In this document: positions 1 through 64,000 of the stretch, one piece after another | How positions within the stretch are numbered: the first letter of the stretch is position 1 | Layout: every line of letters starts with the position of its first letter | Assembly (NCBI RefSeq): GCF_000504205.1 | Contig: NZ_AZAJ01000001.1 | Coordinates: forward strand, 2,826,879 to 2,890,878 | Direction of reading: 5' to 3' | DNA: 64,000 nt | Origin: Methanolobus tindarius DSM 2278 | GTDB taxonomy: Archaea; Halobacteriota; Methanosarcinia; Methanosarcinales; Methanosarcinaceae | Position numbers and translations under genes: made by a program | The notes under the pieces: model-generated | The model's database searches: none | Seen by the model: only the letters and a program-made list of their open reading frames with translations | Told to the model about the DNA's origin: nothing

Positions 1-77
1 AAGTTAACACCGTTATCAAAACATATATATGCTTCATTATATAATTATTTCTATATATCATATGTGAGGGAGTTTCT

Positions 78-278
78 ATGACAGAATGCGAATTACTTTC
101 AAAATGTGGTTTCTTCAACAAATACCAGAATGCTAAACAGGCAGCATGCAGTGGTTTCATTGCCATGTATTGCAAAGGGCCAAAAATGGATGTATGCAAA
201 AGAAAAGCTTACAGGGCAGAACACGGTGTTGCACCGCCGGATGACATGATGCCAACCGGTTCTATGGTCATAGAATAA
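78..278 (+). CDS. Small cysteine-rich protein
   Basis: A 66-residue soluble protein with cysteines at about positions 4, 10, 24, 32 and 40 and a charged C-terminus. The early C-x5-C-x-F-F-N pattern resembles small cysteine proteins common in methanogens, which may bind a metal or a cluster; no function is established. A strong Shine-Dalgarno (GAGGGAG, about 66-72) supports the ATG, and AT-rich TATA-like sequence lies upstream. It is followed by an AT-rich spacer before the permease gene. Confidence 0.7.
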   Translation: MTECELLSKCGFFNKYQNAKQAACSGFIAMYCKGPKMDVCKRKAYRAEHGVAPPDDMMPTGSMVIE

Positions 279-428
279 TGTCGTTTTCCTGTATTCACAG
301 GAAACCTATTTCTTTAGTGTTACTTTTTTGTTGTATTTCTATCTACAATAAACATATTTATATATTAGTCTCTATCAATTAAAAATTAGGTATTTTATAT
401 TATTGACTTATTCTGAGGGGGTTTTAAA

Positions 429-1739
429 ATAGGAAACTTACTGGAAGATTTTTTTGAATTGAAAAAACATGGTACTGATGTAAAGACAGAAATTATGGCC
501 GGAGTTGTAACTTTCATGACACTGGCCTACATTATTGTAGTAAATCCTGCAATTCTGGAAGCTGCTGGAATACCATTTGGTCCTTCAATGGTTGCAACAA
601 TTCTGTCTGCGATATTTGGAACACTGATAATGGGTATATATGCCAAAAAACCACTGGCAATTGCGCCTTATATGGGTGAGAATGCTTTTGTTGCCTACAC
701 GGTTGTAGGTGTGTTAGGATACTCATGGCAGACAGCTCTTGGAGCTGTATTCATAAGTGGTGTGCTTTTTACGGTTCTGACACTTTCAGGCCTGCGGGGG
801 AAAATGATAGATGCTGTCCCTGACAATCTCAAATACAGTTTTGCTGTTGGTATTGGTCTTTTTATTACTTTTATCGGACTTGTTAATGCACAAATAGTGG
901 CACTTGGAGTCGAAGGAGCTCCTCTGCATGTGGGGGCTCTCAACACAATACCTGTTGCTCTTGCACTTTTCGGCTTTCTTCTGATAAGTGTGCTAATGAT
1001 AAAGAACGTTAAAGGTTCCATTCTCATTGGCATCCTTGTAACGGCAATATTTGGATTCATTCTGGGTGTTGCACAGGCACCTGAACAGGTGATCAGTATG
1101 CCACCAAGCATCGCACCAATACTCCTTCAGCTTGATATTACAGGTGCACTTACCTGGGGTTTTTTTGCTGTGATACTTACCATGTTCACAATGGACCTCA
1201 TGGATACAATGGGAACTCTGGTCGGTGTTTCAATGAAAGCAGGTTTCATGGATGAGCAGGGAAATCTTCACGACCTCGACAAACCATTTCTGGCAGACTC
1301 CCTTGCAACAGTCTTTGCTGCTCTTGCAGGTACAACAACTACAGGAACTTACATTGAATCTGCTGCCGGTATTGAAGAAGGTGGTCGAACAGGTTTAACT
1401 GCAGTTGTTGTTGCTATACTTTTTGCCATGGGACTTTTCTTTTCTCCGTTGTTCTCAGCTATACCTTCCGCGGCAACTGCACCTGCATTGATAGTCGTAG
1501 GTCTTATGATGATGAGTGCAATTAAAAAAATAGATATGGAAGACCTCACAGAGATGATACCTGCAATGGCAGTAATAGTTCTTATGAGTTTTATCTACAA
1601 TCTAGGAGTAGGTCTTTGTGCAGGTTTTGTTTTGTTCCCGTTGCTCAAACTCATAAGTGGAAAAGGCAGTGAAGTTAAACCGATTGCATGGGGACTTTTT
1701 ATCCTGTGTTCAATGTTCTTTATCTTCTACCCTTATTGA
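429..1739 (+). CDS. NCS2/AzgA-type purine permease, probable ATA start
   Basis: A polytopic membrane protein of about 436 residues, probably a proton symporter for guanine, hypoxanthine or adenine. The N-terminal family signature (HGTDVKTEIMAG, then TFMTLAYIIVVNP) and the segment with TTTTGTYIESAAG fit the AzgA branch of the NCS2 family. The first canonical start in frame is a TTG at 459, but that would cut off the usual 'FFELKKHGT' N-terminus. An ATA at 429 lies 7 bases after GAGGGGG (415-421) and restores the normal length, so I place the start there. Substrate is inferred from family only. The gene ends convergently with a lipoprotein gene. Confidence 0.85.
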   Translation: MGNLLEDFFELKKHGTDVKTEIMAGVVTFMTLAYIIVVNPAILEAAGIPFGPSMVATILSAIFGTLIMGIYAKKPLAIAPYMGENAFVAYTVVGVLGYSWQTALGAVFISGVLFTVLTLSGLRGKMIDAVPDNLKYSFAVGIGLFITFIGLVNAQIVALGVEGAPLHVGALNTIPVALALFGFLLISVLMIKNVKGSILIGILVTAIFGFILGVAQAPEQVISMPPSIAPILLQLDITGALTWGFFAVILTMFTMDLMDTMGTLVGVSMKAGFMDEQGNLHDLDKPFLADSLATVFAALAGTTTTGTYIESAAGIEEGGRTGLTAVVVAILFAMGLFFSPLFSAIPSAATAPALIVVGLMMMSAIKKIDMEDLTEMIPAMAVIVLMSFIYNLGVGLCAGFVLFPLLKLISGKGSEVKPIAWGLFILCSMFFIFYPY

Positions 1740-1794
1740 GGAATCAAAGTGCATAAAATCTGCACGCTTTATTTTCTTCCTTTTTCATTTTCTT

Positions 1795-2565
1795 TCAGGA
1801 TATTACAACACCATATTTTGCAAATACTTTTGCAAACGCAAGCCTGAGCTTTTCAGCATCTTCCTTTAACAGTGTGGAATTTCCGGTTGATGCAGATTCT
1901 CCAAGAACTTCTATTGCAGTATCTACAGTTGCCAGTGACTGGTTGTAATTATCATCTGCGCTTGGTGGTTTTTCTGCATTTTTAACATCCTGCCATTCAC
2001 TTTTAAGAGTTGGAATATATGAGCTAACTGTTTCTGTATCATTTACATTTGCAGCGTCAATTGCTTCCTCCATGTTCATATGGAATCTAGTAAGATAATC
2101 TCCCATATGCAGAACGTTGTTTCTTTCATGCAGACTGAAGAAAAGATCCCTCATAGGTTCAAGTCCCTCATGGGAAGCTTCTATATCTCCCTCTTCAAGC
2201 ATCTCCTGTGAATGCTTTGCTATCAGCACTGACCTTTTGATCTCTATCTCCCAATTCCTGTCTTCAGAATACATTTCAGGAGGATTTTCTCCGTATGTAT
2301 CATATACATAGCTCAACTTGTTCACCAGTTCATTAATGGAGGATTGTGATGCGTTTACGTTCTTCTGGCTGGTTGATATAAGCGCATTAACGTAAGCTGT
2401 GTTAGCTTCTTCCATTATTTGTTCAAATTCAGTTTCATTCACAACTACAACAGGATCTTCAGTTTCTTTTGTCTCATCCGTATCTTCAACACAACCGGAT
2501 ACCAGAGCAAGTGATATTGCAAGAAAAATACATGTGAACAATGTTAACAGCATTCTGATCTTCAT
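1795..2565 (-). CDS. Predicted lipoprotein, helical
   Basis: A 256-residue exported protein. The N-terminus has basic residues, a hydrophobic stretch and a lipobox (LVSGC, Cys at about 25), so it is probably lipid-anchored on the outer face of the cytoplasmic membrane. The rest is acidic and mostly helical, with regularly spaced Glu/Asp and Asn, resembling a four-helix sensory or binding domain. I do not recognise a family. It converges on the permease gene, and an unusual inverted repeat (2639-2713) lies just upstream of its promoter. Confidence 0.75.
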   Translation of the reverse strand: MKIRMLLTLFTCIFLAISLALVSGCVEDTDETKETEDPVVVVNETEFEQIMEEANTAYVNALISTSQKNVNASQSSINELVNKLSYVYDTYGENPPEMYSEDRNWEIEIKRSVLIAKHSQEMLEEGDIEASHEGLEPMRDLFFSLHERNNVLHMGDYLTRFHMNMEEAIDAANVNDTETVSSYIPTLKSEWQDVKNAEKPPSADDNYNQSLATVDTAIEVLGESASTGNSTLLKEDAEKLRLAFAKVFAKYGVVIS

Positions 2566-2638
2566 ATTGGCAACCCATGAGAAGAATGCTTTAAAAAATA
2601 AAATATTTTTCCAGTCTAAATAATGTCATGGTAAATTC

Positions 2639-2713
2639 TTCTGAGGTGTGGGTACCGCTTAAGACGGGTGAGGACAACTAGGAGGATTCAGAGAAAGAAG
2701 CCACACCTCAGAA
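2639..2713. ncRNA. Possible structured RNA bounded by a 13-bp inverted repeat
   Basis: TTCTGAGGTGTGG at 2639-2651 is exactly complementary to CCACACCTCAGAA at 2701-2713, leaving a 49-nt purine-rich loop. It lies in the intergenic region between two minus-strand genes (lipoprotein and HxlR regulator). It is not followed by a T-run, so a simple terminator is unlikely. A small RNA, an untranslated regulatory element or a mobile-element remnant are all possible. Strand is undetermined. Confidence 0.4.
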
Positions 2714-2791
2714 CTAAAATTCACTATACCACTGCTATATTATATTTAATGTATTTAATAATTTGTGGTGTATATATAAATCAATTTATAA

Positions 2792-3145
2792 CTATTTTCT
2801 CACTTCGCATTTTCTGTCCTGCTGTATGTCCATATATGTTAGTCCCCACTGTGCCAGGGCTTCAAGTACAGGGATGATGGTTTTCCCGAAATCTGTGAGT
2901 GAATACTCGACTCTGGGAGGTATTTCAGGGTACATTTTGCGGTTCACAATTGCGTCATCTTCCAGTTCACGAAGTTGTTTTGTCAGCATACGGGGGGATA
3001 TGCCGGGTAACATCTGCTGAAGTGTATTGTAGCGAAGAACATCTTCTTTTAGCTGCCAGAGTATAAGTGGTTTCCATTTTCCTCCAATAACGCCAAGTGT
3101 TGCTTCCACAGGGCATCCACAGTCGGTTTTTTTAGTATTTTCCAT
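2792..3145 (-). CDS. HxlR-family transcriptional regulator
   Basis: A 117-residue winged-helix regulator. The family hallmarks are present: an N-terminal Cys (DCGCPVEATL), then GGKWKPLILWQL, the recognition-helix region PGISPRMLTKQLRELE, and the wing PRVEYSLTDFG. HxlR proteins often sense electrophiles or redox state through the N-terminal cysteine. The start has a good Shine-Dalgarno (GGAGGG). The gene is divergent from a flavodoxin-like iron-sulfur protein at 3323, a typical regulator-target pair, so control of that gene is a reasonable inference. Confidence 0.92.
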   Translation of the reverse strand: MENTKKTDCGCPVEATLGVIGGKWKPLILWQLKEDVLRYNTLQQMLPGISPRMLTKQLRELEDDAIVNRKMYPEIPPRVEYSLTDFGKTIIPVLEALAQWGLTYMDIQQDRKCEVRK

Positions 3146-3322
3146 GTTTTCCCTCCTCTTTGTTTTCTTTATTTCTTGTCCTTTTCTTGATGTTATTATT
3201 ACTATACTTTTTGTTAGTGACTATCAAAAAAGACTGTATGCGGTATAAATATAGTGCATACACATCTACATTTTGAATATTTTACAGTAATTTACGATTC
3301 AAGCTTAAAGGAAATGGTCAAA

Positions 3323-3877
3323 ATGAAAGTAGTAGGTTTTGTAGGAAGTCCAAGAAAGAACGGTAACACCGACGTACTTGTCCAGCAGGTTCTTGACGGA
3401 GCTGCAGAAGCAGGAGCAGATGTGGAGAAATTCTACATTAATGAAATGAACATAAAAGGATGCCAGGGATGCACATACTGCAGGGAAGTTGATGCATGCA
3501 AACTAAAAGATGACATGTCTAAAGTCTACGATGCTCTTAAAAATGCGGATGGCTTTGTATTCGGCTCCCCTATTTATTTCTTCCAGTTCACAAGCCAGAT
3601 GCGTCAGGTAATTGACCGCTGCTGGGCACTTGTAAATCCTGATTTCACACCCCGTATCGAGGCTGGAAAGAAGGCTATTATTGTAAGTGCACAGGGCAAC
3701 CCGGAACCAGATGCTTTCAAGGGAGTCTTTGAAGAATTTGGCCAGATACTCCAGATGTTTGGAATGGAAGTTAAAGGTACCTTTGTAGATGTCGGACACC
3801 ATGCACCTGGTGAGGCAAAAGAAAATGCAGAGCTTATGGGCCAGGCTAAAACCGCAGGAACCCAGCTGTTTGCTTAA
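3323..3877 (+). CDS. Iron-sulfur flavoprotein-like NAD(P)H-dependent FMN reductase
   Basis: A 184-residue flavodoxin-fold protein. It has the FMN phosphate loop GSPRKNGNTD near the N-terminus, a compact cysteine motif C-x2-C-x2-C-x5-C (GCQGCTYC then AC), and the later GSPIYF flavin loop. This matches archaeal iron-sulfur flavoproteins (Isf family), electron-transfer or detoxifying reductases, and the related multimeric flavodoxin family. ATG 3323 was chosen because AAGG (3308-3311) is well spaced from it; 3314 is an alternative. It is divergent from the HxlR regulator and ends in a clear terminator hairpin. Confidence 0.88.
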   Translation: MKVVGFVGSPRKNGNTDVLVQQVLDGAAEAGADVEKFYINEMNIKGCQGCTYCREVDACKLKDDMSKVYDALKNADGFVFGSPIYFFQFTSQMRQVIDRCWALVNPDFTPRIEAGKKAIIVSAQGNPEPDAFKGVFEEFGQILQMFGMEVKGTFVDVGHHAPGEAKENAELMGQAKTAGTQLFA

Positions 3878-3896
3878 TTGATTTTGTATTCCTAAA

Positions 3897-3924
3897 GGAC
3901 ATGCATCCTGCATGTCCCTTTTTC
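3897..3924 (+). terminator. Hairpin terminator after the flavoprotein gene
   Basis: A 9-bp perfect stem (GGACATGCA / TGCATGTCC) with a 3-nt loop is followed by CTTTTTC. It lies between the flavoprotein gene and the convergent lipoprotein gene and may serve both. Confidence 0.65.
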
Positions 3925-3963
3925 TAAATTCAGGTTTTTTACTGAAAAATCTTTTTTGCGGTT

Positions 3964-5031
3964 TTAATCCTCGTCATTTACTGCAATAAATTCCGCATAA
4001 ACCGGGTAGTGATCAGATACTGCCACAGTTTCATTATAATCAAGTCCGTATTCAAGATCAAACCTGAAAACACCACTATTGCCTGTGAAGTCTGAACTGT
4101 CAGTCAGGATTATACGGTCATAACTGTAATCAGTGGATTTTGTAGTTGTATCTACACTGTTGTTTATTATCCATTCATATGTATCGAGATCATTTGTTGA
4201 ATCCTCATCAAAATAGGAACCGTCTGCATTCAGATCCCCAAGGATAATAAAATCCTTTTCATAAGGATACTCATTTTGTGAATATTCCAGAACGTCATCC
4301 AGCGCATTAATTTCTTCAGTGGCTTCATCGGGATCAGTGTGAATCACCATAAGGACTGCGTCAAAGTTACCTTCTGTGGAGCTGAAAGCTGCAATAAAAG
4401 GTTCCCTGTGGAATGGGTCTGTTCCATTTGCTTCGGGATACGTCTGAGGATCACCGGTAATTTCGACAGTATCAGTATTGAATATGTATGCGTATTGCTC
4501 TTTTGAGGATGTTCTTCCAAGTCTCTCACTGATTACATAATCGTATTGATACCCATCAGAGTTCACCATGTCCATAAGTGCGGGTAAGCTTGTCTGAGAT
4601 GCGTCTCTTATTTCCTGTATTGCAATAATGTCATAGTCATGGACTATCTTTACAATGGTTTCCATAACTTCTGTTTTTCCTGCTTTTGTTACTCCAAATA
4701 CCTGGATGTTGAAAGAACCTATTTTCAGCATTTCCACATTATTTGTAACCGGTTCCGGTTCAGGAGCAGTTTCAATGTTTGTGTTTTCTTCAATATCTCC
4801 TACGGAAGTAAGTTGCGATTCTTCACTGAAGTTCTTATGGTCATTGCTATATTCATCGGCAATTGTATTATTTTCTGTAATGTCACTAATGTTGTTTGTA
4901 TTTTCATGGTCATTTATGACCATAGTTTCAGGCAATTTAGATTCCAGGTCAGACAGGCATCCTGAACTTACACAGGCTAATATAATTAATGTAACAAGTG
5001 TAATAAAAAGTATAATATTCGGTTTATGCAT
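3964..5031 (-). CDS. Secreted lipoprotein with endonuclease/exonuclease/phosphatase domain
   Basis: A 355-residue protein with an N-terminal signal and lipobox (CVSSGC), an Asn/Glu-rich linker to about residue 100, then a DNase I-like EEP domain. Visible family motifs are the N-terminal strand (IGSFNIQVFG), the catalytic Glu in IIAIQEIRD, the GDLNADGSYFDE metal/active-site loop and the C-terminal SDHYPVYAEF His. It probably acts outside the cell as a nuclease or phosphodiesterase; scavenging of nucleic acid phosphate is possible given the phosphate island nearby, but that is inference. The long acidic linker suggests display away from the membrane. Confidence 0.88.
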   Translation of the reverse strand: MHKPNIILFITLVTLIILACVSSGCLSDLESKLPETMVINDHENTNNISDITENNTIADEYSNDHKNFSEESQLTSVGDIEENTNIETAPEPEPVTNNVEMLKIGSFNIQVFGVTKAGKTEVMETIVKIVHDYDIIAIQEIRDASQTSLPALMDMVNSDGYQYDYVISERLGRTSSKEQYAYIFNTDTVEITGDPQTYPEANGTDPFHREPFIAAFSSTEGNFDAVLMVIHTDPDEATEEINALDDVLEYSQNEYPYEKDFIILGDLNADGSYFDEDSTNDLDTYEWIINNSVDTTTKSTDYSYDRIILTDSSDFTGNSGVFRFDLEYGLDYNETVAVSDHYPVYAEFIAVNDED

Positions 5032-5270
5032 CGTATGATACTCCTTTTGAATATCATATGATTGGTTGCTATTGATTTATACTTATAGTTTCTCTAAATG
5101 AGTCAATTGCATATTTTTTAAGAACTGTTGAATATAAAAAATCCGAAAATGCGGATATCTGAATCTTTTAAAAGACTCAGATATGTAAGTTACAGGGATT
5201 TGCTGAAAGTTATTTTTCAAAAAAAGAATTATTCTGGTAAAAAAGCGATAATTCGATGTGTTTTTAAAAC

Positions 5271-5498
5271 TCAGGATTCAATAATCCCTGCTTCTTCCAG
5301 TTCTTTTTTGAGTTCAAGGTGATTGTTGTCAACAGGACAACCTTCTAGAATATTTTCAGAAACAATTACTGGTACCGGGTTTTGCATATCCGGATGGCTA
5401 CAGTAATATGCAGTTCCAACCCTTGCTCTTCCGGGAACACCTGCACATTTAGAAAATAGGGGAATATTTTTTTTATAGCTACATGTCCTACAGTCCAT
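5271..5498 (-). CDS. Small cysteine-containing protein
   Basis: A 75-residue protein starting with M-D-C-x2-C, followed by further cysteines at about 18, 33 and 54 and a helical Glu/Lys-rich C-terminus. The cysteine spacing suggests a zinc site. I do not recognise a family with confidence. The start has GGAG-type sequence upstream (complement of TTCTTCTCC). Confidence 0.65.
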   Translation of the reverse strand: MDCRTCSYKKNIPLFSKCAGVPGRARVGTAYYCSHPDMQNPVPVIVSENILEGCPVDNNHLELKKELEEAGIIES

Positions 5499-5886
5499 TT
5501 TTCTTCTCCTAATTGTAATTTTGATAATTTTAGCACAGTATACTAATTAATATATTTTCAAATTTTATATATTTGTGTTCACGTTTATATTCCTTGTGTT
5601 CTCCTTTGAATTCCATTTCGATACATTATTATTATCAATTTTATATTTTTTAGACTAGTCCGGTCATATTTTATATAGTATGTCTTCCATATAGTTACTA
5701 AGACAATGGGAGCTGAAATTACCACCATCGTCTCATTATTGTACCATACCAACCAGTTTTTGATATTTTGAGAACACAGGCTCCCATTGCTCCATGGAGC
5801 AATACTCTATTTTACCAAGTCGTTTAAGACTGAAAACTCATATTTATGAAAGTTAATGTACTAAATATCTGAAAAAGGAGGCAAGG
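5499..5886 (+). promoter_or_regulatory. Intergenic region with two mutually exclusive hairpins
   Basis: This 388-base region has AT-rich divergent promoter sequence on the left. CAATGGGAGC (5704-5713) pairs exactly with GCTCCCATTG (5780-5789). The right arm overlaps an 18-base perfect palindrome, ATTGCTCCATGGAGCAAT (5786-5803), so the two hairpins cannot form together. The next gene starts at 5887 after AAAAAGGAGG. The layout is like a leader with alternative folds, though an operator is also possible. Confidence 0.4.
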
Positions 5887-6336
5887 ATGATAGACAAAAG
5901 ATTTCTGCATGGGTCAGTACTTCTTTTTATAGGAGTTCTGATAGGACTTAGTGTAAGCTCTCTTTCATGTGGTCCTGTACCGGTGGAAGGTCTGATTTTT
6001 GTGGAGAGCGTTATGTCCGGTCACTCTGGAAACGATAGCTTTACTGAAGTATATAACTACAACATGACGTTTTACAATAGTGGCAACGAAGATATCTATG
6101 TAAATACTATCGAACCTGTTCTTTCTTCTGACTCCAGAATACTTTCAACTCAGCAGTCATTAATCAGTGAAATTGAACGGTATGTTCCCGCAGGTTCGGT
6201 TGTGTCGATTGAAGGCAGTATTTTAATCAATTCTGAGAACTCAACTAAAGAAGAAATCACTGGAATTGAAATTATTAAATGCATAAATATGACCTCTACG
6301 GAAACGATTCATTGTTTTAATTATCCACCCGCATGA
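5887..6336 (+). CDS. Exported hypothetical protein
   Basis: A 149-residue protein with an N-terminal hydrophobic segment (about residues 9-28) that could be a signal peptide or an anchor, followed by a beta-rich extracellular part with several Asn glycosylation-type sites (NMT, NST). The pattern of 'YNYNMTFYNSGNEDIYV' suggests a small Ig-like fold. No family is recognised. It has a strong Shine-Dalgarno (AAAGGAGG) and the structured leader described upstream. Confidence 0.65.
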   Translation: MIDKRFLHGSVLLFIGVLIGLSVSSLSCGPVPVEGLIFVESVMSGHSGNDSFTEVYNYNMTFYNSGNEDIYVNTIEPVLSSDSRILSTQQSLISEIERYVPAGSVVSIEGSILINSENSTKEEITGIEIIKCINMTSTETIHCFNYPPA

Positions 6337-6422
6337 TTCCTGTTGATTAAATAGAACATATGGATACGATACTAATATATGATTAAATGCCATAAGCCTC
6401 ATTATAGGCAACAGGTGTTAAA

Positions 6423-6878
6423 ATGAAGCTTGACCAAAAGGATAAGGATAGGATTGTATCAATTGTAGCGTCACGCTATTTTTCTGAACAGGGCTGGAAA
6501 TGGATTGATCTTAATACTGATATTTCAAAGATACACAAGGCACATGATGACCTTCGGGATCAATATGCTGCATATCCTTATATGAGCAGGGACTGGTATG
6601 TCAGCAATTCCGCTACAAAAAGTACACATATGTGTGAAAACTGGGAGGAATTGAGTGAACTTGTGGAGTTTCTGAATGCTTACGGACATCATTTTGATTT
6701 CCTGGTGAAAGATTCTAAAAAATCCTTATGCATCGCCAGTACAGATGGAAACCTTAGTCATGAGGAAAAAACAGCTATCTCGGCTGCCAGGAGATCAAGG
6801 TATAATGTTTTTGTTTTCAGGGTAGATGTTCCTGAAGATATAGATTTTGAGCTGATGCAGATAGGCGGGGGAATGTAA
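6423..6878 (+). CDS. Hypothetical protein
   Basis: A 151-residue soluble protein rich in aromatic residues and histidine, without signal or membrane segments. No motif is recognised. Codon use matches the neighbours, so it is probably a real gene. ATG at 6423 follows GGTGTTAAA. It stands alone between the exported protein gene and hppA. Confidence 0.6.
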   Translation: MKLDQKDKDRIVSIVASRYFSEQGWKWIDLNTDISKIHKAHDDLRDQYAAYPYMSRDWYVSNSATKSTHMCENWEELSELVEFLNAYGHHFDFLVKDSKKSLCIASTDGNLSHEEKTAISAARRSRYNVFVFRVDVPEDIDFELMQIGGGM

Positions 6879-7101
6879 GTAGCCATTCCCAGCGACATAT
6901 TCATATTATGTGTGCACAATTTCGGCCTACCTTTATATAGGATATATCAGTATTATACGCTTCGTGGTTACATTTATGTAGCAAGTCATATTGTAAGTGA
7001 CCTGTTGCTTTATAACTATTATAATAGTATCGATTATAAAATTTATAGTTAAATTTACATTTAAAATCAGAATAAAATTAAACTTTGAGAGGAGTTTTAA
7101 T

Positions 7102-9117
7102 ATGGAAGCATTAATTTATCTTGCCCCTCTTGCTGGTCTCGTTAGTTTGTTATTTGCTGGTTTCTTTGCAAAAAGTGTCCTTAGTGAGGATGCAGGTTCA
7201 GAGAAAATGCAGGAAATAGCAGGTGCCGTCCAGGAGGGTGCGATGGCATATTTGAATCGTCAATATAAAACAATAGCAATCGTTGCTGTCATTCTTGCAG
7301 CACTTATCTTTGCTCTTCTTCCTGAAGGTGGCAAGATAGCTGCCGGTTTCCTTGTTGGTGCACTAAGTTCTGCAGCAGCAGGTTACGTAGGTATGAACGT
7401 GTCTGTAAGGGCAAACGTCAGAACCGCAAGCGCAGCATCAAAGGGCCTTCAGAAGGCAATGTCCGTTGCATTCCGTGGTGGAGCTGTAACAGGTCTTGCT
7501 GTGGTCGGTCTTGCACTTCTCGGTACAAGTGGTTTCTACATACTTTACGGTGATGTGGATCTTGTAGTCGGTTTCGGTTTCGGTGCAAGTCTTATCAGTC
7601 TCTTCGCAAGGGTTGGCGGTGGAATATTCACCAAGGCAGCCGATGTGGGTGCAGACCTTGTAGGTAAGGTTGAAGCAGGAATTCCTGAAGATGACCCACG
7701 TAACGCTGGTGTAATTGCTGACAACGTAGGTGACAACGTTGGTGACTGTGCCGGTATGGGTGCTGACCTTTTCGAAACATACGTAGTAACAGTTCTCGCA
7801 TCAATGCTTCTTGGATCACTCATCCTTGATACATTCTCTAACGCAATTCTTTACCCATTGATTCTTGGTTCAGTGGCAATCTTTGCTTCCATCATTTCTG
7901 TTTTCTTTGTGAAGGTAGGCAGTGATGGAAAGATTATGAAAGCTCTTTACAAGGGAGTTGCAGTTTCAGCTATTCTTTGTTTGATTGCATTCTACTTCGT
8001 AACTCAGTACCTTGAAATGAGTATGAGTTTCTATTATGCAGCTGTTGTGGGTGTAGTCATCATGGTTCTCATGGTGGTTTTCACTGAATATTACACTTCA
8101 ACTTCATTCCGTCCTGTAAAGACAATTGCAGCAGCATCCGAAACAGGTGCCGGTACAAACGTAATTTCCGGTCTTGCAATTGGTTTTGAGAGTACAGCAC
8201 TTCCTGTAGTCATCATCATTGTGGGTATTCTGGCTTCATTCTTCATAGTAGGTGGAGCAGCAAGCCCTGCAATCGGTCTTTACGGAATTGCAATCGCAGC
8301 AGCAGCAATGCTCTCAACAACCGGTATGATAGTAGCTCTTGACTCATACGGTCCAATCACTGACAATGCCGGTGGTATCGCAGAAATGGCAGGTATGCCA
8401 TCCAGCGTACGTAAGATCACTGATGCACTCGATGCAGTAGGTAACACCACAAAGGCTGTTACAAAGGGATACGCAATCGGTTCAGCAGCTCTTGGTGCAC
8501 TTGCACTTTTCGCAGATTACACAGGTAAGGTAGGCCTTACAGGTGCAGATCTCAGTCTTACAAAGCCAGTAGTTCTTGTAGGTCTCTTTATTGGTGGACT
8601 GCTTCCATTCGTCTTCAGCGCTGTAACAATGCAGGCTGTAGGAAAGGCAGCATTCAAGATCGTTAACGAGGTTCGCCGCCAGTTCCGTGAAATTCCAGGA
8701 ATCATGGAAGGAACTGCAAAGCCAGAATATGGTAAGTGTGTTGACATCGTAACAGCAGCAGCAATTAAAGAAATGGCAATACCTGGTGCTCTTGCAATCT
8801 TCACACCACTTATTGTAGGTCTTGTACTCGGTCCTGCAGCTCTTGGTGGTCTTCTTATCGGTATTATTGTCTGTGGTCTTTTACTTGCACTCACAATGGA
8901 CAACGGTGGTGGAGCATGGGACAATGCCAAGAAGCTTATTGAAGACGGAGAGCACGGTGGAAAAGGCTCAGAAGCTCACAAGGCAGCTGTAGTCGGTGAC
9001 ACTGTTGGTGACCCATTCAAGGACACATCCGGACCTGCACTTAACGCTCTGATCAAAGTAGTGAACATGGTTGCAATCCTGTTCGCATCTCTGTTCATCG
9101 GTGCAGGACTGTTCTAA
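7102..9117 (+). CDS. hppA: Membrane-bound proton-translocating pyrophosphatase
   Basis: A 671-residue integral membrane pyrophosphatase that couples PPi hydrolysis to cation pumping. Diagnostic motifs are [11 protein letters not shown] with the following [17 protein letters not shown] substrate/Mg site, TEYYTS, and the C-terminal [12 protein letters not shown] and [14 protein letters not shown]. The residue after GNTT is Lys (GNTTKA), the signature of K+-independent, H+-pumping enzymes. ATG 7102 has a Shine-Dalgarno (GAGAGGAG); an upstream in-frame stretch reaching 6997 has no family counterpart. Strong codon bias (GCA, GTA, GGT) suggests high expression, and a terminator follows. Confidence 0.97.
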
Positions 9118-9134
9118 GTAAAATAAACAAATAA

Positions 9135-9172
9135 TTCCGGCTTTTGCCGGAAACTCTTTTTCTTTTTATTAT
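9135..9172 (+). terminator. Terminator of hppA
   Basis: TTCCGGC / GCCGGAA hairpin with a TTTT loop, followed by a T-rich tract (CTCTTTTTCTTTTT). Confidence 0.75.
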
Positions 9173-9614
9173 ATCTGTTTTCTGCTCTTACCGTATTTGA
9201 TAATTTCAGTACGCTAAGCATGTATTCTATAACTGTATCTTAAATTAATACTAAAATCAGACAAATGCTATCAAAAATGCAAAGCTGAATCTCAATTTGT
9301 TATTGAAAGTATATACAGAAAAGTCATATAAAAAAGATTATTGTGTTTGCACGGGTGGTTGGGTTTAATGTATTTGGGGAGTGGGGTTTAAGTGTGGGAG
9401 TGGGTTTAGTGTATGAAAAGAGCCACCCGCGCATGAACAATTTAGTAAAGGCATAATTCTATTTATATCTTTTGTTTTGTCCTTGCACTTTTACTCAGAA
9501 GTAATTTTTTTACACACTTTATGATCAATATGGCATTTCTGTTTTTCCGGAATAAATATGGGATGAGAATATATAATAGAGAAACGTACTGTCAGTATCT
9601 CCGGAGCAATATTG
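9173..9614. other. Non-coding region with G-rich repeat inside an inverted repeat
   Basis: The first part is plain AT-rich sequence. At 9352-9429 a G-rich tract is enclosed by CGGGTGG (9352-9358) and CCACCCG (9423-9429). Between them are six runs of three or four G (9353, 9361, 9376, 9383, 9396, 9402) and a direct repeat GGGTTTAATGTAT / GGGTTTAGTGTAT. This is strikingly unlike the surrounding sequence and is compatible with a G-quadruplex or a small structured RNA. No gene is seen. Confidence 0.5.
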
Positions 9615-10520
9615 ATGGTAGAAGACATTGGAACACTCGTTCGAAAGGGATTTGGAACATGGACTGGCAATCTCAACCTGTGTGTGCCATTCATATTGAA
9701 AATAGTGACATCTATTCTCTTTTTCATGTTTTCTGTGGGATTATTCACGATACTATTCATTGTTCCTGCAATGTCAGATACAGTAGATCCGGCAAACATG
9801 ACACAGGATGAAATGCTTGACCTTATGTATTCCGTATTCTATGAACACATGCTGTTTATAGTGATTTTCTCGATTGTCCTGTTTTTAATATACCTGGTAA
9901 TTGATGCTTTCATAATGGCCGGTGCTATTGGAATGGCCAAAGAGGCACTGGAAAAAGGACATACCAGTGTAAACACCATGATAACAACCGGAAAGAGGAA
10001 TTATATTAATCTTTTTTTTGTTAATATACTGATACTCTTGCTGATATTTGCAGGCGTAATATTCCTCGTGCCAGGTATTCTTTCCATAGATGATATCAGT
10101 ATTCTTCTTTCAAATCCTGATATGGCTGTTGCAAGCGTTTCATTGCTAGCTTTGGGTATAATCATATGGGCATTTTACATAATTATTATCAGCCTGTTGC
10201 TTTTCGCTGTAAATTACGTGCTTGTAGCCGATGAACTTGACCCTATAACTGCAATCGAAACAGGAGTATCATTTGTGCTGTCCAATAAGATGGCATCTGT
10301 TGGACTATGGTTGATTATTATGGGAATCTCATTTGTTCTCGGATTTATAGGACAAGTCACATCATATGTAGAAATACTTGCACAACTATGGTCACTGTTT
10401 GATCTTCTGCTGAGTACGGTAGTAATCCAGCCACTGATAACTGTATGGATTACACGTTTCTATCTTGACAGGACAGAAAGGAAATTGTATTCTTTTGAGG
10501 ATTACTTATTGTACGACTGA
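9615..10520 (+). CDS. Polytopic membrane protein of unknown function
   Basis: A 301-residue membrane protein with about six predicted segments and an N-terminal amphipathic part (RKGFGTWTGNLNL). The layout resembles archaeal DUF-type membrane proteins related to the membrane domain of glycerophosphodiester phosphodiesterases, but I cannot assign a function. ATG 9615 follows GGAG at 9603-9606. Its 3' end overlaps the convergent ncsA gene by 19 bases. Confidence 0.75.
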   Translation: MVEDIGTLVRKGFGTWTGNLNLCVPFILKIVTSILFFMFSVGLFTILFIVPAMSDTVDPANMTQDEMLDLMYSVFYEHMLFIVIFSIVLFLIYLVIDAFIMAGAIGMAKEALEKGHTSVNTMITTGKRNYINLFFVNILILLLIFAGVIFLVPGILSIDDISILLSNPDMAVASVSLLALGIIIWAFYIIIISLLLFAVNYVLVADELDPITAIETGVSFVLSNKMASVGLWLIIMGISFVLGFIGQVTSYVEILAQLWSLFDLLLSTVVIQPLITVWITRFYLDRTERKLYSFEDYLLYD

Positions 10521-11434
10521 TCTCGTTTTAGAAGTTTACATGCCTGGCAGACATTCTCAGTGCATGCCTGGCCGCATATAATGCACTTTTGAAGTCCTTC
10601 CTGAGGATATTCTCTTCCAAGTATTCCTGAAACCTTGTCAAAACCACTTAAAAGTGCATACTTAGTACCGGGGTGTTTCACTTCGAATTCATTCAGCATT
10701 GCTCTTATTTCTTTTCTCATGGCCTCATGTGCATATGGACACCCGCCAAATCCAAGGGGAAGATCATGAAGATAAGCATAAAGAGCAATCTCTTTTTCAG
10801 GTATATGTCTCAGTGGCTTCATCCTGAGAACCAATCCTTCAAGTTCCTTGGGAGGAGCAAGTCTGACCATACGGGAAACGTCACCTTTCAGGTGATTTAA
10901 CAAAATAGTCTGTGCTTCATCGTCCAGATTGTGGCCAATTGCAAGTTTTGTGGCTCCGACTTCAAGTGCAATCTTATTAATTAGTGATTTTCGAAGTACA
11001 CCACAATAGCTGCATGCCCCTTTTTCTCTCTTCTGGGGTGCAATCTTATCCATGGTGGTGTCATATTCATCTCTGAATGAGCGGACAATGTGTCTGACAC
11101 CAAGTTTAGATGTAAGTTCCCGTGCAGATTCAATAGTATCAGGACGATAGCCTGCAATTCCTTCATCTATGGAAATTCCCACAAGCTCAATATCAGGTCT
11201 TTTTCCAAATAATTTATGAAGAATATAGAGTGTTGTACTACTATCCTTGCCACCGCTCAGTCCAATGGCTATGACTTCATTTCTCTTGATGCTGTAATGT
11301 TTTCTGATGGTAAGTTTTATCTTACGTTCAACATCCTCTATGAAATGCTTCCGGCAAAGGTGCATTCCGGAATATTTCTGGAAAATAATTGCATCATTGT
11401 TGCATTTATTGCATTTGATCGTTTTTGAATCCAT
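10502..11434 (-). CDS. ncsA: tRNA 2-thiolation protein, NcsA/TtuA family
   Basis: A 310-residue ATP-pyrophosphatase that thiolates uridine in tRNA, using an archaeal ubiquitin-like sulfur carrier. An N-terminal zinc finger (CNKC, then C and H near 27-30) precedes the PP-loop GLSGGKDS at about 58-65. Catalytic/cluster cysteines are in ACSYC and GGCPYA, and a C-terminal zinc finger has CIIC...C...CQAC. Length and domain order match the TIGR00269 group. It stands alone, overlapping the convergent membrane protein gene at its 3' end. Confidence 0.93.
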   Translation of the reverse strand: MDSKTIKCNKCNNDAIIFQKYSGMHLCRKHFIEDVERKIKLTIRKHYSIKRNEVIAIGLSGGKDSSTTLYILHKLFGKRPDIELVGISIDEGIAGYRPDTIESARELTSKLGVRHIVRSFRDEYDTTMDKIAPQKREKGACSYCGVLRKSLINKIALEVGATKLAIGHNLDDEAQTILLNHLKGDVSRMVRLAPPKELEGLVLRMKPLRHIPEKEIALYAYLHDLPLGFGGCPYAHEAMRKEIRAMLNEFEVKHPGTKYALLSGFDKVSGILGREYPQEGLQKCIICGQACTENVCQACKLLKRDQSYNK

Positions 11435-11595
11435 TATTTATGCACATGAAATCTTATTATATAAAATTGTCCTGGCAATTTAACTCCTCCCAATTATTGG
11501 TAAGCTCTTATAATTGCAAATATATTTTAGATCCAAATCATAAAAATTAAGTATTACTCTAATAATTCTGGGCAAAAGCATTCAGGAAACTAATA

Positions 11596-12948
11596 ATGTC
11601 GCCACTAACAGAGGTATCCATATTCACATTCCTATTATCAGTATTTGCAGGTTATTTCCTTGGAGTTATATCAGGCCTTATTCCGGGGATACACACCAAT
11701 AATTTTGCACTGGTTTTGCTGACGTTTTCTCCGTTTCTCTCCGAACATGGTCTGCCTCTAATCTGTGTAGCAGCAATGATTCTGGCAAATTCGCTTTCAC
11801 ATACCTTCCACGACATAATTCCTGCAATATTTCTGGGTGCTCCGGGCGATGACCTGGCACTTGCAGTATTGCCCGGGCACACATTATTGCTTGAAGGCAG
11901 GGGAGCAGAAGCAATACGTTTGTCTGCTCTTGGAAGCGCAGGATCTGTGGCTCTGGCCCTTATTACTGCATATCCGCTTTCCATGGCATTCAGTTCTGTT
12001 TATCCTTTTATTCAGGAATACATTGCCTGGATTCTGGTTCTTGTTGTTTTAATCATGGTATTTACAGAAAAAGGAGAACCTGGCAAACAAGGTCTGCTTC
12101 AAAGGATGAGATATCCCTTAAGTGCGTTACTTGTATTCATGCTCTGTGGATTTCTTGGTGTTTTTGCATTCGATAAAGAAAGTCTCATGCACCCATTTCT
12201 GTCAATAGGTGAACCTTCAATACTGCTTCCTCTTTTGAGCGGTCTTTTCGGTTCATCCCAACTTATCATCAGTCTGATGTCCCAGCCCCTGATACCTTAT
12301 CAGTTTAAATCAAGAATGGAACTTGAGAGAAAACGTATCATCAGGGCAATTGTAGTAGGCGGAACTTCCGGTTCACTTGTAGCCTGGTTGCCTGGTGTGT
12401 CTTCATCAATCGCCACAGTGTTTGCACGTCTTTTCATAAAAGAGGATTTTGACAGAAGTCTGGATACTTCACCAGATGATAACTTTTCAACTGACAGCGT
12501 AACAGATTCAGCAAAGGAATTCATAGTTTCTATTTCAGGTGTAAACACCTGCAATGCAATTTTTGGCTTGCTGGCTCTGGTGGTAATAGGCAAATCCCGC
12601 AGTGGTGCCATGGTGGCTATAAATGAACTTCTTGGAGGTATTGATCTTAATCCTCCTCTGGTTATTCTTTTTCTTCTTGCAATCTCACTGACCGCTATAC
12701 TGTCTTATTATTCCACGGTCTTTTTAGGAGATAATATCCATCGACTGCTTTATGGTTTTGATTATTCTATAATCTGTTATGCCGTACTTGCACTTTTGTT
12801 TTTCATGTGCCTTGCATTCACAGGTCTTTTTGGTCTGATGGTATTTCTGATAGCAACTCCAATAGGAATGCTCCCGTCATTTATGGGTATAAGGAAATCA
12901 CACTCAATGGGGGTTATTATATTGCCTGTGATACTTTACTTCATCTAA
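11596..12948 (+). CDS. TctA-like (COG1784/DUF112) membrane protein
   Basis: A 450-residue protein with about ten to twelve membrane segments. The repeated motifs GLIPGIHTNNFAL and GAPGDDLALAVLPGH, and the second-half copies WLPGVSSSIA and SGVNTCNAIFGL, are the archaeal version of the tripartite tricarboxylate transporter large subunit. No small TctB or binding protein lies nearby, so the archaeal protein probably works alone; its substrate is unknown. It is transcribed alone from an AT-rich promoter. Confidence 0.85.
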   Translation: MSPLTEVSIFTFLLSVFAGYFLGVISGLIPGIHTNNFALVLLTFSPFLSEHGLPLICVAAMILANSLSHTFHDIIPAIFLGAPGDDLALAVLPGHTLLLEGRGAEAIRLSALGSAGSVALALITAYPLSMAFSSVYPFIQEYIAWILVLVVLIMVFTEKGEPGKQGLLQRMRYPLSALLVFMLCGFLGVFAFDKESLMHPFLSIGEPSILLPLLSGLFGSSQLIISLMSQPLIPYQFKSRMELERKRIIRAIVVGGTSGSLVAWLPGVSSSIATVFARLFIKEDFDRSLDTSPDDNFSTDSVTDSAKEFIVSISGVNTCNAIFGLLALVVIGKSRSGAMVAINELLGGIDLNPPLVILFLLAISLTAILSYYSTVFLGDNIHRLLYGFDYSIICYAVLALLFFMCLAFTGLFGLMVFLIATPIGMLPSFMGIRKSHSMGVIILPVILYFI

Positions 12949-12980
12949 TCTGGATTCACTAGATTTGAAAAAATAAATTA

Positions 12981-13346
12981 TTATTCTGATACTACTGTGT
13001 CATCATGGGAATATGCAGGAGAGCAGCAACAGAGGAACCTGAGTTCATTTTCTCCTGTGTTTGTGATATTATGTAGTGTTCCCGGAGAGATACAGACTGA
13101 ATCCCCGGATTTTACTTCAATAGTCTCGTGTCCAAGTGTAAGTATTCCTGTGCCTTCCAGGATATGATATATCTCTTCTGTCAAATTATGGCTGTGTAAA
13201 AGAGTGGAATTGCCAGGTGTAACTCTGGCTTCTGCAAGGCTCTGAGAAAAATTCCCATGAACCAGAGGATGGATCAGTTCTCTTATAACAGAGCCATCTT
13301 TTGTAATATAAGCCTCAACCTTGTCACAGGAACTCATTATCGGCAT
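12981..13346 (-). CDS. Cupin-domain protein
   Basis: A 121-residue single-domain cupin. Motif 1 is seen in HSHNLTEEIYHILEG and motif 2 in PGTLHNITNTG, giving the expected metal ligands (two His, Glu and a later His). The closest functional annotations are mannose-6-phosphate isomerase-like cupins, but substrate cannot be told. It starts five bases after the cooC-like gene, so the two form an operon. Confidence 0.88.
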   Translation of the reverse strand: MPIMSSCDKVEAYITKDGSVIRELIHPLVHGNFSQSLAEARVTPGNSTLLHSHNLTEEIYHILEGTGILTLGHETIEVKSGDSVCISPGTLHNITNTGENELRFLCCCSPAYSHDDTVVSE

Positions 13347-13351
13347 ATGGT

Positions 13352-14122
13352 CTATTCCTCTTTCTCAAAACCTGAGATTATTTCAAGCATATTATTCTTG
13401 ATATCAGTTACAGAATCGACCCATTTACCTCCAACATCAATAGGTGAAAGGCCGTTGAAGTCAGCTTCTACAAGATCGGGATCATATGGTATCTGGCCAA
13501 GGACAGGAATTCCAAGCTCTTCCAGCTTTGGTTTAATGTTAGCGGAAGTTCCCTTGTTAATGACTGCTGCAAGATGTTGAATCTCTATTCCTTCTGAAAG
13601 TTCCTTAATCCTCTGGGCAGTTTCAATGGAACGCATACCAGGTTCCACAACAACTATCATAAGGTCAATTCCACGTGTGGTCCCTCTTCCCAGATGTTCG
13701 ATACCTGCTTCCATGTCAAGTATTACAGCGCTGCTGTCCTTGAGGACAACATGTCTGAGGAATGCTTTCAAAAACGCTGAGGCAGGACACATGCAACCGC
13801 TTCCACCTCTTTCCACAGTTCCCATTACAAGCATTTTGACATTATCAGGTCCAACAACACCAAACTTATCAACAACATCATCAACTTTCGGGTTGAACTT
13901 GAACATGCCTCCTTTTTCTCCGGCTCTCTCTTCAATGAGGTCCTTGTAATCGGTAAGAGGTTTCGGAGCATTCTCTATTCCAAGGGATGAAGCCAGATTC
14001 ATATCAGCATCCGCATCAATGGCAAGCACATCATAACCATCCCTTGCCAGCATTCTTGCCAGAGTTCCGGATAGTGTTGTCTTGCCAACTCCGCCTTTTC
14101 CCGTGACTGCAATTTTTACCAT
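13352..14122 (-). CDS. cooC: CooC-like nickel/CO dehydrogenase maturation ATPase
   Basis: A 256-residue MinD/ParA-class ATPase. The deviant Walker A (GKGGVGKTT) is at residues 8-16, DADADMNLASSLG follows, and a CxC motif (GCMCPASAF) lies near the middle, the proposed Ni/Zn-binding dimer interface. CooC inserts nickel into the C-cluster of carbon monoxide dehydrogenase, which methanogens need in acetyl-CoA synthase. No CODH gene lies in this window, so the partner is elsewhere. It is co-transcribed with a cupin gene. Confidence 0.9.
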   Translation of the reverse strand: MVKIAVTGKGGVGKTTLSGTLARMLARDGYDVLAIDADADMNLASSLGIENAPKPLTDYKDLIEERAGEKGGMFKFNPKVDDVVDKFGVVGPDNVKMLVMGTVERGGSGCMCPASAFLKAFLRHVVLKDSSAVILDMEAGIEHLGRGTTRGIDLMIVVVEPGMRSIETAQRIKELSEGIEIQHLAAVINKGTSANIKPKLEELGIPVLGQIPYDPDLVEADFNGLSPIDVGGKWVDSVTDIKNNMLEIISGFEKEE

Positions 14123-14183
14123 GCTCAGAACTGAGAATTTATGTGAATTATATTTTCCGGTTACAGAGGGAAAAAGGAGAGTT

Positions 14184-15020
14184 CTAAATCTCCTTCACTA
14201 TCCTGAATCCAAGCACATATGATGTGCTGTCAGCATCAAGGCTGCCGCGGAAAGAACTTTTACAGATATTAGGTCCGTCCATAAGGCTTCCGCCTTTTCC
14301 TACACGATTTATACTATTCTCATCTTCCCAGGCTGTTCCATCTGTCGGAGCACCATCATAATTGTCATGCCAGGTGTCCTGTACCCATTCCCATACATTG
14401 CCATGCATGTCATAAAGTCCCCATGAGTTGGCTTTTTTCTCTCCCACTGAATGGGTTGTTCCATTGGCATTTATAGCACACCAGCCGTAAGAATCAGACC
14501 AGCCGTATTCATCCAGATCGGTGGCTTCATTTGTAAACGAAAAATCCGTGTCATTTCCGGCCTTGCATGCATATTCCCATTCAGCTTCGGTTGGAAGACG
14601 ATACCTGTCAGTATTTTCCATTTCATTCAGTTTGCTAATAAATTCCTGTGCATCATACCATGAAACCTGCTCTACAGGAAGTTCATCTCCTTCAAAGAGT
14701 GAAGGACTGGTTCCCATGACAGCTTTCCATTGTGCTTGTGTGACTTCGTATTTTCCCATGTAGAATGAATTTTCAATACTGACTTCATGTGCCGGGTCAT
14801 CAAAAGCAACTAGTGGAGTTGAGTCAGAACCCATGTAAAAATTGCCAGAGGGAATCAGGACGAGATCCATTCCTATGGAATTGCTGATTTCCTGTTCCAA
14901 TTCGTTACTTGTACTATCATTTGTAACACAGCCTGATAATAAAATCACAGAAATTGATAGTACAAAAACAGATATGAGTTTCACAACGTTTTTTCTTGCC
15001 AGGAATTTCAAACAGAACAC
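14184..15020 (-). CDS. SUMF1/FGE-sulfatase-domain lipoprotein
   Basis: A 278-residue exported protein with a hydrophobic N-terminus and lipobox (LLSGC, Cys about 31), then a full formylglycine-generating-enzyme-like domain. Motifs include GMDLVLIPSGNFYMGS, YEVTQAQWKAVMG, RLPTEAEWEYACKAG, LYDMHGNVWEWVQD and a C-terminal GFRIVKE. FGE enzymes activate sulfatases, but many lipid-anchored members have other or unknown roles; no sulfatase is present here. The gene ends in TAG. GTG start. Confidence 0.88.
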   Translation of the reverse strand: MFCLKFLARKNVVKLISVFVLSISVILLSGCVTNDSTSNELEQEISNSIGMDLVLIPSGNFYMGSDSTPLVAFDDPAHEVSIENSFYMGKYEVTQAQWKAVMGTSPSLFEGDELPVEQVSWYDAQEFISKLNEMENTDRYRLPTEAEWEYACKAGNDTDFSFTNEATDLDEYGWSDSYGWCAINANGTTHSVGEKKANSWGLYDMHGNVWEWVQDTWHDNYDGAPTDGTAWEDENSINRVGKGGSLMDGPNICKSSFRGSLDADSTSYVLGFRIVKEI

Positions 15021-15186
15021 CTATCACACACGATTCTAAAAATCGTATATATAGGTATTCTAATGAGTTTGTATTCCTGTCTATTCTTTACTAAGCTACT
15101 ATTTATGGTCTATAGTTGTTTTCACTTTTATACAAACTATATAGCTACCTTAATAGTAACTCTTAACTCTTGTATCCATTGGGATT

Positions 15187-15924
15187 TTATTCTATGGTGC
15201 TTACAAGCTGAAGCATTTCATCAATTTCATTTTCACCATCAATTGAGAACACGGTCCCGTTTATAATTCCTGCATCAACTGTATATGCTCCGTCAGGAAC
15301 GAATCCCATCACAAAAGTGCTGGACTCATCATTTGAGAATGAAGTAAAAAATCCCATCATTTTCATTCCGGATTCTGTGGAGTTGCCGGAAGCGGTGAAT
15401 ATCTTTACAACAGTTTCCGTACCATCGTCCAATGTTATTGTACGTGTGGAAGATTCCTGTGTGTTTTCAATATCATTATTTTCCCGAATTTCATTCATTC
15501 TGCTGTCCATTATTTTTGAAACCAGTTCAGTTGGCAGTTGTGCTCCGGAAGGTAATGAAAGGCGATATGTAATAATCTGTGCACTCAGGCTTTCAGGTAT
15601 ATCTATGGAAACCGGAAGATTGTTATCTTCTTTGAATTCCAGGACCTGCTCATTGATGTCCGATGTAAGCCTGTCATTATGATATTTGACAGTTGCAGAA
15701 TTGAAAACTATTGATGTTGTCTCTGTAATGTTTTGCTCAAGAGATTTTTCCTCCATGGATATTTGTGACCATCCATAAGCTTCAAGTGCAGCATCATCTA
15801 TTGTTGCAGGTGTGGTCTGTGCGGTTTCAAGACATCCGGAAATAAATAAAGCAGTAACTGTCATTATTGCCACTATTATAAGTATAAATAATCTTTTTTT
15901 ATGCTGGAGCAAAACTATCACCAA
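15187..15924 (-). CDS. Predicted lipoprotein (possibly DUF6517-like)
   Basis: A 245-residue exported lipoprotein (lipobox LFISGC). The mature part has an AYGW element, a repeating beta-strand pattern and two 'fitness' segments (TETTSIVFNSATVKYHN and TFVMGFVPDGAYTV). The layout resembles archaeal DUF6517 lipoproteins, but this is a weak match. No function is known. GTG start in an AT-rich promoter region shared with the CDF gene. Confidence 0.7.
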   Translation of the reverse strand: MVIVLLQHKKRLFILIIVAIMTVTALFISGCLETAQTTPATIDDAALEAYGWSQISMEEKSLEQNITETTSIVFNSATVKYHNDRLTSDINEQVLEFKEDNNLPVSIDIPESLSAQIITYRLSLPSGAQLPTELVSKIMDSRMNEIRENNDIENTQESSTRTITLDDGTETVVKIFTASGNSTESGMKMMGFFTSFSNDESSTFVMGFVPDGAYTVDAGIINGTVFSIDGENEIDEMLQLVSTIE

Positions 15925-16050
15925 TAACCGTATGTATCTATTAATATATTAACCCACTTAGTCTTAAATAATGTTGGGTCCCCTTCTTTTTATAGATGCA
16001 AAAATCATATAGTTTATATTGTTGATGGTTAATAACCATATAGATAATAG

Positions 16051-16932
16051 ATGTATGATATTGAATCACGTTTCAGGCAGATAAGAAATGTAATGATCTA
16101 TATTCTGTTCCTGAACCTTGCCGTTTCTTTTGCAAAGATTGCATACGGAATGTATACCAATGTCCTGAGTATGCAGTCTGACGGTTATCATTCTCTTTTT
16201 GATGGTGTTTCAAATATAGTAGGCCTTATAGGTATACAGATTGCAGCCAAGCCACCTGACAAGGAACACCCCTACGGTCATCGCAAGTTTGAGACTCTGG
16301 CATCCATAGTAATAGCAGTTATACTTGCAGTTGTAGCTTTTGAGATTGTGCATTCCGCTTTTAATAGGTTTGGAACCGGAAGTACACCAGAAGTAACTGT
16401 AATTAGTTTTGCAGTAATGCTTGGAACAATGTGTGTCAATTACGGTGTGACAACTTACGAGCGCAGGAGAGGTATTGAACTTAACAGTGAAGTTCTTCTT
16501 GCAGATTCTGCTCACACTAAAAGTGATATCTATGTTTCACTTTCAGTTATTATCGGCCTTGTAGCCATCCATCTGGGATACCCATTTATTGATCCGATTG
16601 TTTCTGTTTTAATAGCACTGGTCATATTGCATGCAGGAGCAGAGATAATCCTCCATAGTGTGTCAATTCTGGCTGATGAGTCACAGATAGATACTGAGAA
16701 AATAGCAAACGTTGTTAGAAATGTAGAAGGTGTCATCGATTGCCATAAAATAAGAACCCGTGGTCCTCCGGGGAATGTTTTTGTTGATCTGCATGTAGAG
16801 GTTGATCCTGAAATGACAACATACAAGTCACATACCATATCCCATATTGTGCAATACAGGATCAGGGAAAATTTTGATGGAATAGAGGATGTTCTTGTCC
16901 ATATAGAGCCGGCTCACACTCGGTCGGTATAA
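16051..16932 (+). CDS. Cation diffusion facilitator family metal transporter
   Basis: A 293-residue protein with six predicted membrane segments and a C-terminal cytoplasmic ferredoxin-like domain. The two intramembrane HxxxD sites are present (YHSLFDG near residue 51 and SAHTKSD near residue 155). The DKEHPYGHRKFE loop is characteristic of the MamB/FieF type. It probably exports Zn, Fe or Mn by proton antiport; the metal cannot be told. It lies 25 bases before aroC, so they may be co-transcribed. Confidence 0.92.
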   Translation: MYDIESRFRQIRNVMIYILFLNLAVSFAKIAYGMYTNVLSMQSDGYHSLFDGVSNIVGLIGIQIAAKPPDKEHPYGHRKFETLASIVIAVILAVVAFEIVHSAFNRFGTGSTPEVTVISFAVMLGTMCVNYGVTTYERRRGIELNSEVLLADSAHTKSDIYVSLSVIIGLVAIHLGYPFIDPIVSVLIALVILHAGAEIILHSVSILADESQIDTEKIANVVRNVEGVIDCHKIRTRGPPGNVFVDLHVEVDPEMTTYKSHTISHIVQYRIRENFDGIEDVLVHIEPAHTRSV

Positions 16933-16957
16933 ATAGTATCAAGAGGTCTATACAATT

Positions 16958-18052
16958 ATGCCAGGAAATTCATTCGGACATTCTTTCAGAATAACAACAT
17001 GGGGTGAATCGCATGGAAAAGCCCTTGGAGTCGTTGTTGACGGCATACCTGCAGGACTTGAACTTTCAGAAGAGGATATTCAAAAAGATCTTGACAGGCG
17101 AAGACCGGGCCAGAGCGAAGTTTCAACACCTCGTTCCGAATCTGATTCTGTAGAGATCCTGTCCGGTGTAATTGATGGAACAACAACCGGAATGCCGGTT
17201 TCCATGATGGTCTGGAACAAGAATGCAAAATCCAGTGCATATGATTACATAAAGAACATCCCAAGACCGGGACATGCGGATCTTGCTTATACTGAAAAAT
17301 ATGGTATCCGTGATCACCGAGGTGGTGGAAGGTCATCGGGCAGGGAAACCATCGGCAGGGTTGCCGGAGGTGCTGTTGCCAGGAAACTCCTGTCACAGAA
17401 AGGAGTTGAGGTTTTTGCTCATGTAACAGAACTTGGTGGTGTAAAAGCAAAATCACTCTCATTTGAGGAAATACGCAGCAACGTTGATAGCAATGTTGTA
17501 CGCTGTGCTGACCCGGAAGCTGCTGAAAAAATGCTGGAGCAGGTAAACAAAGCCCGTTTTGAAGGTGACAGTATCGGTGGTATTGTGGAAATTATTGCTA
17601 CCGGTGTTCCGGCAGGACTTGGTGAACCAGTATTTGACAAACTGGATGCGGATATTGCCTGTGCAATGATGGGGATAGGAGCTGTAAAGGGTGTTGAGAT
17701 TGGTGCAGGTTTTGAATGTGCCGGAATGAAAGGCAGCCAGATGAATGATCCTATTAGACTCAATAATGGAAAGGTAACTCCTGCAGAGAACAACGCCGGC
17801 GGAATCACGGGTGGAATATCTACAGGGATGCCTGTGGTCTGCAGGATAGCAGTAAAACCCACTCCTTCCATATCAAAGTCCCAGAAAAGTGCTGATATGG
17901 ATGGAATGAAAGAAATCGATGTAGAAATACATGGCCGCCATGACCCGACAATCCCGCCAAGAATGGTTCCGGTTGCAGAGTCAATGATGGCACTTGTGCT
18001 TGCAGATCATATGATCAGGAGTGGACGTATTGGTCCTGACTCCCTTCTATGA
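16958..18052 (+). CDS. aroC: Chorismate synthase
   Basis: A 364-residue FMN-dependent enzyme converting EPSP to chorismate, the last step of the shikimate pathway. The signatures GESHG near the N-terminus, DRRRPGQ, the loop ending [15 protein letters not shown], and the C-terminal [16 protein letters not shown] are intact. Length is normal. ATG follows AGAGG. No other aro gene is in the window. Confidence 0.97.
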
Positions 18053-18097
18053 TTTTCCACCAGAATTTGATTATAATTCGATTTTCATTATTCATTT

Positions 18098-19015
18098 TTA
18101 GTTGATGGGGAGATATCCAATCTCTTTGATTATTACTTGTCCCTGTTCACTCAGTACATAGTTTATATACTCTCCAATTTCCCCTTCTGGTTCACCGTTA
18201 GTGTAATACTGAAGTGGTCTTGCCAATGGATATTCTCCTTGCAGGATTGATTCCTGCTCCGGATGGAAAACTCCTTCTGAGGTTTCAAGGCCAAGCATTT
18301 TCACGCTACTATCAGCATAAGCCAGTCCTATATAACCAATGGCTGCACTATCTGATGCAACAGTCTGTACAATAGCTTCCGTATTTGGTTCGGTCACCGC
18401 TTTAGAACTGTAGTCTTCATCTTCAAGTACGTGTTCTTTGAAAAAAGCGTAAGTTCCTGAACTGGTATCGCGCACAAGCACTTCAATTTCTTCATCCTGG
18501 CCACCAAGCTCTTTCCAGTTAGTAACTTCTCCGGTATAGATTTTTTTCAGTTGCTCAATAGTTAAACTGTCAAATGAGTTATTTTTATTGACTATAACTG
18601 CAATTCCATCCCATCCGATGACTGTTTCTACAGGATTTATTCCTTTATCTATGGCACTTTCAATTTCAGTATCTTTTATTTTTCTTGATGCCATGGCAAT
18701 CTCCACTTCTCCTTCAATAAAACTGGCAATTCCAAGGGATGATCCTCCTCCAATAACAATTATCTTATTTTCAGGATATAGCTCCATGAAAGATTCAGAT
18801 TCAGCTATTGAAACCGGTAAAATGGTGTCAGAGCCTTTAATGAAGATCTCATTTAAAGTAGTGTCTGTGCTATCAGCCGTGTAATTATTTTGATTGCTTG
18901 ATATCGTATTTTTTATATTTTCATCATTGTTTTGTCCGTATAATGAAAATAAAGATATCAATATGAATAATGCTATTATAATGGCAAATATTGTGTAGTT
19001 TTTATTTTGAGACAA
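18098..19015 (-). CDS. Membrane-anchored phosphate-binding protein, PstS-like
   Basis: A 305-residue protein with one N-terminal membrane segment (about 8-26) without a lipobox cysteine, then a PstS-type periplasmic binding domain. Phosphate-site signatures include IKGSDTILPVS, GGGSSLGIASF, the GWDGIAVIVN strand, and RDTSSGTYAFF. It has no permease genes beside it. It is divergent from the PhnD-like gene at 19181, and the 165 bases between them are a shared promoter region. It could be an extra binding subunit for the Pst permease at 27.4 kb, or a sensor. TTG start. Confidence 0.9.
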   Translation of the reverse strand: MSQNKNYTIFAIIIALFILISLFSLYGQNNDENIKNTISSNQNNYTADSTDTTLNEIFIKGSDTILPVSIAESESFMELYPENKIIVIGGGSSLGIASFIEGEVEIAMASRKIKDTEIESAIDKGINPVETVIGWDGIAVIVNKNNSFDSLTIEQLKKIYTGEVTNWKELGGQDEEIEVLVRDTSSGTYAFFKEHVLEDEDYSSKAVTEPNTEAIVQTVASDSAAIGYIGLAYADSSVKMLGLETSEGVFHPEQESILQGEYPLARPLQYYTNGEPEGEIGEYINYVLSEQGQVIIKEIGYLPIN

Positions 19016-19180
19016 TTAACACACCCATTATTTAGATAATCGTTTCGATATATAAATACTGTCAATTTATGATAAACAGGTGATTTTATATAGTTTCAAT
19101 CCCAGTTTAAATAAATTATGTTGCGTAATATAATTATGTAGGTATTTTTAAATATCAATTAAGACTGTTGGGATACTGAT

Positions 19181-20101
19181 ATGAAAAACAAGCCAATAAT
19201 ACGTTGCAGTGGATGTATTTTTGTACTGCTACTCATTTTTACAACAGTAATCATTTCCAGCGGTTGTTTTGAATCTGAGGAAGCAGTGACAGTTTCTCTT
19301 AAAAATACCGAAACATTAACACAATCTGATATCAACGATAAACCTGTGCGTATCGGCGTATTCGCCATGGCGTCTCCAAAAATAACAATGGAGTATTATA
19401 ATGATTTTTTAAATTACCTGTCTGAGCAGACAAACCTTGAGTTTGAACTTGTGCAACGTGATAATCCTGCTGAGATCAACTATCTGCTTGAAACCGGTTA
19501 TCTTGATTTTGTATTTGTGAGAGAGGAAGATTATCTTTCAGGACATGATGATTTTGGTCTTGAAATTGTCGCAGTGCCTGTCATCAATGGTGATCTGTAT
19601 TGTTCATCACTGGTAATCGTAAGAGGGGATTCCGGGATAGATTCCCTTGAGAATCTCCACGGAAAAAAATTTGCATTCAATAGTTATCGTTTTAATAGGG
19701 GTGACATTGTTCCGGATTATATGCATCCTTTTATTGACGGTTCACCGGACGACTTCTTCTCCGGTTATATTTACAGCAATAGTCAGGATAATTTTATAGA
19801 TATGGTTCATCAGGGAAGCCTGGATGGTGCTGAAATTGATTGTATAATGTGGTCTTACATGGTTGAAAGTTCATCTGAAGATTACTCTGATCTTAGTATA
19901 ATTTATTCTTCTTCAGGTCAGCTTGTTCCTGTAGTTGCTGTGAATCCGGATATTGATCAGGAACTAAAGAATGATGTAGCTAAGACATTGCTTGGTATGC
20001 ATGATTCCAGAGAAGGTCGTGAGGTTCTTGAAGAAATGCATTTCAATATGTTTGTTGAAATGGACCATGAAACATATGCAGAGTACGGAAATAACTTGTG
20101 A
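19181..20101 (+). CDS. PhnD-like phosphonate/phosphite-binding lipoprotein
   Basis: A 306-residue substrate-binding lipoprotein (lipobox IISSGC). The mature domain has the PhnD family course: VRIGVFAMASPK, FVREEDYLS, LENLHGKKFAFNS and DGAEIDCIMW. No phnC/phnE permease genes follow. Instead a transmembrane histidine kinase begins eight bases downstream. A binding protein joined to a kinase suggests sensing rather than transport; the ligand may be phosphate, phosphonate or another oxyanion. This role is inference. Confidence 0.85.
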   Translation: MKNKPIIRCSGCIFVLLLIFTTVIISSGCFESEEAVTVSLKNTETLTQSDINDKPVRIGVFAMASPKITMEYYNDFLNYLSEQTNLEFELVQRDNPAEINYLLETGYLDFVFVREEDYLSGHDDFGLEIVAVPVINGDLYCSSLVIVRGDSGIDSLENLHGKKFAFNSYRFNRGDIVPDYMHPFIDGSPDDFFSGYIYSNSQDNFIDMVHQGSLDGAEIDCIMWSYMVESSSEDYSDLSIIYSSSGQLVPVVAVNPDIDQELKNDVAKTLLGMHDSREGREVLEEMHFNMFVEMDHETYAEYGNNL

Positions 20102-20109
20102 GGAGTAAA

Positions 20110-21915
20110 ATGGAAGATAGAAACAGTAACATAATGGAAAAACTGGTCACAAGCATTGATGACTTCAGTATCCGTACCAAACTCATCCTCACTGTTGTCA
20201 GTATAATCCTTGTACTCGGTGTCCTTATGGGTTCTTACCTTAATGTCGTGCAGACAAATATGATGAAAACTGAGCTCAATGAAAAAGGAATTTCAATAAC
20301 CCGTAATCTTGCAGAGAATAGTGTAAACCCTATACTTACCGATAATCAGGTTCGTCTCCAATGGCTTGTGAAAACCATCAAAGAGAGTGAAACTGAGGTT
20401 GTGTATGTATTCATAACTAATGAACATGGTGAAGTCCTGGTTCACACGTTTAGTGGTGGATTTCCTGTAGATCTAAAGGGAATAAATCCTGCAGTAGATG
20501 AAACCAATACACTGTTGCTTGATACTGAACTGGGATACATCAGGGATATTTCATGTCCTATTCTTGAGGGAAATGCAGGGGAAGTTCATGTAGGAATGTC
20601 TCAGGAGAACATCAGGACAACGGCTGATAAATTCACAAGATATCTCATTTTGTTTGTACTATTGCTTCTTGTGGTTGGTTCCTATGTTGCGTATCTTGCA
20701 GGTTCTGTAGTTTCCAATCCTATTCTGGAATTGAAAAAATCAGTAGAAACATTCGGAAAAGGACATCTGGATCACAAGGCCTGCATAAGTTCAAATAATG
20801 AAATAGGCCAGTTAGCTAAATCTTTTAATGACATGGCAGACCATATTGGATACCTTATTGAGGAAAAGGAGAAGGCATCAAAAGAGATACTTGAAACACG
20901 TAATTATCTGACCAAGATAGTTTCAGGGAGTCTCGATGGAATAATTGTTATCGATAATAGTGGTAAGATAGAATTTGCCAATGAAGCTTTCATCCAGATC
21001 TCTGAAACAAGTATGGACCGGATTGTCGGTTATGATGTTCTTTCTTTTGTTATTGATAATAAGGATTTGACATCTTTTTTTGAATCTCCTGATAAGAATA
21101 TCACTTTTATCAGAGAAATGAATTTCCGGGCCGGTAACGGCAAAATGAAATCAATAATGATGAGTATAGCCGTTGTTGAGTACCGCAATGAGCTAAAATA
21201 TGTTGCAGTTGCCAAGGATATTACTGAAATGAAAAAACTTGAGCAAATGAAGCGTAATATAATAGCAAATATTTCCCATGAATTGCGCACTCCTTTGAAT
21301 ATCATGAAAGGCTATGTAGAAATTGCCATTGATGAAGAGAATATGCAAAAAAGGAATTCTTTCCTTGAAAAGTCACTGAAAGCGCTTGAAAGACAAAACT
21401 GGATGATACAGGATCTTCTGGAGGTCGCCAGGTCTGATGATGAACTCGAGAAAATGGATATGGTCAAAACAAGCATCAATAGTATTGTTGATATAGCTTT
21501 CAAGTCTTTCAATGGTAAAATGGAAGCCTCAGGACTTGATATCAATGTTATCAAGGGCAATGATATGTTTGTACAGGGTGATCCTGAAAAACTGGCATAT
21601 GCCTTAACAAAGGTTTTAGACAATGCTTTGAAGTTCACAGGCAAAGGCGGAAGTGTAGAGATAGGCACTTTGCAGGAAGACACCGGAGCTCTTGTCTATG
21701 TAAAAGACACAGGTGTTGGAATTCCGGAGGATCAACAGGATCTGATTTTTGAAAGATTTTATCAGGTTGATTCCTCGTCGACCCGTAAATATGGCGGCAA
21801 CGGACTTGGTCTGGCTATTGTTAAAAATATCATTGACCAGCACGGAGGAAAAATCTGGGTTGAGTCTACCGTGGAAAAAGGAAGTACATTCTATTTTACA
21901 GTTCCTGGATTTTGA
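20110..21915 (+). CDS. Transmembrane sensor histidine kinase (HAMP-PAS)
   Basis: About 601 residues. Order: membrane segment (about 22-45), external sensor region (46-175), second membrane segment (178-198), HAMP (200-255, following VSNPI), PAS (about 270-375), HisKA with phosphorylated His in NISHELRTPL (about 390), and HATPase with DNALKFTGKGG, DTGVGIPEDQQ and GGNGLGLAIVK. The last part resembles PhoR/ResE kinases. ATG 20110 follows GAGGAG. It is tightly coupled to the PhnD-like gene and precedes an AbrB-PhoU gene. No response regulator is visible in the window. Confidence 0.93.
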   Translation: MEDRNSNIMEKLVTSIDDFSIRTKLILTVVSIILVLGVLMGSYLNVVQTNMMKTELNEKGISITRNLAENSVNPILTDNQVRLQWLVKTIKESETEVVYVFITNEHGEVLVHTFSGGFPVDLKGINPAVDETNTLLLDTELGYIRDISCPILEGNAGEVHVGMSQENIRTTADKFTRYLILFVLLLLVVGSYVAYLAGSVVSNPILELKKSVETFGKGHLDHKACISSNNEIGQLAKSFNDMADHIGYLIEEKEKASKEILETRNYLTKIVSGSLDGIIVIDNSGKIEFANEAFIQISETSMDRIVGYDVLSFVIDNKDLTSFFESPDKNITFIREMNFRAGNGKMKSIMMSIAVVEYRNELKYVAVAKDITEMKKLEQMKRNIIANISHELRTPLNIMKGYVEIAIDEENMQKRNSFLEKSLKALERQNWMIQDLLEVARSDDELEKMDMVKTSINSIVDIAFKSFNGKMEASGLDINVIKGNDMFVQGDPEKLAYALTKVLDNALKFTGKGGSVEIGTLQEDTGALVYVKDTGVGIPEDQQDLIFERFYQVDSSSTRKYGGNGLGLAIVKNIIDQHGGKIWVESTVEKGSTFYFTVPGF

Positions 21916-22030
21916 TACTAAAAAACCATTTTCATCTATATAGATTATGTATATTCTACCTATCTATTAAGGTAAGCTTTATAGCCCAAATCCTGTCCAT
22001 TAGTCATATCTTCCTTTGGGTTGTGAAAAG

Positions 22031-22993
22031 ATGGATACAAGAAAAGTACAGATCACAGGAAAATCCACATATGTGGTTACCCTCCCCAAAAAATGGGCCA
22101 CTCGCTCAAAACTGGAAGCTGGATCCCATATTTCCATTTATTATCAGGAAGATGGTTCTCTGCTTCTTAAACCTCCAGGGGTAAAATCTTCTAATAAAAC
22201 AAAAAAGATAAAATTTAACAAAGAACTTGAGCATATAAAAAGAGATCTTGTAGGTCTGTATATAATAAGTGATCACCAGACAATAGAAATTTCAGGTAAT
22301 GATATTCCGGCAGCAGCACGCAGGGAAATTAAAGACCTTTGCCATCGTCTTGTAGGTCTGGAAATGGTTGAAGGTGATGAGAAAAAAATAGTCATCAAGA
22401 ATTTTCTGGACACGGAAGATTTCACCATTGAAAAAGGGCTCAAGAGGATGTCTTCACTCGTTTATCTCATGCTTGATGAACTAGCATCTGCCTTTGAGGA
22501 AAATGACAAAGAATTGTGCAATCACATAATATCCCGTGATGATGACCTTGACAGAATGTTCCTGCTTGTATCAAAGCAACATGTAGAGCGTCTGAACCTT
22601 AAGAAACCTTCAAAACATGATAAGCAGACTCTGGTTGAATCATTTTATTACCGGCTTGCTGCCAATGACATAGAAAGAATCGGTGACCACATATCTAAAA
22701 TATCATTGCATTTCTCTTACATTAGTCTGCCTCAGGAAGTACTTGCAATACTTGTTGACCTGTGCAGGGAGTGTCAATCCCTTTTCATGGATAGTACCGA
22801 AGCTTTGCGCCAGTCAGACAGTGATATTGCAAACAATGTAATGGGGAGAGAGGACATCTTCAACAAAATGCTCATAAGTGCTGCCCAGCTCCCAACTGAG
22901 GAGTCTATAGAACTTATAATTGACAGTTTCAGCAGGATAAAGGATTATGCGTCAAATATTGCAGAGTCTGCTATCGATTTATCGCAATTATAG
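22031..22993 (+). CDS. AbrB-PhoU phosphate uptake regulator
   Basis: A 320-residue protein with an N-terminal SpoVT/AbrB-like swapped-hairpin domain (about 1-45, RKVQITGKSTYVVTLPKKWA) and two PhoU helical repeats, with ERIGDHISK in the second. Archaeal proteins with this architecture (COG0704) are thought to bind DNA or the Pst transporter and to control phosphate uptake. ATG 22031 aligns with the related gene at 35704. It ends in TAG. The following membrane protein gene overlaps its 3' end. Confidence 0.9.
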   Translation: MDTRKVQITGKSTYVVTLPKKWATRSKLEAGSHISIYYQEDGSLLLKPPGVKSSNKTKKIKFNKELEHIKRDLVGLYIISDHQTIEISGNDIPAAARREIKDLCHRLVGLEMVEGDEKKIVIKNFLDTEDFTIEKGLKRMSSLVYLMLDELASAFEENDKELCNHIISRDDDLDRMFLLVSKQHVERLNLKKPSKHDKQTLVESFYYRLAANDIERIGDHISKISLHFSYISLPQEVLAILVDLCRECQSLFMDSTEALRQSDSDIANNVMGREDIFNKMLISAAQLPTEESIELIIDSFSRIKDYASNIAESAIDLSQL

Positions 22994-23381
22994 ACTCATC
23001 CCTCTTTTTCTCTGCGTGGGTGTAATTATTGATTACTCCCTTACCTTCTATTTTGCAGGCAGCATTGAAAGGATACTGGAATATGAATTCAGCCCGACAC
23101 TGGTATTTGCAGTCAGGCACAACATCGTTCTTCCATATCTGGCTTTAACTGTTGTTTTCTATTATTTCATGGGATATACTATACTGAAGTTCCTTGAAGA
23201 TGAGGAGATCTACCCGATAGGTGTTTTTATTATCCTACTCATGAGCCTTACACATGTTCTTGGTGGTCTGTCATGGTTTGTGCTAAGTGAGACGTATTCT
23301 AATATGATTTTCATGCTTTCCATGACTTCCATAATCATTGCCATATCGGTATTCGGATATGAAATATTTAAACGGGGATGA
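22947..23381 (+). CDS. Small membrane protein
   Basis: A 144-residue protein with four predicted membrane segments. It overlaps the preceding phoU by 47 bases; the ATG has AAAGG upstream, but a GTG at 23019 is another possible start. Its layout (a first segment with IDYSLTFY and a D-x-x-x-T pattern) resembles the membrane protein at 36727, which also lies beside an AbrB-PhoU gene. A DUF5658-like family is possible. Function is unknown. Confidence 0.65.
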   Translation: MRQILQSLLSIYRNYRLIPLFLCVGVIIDYSLTFYFAGSIERILEYEFSPTLVFAVRHNIVLPYLALTVVFYYFMGYTILKFLEDEEIYPIGVFIILLMSLTHVLGGLSWFVLSETYSNMIFMLSMTSIIIAISVFGYEIFKRG

Positions 23382-23397
23382 CCTGGGAACGTGGTTC

Positions 23398-23550
23398 ATG
23401 GATAACTGGAGTTATCCCGAAGGGTCCGGTGAAGCCGGCGTTTTCCCAACAGAAAAAACAATATGTTCTGCAAACAGTTTGTACTTTTTCACAGTGTCGT
23501 CTGTAGAATTCTTGATAAGTACAATAGTTCTTGTAATAATCTTCTATTAA
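23398..23550 (+). CDS. Possible small single-span membrane protein
   Basis: A possible 50-residue protein with a soluble Gly/Pro-containing start and a C-terminal hydrophobic helix (about 27-50). It has no clear Shine-Dalgarno. The stop is followed by a strong terminator hairpin, which makes the end of a transcript here believable. Could be a chance reading frame. Confidence 0.35.
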   Translation: MDNWSYPEGSGEAGVFPTEKTICSANSLYFFTVSSVEFLISTIVLVIIFY

Positions 23551-23566
23551 GAATCATAGGAATGTG

Positions 23567-23596
23567 CCGCCTTCGGCGGATGCTTACTTTTTTTTA
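23567..23596 (+). terminator. Terminator after the phoU cluster
   Basis: A short GC stem (CCGCC, TTC loop, GGCGG) followed by a run of eight T. It separates the sensor kinase/phoU cluster from the surface-protein gene. Confidence 0.7.
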
Positions 23597-23737
23597 GCTT
23601 AATGGTTGTTTTTGTAGAAATGAAAATGGGAAATGGTTGCTTCATTTATATAGTCTATTTAGTACACAATAGTAGAAATGGTTGTATGTAATTCCTTTGT
23701 GCAAGGGATATATGATTACGTGTGTATTCTGCAAATT

Positions 23738-23920
23738 ATGAAGAGAATAGTCAGTTTGCTGGCAGCGGTGGTACTTTCCCTATATACCTTCTATTCAACA
23801 TGCTGGTACACAGCCTCCTCTTTTTTTAACATGGCTGTACCCTTTGTTTTCGTTACTCTAGCGGGATATGCACTGCTGATATACGTTCTGTCCAGAAAAG
23901 TATCCAAAAAATCACAATAA
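23738..23920 (+). CDS. Small two-span membrane protein
   Basis: A 60-residue hydrophobic protein with two membrane segments and a basic C-terminus (SRKVSKKSQ). It ends 13 bases before the start of the S-layer-like gene, suggesting joint transcription. No Shine-Dalgarno is clear for the chosen ATG, and a longer form could begin at 23678. No family recognised. Confidence 0.5.
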   Translation: MKRIVSLLAAVVLSLYTFYSTCWYTASSFFNMAVPFVFVTLAGYALLIYVLSRKVSKKSQ

Positions 23921-23933
23921 CGGAGTGGAGTTT

Positions 23934-25985
23934 GTGAGAAAAACGAAAATAAGCATACTCTGTCTGTTATGCATGGTAGTATTACTGCTGTTCTCTTCAC
24001 ATCTACCTCTTGCATCTGCAAATACAGAGTGTCCATGTGATGATCTTGATTATTGCATCGAATGGGTAGATGAAGGTAGTATCAGTGTCCAGTGGGGCCA
24101 GGTTGAAACCGTTGCTATCAATGGTGAGGTTTATACATTCAGAGCTGATGATTTTGATGAGGACTTGAATGCTGCTCTGATTTCCATTGAGCGTGATGGG
24201 ATTGTGCGCAAAGAGTTCCTTTTCCTGACTGGATCATCTGACAGAAGATGGCTTGAATGGGACAATGAAGTAGCAGTTGTTATTGCTGATATAACTCTTG
24301 ATGGCTATAAGACTCCATCTGTAAAACTGGAATTGTATTCTCGTGGCCGTCCTTCACTTGAAATTGAATTTGAAGCAAGTGAAGAGACAGTTCAGGGTGT
24401 TGATGTTTCTTCTGAACAGTATGCTCCTGGAGAAGAAAAGCAGATTGATGTTACTATAAAAAACACAGGGGATGCATGGATCGAGAATGTTATTCTTGAG
24501 ATCGATACTGATGAGATGAGGGTACGTTCAAGAGGAGATTTTGAATACAGGGATGGTATCCTAAAGGAAAATCTGGGTTGCCTTGCAGTAGATGATAGTA
24601 TTGAGATGAATTTTACAGTTGTGGCTCCTGAGTGGGATGGTGTAACTTCTCCTTATGATCTGGTTTATTACATTAATGCTACTGCAAATGGGTATGATAT
24701 AAAAGAAAACGATTATCAATTCACTGGTTCTCTGGAGCTTGGTTGCACAGATCCTGATATTGAGGTTGTAATGGAATTAACTACAGATGAATTCAATATG
24801 ACTTCTTGGTATGTGAATAACCTTGATATAAATACTGCCAGCTATAGTTCAAGTGATTATGAAATAAGGGATGCAGAAGAATTTACATTTTTAAGGACGC
24901 GTATTTTTAATACAGGTCTTTACACTCTAAGCAATATTGATGTTGATTTTCCAGAAATATCTGAAGATCTGGTTATAGCTGAAAGCTATGAATCGGGGGA
25001 TTATTCCACAATGGAAGATAATGGTCAATACTATCTGGGTCTAAAACTTGTGGCTATTAAATCCGGTGACTATTCATTTGATGAAGTAGTTGTACAAACA
25101 AGTTTCTTCGGTGAAAATCTTTCGTGGAAATCCGGATCAGAAAGTCTGAAAGTGCATGGTCCGCATATTGTGCTTGATAAAAAGCTAACAAGATCCGATT
25201 CTGACTACACTGTTTCTCTTGATATTTCCAATGATGGCGACCGTGCAGCCTGGATCAATCTGGTTGATACTATTCCTGATGAATTGGATTATGTAAGCGG
25301 AAGTTTGGAAAAGAGTCTGGAAGGAAGTGATCTGCCTCTTAGTGAGTGGGATCTCAGTACAACGGTGGTTAATGGTACGCAAACAGTTTCTGTAACAGGG
25401 GTATTGCTCCCTCCTGGTTCATCACTTTCCATGTCTTACGAGTTCTCTTCTGATGAAATACCGGATCTGCCTGCAGCTATTTGCAAATTCAAATCGATAT
25501 GGAATTATGAAGGTGAAGCCCAGTCTTCTTATTATGTAGGTGGTGTTGAGGTTAAACAGTACTGGAAACCTCTGAATGGTGGATGGGTAACTGAAGCTGA
25601 TATTACCGAAAATAGTACTGTTGCAGTGCCCATAACTGTTGTTGAAGATGAGCCAGAAATTGTGAATCTTCCTGAAGATGATGCAGAGGATGAATTTAAT
25701 TCAGTTGATGATGAAATGCCTGATACTTCTGATGTTGTACTGGAAGTAGAAACTGAATCTTCAACTTCATTCTTATCAAAAATTATCTCTCCTATCATCA
25801 ATATATTTGACAAAGCACAGCAATTAGTAAGCAATATTTTTAAAGGTGCTCTTAGTGGAGTATCTTCTGTTTTTGGTATTGCTGAAGGAGCTGCTGTAGA
25901 TGCTGTTGAAAACTATCTCTATGCAGTTGTTATAGGTATAGCACTTGTCGTATTCCTTCTGGTATACACTTTAATTTCAAAATAA
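23934..25985 (+). CDS. Large surface protein with CARDB/DUF11-like repeats and C-terminal anchor
   Basis: A 683-residue protein with a signal peptide (about 1-30), a Cys-containing segment (CPCDDLDYC), then a beta-rich exterior. It has NEW3/CARDB-like (VDVTIKNTGDAWIENVILEI) and DUF11-like (SLDISNDGDRAAWINLVDTIP) Ig-type domains. An acidic linker (about 560-610) and a C-terminal membrane helix (about 660-682) follow. This is the COG1361 S-layer-like pattern. GTG 23934 follows CGGAG. It lies just before the pilin-type pstS operon and may be a surface platform or phosphate-related adhesin; that role is inference. Confidence 0.75.
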   Translation: MRKTKISILCLLCMVVLLLFSSHLPLASANTECPCDDLDYCIEWVDEGSISVQWGQVETVAINGEVYTFRADDFDEDLNAALISIERDGIVRKEFLFLTGSSDRRWLEWDNEVAVVIADITLDGYKTPSVKLELYSRGRPSLEIEFEASEETVQGVDVSSEQYAPGEEKQIDVTIKNTGDAWIENVILEIDTDEMRVRSRGDFEYRDGILKENLGCLAVDDSIEMNFTVVAPEWDGVTSPYDLVYYINATANGYDIKENDYQFTGSLELGCTDPDIEVVMELTTDEFNMTSWYVNNLDINTASYSSSDYEIRDAEEFTFLRTRIFNTGLYTLSNIDVDFPEISEDLVIAESYESGDYSTMEDNGQYYLGLKLVAIKSGDYSFDEVVVQTSFFGENLSWKSGSESLKVHGPHIVLDKKLTRSDSDYTVSLDISNDGDRAAWINLVDTIPDELDYVSGSLEKSLEGSDLPLSEWDLSTTVVNGTQTVSVTGVLLPPGSSLSMSYEFSSDEIPDLPAAICKFKSIWNYEGEAQSSYYVGGVEVKQYWKPLNGGWVTEADITENSTVAVPITVVEDEPEIVNLPEDDAEDEFNSVDDEMPDTSDVVLEVETESSTSFLSKIISPIINIFDKAQQLVSNIFKGALSGVSSVFGIAEGAAVDAVENYLYAVVIGIALVVFLLVYTLISK

Positions 25986-26326
25986 TCCTATTTTCTTCTT
26001 TTCTGCAAATATTTTATTTATTCAATATACATCTACCTTTTTTTGTATGCTTCTTGATTAATTGAATTATCAAAAAATATGATGGCTCTTGGTCATTTTT
26101 ATAAATGCATTCTTTCTTAATAATAGAATATAGTTCTCTATGTTGCATTTATATGGAATTATTTGTTGTATATGCACCAATATATAGAGATATTGGAATT
26201 CTATATGGTTTATTGTACTATATACATTCCTTGTACAAGCATTATATATCCGCATACCAATTAGGTGCCAGAGCGATTAAAACCCGCTCTGAATAGGAAC
26301 ATAAAATAAATTGGTGTACGATAAAT
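25986..26326 (+). promoter_or_regulatory. Promoter and structured leader of pstS, with operator-like palindrome
   Basis: This 341-base region has no gene. A perfect palindrome CTTGTACAAG (26230-26239) abuts a TATA box (ATTATATATCC, 26241-26251), the position of an archaeal operator. Downstream in the predicted leader, CAGAGCG (26269-26275) pairs with CGCTCTG (26285-26291), and ACCAATT (about 26256-26262) could pair with AATTGGT (about 26309-26315) around it. No Shine-Dalgarno precedes the pstS ATG. Control by phosphate is an inference from the gene served. Confidence 0.5.
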
Positions 26327-27304
26327 ATGTTTAAGAAAATTTTCAACGATGAAGCTGGTGTTTCACCTATCGTTGCTACCCTCGTTTTAGTAGTAGTAGC
26401 AATCGCAGGCGCAGCAGCTGTAGGAACCATCATGGGTTCATTCTCAAGTGACGTATCTGACGAAGCAAGTGCAGCTGACGCAACCTCAGCAGCATCAACC
26501 GAACTCCTTATCGCAGGTTCAACAACCGTTCAGCCAGTTTCTGAACTTCTTGCAGAAGCATACATGGATGAGCACAACGGTATCAAGGTAACAGTACAGG
26601 GTGGTGGCTCTGGTGCAGGTATTACCTCAACAGAACTCGACATCATTGACATCGGATCAGCATCCAAACCAGTAGATACAACCACAGATCACCCTGATCT
26701 TCAGGTTCACCAGATTGGTGGTAGTGCTGTAGTAGTAATCGCAAACGGTGCACTTGAAGGGTACAACACAACACAGGCTGAGCTCTTTGCAATCTACTCC
26801 AACTGTACAGATGGTAAGTCATACTATGCAATATCTGGTAGCAACTTCACCTCAGCAACATCCGGTTCACAGGTAACAGTATACCAGAGATCCGAGGCAA
26901 GCGGAACAGAAGAAACATTCGCAAAGTACCTTGATGGTGCATTCGGTGATGCAAAGGATGTAGATGATTCCGAGGCACTCGGTGCAGTAGGTAACGCTGG
27001 TGTACTTGCAGCTGTCGAAGACACAACAAACTCAATCGGTTTCGTAGACTTTGGATTCGCAGTCAGCTCCGAATCTGTAACAATCGTTGGTGTAGACGGA
27101 TACAACGATGTAACTGAAGACAACGTACTCGACTGCCTTGCAGGTAAGGATACCTATCAGGAAGATCTTACAAGACCACTCAACTACCTCACAAATGGTA
27201 ACCCATCAACAGTTGAGCAGTCCTTCATCAACTTTGCAATGTCTCCAGTTGCAACACAGTATTTCGAAGATGTAGGATACTTCTCAATCATTGACTTCAG
27301 CTAA
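26327..27304 (+). CDS. pstS: Phosphate-binding protein PstS with type IV pilin signal
   Basis: A 325-residue PstS whose N-terminus is an archaeal type IV pilin signal instead of a lipoprotein signal. It has charged residues (FKKIFNDEA), a likely prepilin-peptidase cut before GVSPIVATL, and the pilin hydrophobic stretch to about residue 37. A short Ala/Ser linker follows, then the phosphate-binding domain from about residue 58 (LIAGSTTVQPVSE, GGGSGAGI, RSEASGTEE). Codon bias (GCA, GTA, GGT, AAC) suggests high expression. A hairpin separates it from pstC. I infer assembly or retention at the surface as pilin-like subunits, by the ATPase and TadC proteins encoded downstream. Confidence 0.93.
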   Translation: MFKKIFNDEAGVSPIVATLVLVVVAIAGAAAVGTIMGSFSSDVSDEASAADATSAASTELLIAGSTTVQPVSELLAEAYMDEHNGIKVTVQGGGSGAGITSTELDIIDIGSASKPVDTTTDHPDLQVHQIGGSAVVVIANGALEGYNTTQAELFAIYSNCTDGKSYYAISGSNFTSATSGSQVTVYQRSEASGTEETFAKYLDGAFGDAKDVDDSEALGAVGNAGVLAAVEDTTNSIGFVDFGFAVSSESVTIVGVDGYNDVTEDNVLDCLAGKDTYQEDLTRPLNYLTNGNPSTVEQSFINFAMSPVATQYFEDVGYFSIIDFS

Positions 27305-27314
27305 GTTTGAACTG

Positions 27315-27351
27315 AGATTTGTGCAATAGCACAAATCTAATCTTCTTTTTT
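27315..27351 (+). terminator. Hairpin/attenuator between pstS and pstC
   Basis: A perfect 10-bp stem (AGATTTGTGC / GCACAAATCT) with AATA loop is followed by TAATCTTCTTTTTTT. It lies between the highly codon-biased pstS and pstC, so it may end most transcripts after pstS and let only part continue into the permease and pilus genes. Confidence 0.7.
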
Positions 27352-27362
27352 TATTTAAAACG

Positions 27363-28379
27363 ATGAGCATGAATAACAGAAGCCGACTTTTACATACTAT
27401 TAATCTTATTATTTTATCCTCTGCTATATTTACAACATTTTTTGGTTCCGGTACCCAAGAAGCGAACAAAAGAGTACTATACAACAGCTCTGCAAATCTG
27501 ATATTTTTTGCATGTGCAATTATTGTATCACTTATTGTGATTTTTTTTGTAGGGTTCATATTCTACACTGCCTTCCCGGTGTTCCAGAGTCAGGGAATAA
27601 TTAATTTCCTCATTACTGATGAATGGAACTATGGTAGGAATACCTATGGCATCAAAACATACATTATGGGCACCCTTATAATGACCATTGTAACTCTGAT
27701 AATGGCAGTACCTATAAGTATTTTTACAGCAATATTTCTGTCTGAGATTGCATCTCTCCGCCTTGCTTCCTCAATAAGACCTTTCATCGAATTACTTGTA
27801 GGCATACCATCTGTGGTCTACGGTATATTTGGTCTTTTCGTGCTTGAAAATATTTTTCAGAATTATATAGAACCAATCCTTTCTTCGGTTCTGGGTTTCA
27901 TTCCGATATTTGTTGATGTGAACCCCCAGTCGGGACTGGGTGTGTTGCTGGCATCAACAGTTCTGTCAATAATGGTCTTCCCAACAATTACAACAATTTC
28001 TGAGAATGCCATACGTTCTGTATCTGTAGAGAACAGGCATGCTTCATTATCTTTGGGTGCCAACAGGTGGGAGACTATAAGTAAGGTAGTCCTTCCAGCA
28101 GCCTCCAGTGGAATAATGACTGCAGTGGTACTTGGAATGATGAGGGCAATGGGTGAAACAATGGCTATAGTGATGTTGCTGGGCAATGCAAATACCATTC
28201 CTTCTTCAGTAATGGGTCCCGGTTATGCAATGACATCGAAGATCCTCAATGATATTGGTCATCACTTCAATGAACCAGGACCACGGGCTGCATTGTTTGG
28301 AATTGCAGCAGTCCTTTTTGCAATTGAAATCGGTTTTGTTCTTGTCTCAAGATATCTGGGTGGTAGAAATGAACTATAG
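27363..28379 (+). CDS. pstC: Phosphate ABC transporter permease PstC
   Basis: A 338-residue inner-membrane permease subunit. The ABC permease (EAA-loop) region reads SLGANRWETISKVVLPAASSGI, and GIPSVVYGIFGLFVLENIF is the PstC motif. The N-terminal about 40 residues are unusual: an extra hydrophobic stretch (INLIILSSAIFTTFFG) before the usual first segment. The start could be further in. It ends in TAG, which overlaps the pstA start. Confidence 0.93.
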   Translation: MSMNNRSRLLHTINLIILSSAIFTTFFGSGTQEANKRVLYNSSANLIFFACAIIVSLIVIFFVGFIFYTAFPVFQSQGIINFLITDEWNYGRNTYGIKTYIMGTLIMTIVTLIMAVPISIFTAIFLSEIASLRLASSIRPFIELLVGIPSVVYGIFGLFVLENIFQNYIEPILSSVLGFIPIFVDVNPQSGLGVLLASTVLSIMVFPTITTISENAIRSVSVENRHASLSLGANRWETISKVVLPAASSGIMTAVVLGMMRAMGETMAIVMLLGNANTIPSSVMGPGYAMTSKILNDIGHHFNEPGPRAALFGIAAVLFAIEIGFVLVSRYLGGRNEL

Positions 28380-29262
28380 AAAAACAAAAGAGAAATTTTA
28401 TATATTTCTGTGCTATTTCTCGGCAGTTCTGGCAACAATGGCCCTTTTCGGGATACTTGGAAAGATTGCCTTTGAAGCTCTTCCAAGTCTGAATCTGGAA
28501 TTTTTACTTACTCCTGAAAATGAAGCTAAAGGGTTTGGAGGCGGAATAGCAAATGCAATAGTGGGAACAATTCTGCTTTCATTGCTATCTACAATAATGG
28601 CTTCTCCCATTGCAGTAGGAACTGCACTATATATGAAGCGCTATGCCAAGAATAAGCATCTAATAAATAATTTTAGTTTCATTATCGATGTACTTTCTGG
28701 AACTCCTTCAATTGTTCTTGGAATATTTGGATTGATGATCTTTGTTTATCATATGCGCTTCATTACCGGTGGTTTTTCACTAATTTCCGGTGCAATTGCC
28801 CTTACGATTCTGATTCTACCCGTAATTGAGCGCTCAGCAGAAGAGGCTATTAAATCTGTTCCGGCAGAATTGGAGGAAGCAAGCTATGCACTGGGAGCTA
28901 CAAAATGGGAAACAATAAGCAAAATAACCCTTCCAAATGCAGCTACAGGTATTGTCACAGGTATAGTTCTCAGTGTGGGAAGAGCTGCTGAAGAATCTGC
29001 AGTTGTGGTTTTGACTGCCGGTTATTCTCAGTTTATGCCCGAGTTTGGTGTATCTGCAAAAGAGAGTATGCTTTTTGGAATACGTATATCTCCATTACAG
29101 AATTTGGTAGCTTCACTTCCAATTACAGTGTACCATTCATTTGAATTCCCAAGTATGGTATCTCCATCAGAGGGTTTTGCAGCTGCATTTGTGCTAATAG
29201 TCATTGTTATGCTAATAAATGCCATTACCCGTCTTATCGTCTGGAGGCGCAGAATTGGCTAA
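28369..29262 (+). CDS. pstA: Phosphate ABC transporter permease PstA
   Basis: A 297-residue permease subunit with the EAA loop YALGATKWETISKITLPNAATG, plus the SGTPSIVLGIFGL segment. ATG 28369 overlaps the last codons of pstC (translational coupling); an in-frame extension to 28249 lies wholly inside pstC and has no family match. It overlaps the secretion ATPase gene by 8 bases. No pstB ATPase follows, so the permease must use an ATPase from elsewhere, or work differently. Confidence 0.93.
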   Translation: MNYRKTKEKFYIFLCYFSAVLATMALFGILGKIAFEALPSLNLEFLLTPENEAKGFGGGIANAIVGTILLSLLSTIMASPIAVGTALYMKRYAKNKHLINNFSFIIDVLSGTPSIVLGIFGLMIFVYHMRFITGGFSLISGAIALTILILPVIERSAEEAIKSVPAELEEASYALGATKWETISKITLPNAATGIVTGIVLSVGRAAEESAVVVLTAGYSQFMPEFGVSAKESMLFGIRISPLQNLVASLPITVYHSFEFPSMVSPSEGFAAAFVLIVIVMLINAITRLIVWRRRIG

Positions 29263-31429
29263 ACTTCAACTGCGCTCTAGATTCACCAAAAAAAAGTCAT
29301 CTGAGGCAGTTGAAACAGCAGATGACAGGGCATCAGTCTCTGATGCTGGATACGTGTCAGACTTGCCAGTTGAAACAATTGAATCCGCAGAAGAGGATGA
29401 TTTTTCCGGCAATGGTCACATAAGCGAAGAGGAAATAATTTCAGTCTCAGACGAACCTGAAATCATAGATAATCAGGAAATATCTGAGGATTTTTCCCTA
29501 AATACTGAAGACGATATTAATGATGTTTCTTTGAAACCAGAACCTGATATTATTGTTGAGGAATCAGAAGTCTCAGATCCGGATGAAAAAACAGAAAAAA
29601 AGAAAAAGTTTGGTTTTAAGATTGGTAAAAAGGAAAAGAAGCCAAAGAAATCTTCCAAAAAAAGTGATTCAGTAGCTTCAATAGAAGAGCCTGAAGTACA
29701 AAGCTCAAAACCTGTAAAAAAGAAATCAAAATTCAATCTAGATCTGAACCTGAATTTCGGTAAAAAAAAGAAAAACCTTCCAGAAACCGAAAATAACGAT
29801 GATGTCGCATCTGGAGAAATACAGGGACAAGAGTTAACTGAAGAATCTGCTGTTTCATCACTTGTTAAAAAGATAGAGCAGATAATATCTCCAAAACCGG
29901 AAATTATCGAAGAGATGGAGTTCATCGTTGGTGAAATCACAATTCCTGCACCGGGAGTTCCACAAAAGGAAGTAAACATCACATATGAGGTTACTTCCGG
30001 GTTCCAGTATGTTCATATTGAATTTACCGGGGAGTCTCTTCAGTATCAGTGCCTTGAACCTCCGCTCAGTGAATCTGAAAAAGAGGCAATGTTCATTGTG
30101 CAGAATGCTTTTGATAAAATGGCACACTCTGAGATTCTTCTCGTTGAGGAAGAAGATCGTGTCGAGGCTCTCAGGGATAGGTTTGATCTTATAGTTGACA
30201 TCTACCGTCTGAAACTTACCGAAACCCAGAAAGACAAATTCTTCTATTACCTTCACAAAAAATACATGGGCTTTGACAGGATGGACCTTTTGATGAAAGA
30301 TCCATATATTGAAGATATTACCTGTAACGGTCCCTTTACTCCACTTTATGTCAACCACAGGGTTTACGGTTCTGTTGCAACGGATGTAATCTATGAAGAA
30401 ATCGAACTCAACAATTTTGTCATGAGAATGGCACAGGCAGCAGGCAGGCATATTTCCGTGCTGGAGCCTATCAGGGATGCAACACTTGTGGATGGGAGTC
30501 GTGCAAATCTGACACTTGGAAAAGAGGTCACAAAAAGAGGTTCCACATTCACCATCAGGCGTTTCAGATCCAATCCGGTTTCATGCATTGATCTGATGAA
30601 TTACAAGACCTATGATTCTACAGTTCTCGCTTATTTCTGGCTCATGGTGGAATACAAACGTTCCGTACTTGCAGCCGGAGGAACAGCTTCAGGAAAGACA
30701 ACTACCCTGAACGCTCTTGGTGCTTTCATTCCACCGGAATATAAGATTGTATCCATTGAAGATACTGCGGAAATGAACCTCATGCATCCAAACTGGACTC
30801 AGTCTATCACAAGAGCAGGTTTTGGAGGCAGTAGTGAAGGTGGTAAATCCGCGGGAGATATCGAACTTTTCGACCTGCTTAAAGCTGCTTTGAGACAAAG
30901 ACCAGAATACATAGTGGTTGGTGAGGTTCGTGGTGCTGAAGCCGGTACACTTTTCCAGGCAATTTCCGTTGGTCACCCATGTATGGGGACGATACACGCA
31001 GGTTCCATTCAGGAACTGCTATCAAGGGTTGAATCCGAACCAATGAACGTGCCAAGGAACCTTTTTGCCAGTGTTGATATGGTAATTTTCAACTCCATGA
31101 TCAAAGTTGGTGAACATTTCCTCAGACGTGCTCTGAGAATTGTAGAAATAGTGGAACTTGATCCTGAACGTGGCGACCTCATCACAAATCCTGTATTTAA
31201 ATGGAATCCCATCACGGATGAGTATGAGTACAGTGGCAGCAGTGCAATGTTTGATGACATCAATGATGAATTTGGTATCGATCAGTATGAACTGGTAAGG
31301 GAAATGGATCTCAGGGCAAGATATCTGGAAGGGCTTGCACGTGATGGAATTACTGATTATGAGGATGTGGCCAGAGCCATCAGAAGGTATTCACGAGAAA
31401 AAGATGAATTGCTGGAGATGACTCACTAA
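29255..31429 (+). CDS. Type IV pilus/secretion ATPase (GspE/VirB11-like)
   Basis: A 724-residue assembly ATPase. The first about 210 residues are low-complexity: acidic, then lysine-rich blocks (KKKKFGFKIGKKEKK and similar). The core has Walker A GGTASGKTT (about 474-482), Walker B/Asp box in EYIVVGEVRGAEAG and the His box GTIHAGS (about 577). It should power pilin assembly from the cytoplasm with a TadC-type platform. TTG 29255 follows GGAGG (29243-29247) and overlaps pstA. Its place right after pstA is unusual, and the organised spacing argues for one operon. Confidence 0.93.
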   Translation: MAKLQLRSRFTKKKSSEAVETADDRASVSDAGYVSDLPVETIESAEEDDFSGNGHISEEEIISVSDEPEIIDNQEISEDFSLNTEDDINDVSLKPEPDIIVEESEVSDPDEKTEKKKKFGFKIGKKEKKPKKSSKKSDSVASIEEPEVQSSKPVKKKSKFNLDLNLNFGKKKKNLPETENNDDVASGEIQGQELTEESAVSSLVKKIEQIISPKPEIIEEMEFIVGEITIPAPGVPQKEVNITYEVTSGFQYVHIEFTGESLQYQCLEPPLSESEKEAMFIVQNAFDKMAHSEILLVEEEDRVEALRDRFDLIVDIYRLKLTETQKDKFFYYLHKKYMGFDRMDLLMKDPYIEDITCNGPFTPLYVNHRVYGSVATDVIYEEIELNNFVMRMAQAAGRHISVLEPIRDATLVDGSRANLTLGKEVTKRGSTFTIRRFRSNPVSCIDLMNYKTYDSTVLAYFWLMVEYKRSVLAAGGTASGKTTTLNALGAFIPPEYKIVSIEDTAEMNLMHPNWTQSITRAGFGGSSEGGKSAGDIELFDLLKAALRQRPEYIVVGEVRGAEAGTLFQAISVGHPCMGTIHAGSIQELLSRVESEPMNVPRNLFASVDMVIFNSMIKVGEHFLRRALRIVEIVELDPERGDLITNPVFKWNPITDEYEYSGSSAMFDDINDEFGIDQYELVREMDLRARYLEGLARDGITDYEDVARAIRRYSREKDELLEMTH

Positions 31430-32347
31430 ATGGTCAAGACCCAGGATGTCGATGTCCATCAGGCTTTCAATGATGGAAGTACTAACAAGTATATTGAAAA
31501 ATATAAGATGTTCTGTTATGTCTTTGGTAAACACATAGACAAAAAACCACAGGATGACATCGCTAAGTCACTCTATCAGGCAGACATGGTGCTTACTCCG
31601 GGGATGTTCATGTCTCTGGCATTGGTTACCGCAGGTCTGGCTTCAGGAATAGTGTTTTTATTATCAGTTTTACTTTTTACAAAATCATCATCTCCACTTG
31701 TCTACATATCTGTACTTACCTTCCTGACATTCGGACTAACCGTAAGCGGTTTTCCGTTCATGTTATACAACAAAGTTTCCAACAAGAACATGAATATTGA
31801 GCAGGAACTGCCTTTCACTCTCGGGTACATGACCATTCTTGCAAGTTCGGGTTCTTCACCTATGGATGTTATCAGGAAAGTTGCAATCGAGGACTATGGT
31901 GACGTTTCAGTTGAATTTGGTAAAGTAATGTATCGTGTGGATGTTCTTGGTGAAGATGGTGTAAGTGCCATGAATCACCTCATACGCAACACATCATCTG
32001 AATCCCTAAGGGCAATATGCATTGATCTTGCCAATGCCATGCAGTCCGGTGGTGGCCTTCGAACTTATCTTGAAATGAAATCCAGGGAACTCATGGACAT
32101 GAGGAGAAAAATGCAGCAGGAGTTCGTGGATTCTCTTGGAGTTTACGGTGAAGGTTATCTGAGTGGAGTAGTTATGAGTGTTGTACTTGTAGTCCTGATG
32201 ATCGTGGTTACAAGTGCTCTTGGAATTGATCTTGGTCCATTTACGGCCAAACAGATGTTCCAGTTCTTCGTTTACTTCATGTTACCTTTCATAAACATCG
32301 TTTTCCTGATTTTATTATGGATGAAATATTCAAGGAGCACTCTATGA
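31430..32347 (+). CDS. TadC-like pilus assembly membrane protein (first)
   Basis: A 305-residue GspF/TadC (T2SSF) platform protein with membrane segments near 60-105 and at the C-terminus (about 240-300). The cytoplasmic core (LPFTLGYMTILASSGSSPMDVIRKVA) matches the family. It begins right at the ATPase stop codon and overlaps the next platform gene, so the three are translationally coupled. Confidence 0.9.
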   Translation: MVKTQDVDVHQAFNDGSTNKYIEKYKMFCYVFGKHIDKKPQDDIAKSLYQADMVLTPGMFMSLALVTAGLASGIVFLLSVLLFTKSSSPLVYISVLTFLTFGLTVSGFPFMLYNKVSNKNMNIEQELPFTLGYMTILASSGSSPMDVIRKVAIEDYGDVSVEFGKVMYRVDVLGEDGVSAMNHLIRNTSSESLRAICIDLANAMQSGGGLRTYLEMKSRELMDMRRKMQQEFVDSLGVYGEGYLSGVVMSVVLVVLMIVVTSALGIDLGPFTAKQMFQFFVYFMLPFINIVFLILLWMKYSRSTL

Positions 32348-33708
32348 ATATTGAAAAATATCGTCTGACAGCAGAGCGTTATCATCAAATGCTGACTATA
32401 CGTTATGATATCAAGCGTGAATATCTCACATTAGGTATCCCTGTCTTTATTGCATTAATGATCGTGGTCATGGCTTTAATTACCGGTCATTCCTTTGTAA
32501 CTGATGAAGCTGCAGCTGGCGGTGCAGCAGTTAGTGACGAAGCTGCTGCTAAACAAGCTGCATATGAGCAACTTGTAGCTGAAATGGAGGCTGCAGAAGC
32601 TGCAGAAAGAGGTGAGGTTGTAGCCACCGAAGAGGAAGAGGTAGAACCAGAAACTGAAGAGGATAAACCAAAAGATGATTTGGATCATATTATGGTGTTT
32701 GCAATACTTGTGGCTATTATTCCATATTCTATAGATTCATTCATAGAAAAAAGAAATCTTCAAAAAAGAGAAGTCGCTTTCAGTGAGTTTCTGTATAAAC
32801 TATCCGAACTGATGCGTGGCGGTATAGATCCTGTCAAGGGTTTTATCAATCTCTCCAAGACTAATCTTGGAGCAATCAGCACTCATGCACAGGATGCTGC
32901 ATCTTCAATGGTGCTTGGAAAATCCTTTGAGGAATCTATGCACAGAATGTCAGATTCAATGAAAAGCCGTCTTGTTTCCAGATATATTGACGTCGTCGTT
33001 CAGGCTGCTTATACTGGTGGTAATGTGGCTGACCTGTTATTCCGGACCTCAGAGGACATGAGATCAGTGATTGCTATCCAGCGAGAAAAGGAAGCAAATT
33101 TGAAGCAGTATATTGTAATTTTCTACCTTGCTCAGGGTATTATCGTAATGTTGACATATATTCTCTCAACATCCCTGTTACCTCTTATTCAGGGTGTTGG
33201 AATGGAAATGCTTGGTGGTGCAGGTCTTTCGGATATTGACTTTGAGCGTGGTTTTTTCCATATGATTATACTTAATGCTCTCTTTGGTGGACTTATAGTC
33301 GGACAGATTACAGAAGGTGAGATCAAGCATGGATTCAAACATTCAGCTATATTGATAGCCTTGAGCTATGTTGCATGTGTTACATTGCTTCTTCCGGCAG
33401 GTGTGGGTAGCACATACATGGTTACTGTAGTTTCAGGCGATGCACAGGAAGTTATGGGTGGTATTCCCTTACAGCAGCCAATTATATTCAATATAACTGA
33501 TGTAGATGGAAATCCTGCTGCAGGTACGTTTGTCAAAATGACAATAACACCCACTGGAGTGATCACAAGTTCTATGACTGAGGATGACGGAACAGTAACT
33601 GTGTCCCCGGTTCCGGGTTCAACTGCAGGTACGTATGTTGTAACTGCAACAGCTGGTGAATCTCAAGGTACAGCAACAATAATTGTGAATGAAGGAGGAG
33701 GGGATTAA
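32344..33708 (+). CDS. TadC-like pilus assembly membrane protein (second) with C-terminal Ig-like domain
   Basis: A 454-residue T2SSF platform protein. Two odd parts: an Ala/Glu-rich loop (about 52-115) inserted after the first membrane segment, and a C-terminal Ig/carboxypeptidase-like beta domain (about 374-452, with QQPIIFNITDVDGNPAAGT and STAGTYVVTATAGES). The latter is normally found in surface proteins and should sit outside the cell. The T2SSF core SELMRGGIDPVKGFINLS is intact. ATG 32344 has AGGAG at 32333-32337. Confidence 0.9.
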   Translation: MNIEKYRLTAERYHQMLTIRYDIKREYLTLGIPVFIALMIVVMALITGHSFVTDEAAAGGAAVSDEAAAKQAAYEQLVAEMEAAEAAERGEVVATEEEEVEPETEEDKPKDDLDHIMVFAILVAIIPYSIDSFIEKRNLQKREVAFSEFLYKLSELMRGGIDPVKGFINLSKTNLGAISTHAQDAASSMVLGKSFEESMHRMSDSMKSRLVSRYIDVVVQAAYTGGNVADLLFRTSEDMRSVIAIQREKEANLKQYIVIFYLAQGIIVMLTYILSTSLLPLIQGVGMEMLGGAGLSDIDFERGFFHMIILNALFGGLIVGQITEGEIKHGFKHSAILIALSYVACVTLLLPAGVGSTYMVTVVSGDAQEVMGGIPLQQPIIFNITDVDGNPAAGTFVKMTITPTGVITSSMTEDDGTVTVSPVPGSTAGTYVVTATAGESQGTATIIVNEGGGD

Positions 33709-33737
33709 TCTCCTTTTTTTAAAAAAGAATATAAGTT

Positions 33738-34415
33738 TTAACCAACTCTTTCTCTCATATCCATGGTGATTCCCTGGCTGGTTACATTATATGCAATCAT
33801 TTTATTCAGGGGAATGCTGCCTTTCATTTTTGGAATGTTGATGTATCTGTTGATTTTGCCAGCTATATATTCGGTTCTGAACTGGATGACACCGTCGACC
33901 ATGGAGCGGATTATCTTCTCGGCTCTTTCCGGAAGTATGCCCATGTCGGCTGAAAGCAGGAATGTGATGTTTTCTTTTCGGCTGATGCTGATTAATGCTT
34001 CAATGGTTTCGGATATGACTTCTGTATCTTCATGAACAAACAGTGCGGCGAACATATCAATGATGCACACGTCGGCTTCACTTATGTTATGCAACAGTGA
34101 CCCGTTATTCTCCCCGTGGAGCCTGCTGTAAAGCCTGTGACGCTTATAACACATATCCAGAAGGGCAATATGGTCTGAAAAGTTGCCTATGGCTGTTAGG
34201 AGCTCAGGTTTTGTAATAGAATCAAACTTGTTCATTTCTTCTTTCAGGTCATTTTCTGAGTTTCTGGTAGATATATAGAATACCTTTTTTCCGCTTCTTA
34301 GAGCATCAGAAGTAATCTTTCGGAAAAAGACACTTTTTACATCTCCTATGTCTTCTTCTACCAATAGTACCACATTGGAAGGTACGTTTTTTAAACCAAA
34401 GCTAGTCAGCACCAT
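33738..34415 (-). CDS. ArlH/KaiC-like ATPase with degenerate Walker A
   Basis: About 225 residues. The course NVVLLVEEDIGDVKSVFF...ALRSGKKVFYISTRNSENDLKEEM parallels ArlH (FlaH)/KaiC proteins, but the P-loop lacks the usual glycines, keeping only G-D-V-K-S. Walker B is visible as ADVCIIDMFAALF. It may bind nucleotide weakly or be a regulator of pilus assembly. ATG at 34415 follows AGGG; a longer form starts at 34436. It is divergent from the pilin gene at 34541 and beside the platform genes. Confidence 0.7.
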   Translation of the reverse strand: MVLTSFGLKNVPSNVVLLVEEDIGDVKSVFFRKITSDALRSGKKVFYISTRNSENDLKEEMNKFDSITKPELLTAIGNFSDHIALLDMCYKRHRLYSRLHGENNGSLLHNISEADVCIIDMFAALFVHEDTEVISETIEALISISRKENITFLLSADMGILPERAEKIIRSMVDGVIQFRTEYIAGKINRYINIPKMKGSIPLNKMIAYNVTSQGITMDMRERVG

Positions 34416-34540
34416 CAAAACCCTAAAAGTAATCATTGCTTAAATGGTTTTGGAAGAAAATGCCAAAAACTATAGACTATAGGGTTCTATATATATTACA
34501 GAAACAAAGTATATAATCGGTAATACACTTCTCATCACAG

Positions 34541-35680
34541 ATGGCTGGCAACGATATGAAAGCGTTTTTTAACGACAACCGCGGTGTTACTGTTGTATTT
34601 GGCACTCTGTTATTGATATTGATCACTATTATCGCTGCTTCAAGTGTTGCCTACATGATATCCACTACCCAGAAGCAGGCTATGGATCTTGAAAGCCATC
34701 AGAATTCAGTTGAGAACGAAAACCTCAAAATAGTTTCCATTGATCCACAGGGTAACGGTTCTAAATGGGAATCGATTGATCTGAAAATACTCAATCTCAA
34801 TATTGAGGATTCCTACATATCGGCAATCCGCATCAATGACGGATATTTCCTTTATTTCCGGGCTTATGATGATTATTCATCTGAAAATTTTGATACTTAT
34901 AATGGATATCCGGCGGTTTACAATGCAAATCACAGATTGAAAATACCTGCAACTAAAAGTAAAACCGTTCATCTTAATTTTTCAGACATAGATGTTCAGG
35001 GAATTGAAACAATTGATACTGCAGCATGGACTAATAATAGCATAGATTTTACATATTCTCTTAAAAAACATCCATGGGATGCATTTGGAGAATATCCATT
35101 CACTTATAATCTGACCTATGAAAACGGAACAAATTGTATCGAAAATGGCAACATTACATTGAGCAATGAGACTCGTCAGATAACATTTCTGGGAAATAAT
35201 TCAGGTGGAACTCTAATTAACACATCAAATTATAATCTCGAATATTCATTGAATTTCATATCGTATCCGGGCTCATCACCTTCTAAAGAGGATCCGGTTA
35301 GGGTCGAAATTATCACTTCATACATTAATGTTTTCAGGGAAGTTTTCTCTCCGCCAATGCCGGTGGCAGCAGTACAATTCAAAGTTGAGTATCTGCAAAA
35401 TGGAAATGGAACCCAGAGTCCCAATAGCTACCTTATATTGGATGCTTCCGATTCCACAGATATTGACGGTTTCATCACCAGCTATAAATGGGCCATCTGG
35501 AAGGATTCAGGTAATGGGACAACAACTCTCTATGATTATGACCTTCAGGGAATGGTTGTAAGGCCTACTGGAATTGACCCATATAACGATCATAACGTAA
35601 CCATCGATCTACTGATAACAGACGATGACGGCATGACCTCCAGACTAAGTCAGGTATCTGGTAACCTGACAATTCTTTAA
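34541..35680 (+). CDS. Pilin-type surface protein with PKD-like domain
   Basis: A 379-residue protein. The N-terminus has FFNDNRGVTVVFGTLLLIL, a type III (pilin) signal with a likely cut before GVTV, then a hydrophobic helix. The middle is beta-rich with many NxS/T sites. The C-terminus (about 268-379) is PKD-like (LDASDSTDIDGFITSYKW, then LLITDDDGMTSRLS). It is probably a large pilin or tip subunit of the same pilus system. ATG at 34541 or 34556. It is followed 23 bases later by an AbrB-PhoU gene. Confidence 0.8.
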   Translation: MAGNDMKAFFNDNRGVTVVFGTLLLILITIIAASSVAYMISTTQKQAMDLESHQNSVENENLKIVSIDPQGNGSKWESIDLKILNLNIEDSYISAIRINDGYFLYFRAYDDYSSENFDTYNGYPAVYNANHRLKIPATKSKTVHLNFSDIDVQGIETIDTAAWTNNSIDFTYSLKKHPWDAFGEYPFTYNLTYENGTNCIENGNITLSNETRQITFLGNNSGGTLINTSNYNLEYSLNFISYPGSSPSKEDPVRVEIITSYINVFREVFSPPMPVAAVQFKVEYLQNGNGTQSPNSYLILDASDSTDIDGFITSYKWAIWKDSGNGTTTLYDYDLQGMVVRPTGIDPYNDHNVTIDLLITDDDGMTSRLSQVSGNLTIL

Positions 35681-35703
35681 AATCATATAAAGGAAGGATT
35701 CAC

Positions 35704-36759
35704 ATAGCAGACAAAAGAAAGATCCAGTTAACAGGTGGCTCTACTTATATTGTTTCTCTTCCCATTGAGTGGGTAAGGGAAGGTGGGCTTACTGCAGGCG
35801 ATACAGTGCTTCTCACCGTAAGACCTGACAGGTCACTGCTTATAAACTCTGATCAGAGTAAAATGAAAAAGAATGTCCGCTCAAAGGTGGATATGACTGC
35901 ATCTGAGGATCAGGAAGAGAATTTCAGGTTACTAGTTGCTAACTATCTTGTAGGTTATGACATTATCAGGATACTTTCTCCAGGTGGATTTTCTGCTGCT
36001 GAACGCAAGTATCTGAAAGAATCTGCACGCAGACGTCTTATTGGTATTGAAATTGTAGAGGAAACCAGAACAGAGATAATACTCCAGAACCTGCTGAATT
36101 TCCAGGATATTTCCCTTGAAAAGTCTCTTCAGAGCATGTTCCGCATTATTTATTCCATGATGGAGGACTCCGTTGTGGCATTAAAGGAAGCGGATATGGA
36201 ACTTGCAAAAGACATTATTCAGAGGGATAATGATGTTGATAAGTTCTATCTTTTAAGTGTCAGGCAGATAAAAGCGGCACTTGATGATTCAACACTTGCA
36301 GGTAAGATTGGTATTAAGGATTCCAAGGACTGTCTGGGTTACCGTCTTATCATTAAACTCATGGAACGCATCGGTGATCATGTGCAGGGAATTTCCCATA
36401 GTGTTATCCAGATGGACGGTGAAAAAGGGATTCATGATGAGATTATAGAAATGGGTCTGCTTTCCCAGAAATTGTTCCAGGACTCTTTTAATGCGGTAAT
36501 GAGCATTGACACTGACCTTGCAAATCATGTTATGAGAACTTCCAAGATGTCAATTGCTCTTGGAAACAAGATTATACAAAAGTCTGAGCACAGTGAAAAA
36601 GCATATTGTCTTTCAGGTGAGCGCCAGAGAAAAATAATAGAGAGTTTCCAGCGTATATCAGAATATAGTGCTGATATAGCTGAAATGGTTATCAATATGA
36701 AAGCTACCCATATTAAGCAGGCCGTATCAGAAAAGGCCCAGGCACTCGAACAGGCTTGA
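35704..36759 (+). CDS. AbrB-PhoU phosphate uptake regulator, ATA start
   Basis: About 351 residues: AbrB-like hairpin (about 1-45, KIQLTGGSTYIVSLPIEWV), then PhoU repeats with MERIGDHVQG. It is paralogous to the protein at 22031. The only canonical start in frame is a GTG at 35806, which would delete nearly the whole AbrB domain. ATA at 35704 is six bases after GGAAGG (35692-35697), encodes a full N-terminus that aligns with the paralogue, and has no ATG/GTG/TTG alternative before the stop of the previous gene. I conclude the start is ATA. Confidence 0.9.
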   Translation: MADKRKIQLTGGSTYIVSLPIEWVREGGLTAGDTVLLTVRPDRSLLINSDQSKMKKNVRSKVDMTASEDQEENFRLLVANYLVGYDIIRILSPGGFSAAERKYLKESARRRLIGIEIVEETRTEIILQNLLNFQDISLEKSLQSMFRIIYSMMEDSVVALKEADMELAKDIIQRDNDVDKFYLLSVRQIKAALDDSTLAGKIGIKDSKDCLGYRLIIKLMERIGDHVQGISHSVIQMDGEKGIHDEIIEMGLLSQKLFQDSFNAVMSIDTDLANHVMRTSKMSIALGNKIIQKSEHSEKAYCLSGERQRKIIESFQRISEYSADIAEMVINMKATHIKQAVSEKAQALEQA

Positions 36760-37131
36760 TCTTACTGTAATTACCATTAGGTTATTGACCACGAGTACAA
36801 GTCCGAAAATGCTTACTCCTGTTCTTGACAGGTTCCATAATTTTCTGGCATAAGAATGAACTGATGCTTTTATAGAACAATAGTTCCAGTAAACTACTGC
36901 CAGTATCAGCATTTTTACAACCAGCAAAGACCATAGTCCGTGGCTTGCCATAATTCCTGAAAGAATCCCGTTTTCTTCAAATCCGTATCCATTGCTAAGC
37001 GCATGGAATGTTGTCAGAAAATCCCCTATTATGTAAAGCAGGATAATGTACCTGGCTTCGTATAAGAATTCATATATCGCTTCTGTGTTGAACAATCCTT
37101 TACTGTGTGAGTTGATATTATTAGGAAGCAT
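36727..37131 (-). CDS. Small membrane protein
   Basis: A 134-residue protein with about three to four membrane segments (IILLYIIGDFLTTFHALS, LLVVKMLILAVVYW, GVSIFGLVLVVNNLM). The D-x-x-T-T-x-x-A pattern suggests a DUF5658-like family. It overlaps the 3' end of the phoU gene by 33 bases on the other strand. Function is unknown; a similar small membrane protein lies beside the other AbrB-PhoU gene. Confidence 0.65.
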   Translation of the reverse strand: MLPNNINSHSKGLFNTEAIYEFLYEARYIILLYIIGDFLTTFHALSNGYGFEENGILSGIMASHGLWSLLVVKMLILAVVYWNYCSIKASVHSYARKLWNLSRTGVSIFGLVLVVNNLMVITVRSSLFECLGLF

Positions 37132-37395
37132 ATTTTCTTAGAAGCTTGCTCATATATATTGGTGGAATGTAGTTATTGCAGGAACTTATGTTCATATATT
37201 TCTTAAAATCGAATAAATAAAATTAAAATATATATTTAAATTTCAAATTATATGTATCTATATAATCTTTGAACATGAAATTTTAGCTTATTTTGGCTAA
37301 AATCCTAAAAACCGTAAATTAAGAATTAATAGAAAATAAAAGATACAAAAACAAAAAAGAAAGGTAAAATAAAAAAGAAAGAAAAAGGTTGCATA

Positions 37396-38553
37396 TCAGA
37401 GATTCAGTTTGCTCATCCTTTCAACTGCTTCATTGATTCTTTCAACGGAGCGTGTAAGTGCAAACCTGATATAACCTTCACCATATGTTCCAAAGCCAAC
37501 TCCCGGGGTTGCTACAATACCCGCTTCCTCAAGAAGCAGTTTTGCAAATCCCATTGAATCGTAGCCTTCAGGAACAGGTGCCCATACGTAGAATGTTGCT
37601 TTAGGTGCTTTTACATCAAGACCAATTTCGTTTAATCCCTTGAGCAGAGCATCTCTTCTTTCCTCATATATGGTGTTCATGTCAGCAACACACTGCTGTG
37701 AACTGGAAAGTGCAGTGATACCTGCCATCTGGATAGCATCGAAAGCTCCGGAATCAACGTTTGACTTTACCTTACCTACACCGGCAATTATGTCTTTGTT
37801 GCCCACAGCAAATGCAAGTCTCCATCCTGTCATGTTGTAGGTCTTTGATAGTGAGTAAAGTTCGATTCCAACATCCATTGCACCGTCAACACTCAGGAAG
37901 CTTGGTGCCTGGTAGCCGTCGTAGGTCATTTCTGAGTATGCGTTGTCGTGGATTACAACAATGTCGTTGTCCTTTGCAAACTGAACAACCTCTTCAAAGA
38001 ACTTTTTGTCAGCGATTGCTGATGTTGGGTTGTTAGGATAATTCAGGAACATTAACTTTGCTTTTTCAAGTTTGTCCTTTGGTATTGCATCAAAGTCAGG
38101 AAGGAAATTATTCTCTTCCAGCAGAGGCATGATACAAGGCTCTCCACCTGCAAACTGTGTTCCTATCTTATATACAGGATATGCAGGATCCGGGCAAAGT
38201 GCTACATCTCCCGGATTAATGAATGCCAGAGGAATATGTGCTACTCCTTCTTTTGAGCCTATCATTGTAAGTACTTCTGAAGCAGGGTCAAGTTCAAGTC
38301 CTCTTGCTTCTTTACACCAGTCTGCTGATGCTTTTCTGAAGCTCATCATACCTGTATATGATGGGTATGTGTGTGTTTCCGGCATGCGCACAGCTTCACA
38401 CATGGAATCTACGATATGATCAGGTGTCGGCTGGTCAGGGTCACCAACTCCAAGATCTATTACGTCTACTCCCTTAGCTTTTATTGCTGCTTTAGCTTCG
38501 TCTATTGTGGCAAATAAGTATGGGGGCAATGAGTTAATCCTGTCAGAATACAT
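37396..38553 (-). CDS. dapL: LL-diaminopimelate aminotransferase
   Basis: A 385-residue fold-type I PLP aminotransferase that makes LL-diaminopimelate from tetrahydrodipicolinate, the short lysine pathway of methanogens. The features are [34 protein letters not shown], the PLP lysine in [14 protein letters not shown], and the Arg in FALTRS. It fits the archaeal DapL2-type length. It is monocistronic. Confidence 0.92.
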
Positions 38554-38739
38554 TTGTTCACCTATAAATTCAAAATATTTTAGCCTAATGGCATCTTAGG
38601 CACCTCATCTATGATTCGCATCTATTTAATATGATGGTATAAGGCAGAACCTTTCCTTATTTTTGCCAGATCCTGCACACAACAAAATCTATTAATAACA
38701 AAAATATATATTATAATTATATATTACTCAAACATTCAC

Positions 38740-40689
38740 GTGGTGCGGACAATTAGCGATGATGAAAAACTGTGCACTCTGGAAAAAAGAGAACGAGAGC
38801 TGGAATGTATTTACAGTATCTCCGACCTCTTTGATCTTCATGTGCCTATTGAATCTCTGTTAAAAGGAATTCTCCAAAGATTACCGTCTGCTTTTTTGTA
38901 TCCTGAATTTGCAGAAGCCTGTGCAATTCTGGACGGTAATGAATACCATACCGAAGGTTATGAAAAACATCGGGATTCATTGTCCAGTGAAATATTAGTC
39001 CATGGGGCTAAAGCCGGCACTATCCGCGTTTCCTACAAAAGAGATCTTCCTTTTCAGGACATAGGTCCTTTTCTTCACAGTGAACAAAGATTACTGAATA
39101 CTGTAACCTCACGTCTTTGCAAGGTTATTGAAAGGAAAAAAGTTGAAGCCGCTTTACTTGATTCCGAGAAAAGATACAGACTAATATTTGATGCATCACC
39201 ACTGGGTATTTTTGTAGACCGTAGAGGAACTATAACTCACTGTAACAGGAGTTTTATGAATATTTTCCAGCTTCAGAAAACAGATGTTCTGGGTTCGGAA
39301 ATATTTGATTTTGTCAATGATGATTCACTTAATAGATTACTGGCAGGTAATTCGCCAGATCTGCGCCCTTTCTATGAGAACGAATATTCTGCCACTATCT
39401 CAGGCAAAGAGAAATACCTGAGATCTTATTATGTGCCACTCAGGGGAAAAGAAAACAATATTGATGGTGGCATCTGCCTAATAGCAGACATTACAGCCAA
39501 CAAGAATTTTGAAGAAGAACTGGAAAACCAGAAAGAACTTCTTACAAGCACTTTCAATGCACTTCAGGATCTTATCATTGTGATAGATCGTGATATGAAT
39601 ATTGTCACAAGTAACTGGAAAGGCGATATAATTGAACCTCAAAATCCGGAAAATCTGCATCCACCGGTATGTGAATCATTAGGGCCTACTTTAATGCCAT
39701 GCGAACCCTGTCCGATAAAGGAAGTGTTCTCAACAGGTTCAATGAATGAATTTGAACACACAGATCCCAGTGACCACAGGGTGCGGGATTTCAGGATATT
39801 TCCGGTCTATGATACTAAAGGTGACGTGATGATGGCTGTAAGCCATATTCGTGATATCACCGAGCGCAAGGAAACAGAGGATGCTCTTAAGAGATCAACA
39901 ACTGAACTGGAACATGCTTATGAGGAATTGAAATCACTCGATAATCTTAAGGATGAGTTCCTTTCCAACCTGCGACATGAACTAAACACTCCACTTACAT
40001 CCATTAAAGGGTTCAGCGAACTTCTTTATGATGGTACTCTCGGTGAATTGAATGAGGACCAGATGAAAGCCATTGAACGTGTGGTTGTAAAAACACGTAA
40101 ATTGCAGAATCTCATTAATTCGCTACTGTTTGTGAGTACCAACCAGAATGGTAACGTTAAATACAACTTTGAGCAGATTGATCTCGTTTCAGTATTAAAC
40201 GGAGTATTGAATATTTCCACTGACTCTGTAAATGAAAAGAATCTGTCAATTATGACAGATTTAGCTTTTGATTCCTGTTTAATCGATGGCGACAGGACTT
40301 ACCTTCCACAGGTATTTCACAATTTGATTGACAATGCCATAAAATTCACTCCTAAGGGTGGTGACATTACTATTTTTGCATCAGTTGAAGAAAACCAGGT
40401 TCATATTGTTATAGGTGACACGGGAATTGGTATTTCTGAAAATGATATTCCTGCCCTTTTCACAAAGTTCTATCAGATAGATAGTTCTTCAACCCGCAAT
40501 TATGGCGGAAATGGTCTTGGACTTTACATCAGTAAAGTAATAGTAGAAAGTCACAATGGAAAAATATGGATAGAAAGTGAGGACGGGACAGGAACCGATG
40601 TTCACATATCCCTTCCAATAAAACAGGAAAATCAGTTCTCTGCTTCTTCAAGGTCAGCCTCATTATCTGCTGAAAGACCTGTGCTCTGA
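38740..40689 (+). CDS. Cytoplasmic PAS histidine kinase
   Basis: About 649 residues without membrane segments. An N-terminal signal-sensing region (about 1-135, GAF-like) precedes two PAS domains (about 140-255 and 265-385). The second PAS holds a cluster (CESLGPTLMPCEPCPIKE) typical of methanogen PAS proteins and possibly metal- or heme-linked. HisKA has RHELNTPL (His about 411) and the HATPase has DNAIKFTPKGGD, DTGIGIS and GGNGLGLYISK. Start GTG, 38740 or 38743, without clear Shine-Dalgarno. Its 3' end overlaps the convergent lipoprotein gene by 58 bases. Confidence 0.92.
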   Translation: MVRTISDDEKLCTLEKRERELECIYSISDLFDLHVPIESLLKGILQRLPSAFLYPEFAEACAILDGNEYHTEGYEKHRDSLSSEILVHGAKAGTIRVSYKRDLPFQDIGPFLHSEQRLLNTVTSRLCKVIERKKVEAALLDSEKRYRLIFDASPLGIFVDRRGTITHCNRSFMNIFQLQKTDVLGSEIFDFVNDDSLNRLLAGNSPDLRPFYENEYSATISGKEKYLRSYYVPLRGKENNIDGGICLIADITANKNFEEELENQKELLTSTFNALQDLIIVIDRDMNIVTSNWKGDIIEPQNPENLHPPVCESLGPTLMPCEPCPIKEVFSTGSMNEFEHTDPSDHRVRDFRIFPVYDTKGDVMMAVSHIRDITERKETEDALKRSTTELEHAYEELKSLDNLKDEFLSNLRHELNTPLTSIKGFSELLYDGTLGELNEDQMKAIERVVVKTRKLQNLINSLLFVSTNQNGNVKYNFEQIDLVSVLNGVLNISTDSVNEKNLSIMTDLAFDSCLIDGDRTYLPQVFHNLIDNAIKFTPKGGDITIFASVEENQVHIVIGDTGIGISENDIPALFTKFYQIDSSSTRNYGGNGLGLYISKVIVESHNGKIWIESEDGTGTDVHISLPIKQENQFSASSRSASLSAERPVL

Positions 40690-41474
40690 TAATTCTCATT
40701 CTCCGGCAGTTCCAGATAGAAACTGTCACAACTGTCAATTTCAATTGTACCTGAGCTGATTGTATAATCAAGTATGTGTCCTCCGGCTGTCCTGTCTGTT
40801 GTAATGAAATGCAGGTGGTATCCCGGGACATTTATTCCGTTAACAAATTCAGGCATCCAATATCCTACAATTGTTCCTTCGGTATCATTAAACTCAAAAA
40901 CTGACTGGTCCTTAGTTACATCAACAAGTCTTGGATATGGTTTTTCCTGGGCAGCTACACTGCGGGTTTTCATGTATGAGAAATTCCCAGTAACCTTAAC
41001 GGCATACATAAGGTTCTGGCTAGGAAGCATATCTTCAATAAATGCTGCCAGTTCCTGGCTGTTCATTTCTGTTTTTATGCTGTCCTGGATGTCTGTCTCA
41101 AAGAAAGTAACTGCTGCAAATGGTGAAGTTTCAGTATCCTGAACTTCGTAAACGTTACCATCAGCTTTTACCTGATAGATAACCCCGTCAAGTTCCAGCA
41201 TTTCCCCGTCAAGATTATCAAATGTACCCAGGCCAAAATCACCATTCTCTTTAAGTTCTCCACAGGTTATTTCGCCGTCATAGACTCCTTCAAGGAGTGC
41301 ATCGATAACTGAGAACTGGTAGATTGTATCTATCTGTGTTTCTGTGCCAGTGACCTCGTTTTCTCCGCTTTCGCCGTTGGAAGCCACATCTTCAGTCTGT
41401 TCATTTATGCACCCTGCTCCTAGAACGGACAATAAAGCCACAAATAAAAGAATGTAAAAGTTTATTTTTTTCAT
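40632..41474 (-). CDS. budA: Exported acetolactate decarboxylase
   Basis: A 280-residue alpha-acetolactate decarboxylase (acetolactate to acetoin) with an N-terminal signal and lipobox (GAGC). The family match is strong: IYQFSVIDALLEGVYDGE, GDFGLGTFDNLDGEML, PYPRLVDVTK, and the zinc ligands in PGYHLHFIT and GGHILD. A similar signal-bearing enzyme is known in Bacillus brevis. ATG at 41474 has GAGAGG upstream. Location outside the cell is unusual for a methanogen; the substrate source is unclear. Confidence 0.92.
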   Translation of the reverse strand: MKKINFYILLFVALLSVLGAGCINEQTEDVASNGESGENEVTGTETQIDTIYQFSVIDALLEGVYDGEITCGELKENGDFGLGTFDNLDGEMLELDGVIYQVKADGNVYEVQDTETSPFAAVTFFETDIQDSIKTEMNSQELAAFIEDMLPSQNLMYAVKVTGNFSYMKTRSVAAQEKPYPRLVDVTKDQSVFEFNDTEGTIVGYWMPEFVNGINVPGYHLHFITTDRTAGGHILDYTISSGTIEIDSCDSFYLELPENENYQSTGLSADNEADLEEAEN

Positions 41475-41575
41475 ATTGATTCCTCTCAAACGGTAATCTG
41501 TAGTTAAATGAAGTAGCAGGCATCATACTGTTTGCCTGAAATTATTTATTGTAAAAAAGAAGATTCTGCAGGCAA

Positions 41576-42052
41576 TTATGCTGCAGCAGTTTCTGTTATG
41601 ATGTTTTCAAGGTTCAGAAGAATGAGTAATCTGTCTTCCATTTTACCGACACCCTTCAGGTATTCTGCATTGATTTTCTGTGTGATAATCTCAGGTGTCT
41701 GTTCAATATTGGAACCTTTAAGGCGGATAACTTCGCTTACGGAGTCAACAACAAGTCCTATTATAGTACCATTGATGTCAACAACCACGATTCTTGAGTC
41801 GTCTGTCATCTCTGTTTCATTCATACCAAAACGCCTGTCAAGATCCATAACAACTATGATCTTACCTCTCAGGTTAATAACACCTTTAACGTATTCAGGA
41901 GATCTTGGTATCCTTGTAATGTCAGGCATGCGGATAATTTCCTGTACCTGCATGATGTTGATGCCGAACTCTTCAACACCTAAGTTGAAAATAACAAGTT
42001 GATGAAGGTCATCGTCAATATTTTCAGTATAACTTTCAGTTACATTAGTCAT
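41576..42052 (-). CDS. cheW: CheW-type chemotaxis coupling protein
   Basis: A 158-residue CheW domain with motifs QLVIFNLGVEEFGI, VINLRGKIIVVMDL and GLVVDSVSEVIRL. It couples a receptor to CheA or acts as an adaptor. No cheA or receptor is in the window. It has a strong Shine-Dalgarno (GAGGTGAG). Confidence 0.93.
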   Translation of the reverse strand: MTNVTESYTENIDDDLHQLVIFNLGVEEFGINIMQVQEIIRMPDITRIPRSPEYVKGVINLRGKIIVVMDLDRRFGMNETEMTDDSRIVVVDINGTIIGLVVDSVSEVIRLKGSNIEQTPEIITQKINAEYLKGVGKMEDRLLILLNLENIITETAAA

Positions 42053-42293
42053 TAATTCTCACCTCAGTGAAAACGGAAACGTATTAGCACAAATACATCC
42101 CGGATATAATTATTCCTAGCAATATTATATTCAAGTTAGTATATATAGCTTATCTTAAACTCCTCTGACAATATCATATGACATTTTCCTCTCAGCAAGC
42201 TCCAAAAACCGATTCTTATTTAAGTATCTAGACCAATACCACGCTAAAAATCAGGATTACTTTTATTTATATTTCACAATCACGAGGGTTCAA

Positions 42294-43775
42294 ATGAGCG
42301 ATATTTTACGGAGAGGACGCTTATCTTCAACACCTGATGAAGATATGCTTAATTTTACATCATCAATGTCTGCTGACAAATGGATATTTGAGGCAGATAT
42401 CCTTGTTGACATGGCTCACACGGTCATGTTGCATGAACAGAGAATCATCAAAGAGGACGATTGCAGCAGTATTCTGGCAGGACTGCTGAAAATCAGGGAA
42501 GAAGGCATTGAGCAGCTTGACCACAGTTATGAGGATATCCATATTTCACTGGAGTCCAGACTAATTGACATGGTAGGCGAGGATACAGGAGGAAGAATGC
42601 ACTCCGGTCGCTCCCGAAATGATGAGGTTGCAACCTGTATCCGTATAAGACTCAGGGATGAACTTCTCTCCCTGATGGAGGAACTTTCAGGTCTTAGAAA
42701 TATTCTTCTCCAGCGTGCATCTGAGAACACAGAAACACTCATGCCAGGATTTACTCACCTGCAGCATGCACAGCCAACAACTTTTTCACACCACCTTGTT
42801 GCACATTCAGATGCAATAGGCAGGGATATTGAGCGTGTTATCAGTGCATTCTCAAGGGTGAACAAATCCCCACTGGGATCAGCAGCTTTCGCATCGACCG
42901 GTTTTAATCTCAACCGTGACAGGACATGTTCACTTTTAGGATTTGATGCTCTTCTTGGGAACTCAATGGATGCTGTAAGCACCCGTGACTTTTTGATTGA
43001 ATCTGCATCTGTGATGTCCAATATTATGGTGAACCTCAGTAAGATGGCAGAGGAAATTATTATCTGGTCAAGTTCTGAATTTTCCTTTGTTGAACTTGAT
43101 GATATGTATGCATCCACATCATCAATAATGCCACAGAAGAAAAACCCCGATTCTGCTGAACTTGTCAGGGGAAAGGCAGGTACGGTAATCGGTTCACTCA
43201 TGGCTCTGCTTTCTCTCTGCAAGGCACTTCCTTTAAGCTACAACCGTGACCTTCAGGAAGCAACACCTAATATGTGGCGTGCTGTTGAGACTACCAGGAG
43301 TGCTGTCCGTATCACAAAAGGTATGATAGCTACTATGAATGTGAATGCCGAAAGCATGGCTGAAAAGTCAGTTCTTGGTTTTACAACAGCAACGGAACTC
43401 GCAGACACTATGGTGAGAGCTGGCGGAATTCCATTCAGGACAGCCCACCAGATTGTTGGCGTACTGGCAAGAGGGGATGGAAACCCTACACTTGCTGATG
43501 TTGATGCAGTAGCAAAGGATGTAATTGGTGAAACTTTGAGCAGTCGAGGCCTTACTGAGGAAATGGTAAAGGAAGCCCTAGATCCTGTTCTTAACATCAA
43601 CAGGCGTTCAATCACAGGTGGTCCTGCACCTTCAGAAATGGAAAAGGCAATAAAGACCCGTCTTGAAGATCTTGAAGGTACAAAGACAAGCATCTCAGAG
43701 CTGAACGCCGGTATTGAGGAATCATTGAAGGTTCTTTACGGAATTGTTGAAAAGTATACAGGACAAAAGGCTTGA
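42294..43775 (+). CDS. argH: Argininosuccinate lyase
   Basis: A 493-residue fumarase-superfamily enzyme that releases fumarate and arginine. Signatures GGRMHSGRSRNDEVAT, HLQHAQPTTF and SSIMPQKKNPDSAE are intact. Length is normal. ATG follows CGAGGG. It lies about 80 bases before gatD. Confidence 0.97.
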   Translation: MSDILRRGRLSSTPDEDMLNFTSSMSADKWIFEADILVDMAHTVMLHEQRIIKEDDCSSILAGLLKIREEGIEQLDHSYEDIHISLESRLIDMVGEDTGGRMHSGRSRNDEVATCIRIRLRDELLSLMEELSGLRNILLQRASENTETLMPGFTHLQHAQPTTFSHHLVAHSDAIGRDIERVISAFSRVNKSPLGSAAFASTGFNLNRDRTCSLLGFDALLGNSMDAVSTRDFLIESASVMSNIMVNLSKMAEEIIIWSSSEFSFVELDDMYASTSSIMPQKKNPDSAELVRGKAGTVIGSLMALLSLCKALPLSYNRDLQEATPNMWRAVETTRSAVRITKGMIATMNVNAESMAEKSVLGFTTATELADTMVRAGGIPFRTAHQIVGVLARGDGNPTLADVDAVAKDVIGETLSSRGLTEEMVKEALDPVLNINRRSITGGPAPSEMEKAIKTRLEDLEGTKTSISELNAGIEESLKVLYGIVEKYTGQKA

Positions 43776-43852
43776 GATACTTATTTACATTTAATTCCTA
43801 TCATAGAGTTAGAATTAATATTCAGATTTGACTTAGACTTACAGGTAATCAA

Positions 43853-45112
43853 GTGATGATCATGGATTATGAAGAGGGCGACAGAGTAAAGGTCGAGAAG
43901 TCCGGCGTGGAATACGAAGGCATTGTTATGCCAAGTACAACCGGTCATATTATTGTCAAGATGGTCAGTGGATATAACGCAGGTATTGAGCCTGAGGGTG
44001 CCACTGTTACAGTAGTACAGAAAAAAACTGACATGGAAGAAGCTGCAAAAAAAGCAGTAAACGAAGTAAAACCTAAAAAGGGTCTTCCAAAGGTATCCAT
44101 CCTCTCAACCGGTGGAACCATTGCCAGTAAAATAGACTACAGGACCGGTGCTGTAACATCACAATTCTCAGCAGATGATATTCTTCAGGCAATTCCTGAA
44201 CTTACAGAGATCGCAAACTTCAGTGGCAAGGCAATCTACAACATCCTTTCAGAGAATATGAAGGCAGACTACTGGCAGGAGCTTGCCAGGGCTGTTGTTG
44301 AAGAGATCAAAAATGGAGCCGACGGAATTATTGTTGCCCACGGTACTGACACCATGATGTATTCAGCAGCTGCATTGTCATTTATGATAGACACTCCTGT
44401 GCCAATCGTGTTTGTAGGTTCCCAGAGAAGTGCTGACAGGCCAAGCAGTGACAATGCCATGAATGCTATATGTGCTGCAAAGGTTGCTGTAAGTGATATT
44501 GCAGAAGTGACTGTTGTTATGCACAGCGAGTCATCAGATGATAAGTGTTCAATCCACCGTGCAACTAAGGTACGCAAGATGCACACATCAAGAAGAGATG
44601 CTTTCAGGTCAATTAACTCTGAACCAATAGGATATGTCGATTATTCCACCGGGGAAATTACAACCGGTCTTTCCTATGTAAAGAGGAATGAAAGGGAACT
44701 GGCACTTATGGATTCAATCGAACCAAAATGCGCTCTTGTAAAATTCACTCCTGGTTCAAGTCCGGATATTCTCGGGTTTTTCATCGATGCAGGCTACAAA
44801 GGCATCGTTATCGAGGGAACAGGACTTGGTCATGTATCTACAGACTGGATTCCACAGATAGAGAGAGCCACCGAACAGAAGATCCCCGTAATAATCACTT
44901 CCCAGTGTCTCAACGGCAGGATATGTGACAGGGTATACGACACAGGCAGGGACATCTTAAAAGCCGGAGCAATTGAAGGCGAGGATATGCTTCCTGAGGT
45001 TGCACTTGTTAAGATGATGTGGACTCTTGGTCAGATACAGAATTATGATGATGCAGTTGATATTCTTAAACAGGATATCAGGTGCGAGATTAATGAGAGG
45101 AGCCTTGAGTAA
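43853..45112 (+). CDS. gatD: Glu-tRNA(Gln) amidotransferase subunit D
   Basis: A 419-residue asparaginase-like ammonia-producing subunit of archaeal GatDE. An N-terminal SH3-like segment (about 1-75) precedes the asparaginase domain with [11 protein letters not shown] and [15 protein letters not shown]. GatDE makes Gln-tRNA(Gln) from Glu-tRNA(Gln), so archaea with it have no GlnRS. gatE is not beside it here. Start could be GTG 43853, ATG 43856 or ATG 43862. A terminator hairpin overlaps its stop. Confidence 0.96.
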
Positions 45113-45131
45113 GGCTCTATTTTGTTTTTTG
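45100..45131 (+). terminator. Terminator of gatD
   Basis: GAGCCTT / AAGGCTC stem with GAGT loop overlapping the stop codon, followed by TATTTTGTTTTTT. Confidence 0.7.
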
Positions 45132-45162
45132 AAGATAATTAATCTCTTTTATTTGATAGAAT

Positions 45163-45849
45163 TCAGTAGTCTCTGTGTTTCGGAGTCAAGTTTATGTTTT
45201 CTAGTTTGATATCTTCAAAGACTTCATTATGCTTGTTGTAAATGACATCATAGGAGTCTTCTGATACATTTCTGATGGTAGTTGTAATCCCTTTTATTCT
45301 TTTGAAAAGATCTTGGTCAAGAGGAAAACCATCACAAATAAGGGTCGGAGTATAATATAAGGTATTTTCTATTGTTCTACGTGCGTATGGTTCTTTATTG
45401 AGACCTTTTATATTTAACAAGTAATTTAGATTGTCTATTATTAACAAAACACTGTTTCCTTTCCGTCCCAGATGGTGTACTTTTGCAAGAAGGTTATGTA
45501 TCTCATTTTCTTTAAACAAGTCAATATTAATTCCTATATTGGTTGTTTCCCTTCCTTTTGGGAATGATAGTTTTTCGATATCTTCATTATGTACAGATAA
45601 ATTTTTAATTCCCGGTGTGACCCTTTCCCATTCAGGGTACTTTAGTTCATTCAACATATTTTCATTTGATAGTATTAACGCAGAATTATAACTAGCATTT
45701 ACAAACTTCTTAATGAAATAGGCTTTATCTTCATCGACAAATGATTCTAAATTTATTACTTGTGAAATAGAACCATCATAACAAATCTTGATTGAGTGTG
45801 TATGGTCTTTTTCTGGATAATACATAGATATATTATTTTCAACAGCCAT
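45163..45849 (-). CDS. Hypothetical protein, possible degenerate RecA-fold domain
   Basis: A 228-residue soluble protein more AT-rich than its neighbours. The central strand VLLIIDNLNYLLN resembles a Walker B region, and the course (SALILSNENM, then IHNLLAKVHHLG before it) is reminiscent of DUF835/KaiC-like domains with no P-loop. I cannot assign a function. It stands alone between gatD and aspS. Confidence 0.55.
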   Translation of the reverse strand: MAVENNISMYYPEKDHTHSIKICYDGSISQVINLESFVDEDKAYFIKKFVNASYNSALILSNENMLNELKYPEWERVTPGIKNLSVHNEDIEKLSFPKGRETTNIGINIDLFKENEIHNLLAKVHHLGRKGNSVLLIIDNLNYLLNIKGLNKEPYARRTIENTLYYTPTLICDGFPLDQDLFKRIKGITTTIRNVSEDSYDVIYNKHNEVFEDIKLENINLTPKHRDY

Positions 45850-46113
45850 TATAAAATTTTCTATTAAGGTTGTTAATTATTCTCCAATATACTTTAAATC
45901 GATATTTATTTTAAACCGCAGTTTATCAGTCTTTTTCATAATACCATACCATTTGAATTCCATAATTCTAGAGGTAGTTTTCACCAGTTAATTGTCTCTA
46001 CATTTTTAATAGTAAAACGTTTTATGAATCATTGTTTTGGCAACCTTTATAACGAATAAATTAGGTATTAGCAATTCAGTCTATTATATAATTACATTAA
46101 TCAGGTGAATATT

Positions 46114-47445
46114 ATGACATTAGCAAATCTCAGGACACACTATGCGTCACAGATTAAACCCGAGGAACTCGGTGACCAGAAGGTTACCGTGGCAGGATGG
46201 GTTCATGAGGTCCGTGACCTTGGTGGAATTTGTTTTGTTGTGGTCAGGGACCGTACAGGCAAATCCCAGATCACACTGGTGAAAAAGAAGACAGACCCTG
46301 AACTTCTGGACAAGGCAAGAAAACTTGTAAGAGAATCCGTTGTTTCAGTAACCGGAAGTGTAAAGCCGGAAGGAAAGGCACCAAATGGTTACGAACTCAT
46401 TCCGGATGAAATAACACTTCTCAACGAAGCAGACTCACCACTTCCAATGGACACAACCGGAAAGGTAGAAGCTGAACTTGACACACGTCTTGATTCAAGG
46501 TTCATTGACCTCAGACGTGAGAGAACAACAGCAATATTCAAGGTAAGGCACGAAGTCCTCAAGGCAGTCAGAGGCTACCTTACAGACAATGGTTTTATTG
46601 AGACTTCCAGTCCTAAGGTTGTAGCAACAGCAACAGAAGGTGGAACATCACTTTTCCCAATCACATACTTTGACAGGGAAGCTTTCCTGAACCAGAGTCC
46701 ACAGCTCTTCAAGCAGATTCTCATGTCAGGTGGACTTGACAGGGTATTTGAAATTGGTCCTATCTTCAGGGCAGAAGAACACGACACCCGCAGACACCTT
46801 AACGAAGCAACATCCATTGATATCGAAGCAAGTTTCTGTGATCACTTCGATGTAATGGAAGTCCTTGAGGAAATGGTTGCTTACGTCTATGAGCAGGTAA
46901 TTGAGAATGCATCCGATTCACTTGGAGTTCTTGATGTTGAACTTAAGGTTCCACAGGTGCCATTCAAGAGAGTAACCTATGATGAGGCAATTGAGATTGT
47001 CAACGCAAACACAGACGAGATGCTTAACTGGGGAGATGACCTTGGAACAGCTGCCGAACACGCAATCGGTGAGTACGTATTCAAGGAAACAGGGGAATCG
47101 CATTACTTTATCATTGACTGGCCAACAGAGATTAAGCCATTCTATGCGATGCCATACGAGGATAACCCGATTCTGTCAAAGGGATTCGATATGATGCACA
47201 GGACAATGGAACTTTCATCCGGTGCACAGCGTATCCACATTCCTGAACTTCTCATCGAGAGAATCGAGTCACAGGGTCTTGACCCTGAAGGATTCGAGTT
47301 CTATCTCAAGGCTTTCAGATATGGTATGCCACCACACGCTGGTTGGGGTATCGGTTGTGAAAGACTTGTTATGACCATGCTGGGTACTGAGAACATCCGT
47401 GATGTCGTACTCTTCCCAAGGGACAGGCGCAGACTTTCCCCATAA
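46114..47445 (+). CDS. aspS: Aspartyl-tRNA synthetase (probably non-discriminating)
   Basis: A 443-residue archaeal-type class II synthetase with an N-terminal anticodon-binding OB fold and catalytic motifs ([14 protein letters not shown], and motif 3 [13 protein letters not shown]). The residue in [12 protein letters not shown] is His where discriminating Thermococcus AspRS has Trp, and the later Lys position reads Pro (GKAPNG). Both point to a non-discriminating enzyme that also charges tRNA(Asn), to be amidated by GatCAB; that is inference. ATG 46114 follows AGGTG; highly biased codons. Confidence 0.96.
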
Positions 47446-47465
47446 TTCTTTTTAAGGTGATACTT

Positions 47466-48158
47466 ATGAAGGAAAGGAATCCAACAGGAGAAAGTCCTGA
47501 GAAGAAAGCTGCAGGAATTGCTGCAGCAGACCTTGTGCAGGATGGCATGGTTGTCGGTCTTGGTACCGGTTCAACAACAGCCTACACAATAGCTGAACTT
47601 GGCAGGCGTGTTGACGAAGGTCTTGATATCCTTGCAGTTGTAACATCATACCAGTCAGAAATGCTTGCAATTCAGACAGGAATCACTCTTACATCACTTG
47701 CAGAACATCCAAACCTGGACATTGCCATTGACGGTGCAGACCAGATTGATAAAGGTCTGAATGTCATCAAAGGCGGCGGAGCAGCACACACACGTGAAAA
47801 GGTTGTTTCACGTTCTGCAGAGCGTTTTGTTGTAGTTGCAGATGAGTCTAAATACAGCGAGCAGCTTAATCACTATGTGCCTCTGGAAGTACTTCCATAT
47901 GCAAAGGAGTATGTTTCACAGCAGGTGTGCAGGATTGGCGGAAAGCCTGAGCTTCGCCTTGCAGCAAGAAAAGACGGTCCTGTAATAACAGATAATGGTA
48001 ACTTTGTAATCGATGCAAGTCTTGGAACAATTGAGAATCCTGTTGTAACAGCAGCTATTCTTTCCCAGGTTGCCGGAGTTGTGGAACACGGAATATTTAC
48101 CAATGTAGACGAGGTTTACATCGGTAAGAAAGACGGTTCCGTAGAAATAATGGCCTGA
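47466..48158 (+). CDS. rpiA: Ribose-5-phosphate isomerase A
   Basis: A 230-residue isomerase of ribose-5-phosphate and ribulose-5-phosphate. Motifs [20 protein letters not shown] and [11 protein letters not shown] carry the active site. It starts 20 bases after aspS (AAGGTGA at 47454-47460, ATG 47466), so the two form an operon. A terminator hairpin overlaps the stop codon. Confidence 0.97.
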
Positions 48159-48180
48159 TCTGAAAAGATCAGGTTTTATT
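48154..48180 (+). terminator. Terminator of rpiA
   Basis: Perfect 8-bp stem CCTGATCT / AGATCAGG, GAAA tetraloop, followed by TTTTATT; it includes the rpiA stop codon. Confidence 0.75.
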
Positions 48181-48205
48181 CAATTTATTGTTATTCTTAT
48201 TTTGT

Positions 48206-49411
48206 TTATTCTTCGCCTTCAAAAGGACAGGCACACATTTCAAATAATGCCTCTTCTCCTGTGTGTGACCCTCTTGCAATGAGTATATCTCCGGCTTTTA
48301 CAACAGTTCTCTTATTAGGTCTGTAGACCCAACGGTCATCTCTTTTTATAGCCATCACATGCACGCCGGTTTCAGTTTCCAGCTTCAACTGACCAAATGT
48401 CTTCTCGATAATTGGTGAACAGTCCTGAACTACAAGTTTAGTTATAACTTCATCTGATTCCCTGACAGCGATTGTGATGATCGGATGCAGGTCGATGTCT
48501 CTGAGAACCGTATCTGCAATTGTGTATGCTGCATCTGAAATTGCCTCTGCGGAGTTTGCAAGCTGAAGAAGTCCTCTGAGAATATTAACATCGGGCACGT
48601 GTTTTGCAGTTTCAAGTACCCAGTGCTGGAGTTCATGCTTCATGCTGTCCATTTCAGATTCAAGAGCCTTTACTTCATGGGCTATGTCTTCATTATCAAA
48701 CAGAAGAGCAGAATATGCAAGTCCTACTGACAGTTCTCCCATGTTCTTCATTTCCACAATTATGTCAACGGCTCTCTCAAGGTCGATAAGGAATCTTTCA
48801 TGTTCCATGGTCCTTGGTACATATTTGCGGTTTGTAACGAGCTCTATAAAAAGTGGTACACCTTCGTCATGTCCTCTGGAAAAAATAACGTCATCAGGTC
48901 TTATGCGGGTTGCATGATTTGGATCGTATATCCATTCGTCGTTGCGGCGTATGGCAATTATCCACATTCCGGCTTCGGTGTCAAGTTCAATATCTTCAAG
49001 GTTCATACCTGCGAGTTTTGAATCTTCACTAACCGTCGCTCTTGTGATGGTTTCCTCAGCTTCTCGCATTGCCAGTTTTAACTCCATTGGAATGCCTATG
49101 TCTCTGAGTACTATCTGAGCAATATCTCCTGCTGCGTTGGCAATATTTTCCGATGCACGTGCAACCTGGAGCACTCCTGACATTTCCTCTGCTTCCTCAA
49201 CACGTCTTGTGCTGAGCATGGCAGCTATCTTCATATGATAGTCAAGCGTGTCCATCTTTCCTTCGAGGCGAACCACCTCTTCCGCAATATCCTCGTCATC
49301 ATAGACCATGGCTGAATATGCCAGGTCTACCATGAGTTCGGATGTATCCTTCATCTCTATCAGGAGGTCCTTGAGATTACGTGGAACATATCTTATTTCC
49401 TTTGGACTCAT
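48206..49411 (-). CDS. Tandem PhoU/RCK_C (TrkA-C) protein
   Basis: A 401-residue protein built of two repeats, each with a PhoU-like helical half and an RCK_C (TrkA-C) half (about 1-105 and 105-200; 215-315 and 315-395). RCK_C signatures are the strand turns WIIAIRRNDEWIYDPN and HVMAIKRDDRWVYRPN. The architecture fits COG3273 proteins that regulate ion transporters. It follows the two MgtE-type genes on the same strand, which is a common pairing. Ligand not known. Confidence 0.9.
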   Translation of the reverse strand: MSPKEIRYVPRNLKDLLIEMKDTSELMVDLAYSAMVYDDEDIAEEVVRLEGKMDTLDYHMKIAAMLSTRRVEEAEEMSGVLQVARASENIANAAGDIAQIVLRDIGIPMELKLAMREAEETITRATVSEDSKLAGMNLEDIELDTEAGMWIIAIRRNDEWIYDPNHATRIRPDDVIFSRGHDEGVPLFIELVTNRKYVPRTMEHERFLIDLERAVDIIVEMKNMGELSVGLAYSALLFDNEDIAHEVKALESEMDSMKHELQHWVLETAKHVPDVNILRGLLQLANSAEAISDAAYTIADTVLRDIDLHPIITIAVRESDEVITKLVVQDCSPIIEKTFGQLKLETETGVHVMAIKRDDRWVYRPNKRTVVKAGDILIARGSHTGEEALFEMCACPFEGEE

Positions 49412-49478
49412 AGATTTCTACCGTTCATTGTATTCTAAATATGTATTTACTTGTTATATATTTTGTATTTATATCAGA

Positions 49479-50036
49479 TTATATAAGGTTCATGATGTGC
49501 ATAGCCATAAAAATACCGCTGACTCCTATAAGGTCACCAAGTGTGGCGATAAGAGGAATTACTGTATCATCGGGGTCAACACCGAATCTGTGAGATGCAA
49601 ATGCAATGGCTATAGTGGCTGAAAATACTGCCAGAAGTTCAAATGTACCTGCGAGGAGGCAGAGTGCCAGAAGTGTCAGGAATGAGATTCTCATGTCAAA
49701 TAGCATTCCGGTTATCCAGACGGTGATACTGACAAAAACACATGCAACAAGGCCAACTATAATGGCAGCATAGACGCTGTTCCTGACAACAGGACTCCTG
49801 TGCAGGTGACTTCCAAGACCCATGTGGAAGGATGAGGAAAGTCTTGCTCCAAGCATGCTGCCGGTGTCTCCACCGATTTTGATAAGTGCCGGTATAAGCA
49901 CCAGTATTATTGGCATTGATACTATCTTGTCAATTTCGATATTTAGTATCTGGCCTGAGAATATGCCTATGATGGATGTTACCAGAAGGATTGGGAATCC
50001 CCTTCCAACTATGCCTTTGACTGTATAATAGGTCAT
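49479..50036 (-). CDS. MgtE-type cation transporter membrane domain protein (second)
   Basis: A 185-residue protein containing one MgtE integral-membrane domain without the cytoplasmic CBS/N-domain, with four to five helices. It carries the signature PALIKIGGDTGSMLGARLSS and a C-terminal DPDDTVIPLIATLGDLIG. It is a paralogue of the preceding gene (4-base overlap), so the pair should form a heteromeric Mg2+-type channel. Start has a fair Shine-Dalgarno within the upstream gene. Confidence 0.9.
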   Translation of the reverse strand: MTYYTVKGIVGRGFPILLVTSIIGIFSGQILNIEIDKIVSMPIILVLIPALIKIGGDTGSMLGARLSSSFHMGLGSHLHRSPVVRNSVYAAIIVGLVACVFVSITVWITGMLFDMRISFLTLLALCLLAGTFELLAVFSATIAIAFASHRFGVDPDDTVIPLIATLGDLIGVSGIFMAMHIMNLI

Positions 50037-50656
50037 ATCATAAGCACCACCTTTGCAGCCATGAAGATCATTACCATGGATACTATGTCACCGATGGTGG
50101 CAATAGCAGGCGTTACAACGTTGTCCGGATCAAATCCGAAACGAAACATACCAAGTGCCAGCAGCACTGCAACAACTGAGAGAATAAGTCCTGAAGAAAC
50201 TCCTGCCAGAACTGCGATAAGCGTAAGAGTGATTGCACCTGCACTTTGCATTCCAAGTGCAATAGTTATTATATGGCCGGTAATTCCAAGGATCACCGAC
50301 ATGATAAAACTTAGAAGAAGGGAGCCTGATACATTATTGACTAGCTCTGGATTTCGGTCAATTTTTGTAATAAGACCCATGTGTATGGCACTTCCAAGAC
50401 GGGAACCAAGGGTGCATGAGATGTTTCCACGCATACCAAGTACTGCCGGTGTTATCACAATAAGTCCTGGAATTAGTTCCAGTTCATTGCTCATTCCTGA
50501 AAGAATAAGCCCGGATATTACTCCTCCTATTGTTGCCATGAGTTCAAATGGCAACGCCTCACGCACTATGGAGCGGACACTTCCGTAATCTCCTATGTAT
50601 TCCTCGACGACTTCTATTTCATATTCTTCGTCTTCATCACTTGTGTCGTAAGCCAT
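50033..50656 (-). CDS. MgtE-type cation transporter membrane domain protein (first)
   Basis: A 207-residue protein with a short acidic N-terminus and an MgtE membrane domain (TPAVLGMRGNISCTLGSRLGSA; C-terminal DPDNVVTPAIATIGDIVS). It is the first gene of a three-gene operon with the paralogue and the PhoU/RCK regulator. Half-size paired MgtE proteins (COG1824) are typical of archaea. Confidence 0.9.
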   Translation of the reverse strand: MAYDTSDEDEEYEIEVVEEYIGDYGSVRSIVREALPFELMATIGGVISGLILSGMSNELELIPGLIVITPAVLGMRGNISCTLGSRLGSAIHMGLITKIDRNPELVNNVSGSLLLSFIMSVILGITGHIITIALGMQSAGAITLTLIAVLAGVSSGLILSVVAVLLALGMFRFGFDPDNVVTPAIATIGDIVSMVMIFMAAKVVLMI

Positions 50657-50784
50657 TACAATGCCCTATTTCACTTTGTTATTATTTATACGTATCAGGC
50701 ATCTATGAGCTTTTTCTCATAGTTTCTTCCTTCTATGGTTAAGCATAAAACTAATGTTCTCCTTTCCAGAAACGAGGAAATCCC

Positions 50785-51087
50785 ATGTTAAAACATATAG
50801 TTATGTGGAAATTGAAGGAAAGTGCAGAAGGTAACAGCAAAGGTGAGAATGCAAAACTCATGAAAGAGAAACTAGAGGCTCTTAAAGCGAAGATACCTGA
50901 GATAGGTGTTATTGAAGTAGGAATTAATGCTATTCCTTCAGATGCTGCTTATGATGTTACTCTTTATTCTGAGTTCAGTGATGAGTCAGCTTTCAAAACA
51001 TATCAGGTTCATCCTGAACACCTGAAAGTTGCTGAGTTCGTTGGAAAGATCAATGATAACAGGGTAGTTGTAGATTATTTTGTCTGA
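50785..51087 (+). CDS. Dabb-domain stress-responsive protein
   Basis: A 100-residue single-domain alpha/beta barrel-dimer protein, with the N-terminal MLKHIVMWKLK and the C-terminal HPEHLKVAEFV histidine region. The activity is unknown in archaea. It is divergent from the mgtE operon and precedes the PNPOx-like gene by 64 bases. Confidence 0.9.
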   Translation: MLKHIVMWKLKESAEGNSKGENAKLMKEKLEALKAKIPEIGVIEVGINAIPSDAAYDVTLYSEFSDESAFKTYQVHPEHLKVAEFVGKINDNRVVVDYFV

Positions 51088-51151
51088 TAACTTCACATTT
51101 TTATTATCTTTATTTTTCATTTTTCTGGTTTTTATATATTGGGGCTGAGGT

Positions 51152-51652
51152 ATGACTATGAGAAGGCCTGAGAAACAGATTGCAGACAAGGAGACGTTAG
51201 GGACTATCCTCAATAAATCCATAGTGTGCAGGATAGGTATGTGCAGGGACAACATCCCGTATGTTGTGCCAATGAATTTTGCATACCATGGCAATGCTCT
51301 TTATCTGCACGCTGCAAAGGAAGGTAAAAAGCTTGATATGATGGCTGAAAACCCCCATGTCTGCTTTGAGATGGAATACAAGGCGGAAGTTTCTCCTGCA
51401 CCGACTAGCTGTGGCTGGAGTATGAAATATTACAGCATCATAGGATGGGGAAATGCTTCCATTCTCAACGATCCTGAAGATAAAACCAAGGCTCTGAACC
51501 TTTTAATGGATAAGTATGCAGACGAAACTAATGATTCTTACCCGGACAGCGTTCTCAGCAAAACTGCCATAATTAAGGTTGAGATTACTGAACTTACGGG
51601 CAAGTTCTCAGGTTATTCCAAACCTTCCACTTGCGGCAGTGGAAATGAATGA
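51152..51652 (+). CDS. Pyridoxamine 5'-phosphate oxidase-like flavin-binding protein
   Basis: A 166-residue split-barrel flavoprotein. The family features are the N-terminal ILNKSIVCRIGMCRDNIPYVVPMNF and the SIIGWGNASIL strand. It could use FMN or F420 or bind heme; the substrate is unknown. It closes the region before the tRNA-Val attachment site. Confidence 0.88.
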   Translation: MTMRRPEKQIADKETLGTILNKSIVCRIGMCRDNIPYVVPMNFAYHGNALYLHAAKEGKKLDMMAENPHVCFEMEYKAEVSPAPTSCGWSMKYYSIIGWGNASILNDPEDKTKALNLLMDKYADETNDSYPDSVLSKTAIIKVEITELTGKFSGYSKPSTCGSGNE

Positions 51653-51765
51653 TTTTGTCCTTTTGCTTTTAAAGGATACTCAACAATCCGGGCAGATTTT
51701 TAAATTTATGCCGGATTTTTCTGTGATATACACATTTTAATCCTTTTTTCCAGCTAATCCATCAA

Positions 51766-51845
51766 TAAAGGTTATATACAACTAGTTACATCTAGGGGTT
51801 GCTCGAGGGCGAAAGCGCCACCGAACAACTTAATCGCAAAACAAT
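51766..51845 (+). promoter_or_regulatory. Promoter and structured leader of tRNA-Val
   Basis: A TATA box (TTATATAC, 51772-51779) with A-rich element before it lies about 70 bases upstream of the tRNA, leaving a leader of about 45-50 bases. In it GTTG and CAAC enclose a hairpin GGCG-AAAG-CGCC. Such a structured leader before a tRNA may be removed by RNase P. Confidence 0.45.
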
Positions 51846-51922
51846 GGGCCCGTGGTCTAGCCGGTTATGACATCGCCTTTACACGGCGGGGGTCATGAGT
51901 TCGAATCTCATCGGGCCCACCA
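51846..51922 (+). tRNA. tRNA-Val(UAC)
   Basis: Acceptor stem GGGCCCG (51846-51852) pairs with CGGGCCC (51912-51918), followed by A and an encoded CCA. The anticodon loop is TTTACAC, giving anticodon TAC. The T arm has GAGTTCGAATCTC. Its 3' part, from the anticodon loop on, is the att core of an integrated element, but the tRNA gene remains intact because the element supplies the same 45 bases. Confidence 0.95.
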
Positions 51923-52188
51923 ATTTCTACTACTTCTTCTGATACTGATTCTTGTAACGCTTCGAGTTGCTTCTCTAACTCTTCGACTCTTGCTTCTAAC
52001 GGACTTGTGGACACGGAGTGTACACTTTCCTGATCAACAACAACTAGGAAAGCCTGCTTACCCTCATGAGATGTAGGAATAATCTGTGCATTTTTTCCAA
52101 TAATGCTGCCATATTCCTTCGGTAATCTGATAGACGGATAGATTCTGGTTTTGCTAGCTTTATGGGCAGTAACTTTGCTTGTATACAT
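51865..52188 (-). CDS. Split integrase, N-terminal half (intN)
   Basis: A 107-residue half gene whose reading frame runs into the tRNA. It has an AbrB-like hairpin region (about 14-55, TRIYPSIRLPKEYGSI), a coiled coil (LEARVEELEKQLEALQES) and the tRNA-coded peptide GGPDEIRTHDPRRV shared with the intC frame. In the circle it would be followed directly by intC to give an integrase of about 381 residues. ATG at 52188 lies inside a 16-base palindrome; GTG 52197 is the alternative. Confidence 0.85.
   Translation of the reverse strand: MYTSKVTAHKASKTRIYPSIRLPKEYGSIIGKNAQIIPTSHEGKQAFLVVVDQESVHSVSTSPLEARVEELEKQLEALQESVSEEVVEIGGPDEIRTHDPRRVKAMS
51878..51922 (+). repeat. attL core of the integrative element
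   Basis: A 45-base sequence, the 3' part of the tRNA-Val gene from the anticodon loop to CCA. It is repeated exactly at 55298-55342. The flanks differ at both ends. Confidence 0.95.
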
Positions 52189-52201
52189 AGTGTACACTAT
52201 G
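52186..52201. promoter_or_regulatory. Operator-like palindrome at the integrase start
   Basis: CATAGTGTACACTATG is a perfect 16-base palindrome covering the intN start codon. It could be an autoregulatory binding site, perhaps for the AbrB-like N-terminus of the integrase itself. Confidence 0.5.
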
Positions 52202-52631
52202 CTTTATTGAATTAAATTTTCTCTGGTCTATTTTTAGACAGTTTTGTGCCTGTGCGGGCGCTGTTCTGCCTAGGCGCGATTTCCAATATTTATCCAGTTA
52301 TTGTGTTGGATTGTCAAATTGAAGGCAATATTTAAACAGTGATTAAGGCTATGAATAAATCATTTTTTAAAAGAATCACTTTCTCATCCGCAGAGAAGTC
52401 CAGGCTAACCTCTGCTACTGTGGCTAAGGAGTCTATTCAGAACAGTAATTGAATCAGTGTTGTTTAGCATACTGCAGGACTGCAGTCTCTAATACTAAGC
52501 AGTAATGATTTAGTTTAATGCTTTGTGGCAGGCGCTGTTCTGCCTAATTATTCCTTCTTGGATACTGTAGATATAGTAAGTAAAAGTTTGTTATAATTCA
52601 TTTTATTAACTTGCTAAAAACTCTTTTAACT
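52202..52631. other. Non-coding region of the element with direct repeats
   Basis: A 430-base non-coding stretch in a 3.4-kb element. It contains two exact copies of GGCGCTGTTCTGCCTA (52257-52272 and 52531-52546), each able to form a small hairpin (GGCAG / CTGCC in the second), and a short palindromic pair CTGCAG-GA-CTGCAG near 52484. It is a candidate origin or arm-type integrase site; no gene is seen. Confidence 0.45.
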
Positions 52632-54233
52632 TCATAAGCTACTATCGCTACTTTTTTCTTCTGAAATAAGTTCTACAGCTCCTAATCTTAGATAAACAAA
52701 TAAAATTAATGATGCAAATACCTCATTGAATTCAATATATTTTAACAGACCATGTGCAAGACGGTTTCTTAGATTAATAGAATCCTTTTCAATAAACAAT
52801 ATTTTCAAAAAATCGTTAAAGTCTTCTCCAACTATATTTTGTACTTCTTCTTTCCTTAAATAGTTACCAAGGTCTCCTTCTCGTATCCCATCCATGTCTG
52901 TAATTGTAGTTGGAATACCTCCTATATACATTAAATTTCTAATGATATTTTCAAGTTTTGGAACCAAAATATGCATGCATGTGACATAATCACTTTTAAA
53001 ATATGCTTCTATTCCTGTTTTGGCAGTTTCCAAATCATCTTGAACTAATAACTCGTTATTCGATAAATATCGAAAAACAACCTCTGAGCTAAACATTTCT
53101 TTTTCAGTCAGTCTTTTAAATATTATATTCAATACAACTCCTATGAACTTCATGTGATTGGAATATTGGAATCTATATTGGTGGTTTTTTATAGCTTCTG
53201 GAGAAGAACATGCTTTTACATCATTGCCGTCACATGTGGTAACTGTTGGAATTATACCAATAAGTGGATAGGTTGCTAAAATTTCTTCTGTTAATTGCAT
53301 CATGTCTTTTTTCTTAGGAACAAATTCATCATATAACGCAATCTCTAACGGAATTTTATCAAATTCTAATGTTGAGAAATAAGAAATAAGTTTATTAATG
53401 TGATCCATTGGTAGTTTTACATCAACAGAATTTTTTGAGTATTCTACCTTTTGTGATTCGGCTTTTAATCTCAACTTTACTTCCTCAATTTTAGGATGAT
53501 TTCCAGCTAATTCATAGTAACCCAGTGCCTCCTTTAGGAAAGCACAAACAACAGCATGCTCATCTTTTCTCAATTCTGCATCAGTTTCGTATGTAATTGC
53601 AATTTTTTCAAAAATAGCTGCCAACTCTTTTTGAGTTCCTTTTTTGTTTAGAATTTTTCTTTGTATCTCTAAATAGCTTCTTGCTAAATGCATATTTTTT
53701 GAATCATAGAAATATTGAAATCCATTTTCAGTTATTGATATTATTTTTTCATAAGTAGTCTTTTCAAGCAGATTTAAATTATTGTATAATATGTCTAATA
53801 ACTCAAGGTTCCATCTTAAATCATGACGATTTTCAATAACCTTAATTGTTTCAAAGATATCTTCAACAATCTCATGGACATTATCTAAATGCCCTTTTCC
53901 CAAGCTTTTATAGATGTCACTAGATATCTGAAAATTTGCCACAGAAAATAAATACATTTTTTCATTTGCGATATTAGTTGCATTTTCATGGAATTTAGCG
54001 GCTGCTGCAACAGCTGCTTTATAGTCTTGCTCAAAGATCCATAATGAATAATTATCCAGAGGAGCAAAAAAAGGATGATTAATGGATTGAATGTATGTTC
54101 TAATTTCATTTGAATGTTGTTCATTACCTTTTGCTTTTTTTATTTCAGCAATTACAGAACCAAAGATCATGTTAATAATGTGATCATTATCGTTTTCTTC
54201 CAATTGTTCTTTAACCCAATCCAAATCAAACAT
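52632..54233 (-). CDS. DUF4209-like protein with HEPN-type RNxxxHG motif (element cargo)
   Basis: A 533-residue soluble, helix-rich, AT-rich protein without signal. The C-terminal part (about 410-520) ends in NLRNRLAHGLL. This is the RNxxxHG motif that defines DUF4209 and fits the Rx4-6H catalytic motif of HEPN RNases. The N-terminal about 300 residues look like TPR-type helical pairs. It is the only gene of the element besides the integrase, so I infer a host-benefit or defence role (for example an RNA-cutting abortive response); activity is unproven. Confidence 0.75.
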   Translation of the reverse strand: MFDLDWVKEQLEENDNDHIINMIFGSVIAEIKKAKGNEQHSNEIRTYIQSINHPFFAPLDNYSLWIFEQDYKAAVAAAAKFHENATNIANEKMYLFSVANFQISSDIYKSLGKGHLDNVHEIVEDIFETIKVIENRHDLRWNLELLDILYNNLNLLEKTTYEKIISITENGFQYFYDSKNMHLARSYLEIQRKILNKKGTQKELAAIFEKIAITYETDAELRKDEHAVVCAFLKEALGYYELAGNHPKIEEVKLRLKAESQKVEYSKNSVDVKLPMDHINKLISYFSTLEFDKIPLEIALYDEFVPKKKDMMQLTEEILATYPLIGIIPTVTTCDGNDVKACSSPEAIKNHQYRFQYSNHMKFIGVVLNIIFKRLTEKEMFSSEVVFRYLSNNELLVQDDLETAKTGIEAYFKSDYVTCMHILVPKLENIIRNLMYIGGIPTTITDMDGIREGDLGNYLRKEEVQNIVGEDFNDFLKILFIEKDSINLRNRLAHGLLKYIEFNEVFASLILFVYLRLGAVELISEEKSSDSSL

Positions 54234-54462
54234 ATTTAACGATAAACTTGCAACAATATAATTTTATTTGCTAACGTTACTGTATTAAGTAAAATAATTC
54301 GTAAAATAGTATATATGTAATATCAAGTTTTTTACATATGTAGGAACGTAATCCTAAAAACTAGAACCTGTATTCTTAAAGAGTGGTATTTTTAGATGTT
54401 ACCTATTATCCCTAAAATTCTTTGCAACTGGTATAATCTGAACACTAGTAATTAGTAAGTCA

Positions 54463-55342
54463 TTACTGCAAGATATCATCAAACCTTTTCACAAGTTTAC
54501 TATATGCCTCTTTTGCCTGCATTACTTTATTCAGATAATGAGCACTGCCCACTGTCACCGGTGCTCTGCCTTGGATGAAGTCAGCAATACTCTCAGGTAT
54601 ACCTTCGGATATCATAAGATTCAGGTGCCATTTGCGGATGGTCTTTGCAGTAACACGTTCATGCCTCAATTTTTTCATGTAGTGGTTGTAGGTGTAAGGT
54701 TTACCTATGCTGTTTAGTACTGGAATGAATGACGTTGGGAAGAATATCTGGAAAGTCCTTTTGGTACCTTTTGAAAAAGCAGATGTTGGATAGTGAGCAA
54801 CTTCTCCATTAATGACCACGTTACGTTCGTCAAAAGTTTCAACCATAGCATGAACATGTGAAAGCCGATTACCTGAGAAAATCACCAGTTGTAAGATAGG
54901 TTTGATATCCACTGCACACGCATCTAAAGCATCTTGTATTTCATCATCTGTTACGTAGATTTCTACAACACCTGATTGTTTAATCTTGATAAAACGTCTC
55001 CACTTCTCAATAGTATAGCCAGCCACTTCATCGATATCCTCTTCTTCAAAATAGTTCATGAAGTTGCGCAGCCCACGTTCTGCTTTATCTTTTAGAAGAA
55101 GTTCTCGTAGATCCTGCGGTTTAGAGACGGTTGAGTTTTTAAAAAATCTTGTTAGTGAATTGTAGTAATCCCTCTTAGTCGATTTTGTGATGTCTCTATA
55201 TTGGAGCCACTTTGTAAAAGAATCATGGTGGATGGCCCATTCTTCATTCAATGTAGCTGCATACTGTTTTTTAATCATTTTCGTTATCAGTAGGCCGTTT
55301 ACACGGCGGGGGTCATGAGTTCGAATCTCATCGGGCCCACCA
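54463..55342 (-). CDS. Split integrase, C-terminal catalytic half (intC)
   Basis: About 292 residues of a tyrosine recombinase from the att core on. The reading frame opens further to 55425 into host flank only by chance. Catalytic residues visible are Arg in FSGNRLSHVHA, the KTIRKWH region (matching the HxLR box) and the final Tyr in SAHYLNK. It lacks its own start codon in the element, as intC halves do. In the excised form it is joined to intN at the tRNA-coded peptide. Integrated, the split should silence it. Confidence 0.9.
55298..55342 (+). repeat. attR core of the integrative element
   Basis: Exact 45-base copy of the tRNA-Val 3' part (TTTACACGG... to CCACCA end), marking the right end of the element. 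The bases on its left (TAGGCCG) do not match the tRNA. Confidence 0.95.
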
Positions 55343-55812
55343 CAATTATCTATTTCTCTTGTAGTTTGTTTTTGCAGACTTCCAATATTTTTTCTAGCAT
55401 AGTAGTGCTGAGCAGAGCTTAGCAACTCTCAAGTTTACATCTTATTTTGCTTGTTCAAATTCTTAAAAGGCAGAAGTCAGGCATTTAAGCAAGGTATATT
55501 GAGTATATCTTATTCTGAATGAACGAAAATTAAATTTTTCTAGATGTACTTTGCACTATATAATATGAATGCTGAAATGGATAGCTTTTTACACTCCATG
55601 TTTATGGAGGGAAAGAATAGAATTGTGGGATGAGTGTGTAAAGAAAAGATAGATTGTACTCTATAGAAATCCTATCAAAATAAAACATTTAAGGATATAT
55701 TGATTATTTGTATATTTTACGAGGCTATCCTGAAACGAACGAATTACTTAAAATAGAAAAGCTCATCATCTCCTTGTATGAGATGTGAGCAAAAATGCAT
55801 AAGGTTCTAAAT
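55343..55812. other. Gene-free flank right of the element
   Basis: No supported gene in these 470 AT-rich bases. A small hairpin CTCCAT-GTTT-ATGGAG lies at 55594-55609, with TTTTTACACTCC and GAGTGTGTAAAG around it as an imperfect longer inverted repeat. It probably is chromosomal sequence that followed the tRNA, or debris of earlier insertions. Confidence 0.4.
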
Positions 55813-56793
55813 CTATGAACTGACACCATTAGTAATTGACTGATTATTACTTGCAATATTACAGCTATCTTCTCTAGGTTCCTCTTCTTTAATGTTAGAC
55901 AAGATCCAATTTTTATTCTTGTAGAAGTTGTCTGTACCTGTTCCATCTTTTAGAATGCATCCATGTAGAGAATCCTTTTGTGTGATTTTATCCCACAATT
56001 TTTCATAATAGTTAGAATATATTCCGACTATGTTTTTGTTTTCAAAGTAAAGGCATTCTTTGAATTGGCCTCTATTACGAGGAACACGGTTTAAAAGAGG
56101 ATTTAGTATAAACATCTTGTTTTCATCAATTATTTGGCAACTGACAACTGAAAATGGAAATATATCTTCAATGTCATCTATTCTAATGTATGCTAAATGA
56201 AGATTCTGATATGCATCTGTATCCATAATGAGTTTTTCTACCCATTCCAGTTTATCTTTAGTAGGGATACTAATGATTCTTTTGAAATCAATTGCAGGAT
56301 GAGTTTGGATATGTTCCAATACACTATCAAAATAATTTACTCGATCTTTATCACTAAATTTAGGTGAAGTTGGAGCCCATTGATCCAAATGAGTCACCCA
56401 TACTCTAGTAGAAGATGTGATTACGCTTGCATTTAAGAGATGATAAAAGTCTTCTTGATTATTTATAGGTTTGATAACTGCAGGAGTCCCGCTCTTTAAA
56501 AGATCAACATCATCTGCTATTCTATTTATTTTTTCAGTGTTTTCCTTTAAAACAGTAATTTCATTTGAAATCTGAGTTACTTTATCACATGTTAAATCAT
56601 TTTTTTTAGTATTAGCAATTAGAAATGTCGATAGTGAAACTAATAAATACAGCAATATGTCTATTTTGTTAATTTCTATGCCTTCTATTTTATTAGGTAG
56701 TAAATAGAGAACTATACAAATGGCTGTAACTACTATCGAAACATAGGATAAAATATCATATTTACCAAACTTTATTTCACCTATACGCATCAT
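55813..56793 (-). CDS. Two-span membrane protein with coiled coil and large cytoplasmic domain
   Basis: About 326 residues: two membrane helices (about 15-33 and 45-62), a coiled-coil stretch (about 75-105), then a domain with SSTRVWVTHLDQW and FKRIISIPTKDKLEWVEKLI. The latter resembles the PLD-like C-terminal domain of archaeal transcription/sensor proteins, but there is no HKD motif. The AT-rich codon use and place in the integration hotspot suggest acquisition. Membrane plus sensor layout is like some defence effectors; that is inference. Confidence 0.6.
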   Translation of the reverse strand: MMRIGEIKFGKYDILSYVSIVVTAICIVLYLLPNKIEGIEINKIDILLYLLVSLSTFLIANTKKNDLTCDKVTQISNEITVLKENTEKINRIADDVDLLKSGTPAVIKPINNQEDFYHLLNASVITSSTRVWVTHLDQWAPTSPKFSDKDRVNYFDSVLEHIQTHPAIDFKRIISIPTKDKLEWVEKLIMDTDAYQNLHLAYIRIDDIEDIFPFSVVSCQIIDENKMFILNPLLNRVPRNRGQFKECLYFENKNIVGIYSNYYEKLWDKITQKDSLHGCILKDGTGTDNFYKNKNWILSNIKEEEPREDSCNIASNNQSITNGVSS

Positions 56794-57167
56794 TGATTCC
56801 TTCTTTGAAGTTTACATAAAATATTGATAATGATGAAGGTAAAAAACATATTAGTATTTAGACTTATTTACATTATCTTCAAATAAATACTGTAGTTTAT
56901 TTAAATAATTCTAGATAAAAACAGTCATAAGTATCTCATATATTCAATATAGTTTTAATTAAATACCTTCCAAAAATGTATCATATTAAAAAAAGCAACA
57001 TACAGTTATACGCAGCACATTCAAAGCAGTACACTTTTCATAAGGTTCAGGTACCATTTGCATATGATTTTTGCAGTGACACGTCTATATCTCAAGTGTA
57101 CCATGTAGTGATTGTAGGTATATACAAACCAGCAGTCATTAATAAAAAACTCATAACCTTAGCCAGT
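56794..57167. other. Intergenic debris with integrase fragment
   Basis: 374 AT-rich bases. Apart from the integrase relic at 57040-57130 there is no supported gene. An open frame at 56976-57176 is produced by the relic read on the opposite strand and is not a gene. Confidence 0.5.
57040..57130 (-). pseudogene. Relic of an SSV-type integrase
   Basis: Read side by side, 57040-57130 matches 54614-54705 of intC at about three bases in four over about 90 bases. This includes the region that codes for the catalytic KTIRKWH segment. Neither side of the fragment matches further. It is therefore a decayed piece of a related integrase, from an earlier element in the same tRNA site. Confidence 0.75.
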
Positions 57168-58001
57168 TCATACTAAATCGAATCGCTTCCCCTTAGTCCA
57201 GAGGTCGTCGAATTTAGCCTTGAAACGTCTTGTATATGACTCATCATGAATTTGTGTCATACCGAGACTCGTACCCGTATCGACCTGATCTTCAATATCA
57301 AGCAAGAGAGTTTTTGAATCAAAGATTACAAAATCATGCTTTGTTTCCAGAATTCTTATTTCCATGAATTTCTGAACATTACTTTTGATTGATTCGTCTT
57401 CTATTGAAGTAACAATTTCTTTTATTGACGGTAACAGTTGGGAATGGGAATCCAGAATTTTAACATGAATGCCACGCTGTGCCAGATTTAAGTAAGCCTT
57501 GCTGAATACTGACATTGAGTCATCATATTGTTCTGATACTCCGGGCTTATACTTACTGGGAGTAACAACACATATTTCATGCTCAATATCCTCAAAAAAT
57601 GAATTAACTGTTTCTTTTAGTTCATCATCATTGAACTTGTCAGGCCAGAATATTGTTTTAACATGGTTTGGAGAATCGCCACTTGAAAGTTGCCTTTCAA
57701 TTTCAGCAAATGCTTCCCTGAGTAGTTTGAGCTCACTGAGTGCTTCTTCTTCTTTTCTTTTGTACATAAGTTCAAAAGCAATTTTCGTATCAACAGTCCT
57801 GTATTTTCGTGGCCTTGAAGGTTTGATCTCCACAAGGCCATATTTGTTTAAATCACTCAAAACCTCATAGATTTTTCCAATAGGAACCCTTGACAACTGT
57901 GATAATTTACTTGCTTCCAGCTCTCCTTTTTTTAAAAGCGTCCAGTAAACGGTTCTTTCATATTTATTTAAACCGATATTTGCAAGTAACTTTTCATCCA
58001 T
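57168..58001 (-). CDS. TrmB-family transcriptional regulator
   Basis: A 277-residue regulator: N-terminal winged helix (about 5-75: LNKYERTVYWTLLKKGELEAS, SQLSRVPIGKIYEVLSDL), a coiled linker, and a PLD-like C-terminal sensor domain (KAYLNLAQRGIHVKIL). TrmB proteins in archaea respond to metabolites. It is divergent from the methyltransferase gene at 58168. Confidence 0.9.
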   Translation of the reverse strand: MDEKLLANIGLNKYERTVYWTLLKKGELEASKLSQLSRVPIGKIYEVLSDLNKYGLVEIKPSRPRKYRTVDTKIAFELMYKRKEEEALSELKLLREAFAEIERQLSSGDSPNHVKTIFWPDKFNDDELKETVNSFFEDIEHEICVVTPSKYKPGVSEQYDDSMSVFSKAYLNLAQRGIHVKILDSHSQLLPSIKEIVTSIEDESIKSNVQKFMEIRILETKHDFVIFDSKTLLLDIEDQVDTGTSLGMTQIHDESYTRRFKAKFDDLWTKGKRFDLV

Positions 58002-58167
58002 CTTTTCACTACTTTTTAGTTTATCGTAAAGTAAAATTGTTATCTATTCTGCGTGGTATTAAGAAACACTGCTTGAACATATAAATTTGTAAGTATCAAT
58101 GTAAATATCGATCCAATTATCAAAAAATCATATTGGCTTTATTGCATATTTATATCGAGTAAAATAA

Positions 58168-58935
58168 ATGATGAATATAGGTGCAAAAATGGAATCCACA
58201 ATTTTTGAGATATTTGATGGTTTACCCAGACAGGGTCCCGGTAGTAACGAATGTACTGAAAAAGCGTTTAATATGATTTCTTCCCTTCCTGCAGGTGCTA
58301 AGATCCTTGATATTGGATGTGGTGTCGGTATGCAGACAATACATCTTGCCAGTATCTGCAAGGACTGTCATGTCACTGCAACTGATATTTACCAGCCTTT
58401 TTTAGATAAATTAATGGAAAATGCGGTTAAAGCAGGAGTTGATGAGAGGATCAGCACAGTTTGTGCATCCATGGATAACCTGCCATTTGAAACAGGAGAA
58501 TTCGACGTAATCTGGGCAGAAGGCTCCATCTTCATCCTTGGTTTTGAAAAAGGAATCAGCTACTGGAAACAGTTCTTGAAAAAAGGTGGCTATATGGCAG
58601 TGACAGAGAACACATGGTTCACAGACGAACCTTCTGAGGAAGTTGTTGAATTCTGGCAGGAAATATATCCCGGTATCATGAATATACCTGATACTGAAAA
58701 AGTTATCAAGGCAGTAGGATATGATGTCATTGATCACTTTAAACTTCCAGTTTCTGTCTGGTATGAGTTTTATGACAATCTGGAAAAAAGAGTTGATGAA
58801 ATCAGTGATAAGTACAAAGGAAACACTGAGGCAGAAATGATACTTGAGTTTAACAAAAGGGAGATAAAACTCTTTAGAGAACGTCCTGATGAATATGGTT
58901 ATGCGTTCTATATTTTTCAGAAAAATAAACTCTAA
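58168..58935 (+). CDS. SAM-dependent methyltransferase
   Basis: About 255 residues, class I fold. Motif I is AKILDIGCGVGMQTIHLA; then TATDIYQPFLDKL, SMDNLPFETGEFDVIWAEGSI and KKGGYMAVTE. The substrate is unknown; the course resembles small-molecule methyltransferases of the UbiE/ArsM type but without the arsenite cysteines. ATG 58168 or 58189. The adjacent divergent TrmB regulator is a likely controller. Confidence 0.9.
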   Translation: MMNIGAKMESTIFEIFDGLPRQGPGSNECTEKAFNMISSLPAGAKILDIGCGVGMQTIHLASICKDCHVTATDIYQPFLDKLMENAVKAGVDERISTVCASMDNLPFETGEFDVIWAEGSIFILGFEKGISYWKQFLKKGGYMAVTENTWFTDEPSEEVVEFWQEIYPGIMNIPDTEKVIKAVGYDVIDHFKLPVSVWYEFYDNLEKRVDEISDKYKGNTEAEMILEFNKREIKLFRERPDEYGYAFYIFQKNKL

Positions 58936-59114
58936 TAGTGTATATGTGGAGTGACTTGCTCATAAAAAGCAGGTCATATCCGAATACAAATTATTTTTGA
59001 AATAAACACATTGTCGTTTCAAACTATTTCCATAATATCTTACCTTTCCCCAACATGAGAATACAAGCTGAACTATTAATTCGGCATTCACCAGAAACAC
59101 ACAGAATAAATCTT

Positions 59115-59672
59115 TCACTCCCTCCAATGCTCCGGCTTATTCAAGGCATCCGCACAAACAACTCTTCCCTTAATTCCATCAACAGAGTCTGAGTTTAAAG
59201 GATAGATCATCCATGCACCCGCATGCTCTTCGGGAATTGGATAAGGCGCTGCAAAGCCCATACTTCCGGCATTCTGCTTAAATCCATATTTTGGATAATA
59301 ACTTTCGTGCCCGAGAACAAATATCATTTCAGCGCCAATTTCTTTCAATTTCTTCACACCTTCATTAATTAACATTCCACCTATTCCTTGTTTTTGATGT
59401 TGTGGTTTTATTGCAAGAGGTGCAAGGAGGTATATTAACGGGGCTGTTCTTCCATCTAGAGTTGCTTTTGTAAATAGAATATGTCCAACCGCTTCATTGT
59501 TTTTGAAAGCCAACAACGATAAAACTGGTGCTGCACTTTTGTCTTCAAGAAGTTCAGATACTAAGATTGCCTCTTTCTCATAACCAAATGCTTCTTTTTC
59601 TACGCGCATTATATCATCAAAATCATATTCTTTTGCTTCCCTAATATGGACATTCTCTTTCATTTCTATCAT
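59115..59672 (-). CDS. GNAT-family N-acetyltransferase
   Basis: A 185-residue acetyltransferase with the acetyl-CoA signature IKPQHQKQGIGGMLINEGVKKLK and the C-terminal GHESYYPKYGFKQ. This resembles the YhbS group. Start chosen at ATG 59672; ATG 59663 and TTG 59681 are alternatives. Acceptor substrate is unknown. Confidence 0.9.
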   Translation of the reverse strand: MIEMKENVHIREAKEYDFDDIMRVEKEAFGYEKEAILVSELLEDKSAAPVLSLLAFKNNEAVGHILFTKATLDGRTAPLIYLLAPLAIKPQHQKQGIGGMLINEGVKKLKEIGAEMIFVLGHESYYPKYGFKQNAGSMGFAAPYPIPEEHAGAWMIYPLNSDSVDGIKGRVVCADALNKPEHWRE

Positions 59673-59775
59673 TTGAAACAAATGTATGATCTATATAAAA
59701 GCTTTCCAAGCTTTCTTCTGGGTGATTCGAGTCTTGATTCAAAAGTAATATTCCCAAAATTAATGGAAGAGGTGC

Positions 59776-60009
59776 TCAGGCACCCTCTTCTTCCCCTATC
59801 GGTTCCCGACCAGTCCACAGAATGTCAGGACCTTCGGTCCAATAAACTGGCTTCTCATTGCGAAGCATATCTATTATTAACATTGCACGTGCGGGTTCAA
59901 GATCCTTGTAACTATCCCATGTCCCATCAGTAAAATACACGTTTATTCTCGTTGTTCCATTTCTATAGTGAAGTACAGCATACTTTTCGACTTGCTTTTT
60001 AACTGCCAT
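59776..60009 (-). CDS. Small hypothetical protein
   Basis: A 77-residue protein with a Tyr/Trp-rich, beta-type sequence (VLHYRNGTTRINVYF, TDGTWDSYKDL) and an acidic C-terminus. AGAGG precedes the ATG, so it is likely real. No family is recognised; related short proteins seem to occur in methanogens. Confidence 0.7.
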   Translation of the reverse strand: MAVKKQVEKYAVLHYRNGTTRINVYFTDGTWDSYKDLEPARAMLIIDMLRNEKPVYWTEGPDILWTGREPIGEEEGA

Positions 60010-60273
60010 CAAAAACCTCTCAAGTGTTTAATTAATAAAGTTATACTTCTATTCACATGGTATTATATATTGATATGTGTACCCTAATGCCATTGATTTT
60101 TGTTAATACATACCATCGAGCAATTTAAAAATTGTATTTTTAAAAATATTTCATCCAAAATTTTTTCTACAAAGCATGGTCATTATACGTGACACATAAC
60201 AATTAATATCTTAATGAATAATATTATCTTTTAGTCAAATTTTACTTTAATAAAATGGGAACGGGGTAGAAAT

Positions 60274-60405
60274 ATGCAACTTTTAAGTGTCCAATATCAA
60301 CTATGCACACAATGCAAAATTCCATTGAAACGCCTGAATATTCAATCAAATATTCTCTACTACTGTCCAAAATGCGGAAGGCAAACATCCACACAATGCC
60401 TATAA
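60274..60405 (+). CDS. Tiny zinc-ribbon protein
   Basis: A 43-residue frame beginning M-Q-L-L with CTQC at 11-14 and CPKCG at 31-35, a typical zinc ribbon, and a last Cys at 42. The ATG has GGGGTAG upstream at suitable distance and AT-rich promoter sequence before. It is too short for standard gene calls; its function is unknown. Confidence 0.6.
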   Translation: MQLLSVQYQLCTQCKIPLKRLNIQSNILYYCPKCGRQTSTQCL

Positions 60406-60534
60406 TTCTAAGAGATTAATTCTTTCTTCAGTTTGCAGACATCTTTATGCAAATTATTTTTGTTCATTTTACAAACCTAAAAATAATATACAAAACAAGC
60501 ATTCTGTGAATCTGGAAATAACCGGAGAAACAAA

Positions 60535-61380
60535 ATGCTGCCTGTTGAAAATCTTGCAAACCTTTTTGGGCTTTTATCTGCACTGTCATGGGGTGCGGGA
60601 GATTTTGTAGGTGGGTGTGCTACCAGGCGGACAAACGCTTATTCTGCTGTAATTGCCACACAGATAACGGGAATAATTATGTTTCCAGTCCTTGCACTGG
60701 CGTTTTCTGAAAGCCTGCCTTCACTTAACAATCTTATGTGGGGTGGCCTTGCAGGATTTTTCGGAGCTGCAGGACTTATTTTACTCTATATGAGCATGGC
60801 CAGAGGTAAAATGAGCATCGTTGCAACGCTGGCTGCAGTAATAGCGATAATCATACCTGTTATATATTCAGCTATAAATGAAGGTCTTCCTGACACTTTA
60901 AAAATCGCAGGCTTTCTTTTTGCACTCATTGGTATATGGTTCATTGTCAGAATGAATTCAGGATTGGATTTAAAAACAAAAGATTTGGAACACATAGCAA
61001 TTGCAGGTACACTATTTGGACTGTTCTTTATTTCAATAGATAAATTCAGTTCAACCGGAATTTACTGGCCACTGACGTTTTCAAGAATTACAGCTCTCAT
61101 TATGCTGGCTGCGTTCATGCTATCAACAAAAAAAGTCAGCAAACCAGCTTCAGATGGAATTCTCTTAGTTATCCTTGCAGGAATATTCAACACAGGAGGT
61201 GTTGTCCTGTTTGCCCTTGCTTCTGTAGCAGGAAGGCTGGATGTTGCCACGATTCTGTCATCACTAAGTCCTGGAGTTACGGTGCTTTTGGCATGTGTAA
61301 TATTAAAAGAGAGACTTGTCCCACGTCAATGGCTAGGTATAATGGCTTCTCTTGCTGCTATTGCTCTTATATCAATGTGA
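60535..61380 (+). CDS. EamA/DMT-family transporter
   Basis: A 281-residue protein with about ten membrane segments in two EamA repeats (about 5-140 and 150-280). The second-repeat signature LSSLSPGVTVLLACVILKERL is clear. It probably exports a metabolite or amino acid. It converges with the kinase gene at 61414. Confidence 0.9.
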   Translation: MLPVENLANLFGLLSALSWGAGDFVGGCATRRTNAYSAVIATQITGIIMFPVLALAFSESLPSLNNLMWGGLAGFFGAAGLILLYMSMARGKMSIVATLAAVIAIIIPVIYSAINEGLPDTLKIAGFLFALIGIWFIVRMNSGLDLKTKDLEHIAIAGTLFGLFFISIDKFSSTGIYWPLTFSRITALIMLAAFMLSTKKVSKPASDGILLVILAGIFNTGGVVLFALASVAGRLDVATILSSLSPGVTVLLACVILKERLVPRQWLGIMASLAAIALISM

Positions 61381-61413
61381 TAGTTTAACAGATTAGGTCC
61401 TAAAAGACTATTG

Positions 61414-62931
61414 TTAATCATTTTCAGTTCCAATAGGAATAGAAAAACTAAAGGTGCTTCCTTTGCCTGGTTTACTCTTAAGGCTGAGCGTTCCGCCATG
61501 TATTTCGACATATCTTTTCACAATTGCAAGACCAAGCCCGGTTCCTTCAAATTCTCTTGTCAGGAAACTATTGACCTGCCTGAAAGGTTCAAATAATTTC
61601 TCCTGATCTTTTTCCGAAATACCAATGCCTGTATCTGAGACATCAATATCTAATGTTTCACTGTCATAATTGACCTTTATACTAACTCTTCCATTTTCAG
61701 GCGTGAATTTAATTGCATTTGAAAGAAGGTTGTACAGGATATCTTTGATCTTCTTCCTGTCTGCATGTATCTCACTATTCACTATCCTGATATCCTCAAC
61801 AAGATCAATATTTTTCTTTTTTGCAAGTGGTTTCATTGAAGATATTGTTTCATCTATCATTTCATCAATATTGAATATCTCACGCTCAAGTTTCATCTTT
61901 CCAGCTTCTACCTTGGAAAGATCAAGTATATCGTTTATAAGATCAATAAGATGTTTACTGCTTTGCATTATATTGGATACATAGCTTGCCTGTTTATCAT
62001 TAAGCTCTCCCTGTACCCTTTCATTTAACATTTGGGAAAATCCGAAAATAGAATTAAGAGGTGTACGAAGTTCGTGGCTCATATTTGCAAGGAACTCGGA
62101 TTTTGTCTGGTTGGCAGCTTCAGCATCCAGTTTTGCCTGTAGTAAAATATCTTCTGAATTTTTTCTTTCGGTTATATCCCTGCTGACACCAAGTACTCCT
62201 ATGAGCTTTCCGTTGGTATCATACATAGGACTTTTGATAGTTTCCAGATATTCTTCCTGTCCGTCATATGCATAAATGACTTTTTCTTCAAATATTACAG
62301 GTCCACCAGCTTCTATTGCTTCTTTGTCCTTTTTAAAAAAATAGTCAGCTTTTTCTTTATCAACAAAATCATAATCGCTCTTTCCCACAATCTCAGATTC
62401 CCTTGAACCATAAAGACGCTCAAACTTGGTATTACAGGCAAGGAAAAAGCCTTCTGTATCTTTTAACCATATAAGGTCAGGAATAGTATCTACAAGTGTA
62501 CGCAATTGACTTTCACTGGTCATTAAAGCGGAATTCGCGCTTTTAAGTTCGGTTATATCAATAGTAGTTGCCATAACCCTTTCAATACCATTAATTTTAA
62601 CCTTGCTTAAACGAATATTTTCCCAGAATAAATCTCCGTTTGCTTTTATGTTAAGCCATTCAAATTCCTGTGGACCTTCAGTCGCAGCTTTGTGTATCAA
62701 ATCCAGCGCTTCATTAAATGAATAAGGTGGTTCCATCCAGAATTCATTTGCTTTTAATTCATCAAGGGTTGAAAAACCATACATTTTAAGAGTTGTTGGA
62801 TTTGCATCAATAATTTCCCCGGTTTCCTTGTCATGTATCAGTATTGAGATTGGCGAATCTACAAAAAAGGCTTTGTAGAGCTCTTCATTGTTTTGAATTT
62901 CGGAAATTTTTGAAGTTTCTTTGTCTCTCAT
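61414..62931 (-). CDS. Soluble PAS histidine kinase
   Basis: About 505 residues, no membrane segment. Two PAS domains (about 10-130 and 140-260, the second with a PAC end LGVSRDITERK), HisKA with MSHELRTPLNSIFGF, HATPase with NAIKFTPENG, DTGIGISEKDQ and GTGLGLAIVKRY. ATG 62931 follows GGGA. It lies 30 bases after a related kinase gene, so both are probably one transcript. No response regulator is seen. Confidence 0.93.
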   Translation of the reverse strand: MRDKETSKISEIQNNEELYKAFFVDSPISILIHDKETGEIIDANPTTLKMYGFSTLDELKANEFWMEPPYSFNEALDLIHKAATEGPQEFEWLNIKANGDLFWENIRLSKVKINGIERVMATTIDITELKSANSALMTSESQLRTLVDTIPDLIWLKDTEGFFLACNTKFERLYGSRESEIVGKSDYDFVDKEKADYFFKKDKEAIEAGGPVIFEEKVIYAYDGQEEYLETIKSPMYDTNGKLIGVLGVSRDITERKNSEDILLQAKLDAEAANQTKSEFLANMSHELRTPLNSIFGFSQMLNERVQGELNDKQASYVSNIMQSSKHLIDLINDILDLSKVEAGKMKLEREIFNIDEMIDETISSMKPLAKKKNIDLVEDIRIVNSEIHADRKKIKDILYNLLSNAIKFTPENGRVSIKVNYDSETLDIDVSDTGIGISEKDQEKLFEPFRQVNSFLTREFEGTGLGLAIVKRYVEIHGGTLSLKSKPGKGSTFSFSIPIGTEND

Positions 62932-62961
62932 GGTAATTCCCAATTGTTCCTGTAAGTGAAT

Positions 62962-64000
62962 TTAAATTGGAATCGTAAACATGAACTTACTACCTTTCCC
63001 AACATCACTTTTAACACTAATCTCTCCGGAATGCATCTCGACATAATACTTAACAATTGCAAGTCCAAGTCCCGTTCCTCCATGTGTACGGTTATTTGAT
63101 GAACTGACTTGCTTAAACGGATCAAAAATGGCGCTTTGTTGTTCCGGGGCAATACCAATACCATTATCAGAAACAGATGTCTGGATTTTGTTATTTACAA
63201 CTTTTGAATCCACCCACACTTTTCCGTATTCAGGCGTAAACTTAATGGCATTACTCAGGAGGTTGTACAAAATTTGTTTGATTTTAGTCTTATCTGCATT
63301 AACTTCAGTATTCCTTAATTCAATATTGGTTTTAAAATCGATATGTTTCTCTTTAATCAGAGGTTCCATTAAAACTGTTATTTCTTCAAGGACTTCAGGC
63401 ATGTTCATTGGTTCTGGGTAGAATTCCATGTTACCTGATTCTATTTTTGAAACATCGAGTATATCATTAATAAGTTTTAGCAGGTGAGTACCACTGTTCA
63501 ATATATTGGATACATAGTGGCTTTGTTTTTCATTCAGATCCCCAAAGATCTTATCATTCAGCACCTGGGAAAAACCAATAACAGAGTTAAGTGGTGTACG
63601 AAGCTCATGGCTCATATTGGCAATGAACTCTGACTTGATCTGGTCTGATTCTTCGGCCAGGGCTTTAGCTCTAAATAAAGCCATTTCAGTTTCTTTACGC
63701 TCAGTAATATCCCTGCACACTGAGAAAATTAGTATTTCTCCGTTTATGTTTTCCATACTGGAACTGATTTCCACATCAACAAAGTCACCATCTTTTCGAC
63801 GGATTGTTGTCTCTATGTATTGAGGTCTTTCTTCATAATTCTTGAAGAAATAAATCATTTCTTTACGTGTCCATTTTGCGTCCAGTTCCCATACATGCAT
63901 CTCCAGAAGTTCATCCGGAGTGTATCCAGACATCTCAACATACTTTTTATTAGCTTCCAGTATTTTTCCATTATTATCCAGAATGACTATACTGTCATTG
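62962..64000 (-). CDS. PAS histidine kinase, cut by the window edge
   Basis: The C-terminal about 345 residues of a kinase: PAS domain (ending in CRDITERKE), HisKA with MSHELRTPLNSVIGF, HATPase with NAIKFTPEYG, DNGIGIAPEQQ and GTGLGLAIVKYY. The frame runs open to base 64000, with the PAS core starting NDSIVILDNNGKILEANKK. The start is beyond the window. It is the upstream partner of the kinase gene at 61414 and closely similar to it. Confidence 0.93.
   Translation of the reverse strand, partial: NDSIVILDNNGKILEANKKYVEMSGYTPDELLEMHVWELDAKWTRKEMIYFFKNYEERPQYIETTIRRKDGDFVDVEISSSMENINGEILIFSVCRDITERKETEMALFRAKALAEESDQIKSEFIANMSHELRTPLNSVIGFSQVLNDKIFGDLNEKQSHYVSNILNSGTHLLKLINDILDVSKIESGNMEFYPEPMNMPEVLEEITVLMEPLIKEKHIDFKTNIELRNTEVNADKTKIKQILYNLLSNAIKFTPEYGKVWVDSKVVNNKIQTSVSDNGIGIAPEQQSAIFDPFKQVSSSNNRTHGGTGLGLAIVKYYVEMHSGEISVKSDVGKGSKFMFTIPI

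Follow-up and report, generated by a model that had tools for sequence, protein, structure and literature searches.

A pilin-type phosphate-binding protein encoded with a permease and a pilus motor in Methanolobus tindarius: a candidate bindosome-like phosphate system

Introduction

Do archaea use pilus machines to build structures that catch nutrients? This long-standing question is raised for phosphate by a locus of Methanolobus tindarius DSM 2278, in which a gene for a PstS protein with a pilin-type N-terminus (pilin-PstS) is followed by two permease genes, an assembly ATPase gene and two TadC-like platform genes. The known precedent is the bindosome, or Bas system, of Saccharolobus (Sulfolobus) solfataricus, which comprises binding proteins with pilin leaders, a dedicated ATPase, BasE, and a platform protein, BasF (PMC4187195, PMC2910488). 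This assembly system is needed for uptake of the bound substrate in Sulfolobus (PMC4187195, PMC2910488). The locus lies in a stretch of 64,000 nucleotides (the window), taken from the single 3.15 Mb contig of the genome, and its relatives were sought in a sample of 393 genomes across the phylum.

Organization of the locus

All six genes of the cassette are encoded on the forward strand (Table 1), in the order given in a preliminary description of the sequence. Overlapping stop and start codons had also been described: neighbouring gene ends do overlap or abut from pstC onward, but pilin-PstS and pstC are 58 bp apart. The overlap between pstA and the ATPase gene is present here but not everywhere: in relatives the two genes lie 114 to about 215 bp apart. 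The six genes were initially seen as the whole operon; they appear from gene comparisons to be the core of a wider functional unit, which begins at PhoU1 and covers positions 22016 to 37131 approximately.

Table 1. Predicted features of the conserved block, numbered from the first letter of the window
Feature	Position	Strand	Basis
PhoU1	22016..22993	+	AbrB/MazE-type DNA-binding domain and PhoU; PF01895 3.3e-24, PF04014 7.3e-10
Small membrane protein, conserved PhoU1 partner	22947..23381	+	Gene order in relatives; no significant match in a Pfam search
Secreted CARDB/DUF11-like protein, C-terminal TM helix	23925..25985	+	Weak DUF11/CARDB matches
Pilin-PstS	26327..27304	+	Class III-type leader/pilin helix ~1-43, linker, phosphate-binding domain ~61-325
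Hairpin then T-tract, pilin-PstS/pstC gap	27315..27338	+	Folding z-score -3.35
PstC permease	27363..28379	+	PF00528 2.7e-15; EAA loop, RAMGET motif
PstA permease	28369..29262	+	PF00528 2e-20; EAA loop conserved
Type IV pilus/archaellum-type assembly ATPase	29255..31429	+	PF00437 5.5e-32
TadC-like platform protein 1 (TadC1)	31430..32347	+	PF00482 1.7e-11
TadC-like platform protein 2 (TadC2)	32344..33708	+	PF00482 2.9e-15; C-terminal Ig-like (Big_1) domain PF02369 2.8e-5
KaiC/ArlH-like protein	33738..34436	-	PF06745 9.6e-13; retained in block
Second pilin-like protein (PKD-type pilin), 379 aa	34541..35680	+	Pilin helix and Ig/PKD-like domains; PF07790 2.5e-4
PhoU2	35806..36759	+	PF01895 4.9e-19
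DUF5658 small membrane protein, final gene of block	36727..37131	-	PF18902 1.1e-5; gene order

Some gene starts required a choice. The pstA start was set at 28369, since relatives begin at this later ATG and not at the 28249 of the open reading frame list; the ATPase may start at 29255 (TTG) or 29219, and TadC2 at 32317 or 32344. The ATPase carries a variable and charged N-terminal extension and is closely matched by solved relatives (2oap, 5.9e-113; FlaI 4ii7, 5e-82). Around this core, the CARDB gene, found 5' of pilin-PstS in most Methanolobus cassettes, encodes a candidate envelope scaffold, and the KaiC/ArlH-like protein is a candidate regulator of the motor. The PKD-type pilin, whose PF07790 match lies slightly under the cut-off, is a candidate structural pilin: its predicted structure shows a 46-residue helix (residues 13-58), its fold matches are Ig/adhesin-like and of low confidence only, and the gene is missing from cassette-negative relatives.

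The PstS body and its ligand

The C-terminal part of pilin-PstS is a PstS-type domain (PBP_like_2, 1.6e-20). PF12849 is matched over its cut-off and TIGR02136 below its equivalog-type cut-off, and the NCBIfam model ptsS_2 recognizes 26 of the 26 family members. All top PDB fold matches of the predicted structure are phosphate-binding proteins. Phosphate is the probable ligand, given the family to which the domain belongs and its conserved R...SGT motif. The nearest named relative with the same gene is M. profundi (88% identity); a search of plasmids gave remote ordinary PstS proteins only. Several other PstS proteins, such as those of G027, G190, G206 and the second copy of G363, align only from residues 12-60 on; they adjoin sensor kinase genes and are not of the pilin type, and were not counted.

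A conserved pilin helix

The pilin signal proposed earlier for PstS is borne out, although not by the Pfam model that had been suggested for finding the family. PF07790 gives 17.2 bits (E=0.0098) on pilin-PstS, against a cut-off of 25.2, and no member was seen to exceed this cut-off. Because the signal lies under the Pfam threshold, such a search misses most members (3/26 are found at E<=0.01), and TIGR02537, profile-profile comparison and an analysis of conservation were used in its place. TIGR02537, the NCBIfam archaellin/pilin N-terminal model, detects 9 of the 26 members, with a best value of 2.1e-5. Over residues 1-49 the family profile matches 8fj5, an archaeal pilin of solved structure (7.2e-5), and over residues ~57-330 it matches many PstS structures. 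Compared with the other pilins of its own genome, the N-terminus reaches a profile-profile probability of 97.1%, versus 3.4% for ordinary PstS leaders used as a control. In the AlphaFold model, a helix at residues 14-34 is followed by a disordered linker up to about residue 55 and by a confident PstS fold.

Conservation is a fourth, independent test, and it agrees with the three sequence-profile tests. Among 19 orthologues, helix residues 12-35 have a mean identity of 99.2%, and the PstS body has one of 49.8%. Ordinary PstS proteins from four genomes display the inverse pattern (N-terminus 29.5%, body 77.7%), to be compared with 95.2% and 53.4% for the pilin-PstS of the same four genomes, which rules out an ordinary signal peptide. 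Since 39% of the fourfold sites differ in the helix codons while the protein is 96.7% identical, the constraint bears on the protein and does not reflect recent gene exchange alone; these comparisons indicate that the pilin helix is under strong purifying selection. The leader would be cleaved by a prepilin peptidase: a gene of the A24 type is present in the Methanolobus genome, and the G070 cluster holds a prepilin peptidase gene internally.

Distribution and linkage

A full-length pilin-PstS is encoded in 25 of the 393 genomes. It had been asked whether ATPase/TadC genes accompany such proteins: a TadC1 orthologue is present in 25/25 (Fisher p ~1e-35, a value that is uncorrected and ignores shared ancestry). 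TadC1 occurs without a full-length pilin-PstS in four genomes. PstS is cut by a contig end in G144, and the contig ends after PstC in G018; in G192, TadC1 accompanies a different pilin-type protein, with a different ABC transporter nearby, and in G157, which has TadC1 and TadC2, pilin-PstS was looked for and none was found.

In many Methanolobus genomes the gene order is PhoU1, membrane protein, CARDB, pilin-PstS, PstC, PstA, ATPase, TadC1, TadC2, KaiC-like, PKD-type pilin and PhoU2. In three Methanolobus relatives (G002, G004, G006), aroC directly adjoins the aminotransferase gene that borders the block in M. tindarius, and the entire block is thus missing in one piece; a truncated PhoU1 is left at the block site in G013. 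The combination of pilin-PstS, PstC, PstA and the ATPase extends to other genera of this family and to families f10, f11, f16 and f27, in some cases with an altered gene order. One cassette-bearing genome outside Methanolobus is taken here to be that of Methanosarcina acetivorans C2A. Such linkage across families with changed order, together with loss of the whole block, rules out a chance adjacency of unrelated pst and pilus operons, and from these comparisons the cassette is gained or lost as one unit. Other genes were seen in the surroundings: polyphosphate kinases near the block in G026, and a PhnD-like protein and a histidine kinase within it in some genomes.

Identity is unevenly distributed along the block. 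PstS, PstC and PstA of G022 are 47, 52 and 57% identical, versus 97% for TadC1 and 93% for PhoU1. The reverse is observed in G017 (88, 86 and 93%, versus 63% for CARDB and 76% for PhoU1). The pstS-pstC-pstA genes appear to be exchanged as a sub-module while the motor stays fixed and the pilin helix is kept.

Permease, missing pstB and expression

The cassette was searched for pstB and none was found. The sole pstB over the family cut-off in the Methanolobus genome belongs to an ordinary pstS-pstC-pstA-pstB-phoU-phoU operon elsewhere; pstB is present elsewhere in 17/17 cassette genomes tested, and never inside the cassette run. A PstS with an ordinary signal accompanied by pstB was also looked for in the corresponding operon of close relatives and was not found there. 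In the more distant G405 and G076, pstB-phoU lies a few kb from cassette parts, outside the pstSCA-ATPase run.

Both cassette permease subunits keep the EAA loops that dock the ABC ATPase. PstC also keeps the RxxGET motif, and PstA has RAAEES in place of RVAGET. PstC and PstA share 34% and 43% identity with the ordinary copies of their own genome, versus 50-61% with those of other cassettes. Conceivably, they share the PstB of the ordinary operon in trans.

The strong hairpin in the pilin-PstS/pstC gap is probably a partial terminator or an mRNA stabilizer. In nearly all of 23 cassettes, a similar element of other sequence follows pilin-PstS. This suggests that more PstS may be made than permease or motor, which would fit a structural or bulk surface role; an excess of binding protein over permease is also common in general.

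A bindosome-like model

At the level of sequence, five features are established: the fusion of a pilin helix to PstS, selection on this helix, dedicated linkage to the motor genes, gain or loss as a unit, and the lack of pstB. The explanation that we consider probable is a bindosome-like phosphate capture: a type IV pilus motor of its own would assemble pilin-anchored PstS beside the PstCA permease. The earlier interpretation is supported in part; its central proposal, that PstS serves as pilin-type cargo for a dedicated machine of ATPase and TadC proteins, has strong support from helix conservation, cross-family linkage, co-occurrence and loss as a unit. The PstS precursor would carry a class III (pilin) leader, which the A24 prepilin peptidase of the genome would remove. 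The dedicated ATPase and both TadC platform proteins would then pack the PstS helix, probably together with the PKD-type pilin, so that an oligomer or a short filament forms in the cell envelope. Many phosphate-binding domains could thus be held at the surface next to PstC-PstA, a permease most likely energized by the single PstB that the ordinary pst operon encodes. Assembly or expression may be tied to the phosphate status through the two PhoU proteins and the KaiC/ArlH-like protein.

A stronger version, in which PstS-pilins form a true surface filament acting as a phosphate-harvesting pilus, with PstS-PstC-PstA exchanged as a block on a conserved motor and the helix kept, is put forward only tentatively and looks rather doubtful. 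For the bindosome-like model as well, a linker that is predicted to be disordered, unlike in classical pilins, makes tight packing in a filament uncertain.

If the model holds, it would reveal an unsuspected layer of phosphate acquisition in methanogens. Cargo, permease and assembly motor stand in one gene run across several archaeal families, presumably including the genetically tractable Methanosarcina acetivorans, which makes the question of nutrient-catching pilus machines testable.

Alternative explanations

The same genes could, in an unlikely but serious alternative, encode a phosphate-responsive adhesion pilus, made mainly of the PKD-type pilin, with pilin-PstS as a minor or tip subunit and PstS-PstCA-PhoU mainly as a sensor switching the pilus on at phosphate shortage. 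A separate Ig/PKD-like pilin and two PhoU proteins in the block are consistent with this role, as are the PhnD-like protein and histidine kinase of some genomes. Two genomes (G070, G370) retain pilin-PstS, the ATPase and TadC genes without pstCA there, so the permease is not always adjacent. In most cassettes, nevertheless, both PstC and PstA are complete, their EAA loops are conserved and PstC has its RxxGET motif, which suggests transport, and the PstS excess suggested by the hairpin is not that of a minor subunit.

It is less probable that the helix only tethers PstS to the membrane, the ATPase and TadC genes forming another pilus system under common phosphate regulation. Membrane anchors are frequent among archaeal binding proteins, the helix would serve as one too, and relatives with a long gap before the ATPase gene may transcribe it apart. 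A plain anchor, however, needs no 99% identity including the VSP cleavage context, and the other PstS proteins of cassette genomes use variable anchors. The linkage persists across families despite rearranged order, PstS and motor being gained and lost together.

Finally, that the secretion ATPase replaces PstB and powers PstCA directly is hardly credible: pstB is missing and the ATPase gene overlaps pstA, but the enzyme is a FlaI/GspE-type motor with two TadC partners, the docking EAA loops are kept and a true pstB exists elsewhere in every cassette genome tested.

Comparison with known systems

Like the Pst transporter (PstSCAB-PhoU), the cassette has a protein with the PstS fold and PstS-family profile matches, the permeases PstC and PstA, whose EAA loops are kept, and PhoU genes nearby. 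It differs by the lack of pstB and by the pilin helix, which replaces a lipoprotein or Sec leader. The genome also has genes for all the elements of an archaeal type IV pilus-like system: a pilin, an assembly ATPase, a TadC platform and a prepilin peptidase. A census of archaeal type IV pili describes, in Euryarchaeota, VirB11/FlaI-type ATPases with one or two TadC genes, pilins and KaiC-like ATPases (PMC4858521); phosphate or ABC transporters are never mentioned in its main text (Makarova et al. 2016; PMC4858521). In Pseudomonas aeruginosa, PstS has been reported on extracellular appendages under low phosphate (PMC7922408, PMC3762822). The passages considered in these reports, which concern another domain of life, mention neither a PstS pilin helix nor a dedicated motor, and the mechanism they describe is probably unrelated.

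Substrate-binding proteins with class III leaders have been counted before (33 in 22 archaeal genomes), many class III proteins lie in type IV pilus-like operons, and bindosomes were suggested to be possibly widespread, the Bas system itself being reported from Sulfolobus only (PMC2910488, PMC4187195). A wider range was suspected since pilin leaders are also known on binding proteins of Euryarchaeota (PMC4187195). A PstS joined with a class III leader or a bindosome was not found in the open-access literature, older subscription papers being outside this scope, in line with the preliminary description, which knew of no such phosphate system. The candidate phosphate system of bindosome type, which is not a proven bindosome, is thus new in that literature.

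The comparison with the Sulfolobus bindosome, drawn from the start, applies to the architecture; it fails for the cargo and for the small Bas pilins. Both systems combine a binding protein with a class III leader (predicted here from sequence), a dedicated BasE-like assembly ATPase and a BasF-like membrane platform, which corresponds here to two T2SSF-domain genes. The cargo belongs to the PstS family in 26/26 members, in contrast to the sugar-binding proteins of Sulfolobus. There is no BasABC-like trio of small pilins, one further and larger pilin-like gene being found in the block; cargo, permease and motor stand in a single gene run, PhoU and KaiC-like genes are added, and the host is a euryarchaeon. 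By analogy, these features suggest that cells with pilin-PstS may build phosphate-catching surface structures, as Sulfolobus does for sugars.

Variation within the cassette

A hairpin followed by a T-tract separates the gene for pilin-PstS (phosphate-binding domain fused to an archaeal pilin helix) from pstC in the window (27315–27338) and, when 22 further cassettes are compared at the corresponding position, in nearly all cassettes. The stem sequences differ from one cassette to another. Comparison of window positions 26327–29262 with loci L024, L025, L099, L107, L108 and L110–L112 reveals an identity trough over PstS–PstC–PstA relative to the flanking genes; in one relative's genome, G017, the same segment forms an identity peak, not a trough. 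This pattern looks as if the block were swapped among strains, with the pilus motor (ATPase and two TadC-like platform proteins) staying fixed.

A diverged second pilin-PstS (39–43% identity) is present in five loci (Table), in most of which it adjoins a PhoU gene. The SGT of its binding motif is replaced by SGP or SGS; its ligand is possibly a different one.

Unusual domains and extensions

In archaeal family f16, the cassette PstA is extended at its C-terminus by about 200 to 650 residues; a Pfam scan of L146 and L151 gave no match for this extension. TadC2 (window 32344–33708) ends with a C-terminal Ig-like Big_1 domain, which is unusual in a platform protein; this domain is conserved in relatives. 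In genome G076, the PstC start and the PKD-type pilin are merged in a single ORF (L098, 16607–17896), reflecting either a deletion or an assembly chimera.

Coordinates of second pilin-PstS genes and extended PstA genes
Feature	Locus	Position
Second pilin-PstS	L099	7433–8509
Second pilin-PstS	L101	15856–16944
Second pilin-PstS	L102	6684–7808
Second pilin-PstS	L104	4759–5868
Second pilin-PstS	L106	7784–8911
Extended cassette PstA, f16	L146	6676–8199
Extended cassette PstA, f16	L151	11783–14515
Extended cassette PstA, f16	L152	11193–14039

Genomic surroundings

Just upstream of the block, the window has a solitary ordinary PstS adjoining aroC (18098–19015) and a PhnD-like phosphonate-binding protein with an adjoining histidine kinase (19181–21915); only some relatives have them. 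Further along, at 51846–60000, a tRNA-Val followed by low-GC sequence (33–34%) containing an integrase-like ORF (54463–55425) may correspond to an integrated element.

In genome G026, the polyphosphate kinases PPK1 and PPK2 adjoin the cassette, together with a CYTH/Ppx-like protein (L105, 14085–19901). In genome G192, a related ATPase–TadC pair adjoins a different ABC transporter, whose binding protein is an SBP_bac_11 with PGF-CTERM, and a 401-residue pilin-type protein (L204, 1–18000); other cargo is possible for this pair.

Follow-up and report, generated by a model that had tools for sequence, protein, structure and literature searches.

Results

Gene content of the locus

The window, a 64,000-nucleotide stretch of the complete 3.15-Mb chromosome of Methanolobus tindarius DSM 2278, encodes a phosphate-binding protein (PstS) of 325 amino acids at 26327-27304 (+), with an ATG at 26327 followed by MFKKIFNDEAGVSPIVATLVLVVVAIAGAAAVGTIMGSF. 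It is followed by the permease genes pstC (27363-28379, +; TIGR02138, E = 4.3e-84) and pstA (28369-29262, +; TIGR00974, E = 1.6e-78), both over the family cut-offs; the pstA start at 28369 is the probable one by inspection, the longest ORF running from 28249. The next gene codes for a type IV filament assembly ATPase (29219-31429, +; T2SSE), the ORF of which, taken provisionally from the first ATG, overlaps the 3' end of pstA. This ATPase carries the P-loop GGTASGKT and its best NCBIfam model was the archaellum FlaI at 419 bits, with 192 bits for BasE. Further downstream are two TadC/PilC-like platform proteins (31430-32347, +, T2SSF E = 1.7e-11; 32317-33708, +, T2SSF E = 2.9e-15), a FlaH/ArlH-like ATPase (33738-34436, -; ArlH model E = 2.9e-14, below cut-off), a 379-aa pilin (34541-35680, +; TIGR02537 over cut-off, Pilin_N E = 2.5e-4) and a second PhoU-domain protein (35806-36759, +; TIGR02135 E = 1.9e-14).

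Directly upstream of pstS, and kept there in most Methanolobus loci, is the gene for a 686-aa CARDB/DUF11 surface protein with a C-terminal membrane anchor (23925-25985, +; hits below cut-offs). It is preceded by TM144, a 144-aa membrane protein that travels with the block in conserved neighbourhoods (22947-23381, +), and by the first PhoU-domain protein, of MazE/AbrB-PhoU type (22016-22993, +; PhoU E = 3.3e-24, MazE_antitoxin E = 7.3e-10). The latter joins a DNA-binding domain to PhoU domains and is a candidate phosphate-responsive regulator of the block.

No pstB was found in the pstS-pstC-pstA operon. The sole pstB over cut-off in the genome (C1:1816828) belongs to a separate, complete pstSCAB-phoU operon about 1 Mb away. 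The initial annotation of this DNA dealt with the N-terminus of PstS and did not include the neighbouring genes; we regard the conserved grouping of pst genes and a type IV pilus machine in one operon as the stronger point.

A pilin-type N-terminus on PstS

The N-terminal residues of the 325-aa protein are MFKKIFNDEAGVSPIVATLVLVVVAIAGAAAVGTIMGSFSSDVSD, and it starts as MFKKIFNDEAG/VSPIVATLVLVVVAIAGAAAVGTI (the slash marking the predicted cut), an archaeal type IV pilin N-domain. The span 26327-26437, for which a pilin N-domain instead of a lipobox had been proposed, corresponds to codons 1-37. A prepilin-type leader of residues 1-11 (MFKKIFNDEAG; 26327-26359, +), predicted to be removed, is followed by the H-domain helix of residues 12-35 (26360-26431, +; helix predicted at 14-35) and by a Ser/Ala-rich linker of residues 36-57 with no predicted structure (26432-26497, +; pLDDT 31-55). 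Features of a class III signal are present, namely a short charged leader, a Gly before the predicted cut and an unbroken hydrophobic helix right after it. Since no Cys occurs within or just past the hydrophobic stretch, the protein lacks a lipobox.

We searched the first 48 residues against 177,635 distinct PDB sequences. Five matches were obtained at E <= 10, all of them archaeal type IV filament proteins: 8fj5 (E = 7e-4), 8rey, 3j1r, 8fk7 and 5kyh. Within the genus the same query recovered the PstS family first and pilin-like proteins next. The Pilin_N profile (PF07790) matched PstS at E = 0.0098 with 17.2 bits, under its cut-off of 25.2, and this match was seen in 21 of the 24 members of the pilin-type PstS family; nine other loci of the same genome passed the cut-off. 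At the sequence level these comparisons confirm that the archaeal type IV pilin N-domain at the start of PstS is real and more than chance, and the proposal of a pilin N-domain in place of a lipobox is upheld by the filament matches, the absence of Cys and the invariance of the helix described below.

Predicted cleavage site

The usual prepilin site is [KR][GA] followed by the cut. Position -2 of the PstS leader is Ala, which is unusual; Lys or Arg is absent there, and relatives have Arg. Relatives from ANME, Methanocellales and Nitrososphaerales read TRAVSP or RRAVSP at the site (R-A/V-S-P), and chain residue 1 of 8rey, 3j1r and 5kyh, all mature filament subunits, aligns with PstS Val12. Because the mature chains start at the equivalent of Val12 and the relatives read R-A/V-S-P, the cut in PstS is likely to fall between Gly11 and Val12. 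Cleavage before the Gly, as first suggested, was rejected on the register of these mature chains, which points to a cut after Gly11. One prepilin peptidase of family PF01478 is encoded in the genome.

Conservation of the helix

Residues 12-33 of PstS were 100% identical across 17 Methanolobus orthologues, whereas the phosphate domains averaged 49% identity. Synonymous differences were present in 35% of the comparable codons of these residues in the 17 orthologues. Gene conversion as the sole cause of the invariant helix is disfavoured by this 35% of differing codons, with some reduction visible relative to the binding domain (48%). A second PstS of the window (18098-19015, -; TIGR02136 over cut-off) with a plain anchor served as a control and displayed the reverse pattern in six genomes, with 28% identity in the anchor and 81% in the domain. 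A plain hydrophobic anchor would be expected to drift, whereas a helix that packs in a filament core should not, and the H-domain is nearly invariant in the six PilA pilins (PilA1-6) of H. volcanii (PMC4371748). The substitution pattern indicates that the pilin-type N-terminus of PstS is under strong selection.

The phosphate-binding domain

Residues 58-325 and the stop codon (26498-27304, +) make up the phosphate-binding domain, assigned by the PBP_like_2 match, the fold and the ligand motifs. PBP_like_2 matched over its cut-off (E = 1.6e-20), and TIGR02136 matched at E = 2.4e-30 with 105.7 bits, not reaching its curated cut-off of 206.6. The AlphaFold model (mean pLDDT 85.3) has a helix at 14-35, an unstructured linker to 57 and then the PstS fold, and its top PDB fold matches were all phosphate-binding proteins (4exl, 1twy, 4gd5). 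Pilin-type PstS is a divergent member of the PstS fold family. The ligand motifs GSTT (64-67), GGGS (92-95), DIG (108-110), R188 and SGT (192-194) are retained; the GST, GGGS, DIG and R-x3-SGT elements align with solved PstS proteins and are conserved, and from this motif alignment the phosphate-ligand site is predicted to be retained.

Other PstS proteins

The plain-anchored PstS at 18098-19015 had been noted previously as having no pilin motif, and its anchor is indeed unrelated and freely drifting. A third PstS (G000:C1:1819417), with a lipobox-like GIGC, is encoded in the complete pstSCAB-phoU operon (C1:1816828-1820283). The claim of two surface modes in one cell was therefore right in that the modes differ, but the number is three. 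Beside the plain PstS, at 19181-21915, ORF translations read by eye gave a PhnD-like lipoprotein and then a histidine kinase, a pair that is a possible phosphate or phosphonate sensor.

Five Methanolobus genomes encode a second pilin-type PstS, about 40% identical to the first and located beside its own AbrB/MazE-PhoU gene (L032:6933-8108, L034:13356-14444, L043:6684-7808, L048:9284-10420, L049:4750-5868). In three of the five the two pstS genes are a few kb apart and oppositely oriented. In a Nitrososphaerales MAG, the same pilin N-domain is combined, in proteins of 754 and 585 aa (L118:9992-12256 and L120:10001-11758), with a region resembling PstS and a long additional segment; pilus ATPase/TadC and PhoU genes occur close by in L118.

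Distribution of the PstS-pilus linkage

Most Methanolobus loci have the order CARDB protein, pstS, pstC, pstA, ATPase, TadC, TadC, FlaH-like, pilin, PhoU. The same gene set is found rearranged in Methanomicrobiales, where the TadC pair and the FlaH-like gene are upstream of pstS and the ATPase is downstream of pstA. The linkage also occurs in Methanosarcinales MAGs, in Methanomethylovorans and in an ANME-1 MAG, with distant versions in G058 (L050), L119 and the Nitrososphaerales MAG (L118). In an order-level relative (L116) the ATPase is about 7 kb from pstA with other genes between.

Several pilus-type ATPases are present per genome among those compared. Within the genus, an orthologue of the block ATPase (at least 72% identity) was present in all 17 genomes with pilin-type PstS and in none of the eight without it. 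Two genomes with the ATPase, G011 and G018, were rejected as exceptions since their contigs break inside the block; in G018, pstC-pstA adjoin the ATPase at the contig end. In another genome, G015 (C17, L126-L127), the pst-pilus block is gone and glycan-biosynthesis-like genes are found instead between the conserved flanks PhoU1-TM144 and PhoU2, making G015 a natural deletion strain for the block.

In a phylum sample of 295 genomes, an ATPase orthologue (at least 59% identity) was found in 16, all 16 of which had a PstS matching from the pilin N-domain on, and one genome of the 295 (G187, 87% complete) had a pilin-type PstS without the ATPase orthologue. Three genomes with ATPases at 44-47% identity and no listed pilin-type PstS were counted outside the orthologous group, and distant PstS-pilin proteins such as that of L050 fell under the threshold of this count. 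Fisher's exact test on the co-occurrence gave 1.6e-25; this value is descriptive, as the test takes no account of phylogeny, related genomes do not count as independent and neighbouring genes are gained or lost jointly. The conserved and reshuffled linkage, together with the 295-genome table, led us to reject a chance association of pilus with pst genes. In a tree whose unlinked ATPases came from Methanolobus, those linked to PstS grouped as a single clade (support 97/96), separate from the other pilus ATPases of the same genomes; L118, L050 and L119 are long branches.

Candidate control elements

An operator-like inverted repeat, ATATAGA-N11-TCTATAT, lies upstream of pstS (26182-26206, +); it is exact in the window, where 0.55 matches with up to two mismatches are expected by chance. 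Within two mismatches it recurs at 16 of the 17 orthologous loci, mostly 113-136 nt ahead of the called start. A weaker copy is located between the FlaH-like gene and the pilin (34470-34494, +) and occupies the same place in several other loci. A TATA-box-like TTATATAT (26242-26249, +), its role suggested by position, was invariant in 15 aligned upstream regions. The leader also contains a hairpin, CAGAGCG-ATTAAAACC-CGCTCTG (26269-26291, +), whose 5-bp stem is preserved in all 15 sequences, with one compensatory change; an Rfam search at this hairpin gave no match. The leader as a whole (26180-26326) is strongly conserved in Methanolobus and could be a phosphate-response control region. Between pstS and pstC is a terminator-like hairpin (27315-27338, +), and a stable hairpin with a T run after it recurs downstream of pstS in the genus orthologues with differing stem sequences, which suggests that PstS is made in excess over the permeases.

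Discussion

Comparison with known systems

A list of 33 class III substrate-binding proteins, reportedly given by Szabo et al. in 2007, could include PstS proteins of the kind described here. The initial annotation presented the N-terminus by itself as a surprise; the pattern is real, but it is less surprising than stated, as class III signals on substrate-binding proteins are already known in crenarchaea and euryarchaea (PMC4187195), and of the FlaFind hits in 22 archaeal genomes, 33 carried an annotation as substrate-binding protein (PMC2910488). Reviews name Sulfolobus solfataricus as the sole organism in which the bindosome, with the sugar-binding GlcS and AraS, has been studied, and its structure is still to be observed (PMC4187195, PMC2910488). 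Like the Bas bindosome of that organism, the system here combines a class III binding protein, a dedicated FlaI-like ATPase and a FlaJ/TadC-like protein, and would serve an ABC transporter. It differs in substrate (phosphate rather than sugars) and in hosts (methanogens and relatives rather than Sulfolobus), in a single operon that holds the genes for binding protein, permeases and assembly, in its two TadC genes and in the absence of a three-pilin basABC set. The Bas models scored 192 bits for BasE and 34.5 bits for BasF on the block against very strict cut-offs of 1000 and 1300, with archaellum models scoring higher. Both values fall well short of the cut-offs and of the archaellum scores, which leaves the block outside the Bas family as these models define it.

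Likeness to the PilA-type pili of Haloferax volcanii (8fj5; PMC4371748) consists of N-domain homology and an H-domain that is near-invariant while the rest diverges, although PilA proteins are small pilins that lack a ligand-binding domain. The mature subunit of the Ignicoccus Iho670 filaments (3j1r, 5kyh), which has 303 aa and starts VSPVIATLLLILIAVAAA, aligns at Val12, but these are adhesive filaments without a phosphate-binding domain. Canonical PstSCAB systems (4gd5, 1twy, 4exl; C1:1816828-1820283) share the fold, the ligand motifs, pstC and pstA, and differ from the present system in having a lipobox or cleaved signal instead of a pilin leader; the operon here is without pstB and is linked to a pilus machine. 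The words phosphate and PstS are absent from the main text of a survey of archaeal pilus loci (PMC4858521), and no report of a phosphate system with PstS and archaeal pilins or a bindosome was found in the open-access literature searched.

Proposed assembly of PstS and alternative explanations

The locus probably encodes a phosphate bindosome-like system. In this account PstS, once processed as a prepilin, would be put together by a machine of its own and would supply PstCA, which would work with a borrowed PstB. The analysis shows the homology of the N-domain, its extreme conservation, the operon and the co-occurrence; processing, assembly and function are deduced. The precursor would be inserted by Sec, and the sole PF01478 prepilin peptidase of the genome would remove the 11-residue leader by cutting between Gly11 and Val12 on the cytoplasmic face. 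Mature PstS would keep the 24-residue H-domain helix, packing with other subunits. The conserved operon and the co-distribution suggest that the ATPase and TadC pair encoded downstream build it, possibly together with the 379-aa pilin, into one of several structures: a filament, a short pseudopilus, a short surface-bound array or an array embedded in the S-layer. Given the ligand motifs and the neighbouring pstCA, such an array on flexible linkers may capture phosphate and pass it to PstCA, which would have to borrow the PstB encoded about 1 Mb away. Assembly is favoured because the helix is invariant and the gene set is retained, and the 303-aa chain of 5kyh provides a size precedent for filament subunits. 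Against it count the Pilin_N score below the cut-off, the Ala at -2, the intervening genes in L116, the three genomes with ATPases at 44-47% identity and the ordinary pilin of the block, which may be what the machine polymerises, leaving PstS out of the pilus. We put forward more tentatively, as an extension that is less likely than not, that PstS is itself a main building block of its own type IV filament, a phosphate-binding pilus or S-layer-embedded array of methanogens and methane-oxidising archaea that arose separately from the Sulfolobus sugar bindosome and is built by its own ATPase lineage, travelling with it across orders.

The main rival explanation takes the leader to be a membrane anchor only, so that PstS would be cut by the prepilin peptidase and would stay monomeric beside PstCA, the pilus genes being co-induced by phosphate starvation for adhesion or relocation. 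Co-regulation of this kind fits the weak operator-like repeat common to pstS and the pilin/FlaH-like gene, the PhoU genes flanking the block and the presence of a pilin of its own; the shared repeat is, for its part, compatible with assembly as well. A mere anchor, however, would be expected to diverge in the way the anchor of the plain PstS has, and here the helix is invariant, the pstCA genes separate pstS from the ATPase, and the gene set holds together even where it is rearranged in another order. We consider this explanation unlikely.

A phosphate sensor in place of a transporter, with PstS in a pilus-like complex reporting to the PhoU or AbrB-PhoU proteins and thereby controlling pili, is suggested by the two PhoU-domain genes flanking the block, the pairing of paralogous pilin-type PstS with an AbrB-PhoU gene and the operon without pstB, but pstS is followed by a complete pstC and pstA and we find this role very unlikely. 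Also very unlikely is a Sec signal anchor that stays uncut, undergoes no prepilin processing and owes its likeness to a pilin leader to chance or descent, since the Ala at -2 and the weak Pilin_N score that would speak for it are set against homology to mature filament subunits at Val12, canonical R-A/V-S-P sites in relatives, the invariant helix and a pilus machine in the same operon.

Implications

Here one operon encodes binding protein, permeases and assembly machine in methanogens that can be grown in culture, Methanolobus among them, and the nutrient concerned is easy to make scarce. This combination makes the polymerisation of binding proteins for nutrient capture in archaea directly testable. 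The locus suggests that the bindosome idea may extend beyond sugars, and that a methane-producing archaeon may build a phosphate-catching surface structure.
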